This document shows positions 1-32,172 of a stretch of 32,172 nucleotides of DNA, in pieces. The notes under the pieces were generated by a model. The model searched no databases, was not told the DNA's origin, and was given only the letters and a program-made list of their open reading frames with translations. The number at the start of each line of letters is the position of its first letter. The stretch's first letter is position 1. Location of the stretch: the IMG/VR virus record IMGVR_UViG_3300012964_000039, positions 1 through 32,172 of that record. One strand, given 5' to 3'. The position numbers and the translations under genes were made by a program. The stretch comes from a virus.

Positions 1-124
1 CACGCTGGGCGACCGCAACACGCTGGGCAACCGCAACACGCTGGGCAACTTCAACACGCTGGGCGACGACAACACGCTGGGCGACCGCAACACGCTGGGC
101 GACGGCAACACGCTGGGCGACGGA
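1..124 (+). repeat. 18-bp coding tandem repeat (hexapeptide repeat)
   Basis: Seven consecutive 18-bp units beginning CACGCTGGG are visible, the last one incomplete. They stay in frame with the downstream coding region and encode Asn-Thr-Leu-Gly-(Asp/Asn)-X units. Variation is confined to the last two codons of each unit. The array runs off the left edge of the window, so its full length is unknown. Confidence 0.9.
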
Positions 125-400
125 CTCAGATTCGGTAAGAAGTTGACGATGTCCGGCGTGAAGATTCTGGCCGTGATGAATATGTCCAACGTGGATGGAT
201 CAGGTCGCAAGATTCTGATCATGGTACATACAGAAGGAATCAAGATTGAAGCCGGATGCTTTGCCGGTACGCTTGACGAATTCTGTGAGAAGGCACTGAC
301 GGAGAACAAGGTTCGCTATGCCAAGGTCGTTCGCGCAGCCGCCGAAGCACTGGCAGAAGACGTCAAGGAACGTGGCATCACGGGAGGATGGGAAGTATAA
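2..400 (+). CDS. hexapeptide-repeat phage protein, 5' end missing
   Basis: The reading frame is open from the window edge to TAA at 398-400, so the N-terminus lies outside. About 40 residues of Asn-Thr-Leu-Gly-Asp/Asn-X repeats are followed by a compact non-repetitive domain of about 85 residues that starts near the Met codon at 143. That domain includes NVDGSGRKILIMVHTEGI and AGCFAGTLDEFCEKA and ends GGWEV. Repeats of this kind are reminiscent of pentapeptide-like beta-solenoids found in other phages. The function is not known. The Met at 143 is probably internal, because it has no clear Shine-Dalgarno sequence and the upstream frame remains open. It is followed by the small gene at 430 in the same direction. 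Confidence 0.75.
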   Translation, partial: TLGDRNTLGNRNTLGNFNTLGDDNTLGDRNTLGDGNTLGDGLRFGKKLTMSGVKILAVMNMSNVDGSGRKILIMVHTEGIKIEAGCFAGTLDEFCEKALTENKVRYAKVVRAAAEALAEDVKERGITGGWEV

Positions 401-429
401 TCGCAGTTCAACATCAAGGAGCTACCAAT

Positions 430-696
430 ATGAAGACACTCAACGCATTTTGTAAACCACTGACAGCCCACGAATTCGGCAAGCCTCTGCATCACTTTAA
501 CTTGAAGATCAAAGGGCATCCGGCGACGGAACGCTACGACTTTGACGGCGTGCGCGTAACGACAGATTTCGCGATGACTAAAAAGAATGGATCAGCGTAC
601 AGCGCCGAGCTGATCAAGTTCGTCGCTGATGTTGAGGCGGACTGGGCGCGCAGGCGTGCAGCACCGCGGACACTCGGCGCTCTGTTTCTACGCTAG
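430..696 (+). CDS. hypothetical protein, 88 aa
   Basis: The start is ATG at 430, preceded by AAGGAG at 416-421 with good spacing. An ATG 42 bases upstream in the same frame (388) overlaps the previous gene and lacks a ribosome binding site, so it was not used. The product begins MKTLNAFCKPLTAHEFGKP and ends with a basic RRRAAPRTLGALFLR tail. No membrane segment or recognised domain is seen. It sits between the hexapeptide-repeat gene and the KATP-repeat gene, probably in one transcript. I do not recognise the family and assign no function. Confidence 0.7.
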   Translation: MKTLNAFCKPLTAHEFGKPLHHFNLKIKGHPATERYDFDGVRVTTDFAMTKKNGSAYSAELIKFVADVEADWARRRAAPRTLGALFLR

Positions 697-705
697 GAGG
701 TGCAC

Positions 706-1782
706 ATGGTAACCGCGAAGAAAGTCGTGAAGAGGCCTGCCGCCAAGGCAACGCCCAAGGCAACGCCCAAGGCAACGCCCAAGGCAACGCCCAAGGCAAC
801 GCCCAAGGCAACGCCCAAGGCAACGCCCAAGGCAACGCCCAAGGCAACGCCCAAGGCAACGCCCAAGGCAACACGCGCACCGATAACGCTTCCTGCGCCA
901 CGCAGAAAGACAAAGACGGCGGAGCCGCTGCCGCCAGTACTACAGCCTCCGACGCACGCCCCGCTCTACACGGAGTGTGAGTCAAAGAGTGCTGTAGCGC
1001 CGCAGAAGCCCGCACCCGACACGCCCGAGATTGCAGTGTTCGCAAGTGCGCATCGGGAAACCTGCATTCGCATCAGCATCGGGCGGAAGAACGTGGCATA
1101 CATACCGTTCGATGCGCACGGCCTCCACGTCAAGCGTTGCGGCATGGAGGCCTTCAATGAGGAGTGGTGCTTGGTCTTTGCAGGGTATAGCCCTGCGATG
1201 GCTGCGCAACGCTATCTCATGAGTTTCGCAGCACTGCACTACATTTCTGAAGAGGCACGCACCCACCTTGAAGAAATCTCTAAATCTGGGGCAATCAAAT
1301 CAATTACCAAGGAGAATACCATGACCACAGCATCTAAGACCACAAAGAAAGCAACCCCGCCCGCCGTGTCTGCCAAGGGCTTTGACAAGGCCAAGGCGGC
1401 GGCAGACTACAAGGCCGCAGTCGCCAAGCCCGCCGCAGCAGGCGGCAAGGCATCGGCAGCAAAGAAGCCCGCAGCCAAGCCCGCGAAACCTGCTGCTAAG
1501 AGCACTAAGACCGCAGCTAAGAAGCCTGCTGCGAAACCTGCTGCCAAGGGTGCGAAGGCCGCTAAGAAGCCCGCAGCAGTCCGCTTCGCCGGTCGCAAGA
1601 TCAAAGTTCTGAACAAGGAACACGGCGCACGGGAGGGCACCAAGCGCCAGATCGGCATGGACATCCTCATCAACAGCAAGACCACCGATGAAGCGTTCAA
1701 GAAGTTCGAAAAGTACGAAGGCATCGATGCGAGCTTCATTCGTTTCGCAGTTGACAGTGGCATCATCGCGCTGTCCGAGTAA
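706..1782 (+). CDS. KATP-repeat protein fused in frame to histone-like Lys/Ala/Pro-rich protein
   Basis: The start is ATG at 706, five bases after an AGGAGG at 695-700; a GTG at 700 inside that site is rejected. The 358-residue product has a basic N-terminus and ten perfect KATP repeats (about residues 14-53). A short domain without recognised homology follows (about residues 110-195, with CIRISIGRKNVAYIPFD). The second half is rich in Lys, Ala and Pro (KKPAAKPA-type), like bacterial histone H1-like or AlgP-type DNA-binding tails. It ends in a small globular segment (GRKIKVLNKEHGAREGTK onward). The second half has its own ribosome binding site and ATG at 1321, so this may be two genes that lost a separating stop. 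DNA compaction or nucleoid binding is inferred from composition only. Confidence 0.7.
   Translation: MVTAKKVVKRPAAKATPKATPKATPKATPKATPKATPKATPKATPKATPKATPKATRAPITLPAPRRKTKTAEPLPPVLQPPTHAPLYTECESKSAVAPQKPAPDTPEIAVFASAHRETCIRISIGRKNVAYIPFDAHGLHVKRCGMEAFNEEWCLVFAGYSPAMAAQRYLMSFAALHYISEEARTHLEEISKSGAIKSITKENTMTTASKTTKKATPPAVSAKGFDKAKAAADYKAAVAKPAAAGGKASAAKKPAAKPAKPAAKSTKTAAKKPAAKPAAKGAKAAKKPAAVRFAGRKIKVLNKEHGAREGTKRQIGMDILINSKTTDEAFKKFEKYEGIDASFIRFAVDSGIIALSE
745..876 (+). repeat. 12-bp coding tandem repeat (KATP)n
   Basis: Ten perfect copies of AAGGCAACGCCC occupy 745-864, followed by a variant copy at 865-876. The repeat encodes Lys-Ala-Thr-Pro. Identity at the DNA level points to recent expansion by slippage or recombination. 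Copy number is likely to vary between relatives, and it will be hard to resolve with short reads. Confidence 0.95.
1321..1782 (+). CDS. possible separately initiated histone-like protein (internal start)
   Basis: An AAGGAG motif at 1309-1314 followed by ATG at 1321 lies inside the longer frame starting at 706. A 153-residue product from here would begin MTTASKTTKKATPPA. It would consist of a KPAA-rich tail (about residues 30-85) and a C-terminal globular part of about 65 residues. The composition resembles H1-like DNA-binding proteins of proteobacteria. The well-formed ribosome binding site suggests this was, or still is, an independent gene. The alternative is a single fused polypeptide with a fortuitous site. 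The gene ends just before the hairpin at 1794. Confidence 0.55.
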   Translation: MTTASKTTKKATPPAVSAKGFDKAKAAADYKAAVAKPAAAGGKASAAKKPAAKPAKPAAKSTKTAAKKPAAKPAAKGAKAAKKPAAVRFAGRKIKVLNKEHGAREGTKRQIGMDILINSKTTDEAFKKFEKYEGIDASFIRFAVDSGIIALSE

Positions 1783-1793
1783 CTGCAACCACA

Positions 1794-1827
1794 GACGCGG
1801 CGCTACCACAGGCCGCGTCGATTTCTT
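1794..1827 (+). terminator. hairpin, possible weak rho-independent terminator
   Basis: GACGCGGC at 1794-1801 pairs perfectly with GCCGCGTC at 1812-1819 across a 10-base loop, and ATTTCTT follows. The stem is strong but the U-tract is short and interrupted, so this may be a leaky terminator or an mRNA stabiliser. It lies 12 bases after the stop of the histone-like gene and directly before the operon that starts at 1840. Confidence 0.5.
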
Positions 1828-1839
1828 GGAGGAGCTGCA

Positions 1840-1986
1840 ATGAAGCTGTGTAGACGATGCGGGCATAGACACCCAAGCGCGTATTTCTGCGCCTTTGTAG
1901 CTGCGAATAAACGCGCAGAATTGCGCATGAAGCCATTTGACAGATTCATTCAGCAATGGCGGCGCAGTAGAGAAAGGAGTTCGTAA
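1840..1986 (+). CDS. 48-aa Cys/His micro-protein, possible zinc finger
   Basis: ATG at 1840 is preceded by TTGGAGGAG at 1827-1835, a strong ribosome binding site. The stop TAA at 1984-1986 overlaps the ATG of the next gene (TAATG), which indicates translational coupling. The product begins MKLCRRCGHRHPSAYFC. Its CxxC pair (Cys4, Cys7), His9, His11 and Cys17 could bind one zinc ion. The C-terminus is rich in Arg (WRRSRERSS). It is the first gene of the base-modification operon. The function is unknown; a small nucleic-acid or protein adaptor is possible. The main support is the strong ribosome binding site and the overlap with the next gene. Confidence 0.7.
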   Translation: MKLCRRCGHRHPSAYFCAFVAANKRAELRMKPFDRFIQQWRRSRERSS

Positions 1987-2855
1987 TGCTGAAGATATTC
2001 ATACCTAGCTGGCGACGCCCAGCTACAACCACAACGCCCGCCCTGCTCGATGCGTGCGGCATAGATTACAAATTGGTGATCCGCGAAACTGAATACGCGG
2101 AGTACCTCAAGAATTTCAACAAGAAGAAACTGTTGGTCATCGGCGCGGAAGACGGGCTCAACCTTGCGCGGGAATATACGCGCTCGCTGCTCAAGAAGAA
2201 TGAGTGGTGCCTGCACATGGACGACAACGTGCTGGGCTTTATCCAGTGCGAAAAGAAGTTCTACCACGCGCATGACGTGGTTCCGCTTGACGATGGCGAA
2301 GACATGGTGACCCGCGCCAAGTGGCAGCCCACCATGAACCACAAAGTATCGTTCAAGGAATTCTACGACCTCGTCGTATCTGACACCGTCTTCAAATGTG
2401 TGCAGCGCGGCGCGTATCTGGCCGGATTCAGCGCCCACGACAACCCAGCGTTCCGCTATCGTAAGTTCACGGATGTGGGCTACGTGTGCGGCAAGACGAT
2501 GCTGATGTGCAACCAAGGACTTCCGTGGGTACAGTCCTACGAGTCGTCAGGCGAGGACTACGCGCTCACCGCCGCGCACCTGTACGAGAACGGCAGGGTG
2601 CTCATCAACAAGTGGGGACATCCCATGCGGAAGCACTACATGGCGGGAGGGTGCGGCCCGTACGATGAACGGCTATCAGCCATGATGCGCGCACAGCAAG
2701 ACCTCTGCCTGCGCTACGGCGACCTCTTTGCAATCAAGAACGAAGGCAAGGAGGACAAGCGTCAAGGCGAGCTGCGACTGCGCTTCAACAGCTTGGAGCA
2801 GGTTGCCAAGTGGCGCGCAGACCTACCCCACGATCCGAATTGGAGGATGAAATGA
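1986..2855 (+). CDS. TAGT-like glycosyltransferase (predicted DNA-base glycosyltransferase)
   Basis: The 289-residue product begins MLKIFIPSWRRPATTTTPAL, which looks like the first strand and nucleotide-binding loop of a GT-A type glycosyltransferase. WCLHMDDN at about residues 74-81 is a DxD-like metal and sugar-nucleotide site. This pattern fits the TET/JBP-associated glycosyltransferase (TAGT) group described in phage base-modification clusters by Iyer and colleagues in 2013. The likely role is transfer of a sugar from a nucleotide sugar to a hydroxymethylated or further modified pyrimidine in phage DNA. It overlaps the micro-protein gene upstream (TAATG) and the radical SAM gene downstream (ATGA), so the genes are coupled. 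No TET/JBP oxygenase is visible, and a thymidylate-synthase homologue may supply the hydroxymethyl group instead. Assignment rests on motif recognition, not on alignment. Confidence 0.72.
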   Translation: MLKIFIPSWRRPATTTTPALLDACGIDYKLVIRETEYAEYLKNFNKKKLLVIGAEDGLNLAREYTRSLLKKNEWCLHMDDNVLGFIQCEKKFYHAHDVVPLDDGEDMVTRAKWQPTMNHKVSFKEFYDLVVSDTVFKCVQRGAYLAGFSAHDNPAFRYRKFTDVGYVCGKTMLMCNQGLPWVQSYESSGEDYALTAAHLYENGRVLINKWGHPMRKHYMAGGCGPYDERLSAMMRAQQDLCLRYGDLFAIKNEGKEDKRQGELRLRFNSLEQVAKWRADLPHDPNWRMK

Positions 2856-3676
2856 CAAGGCTGTTCAACACAATCAGCATAGAAATCGCCAGCTTGTGCA
2901 ACCGAAAGTGCGACTGGTGCCCTGTTGCGTACAACGACCGCCCTGACGAACGCATGGAGGGTGCGGTACTGGAGCGCATACTCGCGGATCTCAAGGCGCT
3001 GAACTACAACGGTCGCGTGGAGTTGTATCTGTACAATGAACCGACTCGCGAGCTGACGTACCTGATCAACGTGATCACGCGAGTTCGGTACATGCTGCCG
3101 CGCGCCTGCATCATGATTGCCACGAACGGAGACTACTTGCGCGGCGTAGGGAACATTCTTCAGCTCTATGCGGCGGGGCTTAATCAGCTACTCATCAACT
3201 GCTACACCAAGGGACTGATGGAACGGCGTAAGAAGTGGGTTGAAGGCTTACCGGACGGCATTACGCAGGACGCCGGTGTGTACGCCAATACAGGGCCGCA
3301 CAAGCGCATCGTGGATATCATGGACAAGAGCAACCCCGCCAGCTTTGGGAAGGGTGTGTTCTCACTAGTGAACCGAGCAGGTAATATCCCGAACTTCAAA
3401 CCGGCGCTGAAGAAGCCCGTAGAACGTATGTGCGTCAAGCCGTTCCGCATTCTCAACATCAACTGGCGCGGCGATGCGCTGATCTGTTGTCAGGACTATC
3501 ACGGCAAGGTGAATATCGGAAACGTATTGTCGCTCGGCGTGGAAGGTTTGTGGAACCATGCAGTATTCAAAGAGTACCGCCACAAGCTGTACGCCAAGAA
3601 TCGCAGCCTACCGCTCTGTCGCGAATGTGATTGCCATGCGGGGGCGTACCCGCACAACGTACCTGTTCCGGACTAG
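2852..3676 (+). CDS. radical SAM enzyme with C-terminal SPASM/twitch-like cysteines
   Basis: The start is ATG at 2852, overlapping the previous stop as ATGA and following GGAGGA. The 274-residue product has the canonical CxxxCxxC cluster motif at Cys16, Cys20 and Cys23 (CNRKCDWC), which binds the 4Fe-4S cluster and S-adenosylmethionine. The C-terminal part carries MCVKPFRILNINWRGDALIC, a further Cys and CRECDC, the pattern of a SPASM or twitch auxiliary cluster. Radical SAM enzymes act in some thymidine hypermodification pathways, where one rearranges an amino-acid adduct on the base. The neighbouring hypermodification gene suggests a similar job here. The substrate is unknown; peptide or sugar modification is the main alternative. 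Confidence 0.9.
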   Translation: MTRLFNTISIEIASLCNRKCDWCPVAYNDRPDERMEGAVLERILADLKALNYNGRVELYLYNEPTRELTYLINVITRVRYMLPRACIMIATNGDYLRGVGNILQLYAAGLNQLLINCYTKGLMERRKKWVEGLPDGITQDAGVYANTGPHKRIVDIMDKSNPASFGKGVFSLVNRAGNIPNFKPALKKPVERMCVKPFRILNINWRGDALICCQDYHGKVNIGNVLSLGVEGLWNHAVFKEYRHKLYAKNRSLPLCRECDCHAGAYPHNVPVPD

Positions 3677-3684
3677 GAGATACT

Positions 3685-4551
3685 ATGAACAAAGAAAACT
3701 TCAAGAAGATGCTGTACTGGATGGAAGAACGGCAGCGAATTTATCTGCGAAAAGAAGCGGGAGAACCAAAGCCATGGACAAAAGACCCCATCCTCCGCGA
3801 TAACAAGTTCTGCAATGTTTACAGGGAGCAGGACAAGACTACTGTCTGGATCAAGGAAAACTGGCGCGATCCATATGCAGATCACGAAGATCTATGGTTT
3901 GCGATGCTGGTAGCGCGGCTGATCAACAAGCCGGACTCGTTGCAAGAGCTGGGTGTGCCGCTGCCGTGGAGCGCCAAGCGGTTCACGCAGGTGATACACA
4001 AGCGCACGCAGCGCGGAGACACGGTGTTCAGCGGTGCGTACATAGTCAGCACGAACGGCATCGCAATGGATAAGGTGGACTACCTTGCGGAGCGGGTACT
4101 GACGCCTATCTGGAATGCGCGTAAGCAGGTTCGCCCAGTGGCTGTGGACACACTGGACGCCTTCCACAAGCGCCTCATTCAATTCAACGGAGTAGGGTCG
4201 TTCATCGGCGCGCAGGTCGTGGCGGATATGAAGTACACGCCGATACTGTGCAACGCCGATGACTGGTACGCATTCGCTGCCAGCGGGCCGGGAAGCCGCC
4301 GTGGACTGAATCGTGTACTGGGCAGACCGCCCGCTGCTGCGTGGTCTGAAGAGGGCTGGCGGAACGCACTGCGCGAACTGTGGGTGGCGCTCGGCGATGA
4401 CAAGCGATACGCCAAGCTGCGCGCAGAAGGTGTATTTCCGCAGCCTGTTCACTGCCAAGATCTGCAGAATGTATGTTGTGAATTCGACAAGATGATGCGG
4501 ATCAGTAACGGTGAGGGGCGTATGAAGGCAACTTACAAAGGAGGCGCGTGA
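3685..4551 (+). CDS. DNA base hypermodification protein (HMUDK-helical / aGPT-PPlase type)
   Basis: ATG at 3685 follows AGGAG. The 288-residue helical protein has WTKDPIL (31-37), KFCNVYRE (41-48), NGVGSFIGAQVVADM (168-182), SGPGSRRGLNRVLGR (200-214) and HCQDLQNVCCEFDK (256-269). I recognise this set from phage proteins annotated as base-hypermodification factors. These are related to the helical domain of 5-hydroxymethyl-dU DNA kinases and to alpha-glutamyl/putrescinyl-thymine pyrophosphorylases. The NGVGSFIG segment looks like a helix-hairpin-helix of the DNA glycosylase type. There is no P-loop, so it is not itself the kinase. Its likely role is to attach or exchange a group on a phosphorylated hydroxymethyl-pyrimidine in DNA. 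Which clade it belongs to cannot be settled by eye. It is coupled to the next gene by TGATG. Confidence 0.78.
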   Translation: MNKENFKKMLYWMEERQRIYLRKEAGEPKPWTKDPILRDNKFCNVYREQDKTTVWIKENWRDPYADHEDLWFAMLVARLINKPDSLQELGVPLPWSAKRFTQVIHKRTQRGDTVFSGAYIVSTNGIAMDKVDYLAERVLTPIWNARKQVRPVAVDTLDAFHKRLIQFNGVGSFIGAQVVADMKYTPILCNADDWYAFAASGPGSRRGLNRVLGRPPAAAWSEEGWRNALRELWVALGDDKRYAKLRAEGVFPQPVHCQDLQNVCCEFDKMMRISNGEGRMKATYKGGA

Positions 4552-5570
4552 TGGTACGAACAATCACAGTAAACAATGTCAATGAGGCGTTGAGCGAGGC
4601 GCTCTGGCACCTCAAGACGGAGGGCGTGGTCACGGACTCACGGAACGGCGCGGTACTGGCTGCGCCGGACCCCGTGATCACAACGTACACGCAGCCCACG
4701 CAGCGAGTGATGCTGTCTGCGCTGCGCGATGCAAACCCGTTCTTCCACCACATGGAGGCGATATGGATGCTGGCCGGTGCGAACGACGTGGCATTCCCCA
4801 GCACGTACGCCAAGCAGATCGCGGCATATAGCGACGATGGCGAAACGCTGAATGGCGCGTATGGTCATCGCTGGCGGACGCATTTCGGCGGTGATCAACT
4901 GGTGTGGCTGATCAACCTGCTACGTAGTGATCCACACACGCGGCGCGCAGTGCTTGGCATGTGGGACGCCAGCAGCGACCTCGCCAAGACACAAAGTAGC
5001 AAGGATGTTCCCTGCAATACGCACGCCTACTTCAGCACGACGCGCGGAGCACTTGATATGACGGTGTGCTGTCGCAGTAACGACGCCGTCTGGGGCGCGT
5101 ATGGCGCGAACGCGGTTCACTTTTCTATGCTATTGCAGTTCATCGCGGAGGCCGCTGGGCTGCCTGTGGGTCACTATCATCAACTGAGCAATAATCTGCA
5201 CATCTACCTTGACCGACCAGACGTTGACCGGTTGATCTTCCGCAGCACCGACAGGATTGATGTGAAGTACCAGCCAGACACGCGATATCAATACTGGTAC
5301 ATGCAGGCCATCAAGCCGCTGATACTTCCCGCTGAACACTATACGGAATTCCTGCGCGATGCCGAGGAGTTCGTCAGCGACCCAACCGGCGATACGCAGT
5401 TCCGCACATGCTACTTCAACGAAGTGGTCGCTCCTATGCAGGTCGCGCACATGGCGTATCGTGAGCGTGACTTTGAAGCCGCGCTGATAGCGTGCGTAGA
5501 CATCACGGACACTCCGTGGCAGACAGCGTGCAGCGAGTGGCTGGAGCGTAGGAGGAACAATGCAAAATAA
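4551..5570 (+). CDS. thymidylate synthase family protein, predicted dUMP hydroxymethylase
   Basis: The start is ATG at 4551, overlapping the previous TGA and preceded by AAAGGAGG; a GTG three bases upstream is less likely. The 339-residue product shows thymidylate-synthase landmarks: GAYGHRWR near 103-110, RRAVLGMWD (131-139), the catalytic Cys155 in VPCNTHAYF, CRSNDAVWGAYGAN (174-187) and LSNNLHIY (212-219). The PCN context and RSND motif resemble phage pyrimidine hydroxymethylases more than cellular ThyA. Asn187 aligns best with the Asn that reads uracil in ThyA, whereas T4 dCMP hydroxymethylase has Asp, so dUMP is the favoured substrate. The product would be 5-hydroxymethyl-dUMP. An ordinary phage ThyA remains possible. 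Confidence 0.82.
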   Translation: MVRTITVNNVNEALSEALWHLKTEGVVTDSRNGAVLAAPDPVITTYTQPTQRVMLSALRDANPFFHHMEAIWMLAGANDVAFPSTYAKQIAAYSDDGETLNGAYGHRWRTHFGGDQLVWLINLLRSDPHTRRAVLGMWDASSDLAKTQSSKDVPCNTHAYFSTTRGALDMTVCCRSNDAVWGAYGANAVHFSMLLQFIAEAAGLPVGHYHQLSNNLHIYLDRPDVDRLIFRSTDRIDVKYQPDTRYQYWYMQAIKPLILPAEHYTEFLRDAEEFVSDPTGDTQFRTCYFNEVVAPMQVAHMAYRERDFEAALIACVDITDTPWQTACSEWLERRRNNAK

Positions 5571-6072
5571 ATTGAACTTGATCATGCGTGGTGGGCGCGT
5601 CAAGCGGTATCACGTGATGGACACGCTTAAACAGCAGACAGTCGCGGAGCATAGCTTCGGCGTGGCATGGCTGGTGTGGTTGTTGTGCGATGGACGGCCT
5701 AGCGTGGAGCTAGTGATGGCCGCCCTCCAGCACGACCTCGCGGAACACGTGACCGGCGACCTACCCGCACCAGCCAAGCGCAGTCTCGGCATTAGCAAGC
5801 AGTTTGAAGAATATGAATCCGCCATCATGGCCGACGCACGAATGCCGCAGGTGATGCTGACGCAGGCAGAGCGGCGCACTTTGAAGTTCGCAGATACGTG
5901 CGACCTTATGCTGTACTGTTTGCGAGAAATGGAACTGGGCAACTACGGCATCCATGAGGTCTACAAACGTGGTCGTCAGTACATCTGCGAACTCGGCGAA
6001 CGTAGCACCAAGGAGTCTGAACTTTATAACTACATTCAAGGAGTGGAACGTGAGCTCGTCAGCAAACACTAG
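5560..6072 (+). CDS. HD-domain deoxynucleotide phosphohydrolase (YfbR/DatZ-like)
   Basis: ATG at 5560 lies inside the end of the preceding gene (11-bp overlap) after TAGGAGG. The 170-residue product has the metal-binding HD pattern: His31 in AEHSFGVAWL, His58-Asp59 in LQHDLAEHVTGDLP, and Asp112 in LKFADTCDLM. Size and motifs match the YfbR 5'-nucleotidase and phage DatZ-type group of HD hydrolases, which remove phosphate groups from deoxynucleotides. In phages with modified bases such enzymes deplete the unmodified nucleotide. Here the likely target is the normal pyrimidine nucleotide that would compete with the hydroxymethylated one. Substrate specificity cannot be read from the sequence. 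Confidence 0.85.
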   Translation: MQNKLNLIMRGGRVKRYHVMDTLKQQTVAEHSFGVAWLVWLLCDGRPSVELVMAALQHDLAEHVTGDLPAPAKRSLGISKQFEEYESAIMADARMPQVMLTQAERRTLKFADTCDLMLYCLREMELGNYGIHEVYKRGRQYICELGERSTKESELYNYIQGVERELVSKH

Positions 6073-6541
6073 ACAGGTCGGCGGTAAACACTACAGCAGC
6101 CAGTATCAGCACTGGGATTTCGCGCACGATGCCTTCGGTGACGGCTACTTCCAAGGTCAGATCACCAAGTACGTGTTCCGATGGAAAAAGAAGAACGGCT
6201 TGGAGGATCTAAACAAGGCCGCGCACTTCCTGCAGAAACTCATAGAGCTGCGGGATGGGCTGGGCGTGGCGGGGCTGCTTGTGCAACTGCTTGTGCAAGC
6301 GTTCTACACATTGTCAGGGCAGCGCGCGCTGGCGCGCAAACTCGTACAGCAGTTGATCAAAGCGAACGATGTAGGCATTGCTGAGTCCCTCGTGATGCAG
6401 TACGTGGCGGACGGTCGCCGCGATTCGCTGGCGCGCGCTGCGCGAATACTGGGGCATCTTATCTACAGCCTGTCCGAGGACGCCTGCGGCGCGTGCGGCG
6501 CGTCTGCGCGGTACGTTGATCAAGATGGCGGCCCGCCATGA
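6050..6541 (+). CDS. DUF3310 domain protein
   Basis: The start is GTG at 6050, six bases after AAGGAG (6038-6043), within the end of the HD gene. The N-terminal 70 residues contain RQVGGKHYSSQYQHWDFAHD and TKYVFRWKKKNGLEDLNKAA, the signature of the DUF3310 family, widespread in phages and sometimes labelled a nucleotide kinase without proof. A C-terminal extension of roughly 90 residues, rich in Leu, Ala and Arg, is not typical of the short family members. It ends with a Cys/Gly-rich tail (CGACGAS). It overlaps the HTH gene downstream as ATGA. A role in nucleotide metabolism alongside its neighbours is plausible but unproven. Confidence 0.8.
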   Translation: MSSSANTRQVGGKHYSSQYQHWDFAHDAFGDGYFQGQITKYVFRWKKKNGLEDLNKAAHFLQKLIELRDGLGVAGLLVQLLVQAFYTLSGQRALARKLVQQLIKANDVGIAESLVMQYVADGRRDSLARAARILGHLIYSLSEDACGACGASARYVDQDGGPP

Positions 6542-6759
6542 GCCGGTCGGCGTTCGGCCCCGCGCTGCGACGTGTACTGGCGCGGGAAGGAATTACGCCA
6601 GCGGAGCTATCGCGCGCGACGGACATGGATCCCGGTAACGTCAGCACGATGTTGAGCGGGCGCGGGCGGGAGCCGTCGCTGCCTACGTTGCGCAAGATCG
6701 TCAAGGTGCTGCCAAAGAGCGTAGATATTCGGGCACTAATACTAGGGGCTGATTCATGA
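6538..6759 (+). CDS. small XRE-type helix-turn-helix regulator
   Basis: ATG at 6538 overlaps the previous stop (ATGA). The 73-residue product is essentially one HTH domain: ITPAELSRATDMDPGNVSTM contains the two helices, followed by LPTLRKIVKVLP. This is the XRE/Cro arrangement found in phage repressors and in antitoxins. It is carried in the middle of an operon, with no visible divergent promoter or partner, so a lysogeny switch is unlikely. A regulator of the early operon is a reasonable guess. It overlaps the zinc-ribbon gene that follows (ATGA). Confidence 0.8.
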   Translation: MSRSAFGPALRRVLAREGITPAELSRATDMDPGNVSTMLSGRGREPSLPTLRKIVKVLPKSVDIRALILGADS

Positions 6760-7334
6760 ATTGCAGATGCGGTGGCGTCGCAGTGGTGCGCGGGCGGATC
6801 ATCATTGGCAGCAAGCTGCGACGTAAACTTGAGTGTCGAACATGCGGTAGACGCTGGTACAGTTATACACGGATTATCAACCACGCAGACAGGGTGTCTG
6901 CATTAACAAGGAGAACTGAAATGGAAATAAAAGTAACTCGCGGGGAGCTTCTGCAGTCACAGGCGGCTCTCGGCAATCTGGGACGCGTGAGTCTGCCAGT
7001 GCAGAAGGATGGCTACTGGCTTGTCAAGACCCTCGCTAAGATCAATGCGGCGGTGAAGCGTGAACTGAAGGCAGCGCAGAAGGAGAGCAATCGCCTGCTC
7101 GAAGAGCTCGGCGAGGACGTGCTTGACAAGGACGGCAATAGAACCGGACAGCGAGGCATCGCGCAGACCAATGTGGAATCTATGAATCTGTACTCCGATG
7201 CGATGGAGCAGTTCAATTCGGAGTTCGTCGCGCTGCCGGAAGTCAGCAAGGTGAAGCTGTCTGTATTGGAAGAGGGCAGCGTATCTATGACGCTGGCTGA
7301 TCAGGCCTCGCTTCTGTGGCTGTTTCAGGAGTAG
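6756..7334 (+). CDS. zinc-ribbon protein fused in frame to hypothetical protein
   Basis: ATG at 6756 overlaps the stop of the HTH gene. The first 55 residues form a zinc ribbon, with Cys3 and Cys5 in MNCRCGG and Cys27 and Cys30 in RRKLECRTCGRRW. The tail resembles the NrdR/Ogr-type ribbon ending in RRW.SY. No stop follows. The frame runs through an AAGGAG (6908-6913) and the ATG at 6921 into a 137-residue protein beginning MEIKVTRGELLQSQAALGNL, which has charged helical segments and acidic surroundings. This second part is probably an independent gene; its function is unknown. The stop at 7332-7334 is followed by two hairpins. Confidence 0.65.
   Translation: MNCRCGGVAVVRGRIIIGSKLRRKLECRTCGRRWYSYTRIINHADRVSALTRRTEMEIKVTRGELLQSQAALGNLGRVSLPVQKDGYWLVKTLAKINAAVKRELKAAQKESNRLLEELGEDVLDKDGNRTGQRGIAQTNVESMNLYSDAMEQFNSEFVALPEVSKVKLSVLEEGSVSMTLADQASLLWLFQE
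6921..7334 (+). CDS. hypothetical protein, 137 aa, likely own start inside the fused frame
   Basis: AAGGAG at 6908-6913 and ATG at 6921 give a well-spaced independent start. The product begins MEIKVTRGELLQSQAALGNL. It has a helical middle region rich in Lys and Glu (about residues 40-65) and ends LADQASLLWLFQE. I recognise no domain. Its length and layout suit a small cytosolic phage protein. Whether the upstream zinc ribbon is also translated as one chain with it is not known; the internal site favours separate translation. Confidence 0.6.
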   Translation: MEIKVTRGELLQSQAALGNLGRVSLPVQKDGYWLVKTLAKINAAVKRELKAAQKESNRLLEELGEDVLDKDGNRTGQRGIAQTNVESMNLYSDAMEQFNSEFVALPEVSKVKLSVLEEGSVSMTLADQASLLWLFQE

Positions 7335-7348
7335 CACCTAGCAGGTGC
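7334..7348 (+). promoter_or_regulatory. short hairpin, overlaps a second hairpin
   Basis: GCACCT at 7334-7339 pairs with AGGTGC at 7343-7348 across a 3-base loop, starting at the last base of the preceding stop codon. Its right arm shares bases with the left arm of the hairpin at 7345-7374, so both cannot form in one molecule. Confidence 0.4.
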
Positions 7349-7374
7349 CGCCTCTGATGGACTGGTGGCGGCAC
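7345..7374 (+). promoter_or_regulatory. eight-base perfect hairpin
   Basis: GTGCCGCC at 7345-7352 pairs with GGCGGCAC at 7367-7374 across a 14-base loop. No U-tract follows, so it is not a classical intrinsic terminator. It lies in the 61-base gap before the membrane-protein genes and could be a transcription pause, an RNA processing site or an attenuator with the overlapping hairpin. Confidence 0.45.
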
Positions 7375-7395
7375 CGCACACTAACGGGATCTGTT

Positions 7396-7740
7396 ATGGA
7401 AAACACAGAATACAAAGCACTATCAGCATTCGAGCAGATTGATCTACAAAAGCAAAACGCAAACTTACAACATCAATTCGACAGACGCACCCTGATGCTG
7501 TACGTTTCGAGCATCATCGTATTCGTTATCGGATGCTTGCTAGGCTCAATCGGAAATCAAGTAACCAAAGATTCGGCGAATGAATGGTTCCAGGCTCAAG
7601 ACAAGTCAGCACAAATCGACTTCATGATTGCCAGCTTGGATAATGAGCATAAGCGGGCCATTGCTGAACACTTCTGTTCGCTTAACCCGACTGCTCGTGA
7701 TATTTGCGCCAATGCGAAATTGATAAGGCCGGTGAAATGA
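7396..7740 (+). CDS. single-pass membrane protein, 114 aa
   Basis: The chosen start is ATG at 7396, weakly supported by a GGGA upstream. A GTG at 7345 lies inside the hairpin and is less likely. The product begins MENTEYKALSAFEQIDLQKQ. A polar N-terminal segment of about 30 residues precedes one hydrophobic stretch (LMLYVSSIIVFVIGCLLGSI, about residues 32-51), followed by a polar domain with two Cys residues near the end. No family is recognised. Base composition is AT-richer than in upstream genes. It overlaps the next tiny gene as ATGA. Three small membrane proteins in a row suggest a shared membrane role. Confidence 0.7.
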   Translation: MENTEYKALSAFEQIDLQKQNANLQHQFDRRTLMLYVSSIIVFVIGCLLGSIGNQVTKDSANEWFQAQDKSAQIDFMIASLDNEHKRAIAEHFCSLNPTARDICANAKLIRPVK

Positions 7741-7814
7741 TTATCCTTGCGCAGCCTTTGTTATTGTTGCTTGGCCTATTGGTTGCTTTTATTGCTATGG
7801 AGATATTGAAATGA
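7737..7814 (+). CDS. 25-aa membrane micro-protein
   Basis: ATG at 7737 overlaps the previous stop (ATGA), with AAGG just upstream. The stop TGA at 7812-7814 overlaps the ATG of the following gene. The product begins MIILAQPLLLLLGLLVAF and is almost entirely one transmembrane helix with a short charged tail (MEILK). Overlaps on both sides argue that it is truly translated. Such micro-proteins in phages can be holin regulators, exclusion peptides or subunits of larger complexes; nothing here decides between them. Confidence 0.6.
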   Translation: MIILAQPLLLLLGLLVAFIAMEILK

Positions 7815-7987
7815 AATTCTTAAAGAATGCTGGTGGATGGGCTTTTGGATTGATTACTTTCGCAGCTTGCACTACATGCACAACTCTGGGCCATTATGCA
7901 GAAACGTGGGCGATTGGTTACTTTGTTGGACTTGCGTTTGCTGCTTTTGGTGGAATAGCTGTAGCGCTGACCATGATTGGAGATTGA
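7811..7987 (+). CDS. 58-aa membrane protein
   Basis: ATG at 7811 overlaps the stop of the micro-protein gene, and GGAG lies eight bases upstream. The product begins MKFLKNAGGWAFGLITFAAC and contains two hydrophobic stretches: about residues 9-25, with two Cys residues, and about residues 36-55 (AIGYFVGLAFAAFGGIAVAL). A hairpin of two membrane helices is likely. The size would fit a small holin or an exclusion protein, but the recognisable lysis genes are on the other strand. No family is recognised. Confidence 0.6.
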   Translation: MKFLKNAGGWAFGLITFAACTTCTTLGHYAETWAIGYFVGLAFAAFGGIAVALTMIGD

Positions 7988-7989
7988 TT

Positions 7990-8745
7990 ATGACCGCACA
8001 GAACGAAGAGAAGATGGTGACAGCATTTGAATTGCGCCATGCTGACGCTAAGTTTATCTCAGTAACACTCGTAGAAGAATTCAATGCTGGATACAAAGCC
8101 GCCATCGCCCAAGGAGAGCAAGAGCGCAAGTTCTTACTCGAAACAGTCGAATCATTGCAATTTCAGCTTGGAGACAAAATTATGAAATTCGAATTTCAAC
8201 TCTCCGAATCCCAAAAGCGCGAGGCAGCACTTCAAGCAGAGATGGATGAGCTGAAAAGGAAGTTGGCGGAGCAGCAGGCTACAATGTATGCAGTTCTAGT
8301 ACAAGAACTCGCAGATAAGCACGGCAAGGAAGAACTCACCAATCTCTTAGTAGCAGAGCGCAACAATGCTTATTCCAAACTGGAATTTATACGCCATCTG
8401 AAAGGGCCGATTATTGGCGGAATTGCTATTGGATATAGCAACGACGAAGGCGGGTTTACTATCGTCAAAGAATGTCCTGCGTCACTTGTTCAGGAGCATG
8501 AAGCAGAGGCTAGAGCAGCAGAGCGCAACAAGGTACTGGCTGAAATGAGCCATATGGAGCCGGTTGGTTATGTTCGTTCCTACGGCGTGGAGTGCTTGCA
8601 AGGGACGCTTATGAATCAAACAACAGGGAGAATCCCCCTTCCGTCTAGCACTACGATTGACCCGTATCCGGTAACAGACGATGATATTCCGCTGTATGTT
8701 ATTCCAGAATCTCCACAACCAGCAGCGCAGAGTGAAGGGGAATAG
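7990..8745 (+). CDS. coiled-coil protein with C-terminal EPVGYV...PLY motif
   Basis: ATG at 7990 follows GGAG and begins two bases after the previous stop. A longer frame upstream would overlap two membrane genes and was rejected. The 251-residue product has a long helical, charged region (about residues 40-125, including EMDELKRKLAEQQ) that should form a coiled coil. Near the C-terminus come MEPVGYVRSYG and DDIPLYVIPESPQPA. The EPV...PLY..P pairing is a small motif frequent in phage early genes of unknown function and recurs in the gene at 9433. It is probably cytosolic. No function can be assigned. Confidence 0.7.
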   Translation: MTAQNEEKMVTAFELRHADAKFISVTLVEEFNAGYKAAIAQGEQERKFLLETVESLQFQLGDKIMKFEFQLSESQKREAALQAEMDELKRKLAEQQATMYAVLVQELADKHGKEELTNLLVAERNNAYSKLEFIRHLKGPIIGGIAIGYSNDEGGFTIVKECPASLVQEHEAEARAAERNKVLAEMSHMEPVGYVRSYGVECLQGTLMNQTTGRIPLPSSTTIDPYPVTDDDIPLYVIPESPQPAAQSEGE

Positions 8746-8746
8746 A

Positions 8747-8947
8747 GTGAGACAGCCTGAAATTTATACAGCCAACACACTGCGCCAATGGGATGAAGCA
8801 GTACCGAAAGAGCGCAATGGTAACTACTACATTCCAGCGCGGCCTGTAGGTCATAATTTGTATCCAGTGCTGCACAGATTGAAAGTTGCGTGGCAAGTAT
8901 TCATAGGTAAATACGATGCTGTTAATTGGGAGAACCAAAATGACTGA
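8747..8947 (+). CDS. hypothetical protein, 66 aa
   Basis: The start is GTG at 8747, one base after the previous stop, with GAAGGGG upstream. An ATG at 8681 in the same frame would overlap the previous gene extensively and lacks a clear site. The product begins MRQPEIYTANTLRQWDEAVP and ends FIGKYDAVNWENQND. It looks like a compact accessory protein seen in other phages, of unknown function. The end overlaps the start of the next gene by eight bases. Confidence 0.65.
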   Translation: MRQPEIYTANTLRQWDEAVPKERNGNYYIPARPVGHNLYPVLHRLKVAWQVFIGKYDAVNWENQND

Positions 8948-9431
8948 CATACTGGATAGGCTCAATACATTCGATCATGGCTACGCAGCAGCGGAGGCAA
9001 AATTCGAATCCGAGAACGCCGAACTGAAACAGAAGCTGGCAGCTTTTGCTGCCACTAAAAAATCCTTGTGGCACACGGTTGATAAAGCCAATGAACAAAT
9101 AACCGAAGATGAAGCAACCATCGAATCCCTCAACCTGCGAGTGTCGCGGCTGGTGGATGCGGCGCAAAATTATCTTGACCACAGTATGCCCACGAGACTC
9201 ACTCATGAACATTGTGGTTCACAGTCTGGTCTTAAAGACGCACTCTCCTCCGAATCCGACTCCCAATGGCTGCGTGAGAAGCAGGCGGATGTGATTGAAA
9301 TGGCAAAACAGCAATTTAGAGAATATGAAAAGGAGTTCAGAACTGATGAGTTATTCATATCGTCAGTGATCGACGAACTGGAAGAACTGCAAACCGAACT
9401 CCGCAACCCATCACCAGCAGAGGAAAGTTGA
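8940..9431 (+). CDS. coiled-coil hypothetical protein, 163 aa
   Basis: ATG at 8940 follows GGGAG and overlaps the previous gene by eight bases. The product is strongly helical and acidic: ESENAELKQKLAAFAATKK and a segment of alternating Glu and Leu suggest a coiled coil over residues 20-75, with a second helical part near residues 110-155. One His/Cys-containing stretch (HEHCGSQS) lies between them. No domain is recognised. The arrangement resembles the coiled-coil gene at 7990 and may reflect a family of accessory proteins. Confidence 0.7.
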   Translation: MTDILDRLNTFDHGYAAAEAKFESENAELKQKLAAFAATKKSLWHTVDKANEQITEDEATIESLNLRVSRLVDAAQNYLDHSMPTRLTHEHCGSQSGLKDALSSESDSQWLREKQADVIEMAKQQFREYEKEFRTDELFISSVIDELEELQTELRNPSPAEES

Positions 9432-9432
9432 A

Positions 9433-9816
9433 ATGGCGCGCAATAAAAACATCAACAAGATAATTGGGGATGGCTTCGTTGAATTGCAGAAAGAGGTTAT
9501 CGCACTTCGTACCGAGCGCGATGCTCTACAGGCTTGGAAGGATGAGGCGGAGAAGCAGGAGCCGGTTGCTGCGGTTAGGATATGGGACGAATTTAGCATC
9601 AACACATTCGAATTTGAACAATATGCTGGATTTCGTAATCTTCCAGTTGGGGAATATAAACTCTACCTTAATCCAGCACCAGCAAAGGAAGGATATGTGC
9701 TTGCCGGTTACTTCATGCTGCACAACGGCATCCCGACAAAAATTGCCGATGAGTATGTCGGTAAAGGGCTGGATGATGGAGTGGATGAATTCCCGCTTTA
9801 TCGCAAGGAGAAGTAA
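9433..9816 (+). CDS. hypothetical protein with EPV...PLY motif, 127 aa
   Basis: ATG at 9433 begins one base after the previous stop; GAGGAAAG lies upstream. The N-terminal 40 residues are a charged helix (FVELQKEVIALRTERDALQ). A segment starting QEPVAAVRIWDEF and containing YKLYLNPAPAKEG follows, and the protein ends EFPLYRKEK. The EPV and PLY landmarks match the C-terminal motif of the gene at 7990, although the intervening sequence differs. The function is unknown. It is in the AT-richer accessory block. Confidence 0.7.
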   Translation: MARNKNINKIIGDGFVELQKEVIALRTERDALQAWKDEAEKQEPVAAVRIWDEFSINTFEFEQYAGFRNLPVGEYKLYLNPAPAKEGYVLAGYFMLHNGIPTKIADEYVGKGLDDGVDEFPLYRKEK

Positions 9817-9817
9817 A

Positions 9818-10078
9818 ATGGACAAAGAAACGCTTTATACGCTCGGCAAATCTTACCAATGGTTTGATGGGAATCGCAAAGAATCATGCGAAGGATGGAC
9901 ATTCAATACAGAAACTCAACTTCTCTCATTCGCCCAATCCTGCTGTGATTGGCAGAAAGAGAAGGATGCGCAGATTTGCGACTATATAGCTGCCAGTCAT
10001 CTTGAATTCGTTGGTGACGCCGCGGACTGTGCAGACGCAATCCGAAACGCGAAGGAAATACCTCGGCGCGCCATCTAG
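9818..10078 (+). CDS. hypothetical protein, 86 aa, last plus-strand gene
   Basis: ATG at 9818 follows AAGGAG. A longer frame starting at 9464 would overlap the previous gene and is rejected. The product begins MDKETLYTLGKSYQWFDGNR and has several Cys and Trp residues in its middle (SCCDWQKEKDAQICDY). It is probably a small soluble protein. The stop TAG at 10076-10078 overlaps the stop of the convergent gene on the other strand, so this gene marks the end of the plus-strand block. Confidence 0.7.
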   Translation: MDKETLYTLGKSYQWFDGNRKESCEGWTFNTETQLLSFAQSCCDWQKEKDAQICDYIAASHLEFVGDAADCADAIRNAKEIPRRAI

Positions 10079-10608
10079 AACTGATACTCAACGTGCAGCC
10101 CAGCATATCCGTCGCCGTCCGTGAACAGCTCAATGCTGCCGCCTACGTGCAGCGCCTTCATCTGCACAAAGTTACCGCCTACGGCAAGCTGCCCCACATT
10201 CCCGATCTTGGTTTTTACGCCGTACCCCATGCGTACGTAGTACCGGCGCTCGGCCGCCAGCCACGGCAGAGGGTCATTACGCACTGACACAGACACATCG
10301 CCACTCTTATCGTCATAGACCGCCACGGCTGTGAACGGCTGGCTCGTGATGGGAAACTGCGCCGTCTCAACAACGTGCTTGCTGGGATCGTCCTGGACGG
10401 TCTGCGGTAGACCCAATTTTCGCTTGGCGGCGGGCGGAAGCGCCTTGACCGGAGCGCCAGATATCGGAGCCTTCGCCATTCCGGCAACTGCTTTGTCATC
10501 TTTGGTTTCGGTATAAATGCCGACCGGCGCAGACCGTAGATAGTTCCAGACTATCACCAGCAGCGCCAGGCCAGCGAGCAAGACTGTGTATGGTTTCCAG
10601 CTGGTCAC
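10075..10608 (-). CDS. membrane-anchored hypothetical protein, 177 aa
   Basis: The start is GTG at 10608, overlapping the stop of the gene before it in transcription order (GTGA) and preceded by GAGGAG. Residues 7-24 (TVLLAGLALLVIVWNYL) form one N-terminal membrane anchor or uncleaved signal. A Pro/Ala-rich linker follows, then a soluble domain with PLPWLAAERRYYVRMGYGV and a C-terminal VGGSIELFTDGDGYAGLHVEYQF-like beta-rich end. I have an impression of similar proteins at the end of phage lysis cassettes, but no function is established. It is the last gene of the minus block. Confidence 0.7.
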   Translation of the reverse strand: MTSWKPYTVLLAGLALLVIVWNYLRSAPVGIYTETKDDKAVAGMAKAPISGAPVKALPPAAKRKLGLPQTVQDDPSKHVVETAQFPITSQPFTAVAVYDDKSGDVSVSVRNDPLPWLAAERRYYVRMGYGVKTKIGNVGQLAVGGNFVQMKALHVGGSIELFTDGDGYAGLHVEYQF

Positions 10609-11009
10609 AGTTTAGTCTCCTCGACAGGCTTCGCAGACGCTGTGGCGTTCACGCCGCTATCCAACATGTAGCCGCCAGCAAGTGCAGCACCGATGCCGAA
10701 AAAGCAGATGGACGGCATGGTGTGCGTAGTAACTGCCAGATTCCACAGCAACACAGGGTCAATCCAGTCAGACACCCCAGTACCGGCAGCCATCGCCGCG
10801 ACTGCAAAGATTGAGCCTCCCGATTTGACTGACGCAGCCGGATTGTCGGTGAATATGTATTCCAGCAGCGTCGAACTTGTGCGTCCGCTGTGCCGCAACT
10901 TGATCCAGTGAATCGCCGCGCCAATCAGCATGAGCACCAGCACGAAGGCGAATGCGTTGAGATTGATGCTATCGCCCATCGGGGCGACGACTGTGCTTGC
11001 TTGTTCCAT
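10605..11009 (-). CDS. holin-like multi-pass membrane protein
   Basis: ATG at 11009 follows TAGGAGG. The 134-residue product has a clear transmembrane segment at about 17-35 (AFAFVLVLMLIGAAIHWI). Two further hydrophobic stretches lie at about 66-90 and 97-115 (ICFFGIGAALAGGYM), with short charged ends. Size, topology and position directly after the endolysin gene suggest a holin, the pore protein that times lysis. No holin family signature is recognised, so this is context-based; a structural membrane protein is the alternative. Confidence 0.5.
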   Translation of the reverse strand: MEQASTVVAPMGDSINLNAFAFVLVLMLIGAAIHWIKLRHSGRTSSTLLEYIFTDNPAASVKSGGSIFAVAAMAAGTGVSDWIDPVLLWNLAVTTHTMPSICFFGIGAALAGGYMLDSGVNATASAKPVEETKL

Positions 11010-11018
11010 GACTGCCTC

Positions 11019-11504
11019 CTAACAATTGTATTGGTCTTGTTCCGGCAGGCGCGGTGCCATCGCCGGAGACATCGATGGGATGTAGAACCGGCGTTTGGAC
11101 AGCGGCGGCACGCGCTGGACATGAACCCAATGCAGCCAGCTTCCGTCCGATTGCTCTTTTGACGTCCACTCGAAGCGTTCAACCCACAGACCTAGCTCCG
11201 CCAGCCTGCCTTGATTCTTGCAGCACCAGCGAGCGAGATCGCGGTTCGGCGTGTCCCGCACGTCGCAGGCTTCCGCCGTTATGTGGCGCGAGTGCTCGGC
11301 GGCGTTGCTGGTGGCGCAGTTAACCTGAGCAGGCCGCCAGCCGCTGGCGCAGTCAGTAAGAATGATCCCCGTGTCTGCCGCAAACATGCCGAGCAGCTTG
11401 TCCACGACGAACACCGTCACTTCTCCGTTGCTCTTGATCTTCTGCGTAAACTCATCAGGATAGATTGTGTCTCGACCCATCCAATACTGCGGCATAAAAA
11501 TCAT
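11019..11504 (-). CDS. endolysin, peptidase M15 family
   Basis: The start is ATG at 11504, which overlaps the previous stop (ATGA) and follows GGAGGATTGAA. A longer upstream extension in the same frame is rejected. The 161-residue product shows the M15 pattern: SGWRP (54-58), SRHITAEACD (72-81) matching SxHxxxxAxD with zinc ligands His74 and Asp81, and WLHWVHVQ (123-130) supplying the third ligand, His128. This family cleaves peptide bonds in peptidoglycan stem peptides or cross-links. No signal peptide is seen, so export would depend on the holin. Its place in a cassette with two membrane proteins supports a role in host lysis. Confidence 0.82.
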   Translation of the reverse strand: MIFMPQYWMGRDTIYPDEFTQKIKSNGEVTVFVVDKLLGMFAADTGIILTDCASGWRPAQVNCATSNAAEHSRHITAEACDVRDTPNRDLARWCCKNQGRLAELGLWVERFEWTSKEQSDGSWLHWVHVQRVPPLSKRRFYIPSMSPAMAPRLPEQDQYNC

Positions 11505-11836
11505 TTCAATCCTCCATAGTGAAGCAGCGCCCAGATGGCACCGACGGCGGCCACAAATCCGGCCAGCCACTTGGTAACGCGCCCTATCAGCTGGACTCCC
11601 TTCACGAAGCCCTTGGCGTTGTTCCACGCTGACATTATCTCTAGTTGAACCTCGTTCTGCGCGCGAATCGCCCTCAGCTCTTCCATCAGTTGCGACTGCA
11701 GTGCGTTCAGCGCTGCCTCATGCAGCAGCAGATCCTGCTCGCGCAGCTCTTCCAGGCGCTTAAGTCTGGTAGTCAGCTCGCCAACGGCTCTGTGGTCATC
11801 AGCACGCCGCTTCTCTGTTCTGCGTTCTTCGTCCAT
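11501..11836 (-). CDS. coiled-coil protein with C-terminal membrane anchor
   Basis: ATG at 11836 is used; the ribosome binding site is weak. The 111-residue product has a long charged helix (about residues 8-65, including ELTTRLKRLEELREQDL), predicted as a coiled coil, and one hydrophobic helix at about 90-106 (WLAGFVAAVGAIWALLHY). This layout resembles haemolysin XhlA-type or other phage lysis-associated anchors. It overlaps the endolysin gene by an ATGA, so the two are coupled. A role as holin partner or spanin-like protein is possible but not shown. Confidence 0.6.
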   Translation of the reverse strand: MDEERRTEKRRADDHRAVGELTTRLKRLEELREQDLLLHEAALNALQSQLMEELRAIRAQNEVQLEIMSAWNNAKGFVKGVQLIGRVTKWLAGFVAAVGAIWALLHYGGLK

Positions 11837-11847
11837 GGTGTGCGCAC

Positions 11848-13158
11848 TCAGAATACACGAACACGAACTTCACCGCGAGCGCCAGCGGCTCCGCTTCCGC
11901 CGCCGCCTGCCGGAGCCACGCCAGTTCCGCCAGTAGCTCCTCCCGCCCCGCCCCAGTAGCCTATCCCACCACTAGGAGCGCCATCAGCCGATCCGCCGCC
12001 ACCACCAAACCAACTTCCTCCGGCGTACCCACTGCCAGTCTGCCCACCGCAGCCTCCACCGTACATAGAAGCTCTGCCCTGCGGAACGCTTCCATTAGTC
12101 GAACCACCGGCTTCATTGATCGCAAATCCGTTCGCAGATGCAACCACTCCTGACGCACCTGCGACACACCCGTAGCCTCCCGCGCCGCCAGTACCGCCAC
12201 CGCCGCCACCCCCCGAGCCCGACTTACCGCCTGCTCCGCCGTATGCTGTAACAATTCCAGCGAACGTCGAATTGCCGCCATTCGTCCCAGGATTTCCGGC
12301 GGGGCCGCCAAGACCTACAATCACTGATTCTGTCGCATTCAATTGCGAAGCATATACGATGATGGATGAGTAACCGCCCCCACCCCCGCCGTCCTGTGAG
12401 ACTACGCTACCACCACCGCCGCCTGCCCATGCTTGTATCTGTACTAAAGCGCTAGGCGCGAGGCCTGCGGGCTTGATCCAAGTGCCACTTACCGTGAATG
12501 CTTGATAGTCATTCGTTCTATCTACGTAAGCTGTAGTCGCGACTTTTGTGCTGCTATCGTTCGCAGGTTGCGTTGTAGCTGTAGCGCCCGCCGACAAAGA
12601 ATTCGCAACCGCAGCATCACCTGTGATGCTGATACCCCAAGTCCCCGATGCACCGGTTCCAGTCAGCGGAGCGTACACTGTGCTGTTGACATGCGACCAA
12701 CCAGCGCCGCCAGTGTCTGGATTTGCTACATTGTTGTCTGCCGTGCTCACCCACAGCAATCCGGTCGTGATAGCCGATTGTACGATAGCGCCCTTGGGAT
12801 AGCCGCCAATGTTGGTTTGGTACGTGCCGTCGTAGTACACAGGTCCACCAGCGGCCCACCAGCGCGCATGAGCAGACACGTCGCGCAAGATACCGTTCAT
12901 GTCCTGTCCGAACGGCGGAACACCTCCCGCGTTGATCGGTGTGAAGTTCAACGGTGGAAAACCGTCCGTGTATGATGCTGCGCCATTCTGAATGCCGATC
13001 TGCGATGCAATCGGAACAGTTCGTACGTACGCGCCCCCTGCGCTATTGGCGAATGGGATCTGTATTTTTGTTGGAGCAGCTGAGTCAGTCAGGCTATACG
13101 CGGGGGACATGAGCACCAGTGTCGCGGCCAGAAACCAATTGATTGTTTGTCTAAACAT
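11848..13158 (-). CDS. tail fibre with Gly-rich C-terminus and N-terminal signal peptide
   Basis: ATG at 13158 follows AGGAGAATAGC. The 436-residue protein begins with a Sec-type signal (MFRQTINWFLAATLVLMSPAYS), unusual for a fibre. The next part (about 25-150) is typical of phage tail fibres: TVPIASQIGIQNGAASYTDG, GVPPFGQDMNGIL and NPDTGGAGW. The C-terminal half is dominated by glycine runs (from about residue 245 to the end). This resembles polyglycine-rich receptor-binding tips such as the gp38 adhesins of some T4-like phages. Role: recognition of the host surface. It follows the DUF2612 gene in the operon. Confidence 0.8.
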   Translation of the reverse strand: MFRQTINWFLAATLVLMSPAYSLTDSAAPTKIQIPFANSAGGAYVRTVPIASQIGIQNGAASYTDGFPPLNFTPINAGGVPPFGQDMNGILRDVSAHARWWAAGGPVYYDGTYQTNIGGYPKGAIVQSAITTGLLWVSTADNNVANPDTGGAGWSHVNSTVYAPLTGTGASGTWGISITGDAAVANSLSAGATATTQPANDSSTKVATTAYVDRTNDYQAFTVSGTWIKPAGLAPSALVQIQAWAGGGGGSVVSQDGGGGGGYSSIIVYASQLNATESVIVGLGGPAGNPGTNGGNSTFAGIVTAYGGAGGKSGSGGGGGGGTGGAGGYGCVAGASGVVASANGFAINEAGGSTNGSVPQGRASMYGGGCGGQTGSGYAGGSWFGGGGGSADGAPSGGIGYWGGAGGATGGTGVAPAGGGGSGAAGARGEVRVRVF

Positions 13159-13170
13159 GCTATTCTCCTA

Positions 13171-13800
13171 TCACGCGAAGCTATATAGTGGAAACACACC
13201 GGTCGGCTTTGGCAGCACTCCGGATCCTTGAATCACAGCCTTCTCTACGGGTGTCGTCACGAAGTTGAATACATAGGTCAGCGTCATATCGTTATTATCC
13301 TGCACATGGCAGTCTCCGCGCCCAGGAAACAGGTTCAGCATGAGTTGGTTGATGCTGGTGATGGAGCAGTCGGTTATGTTTGCAAGAGCTTTCGCGAAGA
13401 TAAGCAGTCTGAACGCATCAGCCGAGAGCGTGTTGTTTGCGGTCACAGAACCTCCGCTGAAGAATGCTCCTTGCCCAAACCCTACCGAGCTGAGCGTGCC
13501 AGCTTCTTCAAACCCGAAGTCCAGTCCTGCCACGGTGGGAACTACCCGCGTGACTCCCACGATGCGCCCCCAGATGTCGAGTCCTGCATCCTGCGCCGTA
13601 TCCACGTTCCAAAGTAGATCGTAGAACGCATCCATGTTTGCGGTCGGGTCAATGTACTGCGCGAAATCCTGGATTAGCTGAAGCAGTATGGGGCTGTTCG
13701 CGTACTGGCTGATCACCGTCGTGTTGAAGTCGAACGGAACAGGTGTGCCGATGGCGCTCTGTCCGATGACGAACTGTCCTATTGAAGTTGGAGTGGTCAT
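13171..13800 (-). CDS. DUF2612 baseplate/tail protein
   Basis: ATG at 13800 follows AAAGG. The 209-residue product has WNVDTAQDAGLDIWGRIVGV and DAFRLLIFAKALANITDCSI, the core pattern of the DUF2612 family. That family usually sits next to the J-like baseplate gene and is thought to link the baseplate periphery to fibres, like P2 gpI in position. Here it lies between two fibre genes, which agrees with an adaptor role. The family role is inferred from gene order, not from direct evidence. Confidence 0.8.
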   Translation of the reverse strand: MTTPTSIGQFVIGQSAIGTPVPFDFNTTVISQYANSPILLQLIQDFAQYIDPTANMDAFYDLLWNVDTAQDAGLDIWGRIVGVTRVVPTVAGLDFGFEEAGTLSSVGFGQGAFFSGGSVTANNTLSADAFRLLIFAKALANITDCSITSINQLMLNLFPGRGDCHVQDNNDMTLTYVFNFVTTPVEKAVIQGSGVLPKPTGVFPLYSFA

Positions 13801-13810
13801 GCCGATGCCT

Positions 13811-15691
13811 TTAGTATGCGGTACACTTTACCAAGACTACATCTCCAGCAGTCCACGCTGTTGCCGCCCCCGTTGTTCTTGAATAGTTGCCAAGCGTGAC
13901 GGAAGTTGCCGATGTTGTGTTCTCCGCTGTAACGAAAGCTGCTGCGTTAGAAATATCGGCTGCATCACACACCCATCCGGCGGTCGCGGAAGGCATAGTG
14001 ATGACGCCCGTGTTCGCAGTTCCTCCACTGCCTATGATGATATAGAATGCCGCCGTATTATTGGCCGTGATCGATGGATTAGTTCCGAACCCGCTTGCTA
14101 TCGTCGGCGCAGTTCCGGAAATAATAACATGCGATGTTCCGTCTAGAAGGGCGGGAACTACCACAGCGCCCTTCAGATATGTTGCTGTAGTGCTGGCGTT
14201 ACCGAGCACAACTTGATTGCTTGCCGTGGTGATGGCGTTCTGGCCTATGGCAATAGAGTTCGATACGTTGGCATTGCTTCCGCTCTGCATTCCTATGAAG
14301 ATGTTATTGGAGCCAGTAGTGGGCGGCGTCGTTCCTGCTGTACCAGCCTGATATCCTAGGCTGACATTCCCGCTTCCCGTCGTGACCGCGTACATCGACT
14401 GCATGCCTATCGCGGTATTGTTCGATCCTGCGGTTATGGCAAAGCCTGCCTGATCACCGACGCCGACATTGTTATTCGCGCCGGTGGTCATGACATTAAG
14501 TGCAGAAACTCCGACTGCCACATTGTCATTGATATTCCCGCTGGCAGCCTCCATTGCGCTGACTCCGAGAGCGGTATTAAACGTGCCTGTCGTTATATTC
14601 GCGCCCGCGCTACTGCCGAACGCAGAATTGTTATTTCCAGATGTCAGATTAGTCAGCGCGCTGTCGCCGAACGCAGAATTTTCGCGACCTGACGTATCCG
14701 CCTTGAGCGCGAGCGCACCGAATGCGGTCTCGTCAATGCCAACAGAAGATCCCGCTGCAAACAGGGCGTGATACCCAAATGCCGTCACATCAGTCGCTAC
14801 TATACCGGAAGGTATTCCTGTTCCAAACAACGTCTGCTTGAGCGCGTCGTTCACTCGCACGAACAAACTGCCACTGCGATTAATGTCTCCGGAGAAGTCA
14901 AGTGTGGTTGCGCTAACGGCAGCAGGAGCTGATGCTCCGATGGCTGGAGGGCTTGCTAAGTACGTAGAAAAACCGGAGCCGCTCACAGTGGAGGATGCTG
15001 AGAGCGTTGTAGCGGCGACAGGACCTGAGATGCTCAACGCCGTCGTAGCTGTATCTGCGTTACCAGACAACGCACCTGTGAATGTAGTGGCCGTGACCGT
15101 GGTGAAATTACCAGCAGCGGGCGCTGATGCACCTATCGCTGGAGGGCTTGCTAAGTACGTAGAAAAGCCGGAGCCGCTTACCGTTGACGAGGCGGAGAGC
15201 GTTGTGGCGTCAACAGGCCCAGATACAGAGGATGCCAGCGTTGCCGTTGCTGCATTCCCCGACACAGCGCCTATGAATGTCGTAGCAGTGGCCGTAGTAA
15301 AATTTCCGGTAGAAGGCGCTGACGCCCCTATCGCCGGAGGACTCGCAAGATATGCGGCGAATCCAGCGCCACTCACTGTTGACGAGGCGGACAAGGTGGT
15401 GGCCGCGACAGGGCCGGAGACGCCTGATGAAGTACACGTGAACACGTTTGCTATAGACGTGCAGTCACCGGAAATCAGCGCATTGAGTTGGTTTCCGAGC
15501 CCATCCCAGTATGGAACCGAGTTGACAGCTCCAGGCGTGTAGTCCAGCTTCGCCGCAAAGTATGAGTTCCACTGCGCAGCGGTCGGAACTTGCCCGTAAT
15601 ACAGACCAGGACTGGAGCCTCCCGCTAGCGCGGTGACCGAACCGATCGCGACGCTTATCGCCAATACCAAGAATTGAATAATCTTTTTCAT
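13811..15691 (-). CDS. large tail fibre with tandem repeats and YadA-like head repeats
   Basis: ATG at 15691 follows AGGAGAGAACAGC. The 626-residue protein starts with a signal-peptide-like segment (MKKIIQFLVLAISVAIGSVT). A short N-terminal domain (GLYYGQVPTAAQWNSYF) and three 65-residue repeats (TTLSASSTVSGSGFSTYL) follow. Next are repeats of the kind NSAFGDSALTNLTSGNNN, resembling the head of YadA-type trimeric adhesins. The C-terminal domain of about 100 residues contains CDAADISNAAAF. The combination suggests a trimeric fibre that contacts the host. Alternating repeat lengths are likely to vary among relatives. Confidence 0.82.
   Translation of the reverse strand: MKKIIQFLVLAISVAIGSVTALAGGSSPGLYYGQVPTAAQWNSYFAAKLDYTPGAVNSVPYWDGLGNQLNALISGDCTSIANVFTCTSSGVSGPVAATTLSASSTVSGAGFAAYLASPPAIGASAPSTGNFTTATATTFIGAVSGNAATATLASSVSGPVDATTLSASSTVSGSGFSTYLASPPAIGASAPAAGNFTTVTATTFTGALSGNADTATTALSISGPVAATTLSASSTVSGSGFSTYLASPPAIGASAPAAVSATTLDFSGDINRSGSLFVRVNDALKQTLFGTGIPSGIVATDVTAFGYHALFAAGSSVGIDETAFGALALKADTSGRENSAFGDSALTNLTSGNNNSAFGSSAGANITTGTFNTALGVSAMEAASGNINDNVAVGVSALNVMTTGANNNVGVGDQAGFAITAGSNNTAIGMQSMYAVTTGSGNVSLGYQAGTAGTTPPTTGSNNIFIGMQSGSNANVSNSIAIGQNAITTASNQVVLGNASTTATYLKGAVVVPALLDGTSHVIISGTAPTIASGFGTNPSITANNTAAFYIIIGSGGTANTGVITMPSATAGWVCDAADISNAAAFVTAENTTSATSVTLGNYSRTTGAATAWTAGDVVLVKCTAY
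14943..15527 (-). repeat. 195-bp tandem repeats within the tail fibre gene
   Basis: Three copies with an exact 195-bp period can be aligned from the shared GGAGGGCTTGC-type segment at 14943, 15138 and 15333 (plus-strand coordinates). The two copies on the left are nearly identical and the right one has diverged. Each encodes about 65 residues with the motif SGPVAATTLSASSTVSG. The boundaries given are approximate; the copy nearest the C-terminus is truncated. Confidence 0.85.
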
Positions 15692-15702
15692 GCTGTTCTC
15701 TC

Positions 15703-16911
15703 CTAAACCAAAGTCACTGCGATGTTGGCTATGTCAGTCGCCGGAATTTCATCGATCGGAACCACAACTTGATCAAGATTTGCCGTTGTCGTGCCTATCT
15801 TGATGGACACGATCTGCACCCACGAACCGAGCACCGCGACTGTCGAATAGTACCTGCTCGCAAATAATACGGAGCCAATTCTTGCACGCGGCCCTCCATC
15901 ACCACCGGCGAATGCGCTGATGATGGCACTCTGTATCTGCGTTGCCGCATCCGCCGGTACGCTGGCGCTGTTAGCAATGCTGATCGCGAATTTAATAGTC
16001 AGCGGCGTCGGGCGTTGGAACTTCACACTGTATGTAGGGAAGTTCGGACTGAACAATGGATTCGTATCAGTCACAGATACTGTCGTCGTTCCGTTGTACG
16101 CACATCCGGGCATCTTCTTTCTCAGAATTGCCGTGGCAACATCCACGTCAGCACCGCCCTGCGCGCACAAGTAGATAGAGTTCGCTGCAATGGTCACCCC
16201 AGTAATGACGGTCGGTGCGCTAGTATTATTTTCTGTGATGTACGCGTCAGACACGCCAGATACGTCAAGCACGCTGCCGAGGACCGACGCCAGCATGCCC
16301 TGTGAGTTCGCGGCGACAGATTGCTGTCGGCGTGTTTCGAACGCCGATCGGCTTTCAACGTCCTGTCCTAGAACGCCGTCAGCAGCATTCGTGATGCTGT
16401 CCCAGCCAGGAACTGCGCGGTAGATTTGATTCAGAGTGCCCGCAGGACAGGCGATAGGCCCGGCAATTGCGCACGCAAATGTTGCAGCGATGCTTCCGCC
16501 AATTGGAATCGTAACATCGGCCGTGTTCAGATAGACACTGCCATCCGCAGCGACGGCCTGCGCGTTGGCCGGTACGACTGTTCCGACGGCTCCAACCAAT
16601 GTCACGGAGACTGTCGTGGGAAGCGCGGGCAGACGCGTCATAAAGTAGATGCGGCCTATACCGTCCTGCATGCGCCCAGTTGAATATGCGGGGTCCATCT
16701 GTGACAACATGCTCACGAACTGCGCATTGGCTGCTGCGACGATGGCTGTCTCGCTCGTGGCTAACTGGCCTTGCGGCGTCTCCAGCGATGGATTCAGGTT
16801 GCCGCCGAATGCAACGTTCATGTCCTGCTGCACGCCAGCCAGTATTGCGGCTTCCGTCGGAATGACGAGACCTGCGGATGTTATCTGCAGCGGTGGAACA
16901 TTCGTTGTCAT
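15703..16911 (-). CDS. baseplate J-like protein
   Basis: ATG at 16911 is used. The 402-residue product begins MTTNVPPLQITSAGLVIPTE. It contains SRSAFETRRQQSVAANSQGM, followed by VLDVSGVSDAYITENNT, the characteristic central region of baseplate J / gp47-like proteins. These wedge proteins link the gp25-like subunit to the tail fibre network and pass the signal for sheath contraction. Its neighbours, the gp25-like wedge upstream and DUF2612 and fibres downstream, match the usual gene order. The length is ordinary for the family. Confidence 0.88.
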   Translation of the reverse strand: MTTNVPPLQITSAGLVIPTEAAILAGVQQDMNVAFGGNLNPSLETPQGQLATSETAIVAAANAQFVSMLSQMDPAYSTGRMQDGIGRIYFMTRLPALPTTVSVTLVGAVGTVVPANAQAVAADGSVYLNTADVTIPIGGSIAATFACAIAGPIACPAGTLNQIYRAVPGWDSITNAADGVLGQDVESRSAFETRRQQSVAANSQGMLASVLGSVLDVSGVSDAYITENNTSAPTVITGVTIAANSIYLCAQGGADVDVATAILRKKMPGCAYNGTTTVSVTDTNPLFSPNFPTYSVKFQRPTPLTIKFAISIANSASVPADAATQIQSAIISAFAGGDGGPRARIGSVLFASRYYSTVAVLGSWVQIVSIKIGTTTANLDQVVVPIDEIPATDIANIAVTLV

Positions 16912-16921
16912 CGTGTTTGTC

Positions 16922-17272
16922 CTAGAAAGTTACGTTCTGCGCCTGCCCAGTTGCGTCGATTACTTTGAGGTTGCCGGACGCGACGCGATCTGTGTACGAG
17001 ATATCGGTACACTGCGCCGCCACCACTTCCGGAACCGTGAGCGCGGCAGCTTCTAGCTGTGCGGCAAGGAACAGCGGTGATTGTCCTGCACCAAGTATGC
17101 TCTGGAAGTATGGCAAGCCCTTTGACTGATCGTAGTACAGCTCGCCAAGAAACAACTTGGCCGCGCTCGCCACATCTTGCGCGATAGCGTATGGTCTGTT
17201 CGCAAGCGCTATGTTTCCGTGGGCATCCAGCAGCAAGTCCCAGCTCACAGGCTCTAGAAGTATGGTGTCCAT
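16922..17272 (-). CDS. gp25-like baseplate wedge protein
   Basis: ATG at 17272 starts one base after the stop of the spike gene. The 116-residue product includes WDLLLDAHGNIALANRPYAI and ELYYDQSKGLPYFQ, matching the compact gp25/W family fold with the conserved DQxxGxPY segment. Proteins of this family initiate sheath assembly from the baseplate. The order spike, wedge, J-like protein is the usual one in simple contractile tails. Confidence 0.85.
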   Translation of the reverse strand: MDTILLEPVSWDLLLDAHGNIALANRPYAIAQDVASAAKLFLGELYYDQSKGLPYFQSILGAGQSPLFLAAQLEAAALTVPEVVAAQCTDISYTDRVASGNLKVIDATGQAQNVTF

Positions 17273-17273
17273 G

Positions 17274-17948
17274 TCATTCAGCCTTTAAGACTGTGGTGGC
17301 CACGGTGGCCGCCGGTGTCGTTGTAGGCGAGCCTGTCACGCCGCCCTGCGGATCTGTGTGTACGTGGGAAGTAAGCCACGTCAGCAGCGTAGAATTCAGC
17401 AATGTCTGTAACGCAGAGCCCGTATTCTGAAGATTGATGTGCGGACTGCTGATATTCACGTTGCCGGTCGCCGTGATATTGATATCGTTGCCGCTGAACT
17501 GCACATAGTTGGTCGGCGTGCCGTTCAGCACACCGCCAAGGTATATCCCATCAGACATGCTGAACCGCCGTGCCGATCCTGGACTGGCCTGCTTCTTCGT
17601 ATTTTTGACAACAGAAATATCCTTGTCCGCGAATACCGCGAAGCCGATGTCCCCTACTACTGGATCTAGAATCACAGCATTTGCGCCGCCCTGTATCCGC
17701 GCGTACGGAATATTGTAGAGCACTCCATGTGGAACCGCGTTGCCGAATCCGTCTTGCTGACTCACCAGTGGTTGAACATCGACGAATCCTACAGCAGCAA
17801 CTCCATCAGAATTTGTCACGCTTTCTACCCGAACCAACGCCGCGACATTCAGCTCCCCCAGTATCTGCCGAATGAGGAACGAGAGCGCGTTGAATTCGGT
17901 AACTCCAGACTCGGGATCCTGCAGACTTTTGAATGCTTGCTCGTTCAT
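17274..17948 (-). CDS. baseplate spike protein (gpV/Gp138-like)
   Basis: The start is ATG at 17948, overlapping the stop of the hub gene as ATGA, giving 224 residues. A longer frame upstream was rejected. The N-terminal region contains FVDVQPLVSQQDGFGNAVPH and IPYARIQGGANAVILDPVVGD, the OB-fold of Gp138/gpV-type spike proteins. A beta-helical region follows (ISSPHINLQNTG-type), and LTWLTSHVHTDPQGG near the C-terminus. The HVH triplet may bind a metal ion at the spike tip, as seen in some spikes. The trimer would puncture the outer membrane during contraction. Confidence 0.85.
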   Translation of the reverse strand: MNEQAFKSLQDPESGVTEFNALSFLIRQILGELNVAALVRVESVTNSDGVAAVGFVDVQPLVSQQDGFGNAVPHGVLYNIPYARIQGGANAVILDPVVGDIGFAVFADKDISVVKNTKKQASPGSARRFSMSDGIYLGGVLNGTPTNYVQFSGNDINITATGNVNISSPHINLQNTGSALQTLLNSTLLTWLTSHVHTDPQGGVTGSPTTTPAATVATTVLKAE

Positions 17949-18802
17949 ATATTTTGCGGGTAGCAGTCGATAGTCGTGAACCACGGGCCTCCAGGAGCTT
18001 CGCTGGAAAGATTGTGGATGTAGTTGAATACGTTGAATGCACCCTGTCCCAGAGAACTCTTTAACTGGATCTCACCACCTAGTACAATGTGCGGCGTGAA
18101 CAGTGACTTCACGGTCAAACCTTGGCTTGACATGGCTGGATAGCCCACCATACCGGTCTCGGGTGCGATCAGCGGTATTTCAGAACCAGTCACCGCCGCG
18201 CCCTTGGGCCATATTGTCAGCTTGCCAAATTCTATCTTGTAATTGATCTGCGCGGCACGCGCGCATGCCTTCAATTGCTGCCACGCCGTTCCAGGAAAGT
18301 ACGGATTAGAGAGTTGGACAGAAACGCCGCTGTTCACGAAACCTAAGCCCGCGCTCTCCGCGATGGTCTTCATGATATCTGAGGCGTCTGCACTGCCAGG
18401 ATAGCTCAGAGCATTTACAGGCTTCACTGCAAGTCCCATGCCGACGTATGCAATCACATTGAACGGAACTTCTGGTGCCCCACTGTAGTCTGCCCATGCA
18501 GAAAATATAGTTCCCTGAAACACCACCGTCATTCCACTATCGTCACCCGCAGAGAGCAGAACTTCGTTCTTTTCCTTCACCTGTCCGAATGGTCCTATGA
18601 CTGTCATCTGGTTCATCATAGACTGCGTAAGACCGAAGACGCGCAGATGCAGCGCGCCCATGCTCTCGCCGCATGGCGCTGAAATGTCTGCGAACATGCG
18701 TAGATCGGAAAGCGTGACCGTGCTACCAACTTGCGCGCCGAATGTTCCGGTTCCGAGCGTGATGGTCAGTTCAAGTTTTTTCTTGCTGAATGAGTCAGTC
18801 AC
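17945..18802 (-). CDS. baseplate hub protein (gp27/gpD-like)
   Basis: The start is GTG at 18802, overlapping the stop of the plug gene as GTGA. The 285-residue product begins MTDSFSKKKLELTITLGTGT and has RMFADISAPCGESMGALHLR and YPGSADASDIMKTIAESAGL, typical of hub proteins that bridge the tail tube and spike. Position between the plug-like protein and the spike gene, and a length close to that of simple Pam3-like phages, support the call. Pairwise similarity to other hubs is low in this family, so motif support is moderate. Confidence 0.75.
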   Translation of the reverse strand: MTDSFSKKKLELTITLGTGTFGAQVGSTVTLSDLRMFADISAPCGESMGALHLRVFGLTQSMMNQMTVIGPFGQVKEKNEVLLSAGDDSGMTVVFQGTIFSAWADYSGAPEVPFNVIAYVGMGLAVKPVNALSYPGSADASDIMKTIAESAGLGFVNSGVSVQLSNPYFPGTAWQQLKACARAAQINYKIEFGKLTIWPKGAAVTGSEIPLIAPETGMVGYPAMSSQGLTVKSLFTPHIVLGGEIQLKSSLGQGAFNVFNYIHNLSSEAPGGPWFTTIDCYPQNI

Positions 18803-19101
18803 AGATCACTCGCTTCCAAATACGCAAGCTGATATCGCGCACCGAGACCGTCGTACGTCGGATCACTAGACCCCTGTGTATCCGTGAAAATGAAGTCGCC
18901 AACGAACCCAGTGTACGCCGCGCGCACGATCTTGTTGTTATTCAGACACGGCACGCCCAGCGCAATGACCGTCCCGTTCAACAGCACATCCATGCGCAGC
19001 ATTCCATCAGGCATCGTATAGACGCTGATCTGGCATGGCTGTCCCGCGAGCGTGATACTGACTTGCTGCGCTGGAACAGCATTAAGCGGAATTCCCTGCA
19101 T
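18799..19101 (-). CDS. baseplate plug-like protein (DUF6983 / Pam3 gp18 type)
   Basis: The start is ATG at 19101, overlapping the previous TAA (TAATG); a longer frame upstream is a shadow of the neighbouring gene. The 100-residue product runs from MQGIPLNAVPAQQVSITLAG to DPTYDGLGARYQLAYLEASD. The IPL...Q..SI.L.GQ start and the DTQG..DP.Y.GLG.R..L.YL end are the pattern of the small plug protein family of simple contractile phages, between Dit-like and hub genes. The family name is from memory. Confidence 0.78.
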   Translation of the reverse strand: MQGIPLNAVPAQQVSITLAGQPCQISVYTMPDGMLRMDVLLNGTVIALGVPCLNNNKIVRAAYTGFVGDFIFTDTQGSSDPTYDGLGARYQLAYLEASDL

Positions 19102-19706
19102 TATAGAATGCCTCCGGACACGGTGGGCGCGGCGGACGGGTACGTCTGCCCGTTGTTTATCGATGCCTGCGCTGATGGAACAGTCTCTGTCGGGCTTATC
19201 CCTCCTGGCTGAGAGAATGCAGCCGATGCTTGTCGGATTTCGGTGAAGTGCATAATCGCGACAATGATTCCTGCGCCATTGAACGAAGAACGGCGAATAT
19301 CGCATTTGTCGATGTTCGCGCGTGGATATGAACGATTCGGCGTCACTATCGTGAACAGATCCAGCGATGCCTCAAGAGACTCAAGTGTCGCGAGAAAATC
19401 CGTCATCGCCTTCTTGCTTCCGCCCTTTGACATTCCGACGGCATACGAGCGCGGATTCTGCACCTTGTTGTACGACGCGAAGGCACCGAGTTCCTGCGGA
19501 TACGTCGGCATGTTGGAGCTATTGGTGTAGTCCAGATCGAGAAAACTGTCCGGCGTGATCGCCTGCGCGCCAGCGGCTGTGAACACTCCCCACTTCGGGG
19601 CCATCAGATCCAGCAGATTGCTGATGCCTGGAGACGCGAGCAACACAGCCGCCGGAAGATTATTGCTCAGCAGCGATGGCACGCCAGGAAGATTAGGAAA
19701 TCCCAT
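19101..19706 (-). CDS. Dit-like baseplate/tail protein
   Basis: The start is ATG at 19706, placed by GAGGTGA just upstream; a GTG three bases earlier is too close to that site. The 201-residue product has WGVFTAAGAQAITPDSFLDL, ELGAFASYNKVQNPRSYAVG, LDLFTIVTPNRSYPRANIDK and a Pro/Ser-rich C-terminus. This is the pattern of Dit-like N-terminal domains in contractile phages, which connect the tube to the baseplate hub. It follows the tape measure and precedes the plug gene, the expected order. Confidence 0.78.
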   Translation of the reverse strand: MGFPNLPGVPSLLSNNLPAAVLLASPGISNLLDLMAPKWGVFTAAGAQAITPDSFLDLDYTNSSNMPTYPQELGAFASYNKVQNPRSYAVGMSKGGSKKAMTDFLATLESLEASLDLFTIVTPNRSYPRANIDKCDIRRSSFNGAGIIVAIMHFTEIRQASAAFSQPGGISPTETVPSAQASINNGQTYPSAAPTVSGGIL

Positions 19707-19710
19707 CACG

Positions 19711-21054
19711 TCACCTCATTCCGGTGTTCGCCTGCGGAACGAAACCATAGCGCGTCAGCGCACCGCCGATGGACTTGGCAATGCCCGCTGCGTCGGTGGC
19801 TTGCGTCTGCACGATCACCTGCCCAACCTTGACGTCTGTCCTTGAGTTGCTCGTGTTGGTGCTCTGCGCCACGCTGCCCGCGCCTACGCCAAGTAAGGCC
19901 GGAAGCATCTTCATGGCGCGGAAACTGTCTGATAGCAGCTTATCAGCGCCCTTTTCAAACTCTGACTTATTTTCCTCTTTCGGAAATATAAATCCGGCGA
20001 CAGACGAAGCGACTCCTGCAATTTCTTTGACGATGCCGAGCAGCATCCGCGCATCATCGATCAAACCCTTCCAGTCCATGTTCTTGACAAACTCACCGAA
20101 CGCCTCCGCCATCGCAAGTATCTTGGGAACGGTCTCCTCAATCCACTTCGCGATATCCTTGCGATGTGCTGTCACGTAGTCCGCTATGTTCTGCAACCAG
20201 CTGAGAACTTGCTTGAATGCCGGTATCAGACTGACAAGGATCTTCGTTCCAGATGCTTTCATGGAATCGGTGAAATCTAACCACTGATTGCGTAGCTTCA
20301 GCGCCCCCTCAGCATCCTGCGCAGAGATGGCGGAGTTGCGGCGCTGTGCGTCCACCAGCTTCTGAATGGCAGCCGGACCCTGCTTGATCAGATTGAACTG
20401 CTCCTCGCTGATGCCCATCTGCGCAGCCATGAGCGCAGCGTTTGCGGCATTCTGCTTGTAGAGCGTGGCGATGATGCGCGAACGAGCAAGGAGATAGCTA
20501 TTGCCGGTCTTCAGGTCTTCCTGCGACAACGCTTCACCTGCCATACCTGCCGCGCGGAATGTGGCCTGCATGGCCTCAGATGGGCCTTGGCCGGTGCGCA
20601 GGCGGGCGAGTTCGCGCTGCGATTCCTGGAGCTGCGCAACAGCGCCCGCAGCGGTGCCGCCCATGCGCTCAGACGCCCTCTGGTACGCCTGTATAGACTC
20701 CACAGACATGTCCAAGTTCTCGCGCAGAAACTTCAAACTGGCGGCTTGGTCGACCGTGTTCGCCACGAAGTTCTTAATGCCCACACCGCCCATGAACAGC
20801 CCCAGCAGCCCGATTGTCTCGTTGCGAACCTTACGGATAGCGTCGGCCACTGCACGCGACTGTTCGGTCGCCTGCTTGTTGTGCTTCTTCTGCTCTTCGG
20901 CGCGTTTTTTGTCGTCGTCCGACATCCGCTTGTTGGACTTCTTGCTGTCATCCTCGATCTTCTTCTGAATGCGGGCACCCTCGGCAGCGCCCTTCTTCAT
21001 GCCAGAAGGGTCAAGTCCAAGCTGCACCAGTAAAGAGTCTATGATTGTCGGCAT
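19711..21054 (-). CDS. tail tape measure protein
   Basis: ATG at 21054 follows AAGGAA. The 447-residue product starts with a tail-end signature (MPTIIDSLLVQLGLDPSGM), followed by a highly charged helical region (DDDKKRAEEQKKHNKQA). Helical and hydrophobic segments come next (LLGLFMGGVGIKNFVAN near 85-100; VASSVAGFIF near 345-360). Tape measure proteins set tail length; at about 0.15 nm per residue this gives a short tail near 65-70 nm, a rough family rule. Position after the frameshifted chaperone and before the baseplate genes is canonical. Confidence 0.88.
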   Translation of the reverse strand: MPTIIDSLLVQLGLDPSGMKKGAAEGARIQKKIEDDSKKSNKRMSDDDKKRAEEQKKHNKQATEQSRAVADAIRKVRNETIGLLGLFMGGVGIKNFVANTVDQAASLKFLRENLDMSVESIQAYQRASERMGGTAAGAVAQLQESQRELARLRTGQGPSEAMQATFRAAGMAGEALSQEDLKTGNSYLLARSRIIATLYKQNAANAALMAAQMGISEEQFNLIKQGPAAIQKLVDAQRRNSAISAQDAEGALKLRNQWLDFTDSMKASGTKILVSLIPAFKQVLSWLQNIADYVTAHRKDIAKWIEETVPKILAMAEAFGEFVKNMDWKGLIDDARMLLGIVKEIAGVASSVAGFIFPKEENKSEFEKGADKLLSDSFRAMKMLPALLGVGAGSVAQSTNTSNSRTDVKVGQVIVQTQATDAAGIAKSIGGALTRYGFVPQANTGMR

Positions 21055-21055
21055 C

Positions 21056-21286
21056 TCAGTTCCTTGGAGGAGTACTCAGCATCACTTTTTGATTATAAGC
21101 GTCTACAGCGATTATCTCTATCAGGTCATACAGGTCTTCGGTGCTGAGTGACACGTCCAACTCGTACATTGTGGCGAGACCGCGAGATATCACAGCCCCC
21201 ATAGGTCCTGACACATTGACATACTCACGCAGCCTTGGATTTTTCTCAGCGCCCGACCCGAGATCTACTTCGCGTCGGGACTTGAA
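21056..21286 (-). CDS. frameshifted extension of the tail assembly chaperone
   Basis: A frame shifted by -1 relative to the chaperone is open from codon 21284-21286 to TGA at 21056-21058, giving 76 codons. It reads FKSRREVDLGSG at the start. Further on it has SGPMGAVISRGLATMYELDV and TEDLYDLIEIIAVDAYNQ, which look like real protein and resemble the downstream part of tail chaperone pairs in other phages. A run of five T residues in the sense strand at 21285-21289, within GGATTTTTCAAG, is a plausible slip point: the P-site UUU codon can re-pair one base back. The alternative is an independent start at an internal ATG (MGAVISRG). No terminator or intergenic space separates it from the tape measure. 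Confidence 0.6.
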   Translation of the reverse strand, partial: FKSRREVDLGSGAEKNPRLREYVNVSGPMGAVISRGLATMYELDVSLSTEDLYDLIEIIAVDAYNQKVMLSTPPRN

Positions 21287-21663
21287 AAATCCAGATGTAG
21301 CATGAGCACCTCCTTCTGGAGTTTGAAGTACGTGACCGGTTCCTCGACGTCCTCATCGAACAGTGCGCGCACGACCTCCGGCTTATTGGGGTCTGGTATC
21401 ACGGTCACGCAGGTCAGCAGTTCGTCCAGGAGAGGTTCTGCGGTCTCTATGGACACGCCATTGAGCGCGCCGACGCCGATGGCAGCTATACCAGCCATGC
21501 CCATGTCCGCCACGTTATCGGGGACATCTGCGCCGCCCTTGATCATGGCGAATAGCGCTCGTGTCGCCCACCTGTGCGCAGGACGAGCAGCCATTTCTGT
21601 GATGATGAACTGCTTGCCCTTATCGCGCCCGTCCTTCGCCGTGTATGTTATCGTCTTTCGCAT
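21265..21663 (-). CDS. tail assembly chaperone, short form
   Basis: ATG at 21663 begins one base after the previous stop. The 132-residue product begins MRKTITYTAKDGRDKGKQFI and contains EMAARPAHRWATRALFAMIK and LLTCVTVIPDPNKPEVVRAL. This is the helical scaffold type that binds the tape measure during tail assembly. The stop TAG at 21265-21267 is bypassed if a -1 shift occurs at the T-run at 21285-21289, which would add the 21056-21286 segment. Such short and long chaperone pairs are common in phages between tube and tape measure genes. Confidence 0.78.
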   Translation of the reverse strand: MRKTITYTAKDGRDKGKQFIITEMAARPAHRWATRALFAMIKGGADVPDNVADMGMAGIAAIGVGALNGVSIETAEPLLDELLTCVTVIPDPNKPEVVRALFDEDVEEPVTYFKLQKEVLMLHLDFSSPDAK

Positions 21664-21664
21664 A

Positions 21665-22099
21665 TCAAGCTACCGGAGCCGGGGTCACATCCTGGAACTC
21701 CAGGAGAAACTTGCGAGGCTGCAGGACTTTCTTCGCAGCAGGCATCAGGTTTCCGCGTTTCAAGTAACCTGTGGTCAGTGCATACAGTCGCCCAGTACCC
21801 TTCAACAGAATGGTGCCATTGGCTTTGTACTTCTCACGCGCAACGCTCTCAGCGGTGATCCACGCATCGAAGAAATCGTTGGACGGTGAGTCCGCTTGCA
21901 GCGTAATCTCCAGCGGCTTGATAACGGGCGTCCAGCCTGCTGAAATCTTTCCGTCCACGCCCATCATGGTCTCGGCCATGTCCACATCTTCCAGCGTGAA
22001 TGCGTCATCAGCGGAGAAGCCCTGAATCTGGATGGGCGTGTTGAACAGCCCAGCGATGCCGAGCATCAGAACGCTGTTCGCGCTTGTGATAGTTGCCAT
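21665..22099 (-). CDS. tail tube protein
   Basis: ATG at 22099 follows AGGAGAACG. The 144-residue product contains SADDAFTLEDVDMAETMMGV, GWTPVIKPLEITLQADSPSN and LMPAAKKVLQPRKFLLEFQD. Length and pattern match DUF3277/KPP10-like tail tube proteins of myoviruses. It lies directly after the sheath gene and before the chaperone, the usual order. The tube forms the inner channel for DNA passage. The family name is tentative; the role is well supported by context. Confidence 0.82.
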   Translation of the reverse strand: MATITSANSVLMLGIAGLFNTPIQIQGFSADDAFTLEDVDMAETMMGVDGKISAGWTPVIKPLEITLQADSPSNDFFDAWITAESVAREKYKANGTILLKGTGRLYALTTGYLKRGNLMPAAKKVLQPRKFLLEFQDVTPAPVA

Positions 22100-22115
22100 G
22101 TTTCGTTCTCCTCAG

Positions 22116-23858
22116 TTATTGAACCAGAATGGATGCGACGCTGATTTGCTGCACAGCGCCACCGTCCATGTACCACAGCGTGACTGGCGGTGTTCCGCGC
22201 GCCTGCCGAACCTGCGCAGAAGCTGTGCCGACTTTCAGATACCAGCCGCGAGTACTCAGCACGCGGTCTATTTGCAGACCTGCGGCAGTGTTCACCTGCG
22301 CGATCTGCGATGCGGACAGGGCCACGCCAGGAACGATAGAGCCGAACGTCAGAGCTTGGTTGATCGGATCTTGCACGGCAGCACTGATCAGCGAATTGCC
22401 TGCGTCATTGTATGGAATAGACCCCATGGAAGTCAGCAGTGTCATCAGCGCAAGCTGGATCTGACTGTTCAGATACACCTGATTGAGATACTCGTCGGCA
22501 AACAGATACTGTCCTGTGATGCTGCCAGGATTCAAGAACGTGAAGTCCTGATTGGCGGTAGCCCACTGCCCAACGAAGTTGAACCCGTTGGTGCGCAGAT
22601 TGCTCGCGCTGGTCTGCGACGTCACGCTGACAGGAACTCCGCTGGTGTACTTGAAGTCCATCGTGATTCGCCCGCCTGCGCGGTTGAAGTCAATGGACGC
22701 CGCGATACCGAGTACCATCGCTGCTGCGTAGCCGGTGGGGTCCAGCAGCGAATCGCAATACACAGGGATCACGCCACCGTAGTTCGCAGCAATGATTCCA
22801 GCGATGGCTGTAGTGGTGTCCGGTGCTGTGATTGCTGCGACATTCGTGTCCCAGCATACATATGCGAAGCGATTGTTCTGCTGGCTTTCCCACTGGGCGA
22901 ACGCGAGAGCTTCTGCATTAGATGCTTCCCACAGCGTGCTGAACGCACCCCAGTTCAAGGTCAGCGCGGTGATTCCCGGCATGAACGTGGTCGGCGATGC
23001 AGCCGCCGCACCTTGCGAAAGCGTCGCACCTGTGGCCGTGGTCAGCTTCAGCGAGGTGGAGAATGCACCCAGCGGACCTGTCGCGGTGACTGCCGCACTG
23101 GTCATATCTGCCGGTGTCGCTGCTGCGCTGATGGTGTAAGTGCCTGCGCCGCCTGCGGTGCCTGTCAATTGATTGACGATCGTAGCGTTCAGCGTATGCG
23201 TGCCGTCGGTGCCGGTAACGGTGTCACCGACGTGGAATGTGCCTGCGACAGTACCGCCCACAGTCAGCACTGTGCCGAGCGTCGTACATGCTGAAGCGGT
23301 CGCCGCCATGCTCTCGGCCTGCGCCAGAGTAGACGATGCGCCGGTAGCGGTATCGGTCACGACAAACGCGCTCGCAGTAGTGTCCCACGACACGGAGAAC
23401 GTCGGTGCCGTGAACGCAGCCTGTATCAGCGTAGCAGCATTGGAGAAGCTGGTCGCGCCGGACAGGTTGATGCTGGCGGACGTCTGGCGCACCCCGTCGG
23501 ACACGACGGTCAACGTCGCGGCGGTCAACGCTTGAAGCTGCGCGAGAGTCATGGTCGCGAGCGAACCGCCGCGCAGCCATGCTGCGACCGCCGCTTCCGG
23601 ATACTGCGCAAACATGAGCTGTCCTGGAATGATGGTGGCGTTGTCGCGCCCCGCGAAGTAGGTCAGTGCCCACTGGTACTCGTCAGAAGTCAGGCCAAAG
23701 AACGCGCCGACGTCCGCCGCGTTGGCGAACGTCTTTATAGAACCGATAGGCACGCGTGAGTTCTGCGTCAGCACGACGCCGTTCAGCGCGAGCGCGGTGC
23801 CTCCGGCGCTGATGACCGAAGGATTTACTTGGACAATATCACTTGCTGGGATGGTCAT
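22116..23858 (-). CDS. tail sheath protein, DUF3383 family, with inserted module
   Basis: ATG at 23858 follows AGGAGCAACC. The 580-residue product begins MTIPASDIVQVNPSVISAGG. It has AFFGLTSDEYQWALTYFAG and later sheath regions such as ADEYLNQVYLNSQIQLALMT near the C-terminus, typical of DUF3383 sheath proteins. Residues about 196-260 form an extra Gly/Thr-rich module with LTGTAGGAGTYTISAAA, also seen in the cement and tail-terminator proteins. The sheath contracts to drive the tube through the host envelope. The module is probably exposed on its surface. Confidence 0.88.
   Translation of the reverse strand: MTIPASDIVQVNPSVISAGGTALALNGVVLTQNSRVPIGSIKTFANAADVGAFFGLTSDEYQWALTYFAGRDNATIIPGQLMFAQYPEAAVAAWLRGGSLATMTLAQLQALTAATLTVVSDGVRQTSASINLSGATSFSNAATLIQAAFTAPTFSVSWDTTASAFVVTDTATGASSTLAQAESMAATASACTTLGTVLTVGGTVAGTFHVGDTVTGTDGTHTLNATIVNQLTGTAGGAGTYTISAAATPADMTSAAVTATGPLGAFSTSLKLTTATGATLSQGAAAASPTTFMPGITALTLNWGAFSTLWEASNAEALAFAQWESQQNNRFAYVCWDTNVAAITAPDTTTAIAGIIAANYGGVIPVYCDSLLDPTGYAAAMVLGIAASIDFNRAGGRITMDFKYTSGVPVSVTSQTSASNLRTNGFNFVGQWATANQDFTFLNPGSITGQYLFADEYLNQVYLNSQIQLALMTLLTSMGSIPYNDAGNSLISAAVQDPINQALTFGSIVPGVALSASQIAQVNTAAGLQIDRVLSTRGWYLKVGTASAQVRQARGTPPVTLWYMDGGAVQQISVASILVQ
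23079..23273 (-). repeat. inserted Gly/Thr beta-type module in the sheath (one copy)
   Basis: The segment codes for about 65 residues with the signature NQLTGTAGGAGTYTISAAA, preceded by a GDTVTGT turn. It matches modules in the genes at 23888 and 29173 at the protein level. The boundaries are approximate and were set by comparing the three proteins by eye. Confidence 0.65.
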
Positions 23859-23887
23859 GGTTGCTCCTTGTTAAATTGCGACGGTGA

Positions 23888-24616
23888 TCATGCTGGGTAT
23901 GTTCGTTCTGTGTTCACGAGCGTGGCGCTCAATGATCCTGCGTACTGTTGCTGCACGGCGACCACCGGGTTCGCTTGCAGCGCAACGCTCACGACCCATC
24001 GTTCTTCGTACTGCTGTTCGCCATTGATGAACGGTATCTGCTTGGGGTCATTCACATAGAGCGGCTGCATGTCGAAGCCCTCTGCGGCGAAGAACTCCGT
24101 GGCATAACTGTCACGGAACAGCGTAGCGATCGCCTGCGCGTTCTCTGCAGAGGTCGGACCGTGTATGTCAAGCTGGATGTCTATTTGCGTGCGCTGCAAC
24201 GTGCCACGATAACCCGCTTGCATGATCGTGCTGGTGGCAGTCTGCGTCGGTGTGACGTTGTAAGTTCCCGCACCGCCCGTCGTGCCGCTGATCTGCGTGC
24301 CGATAACTGTGCCTGTCGCCACACCCTGCCCGCTGATCGTCAAGCCTTGTACGATGGTGCCGCGAATCATTGACGACACAGTTAGCACAAGCCCGCTGAT
24401 GCTGCCGTTGAACGCGATATCCGTGTACGCGCTCTCATTGGTGGCAAGCCGCGGACGCAACAGCGGCCACATTACGATGTGGTCGGTGTTTGACGGTTGT
24501 GACACGCGGTTCACCTGTCCCCGGATCACCTTGCAGTTCGCAACTACGAGACTCGTGACGAAGTCGCCCAGCACCTTGAAGACGTTCGCTTCAGTGATGG
24601 ACACTGTCGTGGTCAC
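23888..24616 (-). CDS. tail terminator-type protein (LIC_12616 family) with inserted module
   Basis: The start chosen is GTG at 24616, overlapping the previous stop (GTGA), giving 242 residues beginning [24 protein letters not shown] at 24634 is a weaker alternative. [14 protein letters not shown] and the C-terminal half with [20 protein letters not shown] and [15 protein letters not shown] are typical of LIC_12616-like proteins found before the sheath gene, probable tail terminators. About residues 70-134 are an inserted module with the signature [20 protein letters not shown]. The insertion is probably exposed at the neck. Confidence 0.75.
24215..24409 (-). repeat. inserted Gly/Thr beta-type module in the tail terminator (one copy)
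   Basis: This stretch codes for about 65 residues including [20 protein letters not shown] followed by AGTYNV. The pattern G.GV..GT.I..Q..GT.GG.GTY.V is shared with the sheath and cement proteins. The boundaries are approximate. Confidence 0.65.
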
Positions 24617-25134
24617 AGCACACGTCCCGGCCACTCGCAGCCAGCGGGCGAGCTGATGCCTGCGTCGCAGATTGCATCACCGTTATCGAGATTGCGGCCT
24701 TTGTAGAGCGGAGCGCCTGAGGACGCTTGGGTGACTGCGGAGGGTTGCTCGTCTTTTGAATACTCAGACATCGCGGCCTTGTGCTCTTCGGACCCTGGAG
24801 AGATTCCCAGCTTTCCCAGATGGTCACCGAGCGCCTTCGCGCTCCAACCCTCACGCCGCGCCACACCCGCTTCTTTCACGGCTTTCATGTGCTTTGGCGT
24901 TGTGTACGGGCCTTCGTGTTCTGCACTGCTAGCAGAGCTGCCCGACCCCCCACCGCTCCCCGATGTGAACTGCCCGCTGTGAGGATCGTGTGCTACTGCG
25001 TCCTTCGCGGGCTTCGGTACGCCAGCCTCGCGCATAGCGATCGCGACAGCCTGCTTCTGGGGTCTCCCTGCACGCATCTCGGTTGCTATGTTCTTGCTGA
25101 CAGCTTCCTTGCTTGATCCCTTTTCTAACGGCAT
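24613..25134 (-). CDS. phage protein with N-terminal Lys/Ala basic motif, 173 aa
   Basis: The start is ATG at 25134 after AAGGAGAGTGTC; a TTG at 25152 is not used. The product begins [20 protein letters not shown] and continues [18 protein letters not shown], a short basic domain common in small phage proteins of unknown function. A Ser/Gly-rich linker and a second helical part follow ([20 protein letters not shown]). It lies between the connector genes and the tail terminator. The C-terminus ([12 protein letters not shown]) overlaps the next gene. No role is known. Confidence 0.7.
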
Positions 25135-25144
25135 GACACTCTCC

Positions 25145-25375
25145 TTATTCAAGTTCAGTGGCGATGCTGACGTAGAGTTGCTTCAGTTGTTCCTTCGGGA
25201 TGCACACGCCAGCGGTTTCTTTCCCGCCACTTGTACGCACCGTCAACCAGTGTGAACCGTCCGCGCACTTGTTCAGAGCCGCGTATCCGGGAACGTGGTC
25301 GCCGTGCGCCTGTTCGGTGTATGCGAACACATTGCGCGGAGCTTCCGCCGATGCTTTCAATTTCTCTTTTGCCAT
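25145..25375 (-). CDS. hypothetical protein, 76 aa
   Basis: The start is ATG at 25375, with GGAGACTGAT upstream and a one-base gap after the previous stop. An ATG at 25396 in the same frame would overlap the previous gene. The product starts [20 protein letters not shown] and includes [20 protein letters not shown] and a C-terminal [16 protein letters not shown]. No family is recognised. It is part of the head-tail connector region. Confidence 0.65.
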
Positions 25376-25376
25376 A

Positions 25377-25787
25377 TCAGTCTCCACTTTGGACATTCTG
25401 GAGGGTGACCGCCACCTTCACCCATCCCGGTTCGTTAGGATTCCCTGCGTCGTGCAGCCACGCCTCAAGCACCATCGCTACCAGCCACACGTTTCCGTTC
25501 GGCATGGTGATCAGGTCGCCGCCCTTGTTGTCTTTTCGCACCAAGCCCTCAACATCACCAAGCAGGTAGATCGCACGCTTGGTGCCTTGAAGATTCAGCC
25601 CGTCCAATTGGCGTAGATCGCTGAACGTCAGTGACTGCACCTGACCCATGATTGTGATGGGCGCTGCGTATGCTGGCGCGGGCGAGTAGTCTGCATTCTG
25701 CGTGCTGCCGATGCTGATCTCTACGCTACACGCTACCATCGGATTGACTGCCGAGACGTACCCAGAAGCGATCCCATGCAGGTTCAT
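25377..25787 (-). CDS. phage head-tail region protein, 136 aa
   Basis: The start is ATG at 25787 after GGGTGACGCT; a longer frame upstream is excluded because it would overlap the preceding gene. The product starts MNLHGIASGYVSAVNPMVAC and includes QVQSLTFSDLRQLDGLNLQG and IYLLGDVEGLVRKDNKGGDL. Similar proteins occur between the neck protein and tail terminator in DUF3383-type phages. I cannot give an established function. It probably forms part of the connector. Confidence 0.68.
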   Translation of the reverse strand: MNLHGIASGYVSAVNPMVACSVEISIGSTQNADYSPAPAYAAPITIMGQVQSLTFSDLRQLDGLNLQGTKRAIYLLGDVEGLVRKDNKGGDLITMPNGNVWLVAMVLEAWLHDAGNPNEPGWVKVAVTLQNVQSGD

Positions 25788-25791
25788 AGCG

Positions 25792-26508
25792 TCACCCTTG
25801 TATGCTGACGGAGTTGATGTGGCCGGTATTGCTGCCCGCACTGGATGTTACAAGCATCACCAGTTTCATCATGATGTGCGCGCCAGGAGTCAGTCCTGTG
25901 CCGGTGACCGTGAACGTCAGGTCACTGCCTGCCGCGACGATCTGTTGCGCGGCGCTTACGGTGAGCGCGGTCTCCACGCCGTTGATCTCGGTGTACGCTG
26001 AGAGCGTCATGGTCGTAGACACTGCAGTCAGCGTACCAGCGCCCGCGACGCTCGCGTTAACGACCACAGGAATATTGCTTCCAGCGACGTAGGTGTCTGG
26101 CAAGTTCAGTTCGAACAGTGCGGTGTCAGTGACTGCGCTGGCAGACGTGGTCTCACCGGCGATATAGAGTGACGTCGCGTCGGTGCGAGAGATGGCGGGG
26201 ACGCCCGCGCCTGCGGTTGCCGTGACTGGAACGCCAGCCGCTGACTTCACGTCGGTGAGCATCATGTAACGCCGCACGCCAGCCGCGCCGACAGGAACGA
26301 ACGCGGTGGATGGGCTGCCGATGATCACGCCGTTGTTCATGGTGGCCGTGGTGTAGAGCGTTCCGCCAGGAACCGCGACTGTGGACACGATCTCCTGATT
26401 GCTGCCGTTCGGCGAACGCACGGCGTAGTCTGTCATCGGCTGCAGAATGGCGAATGCTGGAGCCGCGAACAGCATGGCGGTCATGATGCTGTACCAATAT
26501 TTCTTCAT
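25792..26508 (-). CDS. hypothetical protein with signal peptide in the neck region, 238 aa
   Basis: The start is ATG at 26508, preceded by AAGGAGAAACAAGAC; a longer frame reaching 26529 was rejected. The product begins MKKYWYSIMTAMLFAAPAFA, a textbook Sec signal peptide. It continues as a Thr/Ala/Val-rich beta-type protein with GTGLTPGAHIMMKLVMLVTS near the C-terminus, perhaps an Ig-like fold. Its place among head-tail genes suggests a surface decoration or neck fibre, but export of such a protein would be surprising. No homologue is recognised. Confidence 0.65.
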   Translation of the reverse strand: MKKYWYSIMTAMLFAAPAFAILQPMTDYAVRSPNGSNQEIVSTVAVPGGTLYTTATMNNGVIIGSPSTAFVPVGAAGVRRYMMLTDVKSAAGVPVTATAGAGVPAISRTDATSLYIAGETTSASAVTDTALFELNLPDTYVAGSNIPVVVNASVAGAGTLTAVSTTMTLSAYTEINGVETALTVSAAQQIVAAGSDLTFTVTGTGLTPGAHIMMKLVMLVTSSAGSNTGHINSVSIQG

Positions 26509-26525
26509 GTCTTGTTTCTCCTTGG

Positions 26526-26987
26526 TCAAGTTTCTTCAACGAATGAATCTACGCTCTTCCACATCAAGTCAGTATCGATCAGGGGCTTGTCGAACCCTTT
26601 CGCTGCGATTGTGCTCTCTGCCAGACCAGGAGTCGTGAAGTCTTGGATAGACTGCACTAGTTCTCCCTCGACCTCCTTACCCATGAGCGACAGCGATTTC
26701 ACGGCGTCATAATCCTCCAACTTGAGAATGTCTCCGAGGTCTTTTCCCCAGTGCGGGCTCTCCTTCGTGATCATGCCACGGAAGAATGGGCGCGGCGGCT
26801 GGTTGTGTGACGGCACGCCGAACTCGTTCGCGGCGGCGACAGCAGCGACAGGCGTGTGGTCCTTGTCCGGATAGGTGGCGTCAGACATAAACCCCACATT
26901 CAGCACAGCTGAGTTCTTCGCCTTAACAGCGAGCAACTTGAGCGCCTCCTCTAGCTTCTTCCCGCCCTGAAGTTTCATGCTCGCCAT
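26526..26987 (-). CDS. head-tail joining / neck protein (gp10/gpG-like), 153 aa
   Basis: ATG at 26987 follows GGGGTGACGCAG. The product begins MASMKLQGGKKLEEALKLLA and contains VAAANEFGVPSHNQPPRPFF followed by RGMI. The segment AAANEFG...PRPFFR is the hallmark of phage neck or tail-completion proteins of the HK97 gp10 / virion-morphogenesis type. The C-terminal part (ESTIAAKGFDKPLIDTDLMW) fits that family. It sits directly after the DUF4054 connector gene. Confidence 0.82.
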   Translation of the reverse strand: MASMKLQGGKKLEEALKLLAVKAKNSAVLNVGFMSDATYPDKDHTPVAAVAAANEFGVPSHNQPPRPFFRGMITKESPHWGKDLGDILKLEDYDAVKSLSLMGKEVEGELVQSIQDFTTPGLAESTIAAKGFDKPLIDTDLMWKSVDSFVEET

Positions 26988-26993
26988 ACTGCG

Positions 26994-27431
26994 TCACCCC
27001 GCCGTTGGGAACATGAGTGCAGCAGGATCCTGTATGCGAACCGGACCCTGCACGTAGCGGAACATGCGGAAGCGAAGTGTGGCCTGCCAGAATGCCGCGC
27101 CGTACTTGGTCTGCTGGAACCACTGCGCCGAGCCTGGAGGATAGTTCATCTCTGCGCTGACGTTCACGCTGCCCTCTGTGGCAGAGCTGATGCGCCCAAC
27201 CAACGGAGAACTCGGCGTTCCCAGCGGCGCGTTCAACGCGGCGATGTGCGCCACCAACATGTTCAGCAGCACGCTGCGCGTCGCCACATTTGTCACGGGA
27301 CTGGTGTCCGTGTTGTCGCAGTAGAGCTGCGCTTCCGCGAAGAAGCCCTGCGCCTGTGTCTGCGCCACGTAGGCTGCGAGCTCTGGATAGCGCGCGGACC
27401 ACGCTGCCCAGTCAAATGTGACGACGGCCAT
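26994..27431 (-). CDS. DUF4054 head-tail connector
   Basis: ATG at 27431 follows AAGGAGCGCAAC. The 145-residue product begins MAVVTFDWAAWSARYPELAA and has AEAQLYCDNTDTSPV and LNMLVAHIAALNAPL, the pattern of DUF4054 adaptor proteins. The family corresponds to the connector that sits on the portal in contractile phages. Its neighbours, the capsid gene on one side and the neck protein on the other, match the usual order. Confidence 0.85.
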   Translation of the reverse strand: MAVVTFDWAAWSARYPELAAYVAQTQAQGFFAEAQLYCDNTDTSPVTNVATRSVLLNMLVAHIAALNAPLGTPSSPLVGRISSATEGSVNVSAEMNYPPGSAQWFQQTKYGAAFWQATLRFRMFRYVQGPVRIQDPAALMFPTAG

Positions 27432-27481
27432 GTTGCGCTCCTTATAAAGTGCGACGAGCGCGAAGCCCGCCGCTATTACAG

Positions 27482-27910
27482 TCAGTCCATATCGTTACGA
27501 GTCTCAACGCCCTTGACGCCGGTGTTCTTCGGGTCGATGGGATCTAGACCGCTGCGCACTTCCTTCTCGCGTTCCTTGCCCATGTCAACTACCGAAGCGA
27601 GTTGCTTGTGGTGGAAGATCAGGCCGTTCTTGACGGCGGGGTGCTCTCTGTTGTTCTTCATCCACGCATCGAAGAACTCCTTCGGCACGCCCTCGGTGAC
27701 CGCGAACCCGCCGATCATGGAGATGCGCTGGATGGCGCCTGCCTGTAGCGAGTTGGTGCCTTTGAGGGTGACGCGCTCTGTCGGCATGCCGACCTGACGC
27801 ATGTCCATGTGGATGCCGTGCGGGAGCTTGCAGCCCACGGCGACGACTTCCTTGGTTGTCTTTGGTGCTACGGTGTGCGGTGCTGCGTTATGACGGTTGC
27901 CTGCGGCCAT
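27482..27910 (-). CDS. phage head-region protein, 142 aa
   Basis: The start is ATG at 27910 after GAGGAGTTTATC; an upstream ATG at 27934 is less supported. The product begins MAAGNRHNAAPHTVAPKTTK and contains GCKLPHGIHMDMRQVG, GVPKEFFDAWMKNNREHPAV and HHKQLASVVDM. Proteins of this type lie next to the major capsid gene in several myoviruses and may stabilise the head, but no role is proven. It is the first gene after the capsid terminator, so expression from read-through or a separate promoter is expected. Confidence 0.72.
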   Translation of the reverse strand: MAAGNRHNAAPHTVAPKTTKEVVAVGCKLPHGIHMDMRQVGMPTERVTLKGTNSLQAGAIQRISMIGGFAVTEGVPKEFFDAWMKNNREHPAVKNGLIFHHKQLASVVDMGKEREKEVRSGLDPIDPKNTGVKGVETRNDMD

Positions 27911-27959
27911 GATAAACTCCTCTGTCTGTGGCATTGCCGATATAGCGAAATGCTACTAC

Positions 27960-27992
27960 GGATAAAAAGACCGCCCCGATGTTCTGGGGCGG
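27960..27992 (-). terminator. strong rho-independent terminator after the capsid gene
   Basis: On the minus strand CCGCCCC (27986-27992) pairs with GGGGCGG (27971-27977) across an 8-base loop, followed directly by TCTTTTTATCC. This is a perfect 7-bp GC stem with a U-tract. It lies 21 bases downstream of the major capsid stop and should separate high-level capsid transcription from the genes beyond. Confidence 0.9.
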
Positions 27993-28013
27993 AAATGCTC
28001 TGGTGCTACCTGC

Positions 28014-29084
28014 TTACACTCCTACAAGTTGAGCGATTGCGAACGGCTGGCGAATAACTGCGCCCCACGATCCCTGCGATTTCTTCTGCAAGAAGCTGGA
28101 GGTCTTGCGAACGATGGCATGCGCGCGCATCTTTTCGGTGAATGCGCAGAAGCCGGTTTCCTGACCGTCGACTTCCGGAGCGATGAGCTGCACCAGATTG
28201 CCCGCGCCGGTCGGATTCGCGTACTGCACTGCTGTCTCGAAGCGGATCTTCGGGAAGTTCTTCTTCAGCATGTCGTACACGTTGGTCGCGAACGTTGCGT
28301 TGGTTGCAGTCAGCGCCACGGATGTGGACGGAGACATCGCCAGCACCAGCGGACTGTCCATCTCGATCAAGCCGCCGGACTGGTTCACCAGCTCCAGGAA
28401 CAGAGCCTGTACGTCGTTGTAGATTTCCTGCGACGTTGCGGTGACTTGGCCGTTGGTGATCCACGGACCGGAGGCGTTGCTGTTGAACGCCTTGGCTCCC
28501 GGAGCGATGGGCGCGGACAGATTCGGGTCATTCAACAGACCGTAGTTCTGCAGACCGGCCACGCCGAAGAAGTACGTCTGGTTCTGGAACTTGTCCAGCA
28601 CCATTGCCGACGCGATGTTCAGGCGAGCGGCGTAGTCGATCTTCGCGAGGCTGTAGGTCTCTAGCTGCTTCTCGCCCCACTGAGTGATCGTCTGGTAGTG
28701 ATACGCCTGACGTTGCGGGAAGTTAGCGTTCGCGCCGACAGATCCGTTCTCGCTGTAATCACCGTACGAAGATACTTCGCCGGTATTCTCGATCACGGGG
28801 AATGTCGCCGTGTGCGTGACCCAGTCACCTTTCTTCGCCTCGCCCAGGATCTGGGCTGCGCGGTTCGGAGTGACCAAGACCTTGATCAGGTCGGGGTCGA
28901 TGTAGTTGGCGAGATAGGCGGGGATGCCGCTGTTGCTGACTGTGACGAGAGCGGGCTGCGCGTCCATGGCGAGCAGAGAGCCGTTCGCATCACGCTTCAG
29001 CATCTGCGGGTTATCTGCGTACGGGAACACGATGCCGCGTTCTGCCGCGAGCAGGTCAAACATTGGATCCTGATTCAGTTTCAT
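28014..29084 (-). CDS. major capsid protein, DUF2184 family
   Basis: The start is ATG at 29084 following AAAGGATACAAA; a second ATG at 29099 is less likely. The 356-residue product starts MKLNQDPMFDLLAAERGIVF and includes TVSNSGIPAYLANYIDPDLI, GDWVTHTATFPVIENTGEVS and an N-arm/spine layout typical of DUF2184 capsid proteins (HK97 fold). Further on it has GVAGLQNYGLLNDPNLSAPI. It follows the cement gene and ends before a strong terminator. It forms the icosahedral shell. Confidence 0.9.
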   Translation of the reverse strand: MKLNQDPMFDLLAAERGIVFPYADNPQMLKRDANGSLLAMDAQPALVTVSNSGIPAYLANYIDPDLIKVLVTPNRAAQILGEAKKGDWVTHTATFPVIENTGEVSSYGDYSENGSVGANANFPQRQAYHYQTITQWGEKQLETYSLAKIDYAARLNIASAMVLDKFQNQTYFFGVAGLQNYGLLNDPNLSAPIAPGAKAFNSNASGPWITNGQVTATSQEIYNDVQALFLELVNQSGGLIEMDSPLVLAMSPSTSVALTATNATFATNVYDMLKKNFPKIRFETAVQYANPTGAGNLVQLIAPEVDGQETGFCAFTEKMRAHAIVRKTSSFLQKKSQGSWGAVIRQPFAIAQLVGV

Positions 29085-29110
29085 TTTGTATCCTTTCATG
29101 TGGTTTGGTT

Positions 29111-29145
29111 ACGGAGCCGCGTCGCAACCTACGAGGCGGTTCCGT
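29111..29145. promoter_or_regulatory. inverted repeat upstream of the capsid gene
   Basis: ACGGAGCCGC (29111-29120) and GCGGTTCCGT (29136-29145) form a 10-base stem with one mismatch or G-U pair and a 15-base loop. It sits in the gap between cement and capsid genes, about 25 bases upstream of the capsid start. It has no U-tract. A regulatory or RNA-processing role is possible; chance is not excluded. Confidence 0.35.
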
Positions 29146-29172
29146 GGTCATCAACTACCGAATGTTTCTGAA

Positions 29173-30357
29173 TCAGCCCAACGGGACAGTAGAGATCTTC
29201 ATCAACTCGCCAGGAGCAGCGACTGACATCGCATACCACTTGGTCAGCGTACCGGCAGCGACGGAGCCGCTGGTATCGCCGACGGCGGCTGCGTTGCTGA
29301 TCCAGTAAGCGCCGATGCCGCCAGGAGTACCGCTGACCTGCGCCAGAACGGTTCCGGTGTGCGCGCCCGTGGTCAGCGTGTCGCCGACGTTGATGGTGCC
29401 GGTGACTGCAGTCACGTTCATGTACGCGCCGTTACCGGACGCACCAGATGCGTCAGCGACGGTCTGCGCTACGCTCAGCGGGTACGTACCCGCGCCGCCT
29501 GTGCCGGATCCGCCAGTCAGCACAGTCGCTGCTGTGACGCCGCCGCCGGAGATCACCATGCCGACCAGGATCACGCCGTTGGTCATGGACGTGACGGTCA
29601 GCCAGCTGCCGGAGCCGGTGATCGTGGTGCCCGCCGTGACGGTCTGGAAGATATTCACGCGATAGGTGCCGGTGCCGCCTGGAGTTGCGCCGGTAAGTTG
29701 CTCAACGATCGCAGTGCCCGCCGCGACGTTGGTGCCGGTCAGCGTCTGTCCCGCGTACAGACCGCCGGTGGTCACTGCGGATACAGTCAGCGTGGTGCCG
29801 CTGATGCCGCCGACGACCACGTTCGGTGCGATAGCCGACACATTCAGGTCGTTAGCGACGACGGTGATCGTGGTCAACGTGGCGTCGGAAGGAACGGAGG
29901 TTCCCGGAACGACCTTGCCATTGGCATTGATCGCATAGATGGCCTCGTTCACGGTGGACGCGGTGGTGCCGTCGTTCACTGCCCAGAAGTCACCCGAGCT
30001 GTGCAGCACAACGGGCAGACCCTGCGGAATCAGTTGAGTCGCGGCCTCCAAGAACACGGTGATCAGTCCTTGCTGCTCGCGGTGAACGAAACCTGTGGGC
30101 GCGCCGGAACCGTTGCTGTTCACAGTCAGCATGCCGTCGATTTCGCCAGACGACTGGTTCATCAAAGTGCCCGGAACTGCCCATGCAAAGCGACCGACCA
30201 GCACGCCGCCGATGGAAGATGTCAAGCCCTGCGGAACGTTGTTACCCGCGACCAGTCCGCCAGGCCCGGCGAGAACAGTGGCGCGGGGATTTGCCGATGC
30301 GAAGTCGCCCGCGACCGCTGGTGCCGGTTGCAGATTTACCTGAGTTTGAAAGTTCAT
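29173..30357 (-). CDS. structural cement/decoration protein with three inserted modules
   Basis: ATG at 30357 follows AAGGAGTAGACA. The 394-residue product has an N-terminal part (about 1-155) typical of phage cement proteins: [57 protein letters not shown] shorter C-terminal part ([20 protein letters not shown]) closes the same fold. Between them, about residues 185-370, lie three tandem Gly/Thr-rich modules ending in G.GTY, absent from ordinary cement proteins. It stabilises the capsid, and the modules probably stick out from the surface. Confidence 0.82.
29248..29805 (-). repeat. three tandem Gly/Thr beta-type modules in the cement protein
   Basis: Three units of about 61 residues cover protein residues 185-248, 249-309 and 310-370. 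Their ends read [30 protein letters not shown] and [15 protein letters not shown]. The DNA copies are clearly diverged, so duplication is not recent. The same motif occurs once in the sheath and once in the tail terminator. Confidence 0.75.
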
Positions 30358-30385
30358 TGTCTACTCCTTGTTGAAGATTGGTTGA

Positions 30386-31939
30386 TCACAGGTGGCGAAC
30401 TGCACCAGCCTGCGGGAACAGCGTGGCGAACTTGGCGGATGCTTCGGTAGTTGCGCCGCTGTCCATGCCGATACGCGCGATGCCATCGTTGGTCCGCTCT
30501 CCGGGCTTCGGCAGCATGCTGACCATCGCCTTGTAAGCGGACGGATGCACGTCCTTGAGGTCCACGCCTGCCTCGTCCAGCGCAAGCTTATACACGTCCT
30601 CGGCGCTGTCCATGCCGAGCACATTGCCAATGAACGGCTTGACGGCGGCCTTGGCTTCTGCGATAGCGTTCAAGCGAGCGATGGTCTTCTTCTCGGCATT
30701 GGCTTCGGCAGTCTTGATGGCTGCGTCCATTGCGGCTTTATCGACTGCGGCGGGCTGCTTTGGAGTCTGCAGGCTGGTTCCTGGCTTGGCAGCGACATTC
30801 AGCGGTGCGCCCTTACCGACATCTTCCTCGTCGGTAGCGCCCACGCCGCGCAGCTTGGCGAGCAGCTTCTCCAAGATGGCAACTTCGTCGCCGCTCGGAT
30901 CGGTCACTTCCAGATCATCCGTGCCCATCGCGTCCAGCATCTGACTGACCTTGGCCGCGTCCTCCGGTGACAGATGCGCGGAGACCAGCGCCATGATTGC
31001 TTCCTTGGATGCGTCCTTGCTCATGCTGGTGCCTTTCTTGTCCAGGTCGTCTTCCAGGTTGACGTCAGTGTCTTTGCCGAGGTTGACGTCGGGCTTGTCG
31101 CCCAGCTCTTCGCCGTCCAGCGAGTCCAGCAGTTTGACCACGTCCTCGACAGCCGCGTCCTGCGCCATCTTGTCCTTGAAGAACTTGGTGTTCTTGTCAG
31201 ACTTCAGCGCGGCGACGATGGATTGCTTGGAAGCTTTCCAGTTCGACGGACCGACGTTCAACAGCAGCGGGTTGAGATCGATCTTTGCATCCTGTGCCAG
31301 ACGAGGGCTAAGAGCTGCATGGAGCACTCCCTTCGCCATCGCCGCTTTGCGCGACAGAAATTTCTTGTTGCTCATAGTTATTGCCTCCATAGAGTCTCCG
31401 ACAACGACATCGCTGCCAGCCCTGCCATCTACCACCAATGCAACGTGATTGAAGCGGATGTCCCGCATCACCCCGTCATACGGCACGCCTTCGTGAGTTC
31501 CTGGCGTCATGTCTGCGCGGTAGTAGTATCCCGCAGACAATTCTTTCTGTTCGTTGGACTCGATGCCGCTGATGGCGTCCTTGTCCCATACGACCAAACT
31601 GTTGTAGAGATACGGCGCTTCAAACACTGCGTCCGTTCCCGTGCTGCCCACTGTCAGCTCCTTGCTGGGGTCTGCCGCCGAAACGGGCTTATGCTTATAC
31701 AGTAGCTGAAGATTATTCGCAGTTGATACTGCCTTTTCCAGCTCCTCGGGATCGCGCAGGAGCTGGTATACCTTCTCAGGCTCCAGACCCATTTGCTCGG
31801 AGTTGGGTATCTCACGTCCGAGATACGGGCACACGTTCGCCTTGGAGATAGGCGTCTTGCTAACGTGGAGTCGCCCATCGCCATCGTACGTGCGAACGGA
31901 AGCTCGGTCAAGCGCGAGCTGATTGTTCATGGCGGTCAT
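30386..31939 (-). CDS. prohead protease/scaffold protein, DUF2213 family
   Basis: ATG at 31939 follows AAAGGACTGACGAC. The 517-residue product has NVCPYLGREIPNSEQMGLEP, YNSLVVWDKDAISGIES, ELSAGYYYRADMTPG and MRDIRFNHVALVVDGRAGSD, the DUF2213 signature in the first 190 residues. A charged, largely helical second half follows (about 200-517, for example LGDKPDVNLGKDTDVNLEDD) and probably serves as internal scaffold. The protein would guide and then clear the way for capsid maturation. It follows the partial gene with a four-base gap. Confidence 0.85.
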   Translation of the reverse strand: MTAMNNQLALDRASVRTYDGDGRLHVSKTPISKANVCPYLGREIPNSEQMGLEPEKVYQLLRDPEELEKAVSTANNLQLLYKHKPVSAADPSKELTVGSTGTDAVFEAPYLYNSLVVWDKDAISGIESNEQKELSAGYYYRADMTPGTHEGVPYDGVMRDIRFNHVALVVDGRAGSDVVVGDSMEAITMSNKKFLSRKAAMAKGVLHAALSPRLAQDAKIDLNPLLLNVGPSNWKASKQSIVAALKSDKNTKFFKDKMAQDAAVEDVVKLLDSLDGEELGDKPDVNLGKDTDVNLEDDLDKKGTSMSKDASKEAIMALVSAHLSPEDAAKVSQMLDAMGTDDLEVTDPSGDEVAILEKLLAKLRGVGATDEEDVGKGAPLNVAAKPGTSLQTPKQPAAVDKAAMDAAIKTAEANAEKKTIARLNAIAEAKAAVKPFIGNVLGMDSAEDVYKLALDEAGVDLKDVHPSAYKAMVSMLPKPGERTNDGIARIGMDSGATTEASAKFATLFPQAGAVRHL

Positions 31940-31943
31940 GTCG

Positions 31944-32172
31944 TCAGTCCTTTATGCCCAGCAGCTTTTCGATCTCTTCGATTACCGCGTGCTCTTTGTC
32001 GTTTACCTTCTGCCACATGCGCAGAATGCAGGCGTCCACGCGGGCGATGGAGAACTTCTTGGGTGCGTCTGCGACGGGTGCGTCTGCGACGGGTGCGTCT
32101 GCGACGGGTGCGTCTGCGACGGGTGCGTCTGCGACGGGTGCGTCTGCGACGGGTGCGTCTGCGACGGGTGCG
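31944..32172 (-). CDS. C-terminus of an unidentified protein with APVAD repeats (possible portal gene end)
   Basis: The frame runs from the right edge of the window to TGA at 31944-31946. Seven 15-bp repeats code for Ala-Pro-Val-Ala-Asp units. They are followed by a unique tail that includes FSIARVDACILRMWQKV and VIEEIEKLLGIKD. In this phage type the portal gene usually precedes the DUF2213 gene, so this may be the end of a portal or head-morphogenesis protein. The visible part contains no portal motif. The N-terminal part lies outside. Confidence 0.6.
   Translation of the reverse strand, partial: APVADAPVADAPVADAPVADAPVADAPVADAPVADAPKKFSIARVDACILRMWQKVNDKEHAVIEEIEKLLGIKD
32061..32172 (-). 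repeat. 15-bp coding tandem repeat (APVAD)n at the right edge
   Basis: Seven perfect copies of GGGTGCGTCTGCGAC (plus strand) occupy 32061-32165, with a further partial copy to the edge. On the minus strand they code for Ala-Pro-Val-Ala-Asp. The perfect identity suggests recent expansion. The array continues beyond the window. Confidence 0.95.

Follow-up and report, generated by a model that had tools for sequence, protein, structure and literature searches.

A glycosyltransferase and radical SAM gene cassette predicted to hypermodify 5-hydroxymethyluracil in phage DNA

What does a phage make with a gene set that combines a glycosyltransferase and a radical SAM enzyme with a homologue of thymidylate synthase (TS)? 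The question is raised by a locus in the window, by which we mean the whole 32,172-nucleotide stretch of DNA analyzed here, IMG/VR record IMGVR_UViG_3300012964_000039. Our preferred answer, to which we assign a probability of about 0.6, is that the cassette produces a 5-hydroxymethyluracil in phage DNA that is glycosylated and then radically tailored, without a DNA kinase. This base would most likely stand in for thymine, by a route alternative to the established phage one, in which the base is phosphorylated. It is likely undescribed and would probably protect the phage DNA from host nucleases.

The five genes and their products

An earlier, sequence-only reading had described five consecutive, mostly overlapping genes in this region and named a family for each. 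All five ORFs were located at 1986–6072 on the + strand, each has Pfam or PHROG matches that bear out the named families, and the catalytic motifs are retained in all five products. The genes and their neighbors are:

700..1782, +, Lys/Ala/Pro-rich histone-like protein (ORF with a 12-bp repeat array), upstream of the glycosyltransferase slot
1986..2855, +, TAGT-family (PF20691) GT-A glycosyltransferase, P0001, 289 aa (Pfam, PHROG 842, model)
2852..3676, +, BtrN-like twitch radical SAM enzyme, P0002, 274 aa (BtrN homology in PDB search)
3685..4551, +, HMUDK_hel / aGPT-PPlase1 protein, P0003, 288 aa (PF18723)
4551..5570, +, thymidylate-synthase-family enzyme, P0004, 339 aa (PF00303, PHROG 5131)
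5560..6072, +, YfbR-like HD phosphohydrolase, 170 aa (PF12917)
6050..6541, +, DUF3310 protein (PF11753, E 2e-7), overlapping the HD gene

Three of the junctions within the cassette do overlap: ATGA between the TAGT and radical SAM genes (2852–2855), TGATG between the HMUDK_hel and TS genes (4549–4553), and 11 bases between the TS and HD genes. The exception is the HMUDK_hel gene, which follows the radical SAM gene after 9 bases. A DUF3310-like ORF is also found 3′ of the cassette in two sister loci, L005 and L006. The 32-kb record ends in tandem repeats on both sides and is a fragment; since it is broken at these repeats, further modification genes are possibly missing from it.

P0004 matched PF00303 (E 5e-18) and phrog_5131 (E 2e-110), and its best-matching group is the M6-type deoxyuridylate hydroxymethyltransferases (about 43–44% over 99%). 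In an alignment with E. coli ThyA, the T4-type dCMP-HMase and MilA, the catalytic residue is Cys155, followed, like its counterpart in M6, by Asn in place of His, and Asn187 occupies the dUMP-specificity position, which is Asp in CMP/dCMP hydroxymethylases. The closest solved TS-family match is the CMP 5-hydroxymethylase MilA. P0004 is predicted from its sequence to be a dUMP 5-hydroxymethylase. Phages often encode TS-family enzymes, and P0004 might instead be an ordinary thymidylate synthase, in a cassette that serves nucleotide supply and makes no modified DNA. Analysis of phage phiW-14 has indeed warned that hydroxymethylases are hard to separate from true synthases by sequence (PMC5977210). 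However, the match to the M6-type group (44% over 99%), the His to Asn change and the consistent linkage to HMUDK_hel and TAGT make an ordinary synthase very improbable.

The HD protein matched the YfbR-like family PF12917 (E 4e-15) and, in the PDB, DatZ (E 7.5e-8) and YfbR (4e-5). The residues H31, H58–D59, E62 and D67 of the YfbR-like family are present. The protein is a homologue of M6 gp59 and is predicted to clear a competing normal nucleotide. We considered a Z-genome (DatZ), suggested by the Pfam/PHROG label “dATP triphosphohydrolase” on this protein, and dropped the idea: in M6, too, this HD gene lies next to the hydroxymethylase gene, and nothing resembling PurZ was noticed among the ORFs of the window.

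P0003 is a member of PF18723, HMUDK_hel (E 8e-46), also matches phrog_2396, and is 34% identical to M6 gp55. Its earlier description as of “HMUDK-helical / aGPT-PPlase type” was right as to family, except that aGPT-PPlase1 and HMUDK_hel are two names for one family; the amino acid:DNA transferase (ADDT) family is a distinct one, PF18724. No sequence relative was found when the HMUDK_hel profile was compared with solved structures. The P0003 model (pLDDT 95) has HhH-GPD glycosylases and gp46/PUGT as its top structural matches, with a Z of 10.8, although helical folds reach middling Z values by chance. On the model, HMUDK_hel is predicted to be a DNA-binding, base-presenting partner.

TAGT is a family of DNA-base glycosyltransferases, with relatives that are annotated as glycosylating hydroxymethyl bases in T-even phages. 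P0001 scored narrowly above the TAGT cut-off (PF20691, E 1.2e-6, 29 vs. 27.5 bits) and also matched phrog_842, beta-glucosyl-HMC-alpha-glucosyltransferase (E 7e-8). Its AlphaFold model (pLDDT 81) has a GT-A fold, with GT-A enzymes as structural matches (best WrtF, E 1e-4). An acidic DxD-type motif is present as DDN at residues 79–81, together with a conserved D191, and D79, D80 and D191 are invariant across the 16 proteins of a TAGT alignment; the TAGT relatives were gathered via HMUDK_hel neighborhoods in IMG/VR. A profile search found no sequence relatives of TAGT among solved structures, and a scan of IMG/VR with the single P0001 sequence gave no matches. The predicted role of P0001 is to attach a sugar to the base at its hydroxymethyl group. 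No TET/JBP oxygenase was detected among the window proteins scanned; the TS-family hydroxymethylase would supply the hydroxyl in place of such an enzyme.

P0002 matched the SPASM family PF13186 (E 1e-10) and, weakly, Radical_SAM (PF04055). It carries the hallmarks of a twitch dehydrogenase: a CX3CX2C motif (CNRKCDWC, 16–23), four cysteine positions for an auxiliary cluster (C194, C212/C213, C256 and C259) and homology to BtrN. The family cysteines are invariant in 12 aligned proteins. BtrN was matched at E 4.7e-20 in the PDB search and at 1.9e-37 with the family profile, for which the next solved relative was at 3e-6, leaving BtrN as the sole strong solved relative. SPASM/twitch radical SAM enzymes catalyze many reactions, and homology to BtrN therefore leaves the reaction of P0002 unfixed; it is predicted from sequence to oxidize a sugar hydroxyl or to perform other radical tailoring. 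BtrN (butirosin biosynthesis, PDB 4m7s/4m7t) shares the radical SAM core and the twitch domain with its auxiliary cluster, and P0002 aligned with it over both halves, but the substrate of BtrN, an enzyme of antibiotic synthesis, is a free amino-cyclitol, on a hydroxyl of which it acts (PMC9012708). In L017 and L019, distant relatives of P0002 are found in phage gene clusters together with genes that resemble glycosyltransferases and methyltransferases. In tblastn searches of cultured phages, P0001 returned 0 records and P0002 one, the same single record that was returned by a second radical SAM subfamily; the full gene set is thus absent from the cultured-phage collection searched.

Comparison with M6 and other systems

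Pseudomonas phage M6, which makes 5-(2-aminoethyl)dU, has a common core with the window in the same order: HMUDK_hel (gp55), dUMP hydroxymethylase (gp58) and HD hydrolase (gp59). M6 has in addition a kinase (gp54), an ADDT (gp51), a PLP enzyme (gp52), a radical SAM enzyme of another type (gp53) and Nmad5, whereas in the window the slot is filled by TAGT and the BtrN-like radical SAM enzyme. Neither a 5-hmdU DNA kinase (PF18748) nor an ADDT (PF18724) was found in the incomplete 32-kb record. P0002 belongs to a different family from gp53, homologues of which were found only in L004/L036, L084 and M6 itself. The sequence-only comparison with the M6/ViI route therefore holds for the HMUDK_hel, TS and HD core, finds no support from a kinase or ADDT within the incomplete record, and fails for the type of radical SAM enzyme.

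The T-even hmC system (dCMP hydroxymethylase, alpha/beta glucosyltransferase) likewise produces a hydroxymethyl pyrimidine as a nucleotide and has a glycosyltransferase that acts on DNA, and TAGT relatives include the T6-type alpha-glucosyltransferase. The T-even base is, however, cytosine and not uracil, and we know of neither HMUDK_hel nor a radical SAM enzyme in that system. The mildiomycin and blasticidin S pathways (MilA; BlsE/MilG) also feature a pyrimidine nucleotide hydroxymethylase and a base-linked sugar on which a radical SAM enzyme acts, but the products are small-molecule antibiotics and the hydroxymethylase is CMP-specific. BlsE acts on the base-attached sugar (PMC3715490), but is a decarboxylase described as NirJ-like.

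A glycosyltransferase, HMUDK_hel, TS and a nucleotidase have already been reported together in HTVC023P-type pelagiphages (PMC9599517). In the available parts of that report, no radical SAM enzyme was found in the cluster, which is interpreted as M6-like, and the glycosyltransferase is not treated as a kinase replacement. Among cultured phages, Brevibacterium phage LuckyBarnes encodes TS, two TAGT genes and HMUDK_hel (gp38–gp41). The search for kinase and ADDT covered 50,000 of the 50,774 bases of LuckyBarnes and gave no match, and no match was found to the BtrN-like radical SAM enzyme or the HD hydrolase. In the accessible literature we found no report on LuckyBarnes DNA modification, and none on the pairing of a radical SAM enzyme with a glycosyltransferase cassette or on a kinase/glycosyltransferase exchange.

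Exchange of kinase and glycosyltransferase in sister cassettes

Across 42 compact HMUDK_hel–TS cassettes, the slot was occupied by a kinase in 11 and by a glycosyltransferase in 31, with no cassette having both and none left empty. The 5-hmdU DNA kinase that the sequence-only reading had proposed to seek elsewhere in the genome was not found in the record, and 31 of 42 comparable cassettes have a glycosyltransferase in its place. (Apparent empty slots in L042, L043 and L088 were gene-calling artefacts, in which a falsely extended HMUDK_hel ORF overlapped TAGT2.) The exclusivity is significant by Fisher's test (2.3e-10), which ignores relatedness; a test on independent pairs, of which there were only 5, gave p = 0.06. 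Mapped on the HMUDK_hel tree, the slot labels require at least seven changes, at least four of them on well-supported branches, showing that the exchange was not one inheritance event. The slot glycosyltransferases fall into five groups, three of which were assigned mainly by sequence motifs, their Pfam matches being weak or absent. ADDT occurred in compact cassettes only with kinases (7/11, compared to 0/31 with glycosyltransferases). In two related loci, L059 and L062, a kinase and a glycosyltransferase-like gene are present together. The exchange provides a simple sequence rule that predicts the chemical class of a phage's modified thymine.

Beyond the window, 12 IMG/VR loci and two MAG contigs, the latter with the same gene set, carry versions of the cassette with a radical SAM gene; given this recurrence, the gene order is not due to chance. 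The de-replicated radical SAM loci, 12 with the window included, all encode a glycosyltransferase, which belongs to TAGT, to TAGT2 or to one of three GT-B-like groups; a kinase or ADDT was found in none of them. A thirteenth locus, L050, which is related to L053, has a glycosyltransferase, radical SAM, HMUDK_hel and TS.

An M6-like route, with the kinase and ADDT encoded elsewhere in the genome, the radical SAM enzyme rearranging an amino-acid adduct and TAGT as a late or unrelated add-on, would be consistent with the shared core, with the radical SAM gene of the M6 cluster and with the fragmentary record. Furthermore, the kinase lies 4.7–7.4 kb away from HMUDK_hel in L004, L026, L076 and L084, so that distance alone does not exclude it. 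We nevertheless regard this route as rather improbable: no radical SAM sister locus has a kinase near HMUDK_hel, neither kinase nor ADDT was seen in any of them within the DNA examined, ADDT keeps company only with kinases in compact cassettes, and the radical SAM family is not that of gp53.

Plain TAGT glycosylation of 5-hmdU, giving a base J-like or other hexosyl-hmdU, with the radical SAM enzyme acting first on the hydroxymethyl group or the ring, has the T-even annotations of TAGT relatives in its favor. The radical SAM gene lies 5′ of the glycosyltransferase gene in L037, L034, L043, L044 and L083 and 3′ of it in the window, L097, L073 and L085, and gene order thus does not fix the order of the reactions. 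However, an enzyme acting on the base itself could be expected in kinase loci too, which have the same 5-hmdU intermediate, whereas the BtrN-like enzyme occurs only with glycosyltransferases and is missing from all kinase loci. Together with the cyclitol hydroxyl target of BtrN, this makes action on the base unlikely.

The glycosyltransferase and radical SAM enzyme might also modify a protein (the histone-like or virion proteins) or a surface glycan, leaving only TS, HD and HMUDK_hel to act on DNA. Many SPASM enzymes modify peptides, the histone-like gene adjoins the slot, and the gene clusters of distant P0002 relatives in L017 and L019 would fit such a role. Relatives of the histone-like gene are, however, found upstream in kinase and glycosyltransferase loci alike, and the near-strict exchange with a DNA kinase, the DNA-base specificity of the TAGT family and the overlap of the genes all render a protein or glycan target distinctly improbable.

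A proposed pathway

Taken together, a dUMP-type TS enzyme, an HD hydrolase for nucleotide clearance and a glycosyltransferase of DNA bases are best read as a pathway to a hydroxymethyluracil that ends in a sugar, in agreement with the earlier suggestion of a hydroxymethyl-pyrimidine nucleotide, depletion of the normal one and a base possibly ending in a sugar. The TS homologue would convert dUMP to 5-hmdUMP, as judged from orthology and active-site residues, and the HD hydrolase would remove a competing normal nucleotide. The 5-hmdU would then be incorporated by the phage polymerase, which is not encoded in the record. HMUDK_hel, by its predicted likeness to base-flipping glycosylases of the HhH-GPD type and to PUGT, a phage glycinyltransferase, may bind the DNA and present 5-hmdU to its partner transferase. 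TAGT, in place of the kinase, would put a sugar onto the 5-hydroxymethyl group, as suggested by its family, its GT-A fold and the slot exchange. Finally, the BtrN-like enzyme may act on that sugar or its nucleotide donor, in the simplest form oxidizing a ring hydroxyl to a ketone, as BtrN does. This step, which draws on homology and on the occurrence with glycosyltransferases only, is the weakest.

More tentatively, the cassettes could represent a kinase-free second branch of thymidine hypermodification, in which HMUDK_hel is a general base-presenting platform for either a kinase or one of several glycosyltransferases, with a sub-branch in which a BtrN-like radical SAM enzyme oxidizes or rebuilds the DNA-attached sugar to a keto-sugar or other unprecedented base. 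To our knowledge, this would be the first case of a radical SAM enzyme acting on a sugar carried by DNA. From the cassettes, one would expect many uncultured phages to contain DNA bases of an undescribed, sugar-bearing family, and radical SAM enzymes to be put to a new use. Such bases would have a bearing on resistance to restriction and other defenses, and enzymes that place reactive sugars on DNA would make useful labeling tools. The cassettes also call into question the designation of HMUDK_hel as “5-hmdU DNA kinase helical domain”, since its partner in this sample was more often a glycosyltransferase than a kinase.

The five-gene cassette and its predicted base-modifying enzymes

The five genes and the families that the sequence-only reading had assigned to them were recovered as ORFs, in agreement with Pfam, PHROG and NCBIfam scans:

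1986-2855, + strand, TAGT glycosyltransferase (P0001)
2852-3676, + strand, radical SAM enzyme (P0002)
3685-4551, + strand, HMUDK_hel protein (P0003)
4551-5570, + strand, thymidylate synthase (TS) homologue (P0004)
5560-6072, + strand, HD hydrolase (P0005)

In the window DNA, the TAGT and radical SAM genes overlap in ATGA, the HMUDK_hel and TS genes in TGATG, and the TS and HD genes by 11 bases, and 8 bases separate the radical SAM gene from the HMUDK_hel start. The “HMUDK-helical / aGPT-PPlase” type proposed for P0003 held as a family, with the caution that both names denote PF18723; the amino acid:DNA transferase (ADDT), exemplified by gp51 of Pseudomonas phage M6, is a distinct protein, PF18724.

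The M6 cluster consists of gp51 (ADDT), gp52 (PLP enzyme), gp53 (radical SAM), gp54 (5-hmdU DNA kinase, PF18748), gp55 (HMUDK_hel), gp56 (Nmad5), gp58 (hydroxymethylase) and gp59 (HD), of which gp55, gp58 and gp59 have counterparts in the window. A kinase elsewhere in the genome, considered in the sequence-only reading, did not turn up: neither PF18748 nor PF18724 was found in the 32,172-base record, which is apparently a genome fragment. Perfect or near-perfect short tandem repeats with 18-bp and 15-bp units run off both ends (1-121 and 32061-32172), so that assembly probably stopped there and the genome is incomplete.

We favor, with a probability of roughly 0.6, a scheme in which 5-hydroxymethyluracil is glycosylated without a kinase and tailored by radical chemistry. 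In P0004, the catalytic Cys is kept and the position deciding between dUMP and dCMP is Asn, while the residue after the catalytic Cys is Asn, as in M6 gp58, rather than the His of E. coli ThyA; the role of these positions has been described (PMC8670742). T4-type and CMP hydroxymethylases have Asp at the dUMP/dCMP position, although the automatic alignment puts the T4 residue in the adjacent column. 5-hmdU would thus be the likely intermediate. P0005 retains the YfbR-type metal and catalytic residues, as read from its sequence. P0001, which would add the sugar in DNA, matched Pfam TAGT narrowly (29 bits against a 27.5-bit cut-off); the TAGT2 group of sister loci matched more strongly (L007, E = 6e-17). 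The predicted P0001 model (pLDDT 81) resembled GT-A enzymes, and D79, D80 and D191 were invariant across 16 aligned proteins. SP-15 is a known case of a hypermodified uracil that carries a sugar, with a gene set unlike that of the window (PMC5977210).

Exchange of kinase and glycosyltransferase

Scanning IMG/VR with P0003 alone yielded 14 loci, and with an alignment at least 80 (550 candidates); 74 loci were left once near-identical HMUDK_hel copies were removed. Neighboring genes were labeled with profiles built here, including five glycosyltransferase groups: TAGT, TAGT2 and three GT-B-like groups (cl6, cl19 and cl29). Among the loci listed, 42 were compact cassettes, with TS within 3 kb downstream and at least 2.5 kb of upstream sequence. 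The kinase was present in 11 and a glycosyltransferase in 31 (Fisher 2.3e-10); none had both and none had neither, the latter count being partly by construction because the five groups were picked after viewing the loci, unlike the former. ADDT was found in 7/11 kinase loci and 0/31 glycosyltransferase loci. Outside the compact set, the kinase co-occurs with a cl6 glycosyltransferase-like gene in the related loci L059 and L062, the only exceptions among the loci listed; the exclusivity is therefore strong, not absolute.

In a phylogeny of 48 HMUDK_hel proteins, at least seven changes were needed to explain the kinase label and at least seven to explain the radical SAM label, with at least four forced by well-supported branches, and kinase and glycosyltransferase were opposite in 5/5 independent pairs (p = 0.06). 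The exchange thus arose repeatedly, with a modest number of independent events. No report of it, or of the radical SAM member, was found in the literature searched, which covered key thymidine-hypermodification work incompletely.

Two side loci may concern the sugar. Downstream of HMUDK_hel in L003 (12045-15276), genes for a TAGT-like and a cl19 glycosyltransferase accompany one for a protein of the NAD-dependent epimerase/dehydratase family (PF01370), suggesting that phage-encoded enzymes make the sugar donor for base modification. Just upstream of TAGT2-HMUDK_hel-TS-HD in L007, a weak sulfotransferase-like match (7965-8687; PF17784, under cut-off) could sulfate a base sugar.

The radical SAM enzyme

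In a PDB search, P0002 matched BtrN at E = 4.7e-20, with an alignment that spanned the radical SAM half as well as the auxiliary-cluster half, and a 12-relative profile searched against solved proteins gave BtrN at 1.9e-37 (runner-up 3e-6). C16, C20, C23, C194, C212, C213, C256 and C259 are invariant in its family. BtrN oxidizes a single hydroxyl group of 2-deoxy-scyllo-inosamine, yielding a ketone, its four-Cys auxiliary cluster being the likely electron acceptor (PMC9012708). BlsE provides a precedent for a radical SAM enzyme working on a sugar joined to a pyrimidine base, although its reaction is a decarboxylation (PMC3715490). We give about even odds that P0002 acts on the base sugar or its donor; its reaction is the most conjectural step of the scheme.

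A radical SAM gene of the P0002 type adjoins HMUDK_hel in 12 de-replicated loci (the window, L034, L035, L037, L041, L043, L044, L053, L073, L083, L085 and L097) and in L050, which is near L053. All have a glycosyltransferase, and neighborhood profile labeling found the kinase in none. The nearest locus to the window is L097 (TAGT 66%, radical SAM 60%, HMUDK_hel 55%). Relatives of P0002 and of M6 gp53 fall into two separate sets. Four P0002 relatives were found among 84,980 prokaryote genomes scanned. Two of them, from MAGs labeled “archaeon” and Patescibacteria, sit in HMUDK_hel-glycosyltransferase-TS cassettes, and their contigs are probably of phage origin; near another, from Actinomadura, a cl29-type match lies ≈3 kb away. 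This recurrence indicates that the close P0002 family is largely tied to the cassette. More remote relatives, sharing 25-30% identity, sit in different phage gene clusters; in L017 and L019 (≈8000-11700), a distant BtrN-like radical SAM gene lies between glycosyltransferase-like and methyltransferase-like genes, perhaps for glycan tailoring.

HMUDK_hel and flanking genes

An HMUDK_hel model built from 65 sequences (pLDDT 95) gave weak Foldseek matches (E = 0.4), topped by HhH-GPD DNA glycosylases and the 5-PmdU glycinyltransferase gp46/PUGT. A second structure aligner gave Z = 10.8 for both an 8-oxoguanine glycosylase and PUGT, middling values that are common for helical proteins and make the likeness a lead only. 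An HhH-like NGVGSF segment lies at residue 168 of P0003. HMUDK_hel may be a DNA-binding, possibly base-flipping protein.

HMUDK_hel occurs without TS, kinase or known glycosyltransferase in the stretch examined in 14 loci (L009, L010, L011, L045, L051, L055, L060, L063, L068, L090, L091, L094, L099 and L102), many on large contigs, and may have other partners. Conversely, the complete 40-kb phage genome L106 (MW202897.1) has TAGT2-TS-HD (396-2694) and no HMUDK_hel match, so the glycosyltransferase cassette may work without HMUDK_hel.

Elsewhere in the window, 700-1782 encodes a Lys/Ala/Pro-rich, histone-like protein in which a perfect array of 10.8 copies of a 12-bp repeat specifies KATP units; the protein's conserved C-terminal domain is common to many HMUDK_hel phages, whichever gene occupies the kinase/glycosyltransferase slot. 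A 195-bp direct repeat (14919-15340, 2.2 copies) lies inside a leftward structural-region gene (ORF 13811-15691). Positions 10000-32172 had no nucleotide-level match among cultured phages. The structural genes at 15703-31939 (- strand) include baseplate J (PF04865), a DUF3383 protein and DUF2213, which suggests a contractile-tailed phage.

Follow-up and report, generated by a model that had tools for sequence, protein, structure and literature searches.

This locus raises the question of which reaction is carried out by a radical SAM enzyme encoded within a phage DNA-hypermodification cassette. In the first-pass annotation of the window (the whole stretch of viral DNA analysed, 32,172 nt), positions 2852-4551 were given for a radical SAM enzyme coupled to a base-hypermodification protein. 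The radical SAM gene is real, but it occupies 2852-3676; the interval holds two genes, the other of which encodes an HMUDK_hel protein at 3685-4551. The genes between 1986 and 6072 abut or overlap, with Shine-Dalgarno-like sites and no intergenic space, and by this layout they are an operon. The features of the cassette are as follows.

1986 to 2855, plus strand: TAGT-type (TET-associated) glycosyltransferase, 289 aa; PF20691, PHROG 842 and a TAGT profile built without it.
2852 to 3676, plus strand: radical SAM protein P0001, 274 aa; BtrN family with twitch domain, predicted ligands C16/C20/C23 and C194/C212/C256/C259.
3685 to 4551, plus strand: HMUDK_hel (aGPT-Pplase1) protein P0002, 288 aa; PF18723, E 7.9e-46.
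4551 to 5570, plus strand: thymidylate-synthase (TS) homologue, predicted dUMP hydroxymethylase; PHROG 5131, E 2e-110, and PF00303.
5560 to 6072, plus strand: HD / YfbR-like 5'-deoxynucleotidase; PF12917, E 4e-15; same gene order in Pseudomonas phage M6.
6059 to 6541, plus strand: DUF3310 protein, a conserved 3' neighbour of the cassette; PF11753, E 2e-7; likewise placed in M6 and relatives.

The radical SAM ORF is preceded by GGAGG, and its 274-aa product contains C16-x3-C20-x2-C23, i.e., the CxxxCxxC at residues 16-23 on which the first-pass annotation had relied. The Pfam search of P0001 returned SPASM (E 1e-10) and a sub-threshold Radical_SAM core (0.006). Because all seven cysteines, C16, C20, C23, C194, C212, C256, and C259, are invariant across 82 aligned relatives, the motif is not a chance occurrence, and P0001 is, judging from its sequence, a genuine radical SAM protein. 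The C-terminal cysteines follow the pattern C-x17-C...C-x2-C, which is the four-Cys twitch set for a single cluster as in BtrN, and C194, C212, C256, and C259 line up with the auxiliary [4Fe-4S] cysteines of that enzyme; they are the predicted ligands of one auxiliary [4Fe-4S] cluster. The SPASM motif, which belongs to enzymes with two auxiliary clusters, is defined by seven cysteines (CX9-15GX4C-CX2CX5CX3C-C; PMC6231123), and the 82-sequence alignment shows in this part only the four invariant cysteines and a nearly invariant C213. The SPASM label, together with the SPASM-like cysteines proposed earlier, was dropped in favour of a twitch domain, the set being four cysteines and not seven.

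The closest relative of P0001 is BtrN (PDB 4M7S/4M7T), which acts in butirosin biosynthesis as a radical SAM alcohol dehydrogenase and oxidises a carbinol of a sugar-like ring by two electrons. BtrN was the best phmmer match of P0001 in the PDB (E 4.7e-20), and the 82-sequence profile matched it over its full length (7.1e-46), the next match being confined to the core (8.9e-10). The AlphaFold2 model of P0001 (pLDDT 92.8, pTM 0.91) matched BtrN with a Foldseek E of 2.5e-19 and a VIA Z of 29.0 (rmsd 2.0 over 238 residues, next family Z 16.3), with 25% identity over the 238 aligned residues. Taken by full-length sequence and modelled fold, P0001 is a member of the BtrN (twitch) family. Function in this radical SAM subfamily is hard to predict via sequence clustering (PMC6231123), so the reaction of P0001 does not follow from its family. 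Group A, to which the window belongs, retains BtrN's NRxG motif on the substrate side, and in group B this motif is mostly NHxG; given this difference, the two groups may differ in substrate. The groups were scanned apart, the combined alignment being too diverse for scanning. In the tree, which has long branches, one and two cassette entries of groups A and B were not separable. The GTDB genome scan revealed one bacterial relative, which was weak.

The TAGT gene is the upstream partner of the radical SAM gene, its stop overlapping the start of the latter in an ATGA. Its product gave a marginal match to PF20691 (E 1.2e-6, 29 bits against a cut-off of 27.5) and matched PHROG 842, beta-glucosyl-HMC-alpha-glucosyltransferase (E 7e-8); in a profile search of the collected loci, the TAGT profile built without the window protein matched residues 1-277 (E 1.3e-19). 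The gene was missed by the six-frame PF20691 search, and the viral scan with the window TAGT under strict patterns found no relative. On the other side, P0002 matched PF18723 with 157 bits (cut-off 25). A hypermodification gene thus does lie directly beside the radical SAM gene, as had been noted, but it belongs to the hmdU-kinase helical family and is not an amino acid:DNA transferase. The model of P0002 (pLDDT 96.9) was nearest by VIA to PaMx11 gp46 PUGT (Z 11.0) and then to DNA glycosylases (Z 8-10); P0002 is predicted to have a DNA-glycosylase-like helical fold and to serve as an hmU reader or base flipper. The TS homologue shares the signature RSNDxxWGAYGANAVH with its M6 homologue; a GTG at 4548 is an alternative start. 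Neither the 5-hmdU kinase (PF18748) nor the amino acid:DNA transferase (ADDT; PF18724) was found in the 32-kb window, which is a genome fragment, and no ketone-using enzyme (aminotransferase or other) was recognised in its cassette.

Relatives of P0001 were collected by context-blind radical SAM searches of IMG/VR, which gave about 70 distinct viral loci; 52 distinct loci with flanks of at least 4 kb were used for the flank counts. HMUDK_hel was present along with the BtrN-like radical SAM gene in 48/52 loci, the TS homologue in 49/52, and TAGT in 38/52, with frequent overlap of the TAGT and radical SAM genes as in the window. Neither the M6-type PLP enzyme (decarboxylase) nor the M6-type radical SAM enzyme (isomerase) occurred in any of the 52 flanked loci or in any of 68 loci. 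When whole records of the radical SAM family were counted, HMUDK_hel was found in 41 of 45, and the PF18748 kinase and PF18724 ADDT in one each. The kinase model, as a check, found 16 of 19 kinase-branch records and none of 12 others, the window among the 12. In the independent TS-scan sample, TAGT was present in 0/19 kinase records versus 14/25 others (p 4.5e-5 by the Fisher test, which ignores shared phage ancestry), and the BtrN-like radical SAM enzyme was in none of the 19 kinase-branch cassettes with TS and HMUDK_hel. The coupling of the radical SAM enzyme to a thymidine (5-hmdU) hypermodification cassette, already suggested by the first-pass annotation, is strongly supported and holds over the approximately 70 loci; the cassettes to which the enzyme belongs are those of the sugar branch rather than of the amino-acid one.

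The mutual exclusion of kinase and TAGT is not absolute, because one record (L173) carries the kinase, ADDT, TAGT, and radical SAM genes together, and in two others (L240 and L241) the radical SAM gene adjoins a kinase-like gene. Approximately a quarter of the loci have no TAGT, and the proteins in its slot are merely glycosyltransferase-like or have no assignment. Two families found in the slot, SRSRYGGW and VQNDYT, gave no worthwhile PDB match, and the members tried gave no Pfam match at E 0.01; they are thus not claimed as glycosyltransferases. HMUDK_hel was not detected in four radical SAM records, three of which kept TAGT (L169, L251, and L252), so the radical SAM gene appears to be tied more to the transferase than to hmU.

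In the pathway proposed here, the TS homologue would, as its homology suggests, produce 5-hmdUMP, and hmdU would be incorporated into the DNA. HMUDK_hel, with its DNA-glycosylase-like fold, would recognise or flip hmU for the glycosyltransferase instead of a 5-hmdU kinase, and TAGT, as expected of its family, would put a sugar on the 5-hydroxymethyl oxygen. The radical SAM enzyme would then cleave SAM, and the 5'-deoxyadenosyl radical would abstract a hydrogen from a carbinol carbon of the sugar; by analogy with BtrN, the second electron would pass to the auxiliary [4Fe-4S] cluster, giving a keto-sugar on the base. We give an even chance to this reading, in which P0001, as a twitch-type radical SAM enzyme of the BtrN family, is an alcohol dehydrogenase in a sugar branch of 5-hydroxymethyluracil phage-DNA hypermodification. 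The broader proposal is more tentative and falls somewhat short of even: that there is a second hmU branch, widespread in uncultivated phages, in which an hmU-recognising protein and a glycosyltransferase replace the kinase and a BtrN-type enzyme generates a keto-sugar on DNA.

The same family and cassette could also reflect an enzyme that acts ahead of the transfer step and turns a nucleotide sugar, or another small polyol, into an unusual donor for the glycosyltransferase. BtrN's own substrate is a free aminocyclitol (PMC9012708), a cytidylyltransferase/mannose-6-P-isomerase-like fusion adjoins the radical SAM gene in some cassettes (L140 and L213), and more distant relatives in viruses are located in clusters of glycosyltransferase genes that contain no hmU genes. 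However, neither the window cassette nor most others contained a recognisable nucleotide-sugar gene, and the net charge (P0001 +11, group A median +10, BtrN +1) fits, although weakly, an enzyme acting on DNA; action before transfer is considered unlikely. If instead the attached sugar were epimerised or otherwise rearranged without net redox change, the related folds of the epimerase EpeE and of DesII and the near invariance of C213 next to a cluster ligand would be in line with it; those folds lie far below BtrN (Z 13-14 vs 29), and C213 is also found in 10 of 14 non-hypermodification relatives and is no marker of a hypermodification role, which leaves such a reaction improbable. If the enzyme instead oxidised hmU itself at its 5-hydroxymethyl group, giving 5-formyluracil, and the sugar were attached at another place, this would be an alcohol oxidation as in BtrN, and hmU would be supplied by all cassettes with HMUDK_hel and TS; the absence of the enzyme from the kinase-branch cassettes of this type, and the TAGT-radical SAM pairs in the three records mentioned above, make it quite improbable.

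The first-pass annotation had suggested a rearrangement comparable to the conversion of an N-linked amino-acid adduct on thymidine to a C-linked one, and had named the radical SAM proteins of phages M6 and ViI for comparison. The order HMUDK_hel-TS-HD-DUF3310 is indeed common to the window and M6, whose cassette has a radical SAM gene, but the two radical SAM enzymes belong to different families: hhalign gave a probability of 1% over 41 columns, and phmmer found nothing at E 0.01. Enzymes that would provide the N-linked substrate are nearly absent from the cassettes of this family, as the kinase, ADDT, and PLP-enzyme counts above indicate. ViI does not serve as a source of a comparable radical SAM protein either: no M6-type copy was found in ViI-like phages at E 1e-10, and Salmonella phages yielded 162 HMUDK_hel homologues, yet an M6-type radical SAM match occurred in 67 records, none of them from these phages. 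No solved structure matching the M6 radical SAM profile was found. By the profile comparison and the missing partner genes, the M6-type isomerase was rejected as very improbable. A RiPP (peptide) maturase placed beside the cassette by chance would agree with the Pfam SPASM call on the C-terminal part, a domain common in peptide maturases; it is hardly credible and was rejected on linkage, size, and fold, since the linkage to the hmU cassette is conserved in tens of phages, the 274-aa protein has no N-terminal peptide-binding extension, and the fold is that of BtrN and not of ChlB, SuiB, or SkfB. The abutting cassette genes leave no room for a precursor gene in between, and the listing of the 45 largest families of neighbouring genes contained no conserved precursor-like small gene.

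Dehydrogenation of a sugar already attached to hmU is kept as the preferred reading. Thymidine hypermodification is best known via the amino-acid route, which uses a kinase, an amino acid transferase, and tailoring enzymes. The present data suggest that a sugar route runs in parallel, having the first steps and HMUDK_hel in common with it and using a radical dehydrogenase as the tailoring enzyme. If true, radical SAM sugar oxidation would take place on DNA, oxidised sugar-bearing bases would be predicted in many environmental phages, and HMUDK_hel proteins might have a general role as modules that offer hmU to whatever modifying enzyme a phage encodes. To our knowledge, no DNA nucleobase with a keto-sugar has been described; the linkage itself may have been mentioned earlier in the M6/ViI or TAGT/aGPT-Pplase literature.

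The M6 cassette (5-NedU pathway) contains HMUDK_hel, the TS homologue, HD, and DUF3310 in the order of the window and a radical SAM gene nearby; it differs in that its radical SAM enzyme is of another family. M6 also has three enzymes that the searches did not find in the window, namely a 5-hmdU kinase, an amino acid:DNA transferase, and a PALP-family PLP enzyme. Pelagiphage cassettes combine TS, aG/PT-PPlase1, and beta-glucosyl-HMC-alpha-glucosyltransferase, i.e., a sugar branch without radical SAM, and the main text of that paper makes no mention of a radical SAM gene (PMC9599517). The TAGT of T6-like phages, which likely adds the second glucose to glucosyl-hmC (PMC13390438), is of the same family as the 1986-2855 product, whereas the window's gene sits in an hmU cassette and shares its operon with a radical SAM gene. 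The 'BtrN protein' of Campylobacter phages CP20/CPt10 is likewise a phage-encoded, BtrN-like radical SAM protein, but its gene is surrounded by further radical SAM genes and one for an amidinotransferase, with no TS, HMUDK_hel, or TAGT nearby. The twitch radical SAM dehydrogenase SpeY (PDB 7WZX) has a related fold (Z 13.8) and is far more distant than BtrN. BtrN itself is a full-length homologue of P0001 with the three and four cluster cysteines in common, whereas P0001 is more basic, is encoded by a phage, and lies in a DNA-modification operon alongside a member of a DNA-base glycosyltransferase family.

In the window, a virus record of 32,172 bases, the minus strand carries the sheath, baseplate, head-protease and major-head genes, and the plus strand carries an early operon (1986-6541). 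Neighbouring cassette genes in it overlap or directly adjoin one another and have Shine-Dalgarno-like sites. The genes of this operon are as follows:

1986-2855 (+), TET-associated glycosyltransferase (TAGT)
2852-3676 (+), radical SAM (rSAM) protein P0001, 274 amino acids, CxxxCxxC at residues 16-23
3685-4551 (+), HMUDK_hel protein (PF18723)
4551-5570 (+), thymidylate-synthase homologue (TS)
5560-6072 (+), HD 5'-deoxynucleotidase
6059-6541 (+), DUF3310 protein

The TAGT stop and the rSAM start share an ATGA. The first-pass annotation had read 2852-4551 as one feature; its substance held, but the region comprises two genes (2852-3676 and 3685-4551). Upstream of the cassette, the window encodes a Lys/Ala/Pro-rich, repeat-containing, histone H1-like protein (700-1782, +) with an ATPK tandem repeat and the conserved C-terminal segment KIKVLNKEHGAREGT...; such a protein also lies upstream of the cassette in L010, L014, L015, L096 and L097.

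A single-sequence search of PDB sequences with P0001 gave BtrN as the sole match (E 4.7e-20), in two segments that together span most of the length. The profile built from 82 viral relatives produced a full-length BtrN match at 7.1e-46; the chains ranked next reached 9e-10 and aligned in the core alone. With the AlphaFold2 model of P0001 (pLDDT 92.8, pTM 0.91), BtrN ranked first in both Foldseek (E 2.5e-19, TM 0.77/0.86) and VIA-align, where it scored Z 29.0 with an rmsd of 2.0 across 238 residues and the runner-up scored Z 16.3. The three SAM-cluster cysteines, the C-terminal Cys 194/212/256/259 and two glycines were invariant in the 82 sequences. Four Cys ligands hold the single auxiliary [4Fe-4S] cluster of BtrN (PMC9012708), and SPASM proteins require a seven-Cys motif (PMC6231123), so the four invariant C-terminal cysteines indicate that P0001 is a twitch protein. 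The "SPASM-like" cysteines noted earlier are conserved and belong to a different domain type.

The first search with P0001 returned distant relatives only; several lay within clusters of glycosyltransferase genes that lacked 5-hydroxymethyluracil (hmU) genes. The second search, which used the window TS homologue as the query and was blind to the rSAM gene, recovered near P0001 relatives adjoining HMUDK_hel and TS, with identities of 59% (L114), 39% (L149) and 24-30% (further near relatives); L114 has the window's order of TAGT, rSAM, HMUDK_hel and TS. Viral contigs were then searched by rSAM sequence alone using profiles of both subgroups, yielding 11 loci of group A and 119 of group B (80 kept). 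Removal of near-copies left 68 loci, 52 of which were flanked on each side by 4 kb or more. Of these 52, 48 carried HMUDK_hel, 49 carried TS and 38 carried TAGT. Two other families, SRSRYGGW (14 loci) and VQNDYT (5 loci), occupied the transferase slot and are of unassigned type. Of three loci first scored without any transferase, two have a weak match, to TAGT (L249) or to GT4 (L175). These counts strongly support the proposed coupling of the rSAM gene to base hypermodification. Cassettes that combine TS and aG/PT-PPlase1 with a TAGT-type transferase had been noticed earlier in pelagiphages, in a text that mentions no rSAM gene (PMC9599517).

In the tree, the 9 rows of group A and the 59 rows of group B formed two separate groups, each well supported, and the window fell in group A with L114, L167, L168 and L175 (support 100/100). 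Midpoint rooting placed BtrN and non-cassette viral proteins on the side of group A.

The TS search gave 50 distinct loci, and HMUDK_hel was present in 44 of them. Within these 44, TAGT occurred in 0/19 of those with a kinase versus 14/25 of the others (Fisher p 4.5e-5), and the twitch rSAM in 0/19 versus 6/25 (p 0.03), both p values ignoring shared ancestry; the amino acid:DNA transferase was found solely with the kinase (15/19 versus 0/25). In whole records with a twitch rSAM, HMUDK_hel was present in 41/45, and the single kinase and single amino acid:DNA transferase (1/45 each) lay in the same record, L173, an exception to the split together with L240/L241, where the rSAM adjoins a kinase-like gene. 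The kinase search detected 16/19 kinase-branch records and 0/12 others, window included; the six-frame TAGT search detected 11/11 TAGT-branch and 0/19 kinase-branch records and missed the window's own divergent TAGT.

The closest fold to the HMUDK_hel model (pLDDT 96.9) was PaMx11 gp46, a 5-PmdU glycinyltransferase (Z 11.0); behind it came DNA glycosylases (Z 8-10) along with DUF2419, an enzyme of queuine salvage (Z 9-10.6). Such values are suggestive at most for helical proteins, but base-flipping DNA glycosylases made up the majority of the matches listed. The glycosylase-like fold, together with the kinase/TAGT alternation, suggests that HMUDK_hel may present hmU in DNA to whatever modifying enzyme a phage carries.

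BtrN acts on 2-deoxy-scyllo-inosamine, turning a carbinol of its ring into a ketone through H abstraction and electron loss, the acceptor probably being the auxiliary cluster (PMC9012708), and TAGT-family enzymes of T6-like phages probably put a second glucose on glucosyl-hmC in DNA (PMC13390438). The simplest joint reading of these chemistries is that hmU would be glycosylated first and its sugar then oxidised; a sugar-oxidising BtrN-type enzyme is the likeliest reading of P0001, with the reaction itself predicted. A sugar substrate is favoured by the frequent overlap of TAGT and rSAM genes and by the retention of the pair in three of four records without HMUDK_hel (L169, L251 and L252). Net charge (P0001 +11, group A median +10, BtrN +1) points weakly to DNA as the site of action. 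Possibly, the rSAM acts instead on a nucleotide sugar before transfer, consistent with the fusion, adjoining the rSAM in some cassettes (L140:4950-5981, +; L213:6126-6995, +), of a cytidylyltransferase-like domain and a mannose-6-phosphate-isomerase-like cupin; this fusion suggests that certain phages supply an activated sugar or polyol themselves. In the window's cassette, no ketone-using enzyme was identified. Where BtrN and group A have the substrate-side motif NRxG, group B has mostly NHxG, so the two groups may differ in substrate.

Candidate tailoring genes and other features were observed in further loci. FkbM-type methyltransferases (PF05050) within rSAM-TAGT-TS cassettes (L149:6486-7178, +; L220:5290-6006, +) suggest O-methylation as another step. 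A sulfotransferase-like protein (L015:5965-6687, +; P-loop LVLGSGRSGT by eye; no PHROG match) adjoins TAGT in an HMUDK_hel-TS cassette, and a sulfated sugar on DNA is possible. A second rSAM protein (L169:3060-6425, +) adjoins the TAGT-twitch rSAM pair and apparently contains two inteins; the first seems to begin exactly at the third Cys of CxxxCxxC (CSMRCQY/C ... VVSN/CFSHSQKD, slashes marking the junctions), so that splicing would have to precede cluster formation. The loci L251, L252 and L254 have TAGT-twitch rSAM pairs but no HMUDK_hel match and no clear TS (L251 and L252 searched as whole records). Campylobacter phage CPt10, a Firehammervirus (L256:3225-8780), has five clustered rSAM genes and an amidinotransferase-like gene; one rSAM is BtrN-like and is annotated "BtrN protein" in phage CP20.

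In Pseudomonas phage M6, the rSAM protein (480 amino acids, L008:20189-21631) accompanies an amino acid:DNA transferase (PF18724), a 5-hmdU kinase (PF18748) and a PALP-type PLP enzyme, as assigned by Pfam. P0001 does not match the M6 protein: phmmer gave no hit at E 0.01, and the hhalign probability was 1% (41 columns). This family difference, and the finding of neither PF18748 nor PF18724 in the window, a genome fragment, argue against the rearrangement of an N-linked amino-acid adduct to a C-linked one that had been proposed; the M6-type PLP enzyme and rSAM were found in none of the 68 twitch rSAM loci. The 67 phage records with M6-type rSAM proteins include no Salmonella record, and an HMUDK_hel homologue occurs in 162 Salmonella phages. 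M6 and the window nevertheless share the order HMUDK_hel, TS, HD and DUF3310.

Follow-up and report, generated by a model that had tools for sequence, protein, structure and literature searches.

The window, i.e., the whole stretch of DNA that was analyzed, comprises a single virus record 32172 bases long. Its genes for the tail sheath, the neck/tail terminator and the cement protein all lie on the minus strand, inside a myovirus structural cassette that also comprises a head protease, the major capsid protein, neck proteins, the tube and the tape measure. Elsewhere in the window, a TAGT-like glycosyltransferase sits among DNA hypermodification genes. The sheath gene (22116–23858, minus strand, 580 aa) encodes a protein of the DUF3383 family (Pfam, E 1.6e-126; tail sheath in PHROG), which also matches the E217 sheath by sequence (8env/8fvg, 504 aa, E about 1e-20). 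It hosts one copy of a Gly/Thr-rich module at 23103–23276 (minus strand), after about residue 195, scoring 47.5 bits with the family profile. The terminator gene (23888–24634, minus strand, 248 aa) likewise hosts one copy, at 24221–24403 (minus strand; 60.9 bits), after residue 75, and its core belongs to Phage_tail_terminator_9 (Pfam, E 1.4e-19; PHROG 1876, E 9e-43; NCBIfam neck terminator NF047498, E 7.6e-13). The cement (minor capsid) gene (29173–30357, minus strand, 394 aa) is of the XM1 gp53/E217 gp24 beta-tulip type, with a core matching Pfam XM1_gp53_minor_capsid (PF23982, E 8e-18) and phrog_2122 (E 9e-37), and carries three tandem modules, all on the minus strand: copy 1 at 29626–29805 (63.9 bits), copy 2 at 29449–29616 (53.2 bits) and copy 3 at 29272–29439 (38.7 bits). 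An initial annotation had described five copies of about 60 residues in three proteins of otherwise standard families; the family profile recovered all five, three in the cement protein and one each in terminator and sheath, with boundaries within about ten residues of those first given, and the family matches bear out the assignment of the hosts. No sixth convincing copy was found by the profile in the six frames of the window (next best E 0.07).

When aligned, the five copies share the positions G-x10-G-x4-G and GT/GG-x-GTY, and profiles trained on any four of them recover the one left out (E = 4e-9 to 6e-14). Because glycine and threonine abound in the module, the segment of each host was also scored with a profile built solely from copies in the other host proteins, against 5000 same-composition shuffles per host. 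The sheath segment scored 61.2 bits against a shuffle maximum of 32.9, the terminator segment 65.1 against 28.1 and the cement segment 138.3 against 56.9. Not one of the 5000 shuffles reached the true score in any host, and Gly/Thr richness alone is therefore insufficient to explain the likeness. The copies are indeed strongly biased in composition, as would be expected if they had in common merely glycine/threonine-rich low complexity, but this reading is next to impossible given the shuffles, the confident predicted fold of a single module (pLDDT 96.5) and the near-invariance of G17, G27, G42, G46, G49 and Y51 over 129 copies. Low complexity was thus ruled out by the same-composition shuffles as the cause of the likeness and, judged by these sequence comparisons, the five copies are homologous, in three unrelated proteins.

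In all three hosts, the modules lie outside the conserved core. For the sheath, the best alignment to the E217 sheath breaks at query residue 195 and resumes at about 265, with the module in the gap, and the sheaths of isolated phages of Aeromonas, Klebsiella, Pseudomonas and Xanthomonas have about 488–493 aa, against 580 in the window, and no insert. Module-less orthologues of the terminator join directly at the insertion point (residue 75). The cement proteins of the same isolated phages match only the first 125–171 residues of the window protein, and the cement genes of Aeromonas phage 4_D05 and Acetobacter phage phiAO1 span only 480 and 504 bp, respectively. All cement copies precede the last conserved stretch of the core (TKW..S..A.GEL.KIS), which resumes past the modules at 29176–29250 (minus strand; TKWYAMS..GELMKIS in the window) and which directly adjoins the core in the aligned module-less orthologues from loci L011, L129 and L132. 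The model of the whole window cement protein (pLDDT 80.6) matches the cement proteins of Pa193, E217, Pam3, FCWL1, T1 and XM1 with Z of 12.6–14.2, in alignments that extend from model residue 3–9 to residue 391–392 and cover nearly the whole target. As these alignments run across the modules, the cement core appears complete without the three barrels and, in the prediction, closes around them. By family and fold, the window cement core thus belongs with the beta-tulip cement proteins (E217/Pa193 gp24, Pam3, FCWL1, T1 and XM1 gp53); the solved members listed, however, have 150–211 residues and lack the three modules, whereas the window protein has 394.

Related loci were retrieved with single module sequences as queries and, in one set, with the cement core alone. 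Copy numbers were counted over non-redundant homologues in the retrieved loci. Zero, one, two and three copies were found in 29, 6, 37 and 24 cement proteins, respectively; zero, one and two in 64, 15 and 2 terminators; and zero, one and two in 68, 13 and 15 sheaths. Among the loci obtained with the cement core as sole query, which is module-free, 26 of 66 cement proteins had no module and 40 had one to three, and this offsets the bias of module-seeded searches. Insertion sites were mapped by cutting out the modules and aligning the remaining cores. The sheath family presents three sites, after window residues of about 58 (L034, L035), about 149 (L030, L033, L052, L102, L108, L126 and others, with one or two copies) and about 195 (the window, L002 and L003). 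The terminator presents two, after residue ~75 in most cases and after residue ~32 in L032 and L109, both of which also have the residue-75 module. On the sheath-core tree, presence or absence of the module changes at least seven times, with five changes forced by well-supported branches, and at least 16 changes in copy number are needed on the cement tree; as both trees were quick searches with some long branches, these counts are rough. L223, the next nearest sheath to the window after L002 and L003, has no module. The initial annotation had named two findings that would speak against an inserted domain, namely that homologues always hold the segment at the same sites or that the segments are part of the core folds. 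Both were examined and neither held, as copy number and site vary and the models set the module outside the core fold.

In 84 loci, sheath, terminator and cement protein were all readable. The sheath or the terminator has a module in 28 of them, and each of these 28 has two or more in the cement protein. This points to the cement protein as the one that usually acquires the module first, although the sample is non-random; with modules in 67 of 96 homologues, it is also the commonest carrier. For 61 of 68 first cement copies, the nearest relative is the first copy of another genome. Each cement position thus keeps its own lineage of copies, which indicates old copies that have been kept. A search for recent duplication within the genome found none, and no signal of mobility was seen at the DNA level, where the copies have only short nucleotide matches to one another.

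The AlphaFold2 model of cement copy 1, made with 128 further copies supplied, is all beta, with a mean pLDDT of 96.5 and a pTM of 0.84. The module is thus predicted to fold independently, as a compact all-beta barrel; the check proposed in the initial annotation, run on cement copy 1, agrees with a module that folds alone. In Foldseek, the best solved match comes from Arthrobacter phage Bridgette, namely its capsid decoration protein (8eci chain 1), which superposes with an rmsd of 1.4 over 55 residues at 26% identity and a Z of 5.9, within 1 of unrelated barrels. While this is the closest solved fold, a Z below 8 may mean a common arrangement only, the Bridgette protein is a separate protein of 124 residues whereas the module is an insert within host proteins, and the module profile did not match the Bridgette sequence (hmmsearch over PDB sequences, E up to 10). 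A domain of T5 pb9 (Dit), EF-Tu domain 2 and the N-terminal barrels of F1-ATPase also match as barrel folds (Z 5–6.4), with 8–16% identity and no function in common with the module. As EF-Tu-type barrels score the same as Bridgette, the assignment of the module to the barrels should be considered tentative. The EF-Tu and F1-ATPase barrels were not accepted as relatives (Z at most 6.4). Among the matches listed, the nearest solved folds are barrels, at this same limit of Z, and not Ig sandwiches; no Ig-type PDB entry is among them, although absence from the list proves nothing.

Family databases agree in not holding the module as such. No match to any Ig family of Pfam was found for the hosts, the module consensus or one copy, and nothing in Pfam exceeded the curated cut-off for the module (best FeoA, E 0.12, 12.9 bits against a cut-off of 23). 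The FeoA match and those to YebT (E 1.5–1.7) were dismissed as noise. NCBIfam gave no match, and no solved PDB structure of the module was found by sequence. Among PHROG families, the module was found only inside phrog_21413 (unknown function) and phrog_38233 (tail fibre), at consensus positions 404–463 and 561–620 (E 3.6e-15 and 8.4e-13, respectively); these are whole-protein families, in which the module is not delimited as a family.

In environmental sequences, the module appears to be widespread. Over the first 128 loci, three rounds of profile searching retrieved it from 168 proteins of phage contigs, in 283 copies, with 1 to 8 per protein. Its carriers include cement/minor head, tail sheath, neck terminator, baseplate wedge (Baseplate_J), head closure Hc3, SU10 adaptor, capsid and tail fibre or spike proteins, and whole virus records typically hold 5–6 copies over several proteins. 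The module thus occurs in many unrelated virion protein families. Among predicted viral structures, the same fold occurs at 31–55% identity in proteins of uncultured phages named HK97 capsid, P22 gp10, side tail fibre and attachment protein J and, within this range of identity, in proteins of the giant virus Indivirus that have collagen repeats. A contig assigned to Methylovulum has the module in a capsid/protease protein, and only 3 of 274 sampled genomes from the class of the Methylovulum genome contain it. By tblastn, the phage collection yielded one record, with the terminator copy as query, namely Sinorhizobium phage phi3LM21, and none with the module consensus. The phi3LM21 module, which is in the tail fibre, scores 69 bits with the module profile. 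As the low-complexity filter of BLAST was on and the consensus missed phi3LM21, the tblastn yield is no proof of absence from isolates. We consider it evenly balanced that this is an undescribed, non-Ig family of virion domains that propagates as an insert among many structural proteins of environmental phages, independently of and parallel to Ig-like domains, coating capsid, neck and tail of one particle simultaneously and extending to collagen-like proteins of giant viruses and to very large surface proteins of bacteria.

In composition, the module stands apart from its hosts. Over 129 copies, Thr, Ser, Gly, Ala and Val make up 73% of residues, charged residues 2.4% and Trp, His and Cys about 0.1% each; the modules have 2.7–4.5% charged residues, against 8–16% in their own host cores. 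The near-invariant residues are glycines, one threonine and one tyrosine, which are likely structural, and no conserved polar or aromatic pocket was seen over the 129 copies. Between the window and L002, dN/dS is 0.10, 0.15 and 0.09 for the modules of sheath, terminator and cement, respectively, and 0.11, 0.17 and 0.13 for the corresponding cores, the ratios being approximate as dS is high (0.6–1.3). Since the modules are no higher in dN/dS than the host cores, the copies are maintained and, by this sequence measure, are clearly kept under purifying selection. These results bear on a neutral or selfish insert that phage protein loops tolerate with no benefit to the phage. Such an insert would account for the patchy presence, the several sites and the many host proteins, but it is made improbable by the module dN/dS of 0.09–0.15, not above the cores, by the cement positions keeping their own lineages (61 of 68 first copies) and by the lack of any mobility signal seen in the DNA. 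The composition would also fit another role, in which the neutral barrels, rich in hydroxyl groups, serve as a steric coat that counters aggregation, unspecific sticking or antibodies, or bear O-linked sugars. The 73% of small and hydroxyl residues and a charge lower than in the host cores are in its favor; however, low charge may just be a style of the fold, and no protein glycosyltransferase was identified, the TAGT-like enzyme of the window being among DNA hypermodification genes. We regard this role, too, as rather unlikely.

All three hosts had been proposed to expose the module on the particle. Homologous particles lend support to this for the cement protein and the sheath, but not for the terminator. 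E217 gp24 (PMC10329688) and XM1 gp53 (PMC10457771) are trimeric cement proteins at three-fold positions on the outside of the capsid, and by this analogy exposure of the cement modules on the capsid is a sound inference. Extra domains of sheath proteins are located away from the tube (PMC9230969), and the E217 sheath has an extra domain A that is absent in pyocin (PMC10329688); we infer that the window insert lies in a domain A of this type, and exposure of the sheath module on the tail is likely. Barrels on neighboring cement trimers or sheath subunits might then touch and lock shell and tail. Such stabilization would fit cement as the commonest carrier (67 of 96), XM1 gp53 reinforcing the capsid where capsomers meet (PMC10457771), the purifying selection on the modules and the proposal that extra sheath domains cement the tail (PMC9230969). 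Nonetheless, with several sites per protein, hosts as unlike as fibres, baseplate and capsid that offer no common partner surface, and many orthologues that lack the module, we consider it unlikely.

As a whole, the data are probably best explained by an autonomous beta-barrel domain of ~60–65 residues, inserted in loops of virion proteins in one to three copies each time, that forms an exposed, weakly adhesive, multivalent coat. With copies on the outside of the capsid (on cement trimers) and of the tail, the virion would display very many neutral, hydroxyl-rich barrels. Least certain is the last step, in which these barrels would weakly contact polymers of the cell surface or the environment and so keep the particle near its host. 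A weak-contact coat is favored by analogy with Ig-like domains, and taken by itself, weak adhesion as the function remains a tentative assignment, somewhat short of an even chance. Binding of host-surface sugars or mucus-like polymers, as first suggested, is one possible form of it; the composition gives this no special support, as 2.4% charged residues and ~0.1% each of Trp, His and Cys are unusual for a sugar-binding surface. There is a slim chance that the function is something other than adhesion, stabilization, a steric coat or selfish or neutral spread.

No paper that prints the module motif came up when the literature was searched for its letters. Virion decoration domains that spread are a kind already known, chiefly as Ig-like domains; this family is new and uncatalogued, and would be a second one with another sequence and apparently another fold. 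Its presence in head, neck and tail of the same virions would show whole-particle coating to be a general phage strategy. With 0 to 6 copies per virus, nature offers a graded series in which to study what such coats do. The module also accounts for many unannotated inserts in metagenomic phage proteins, and it is fit for a Pfam entry at once. The initial annotation had likened it to Ig-like domains in concept, with a different motif, and this comparison is upheld by the variable copy number and site, the many unrelated virion families and the predicted lone folding. Like the Ig-like domains of phages (T4 Hoc and others), the module is small and all beta, occurs singly or repeated and is patchy across several virion protein families. 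Ig-like domains are seen as spreading between phages and have been proposed to adhere weakly, as quoted in PMC9230969, and T4 Hoc has three of them and is acidic (PMC10385173). In contrast to Ig-like domains, the module has no Pfam Ig match and is inserted between core strands, and whereas Hoc is acidic, the module is nearly uncharged. As modeled, the module is probably another fold for a known decoration role.

Among the loci examined, a module in the tail sheath or the neck/tail terminator was accompanied by at least two modules in the cement protein in every case (28/28, a count drawn from a non-random sample of 84 loci in which all three host proteins could be read), and no virus among them combined sheath or terminator modules with fewer than two cement modules.

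Two further features of the window should be mentioned. The neck/tail gene cassette contains a 245-residue protein (25795-26529, minus strand) that has no family match in Pfam or PHROG and whose N-terminus, MKKYWYSIMTAMLFAAPAFA, is signal-peptide-like. A start of this kind is kept in the relatives at the related loci L002, L071, L073 and L074, and the homologues in L110 and L160 are without it. A DNA hypermodification cluster lies at 1986-5570 (plus strand), where a TET-associated glycosyltransferase and a SPASM/radical SAM protein are found together with a 5-hmdU DNA kinase helical domain and a thymidylate synthase homologue.

The module is also found in other kinds of protein. On a contig assigned to Methylovulum, a capsid/head maturation protease protein (L133:4027-6561) has it in its C-terminal part. 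A very large FG-GAP-repeat protein on a cyanobacterium-assigned contig (L141:1468-12186) carries modules, as does a large open frame on a Nitrosarchaeum-assigned contig (L144), and the module may thus also have a role on the surfaces of such cells or in their large viruses. Finally, as a named phage with one module (69 bits) in its tail fibre protein (L131:2324-5008), Sinorhizobium phage phi3LM21 offers a convenient laboratory case.
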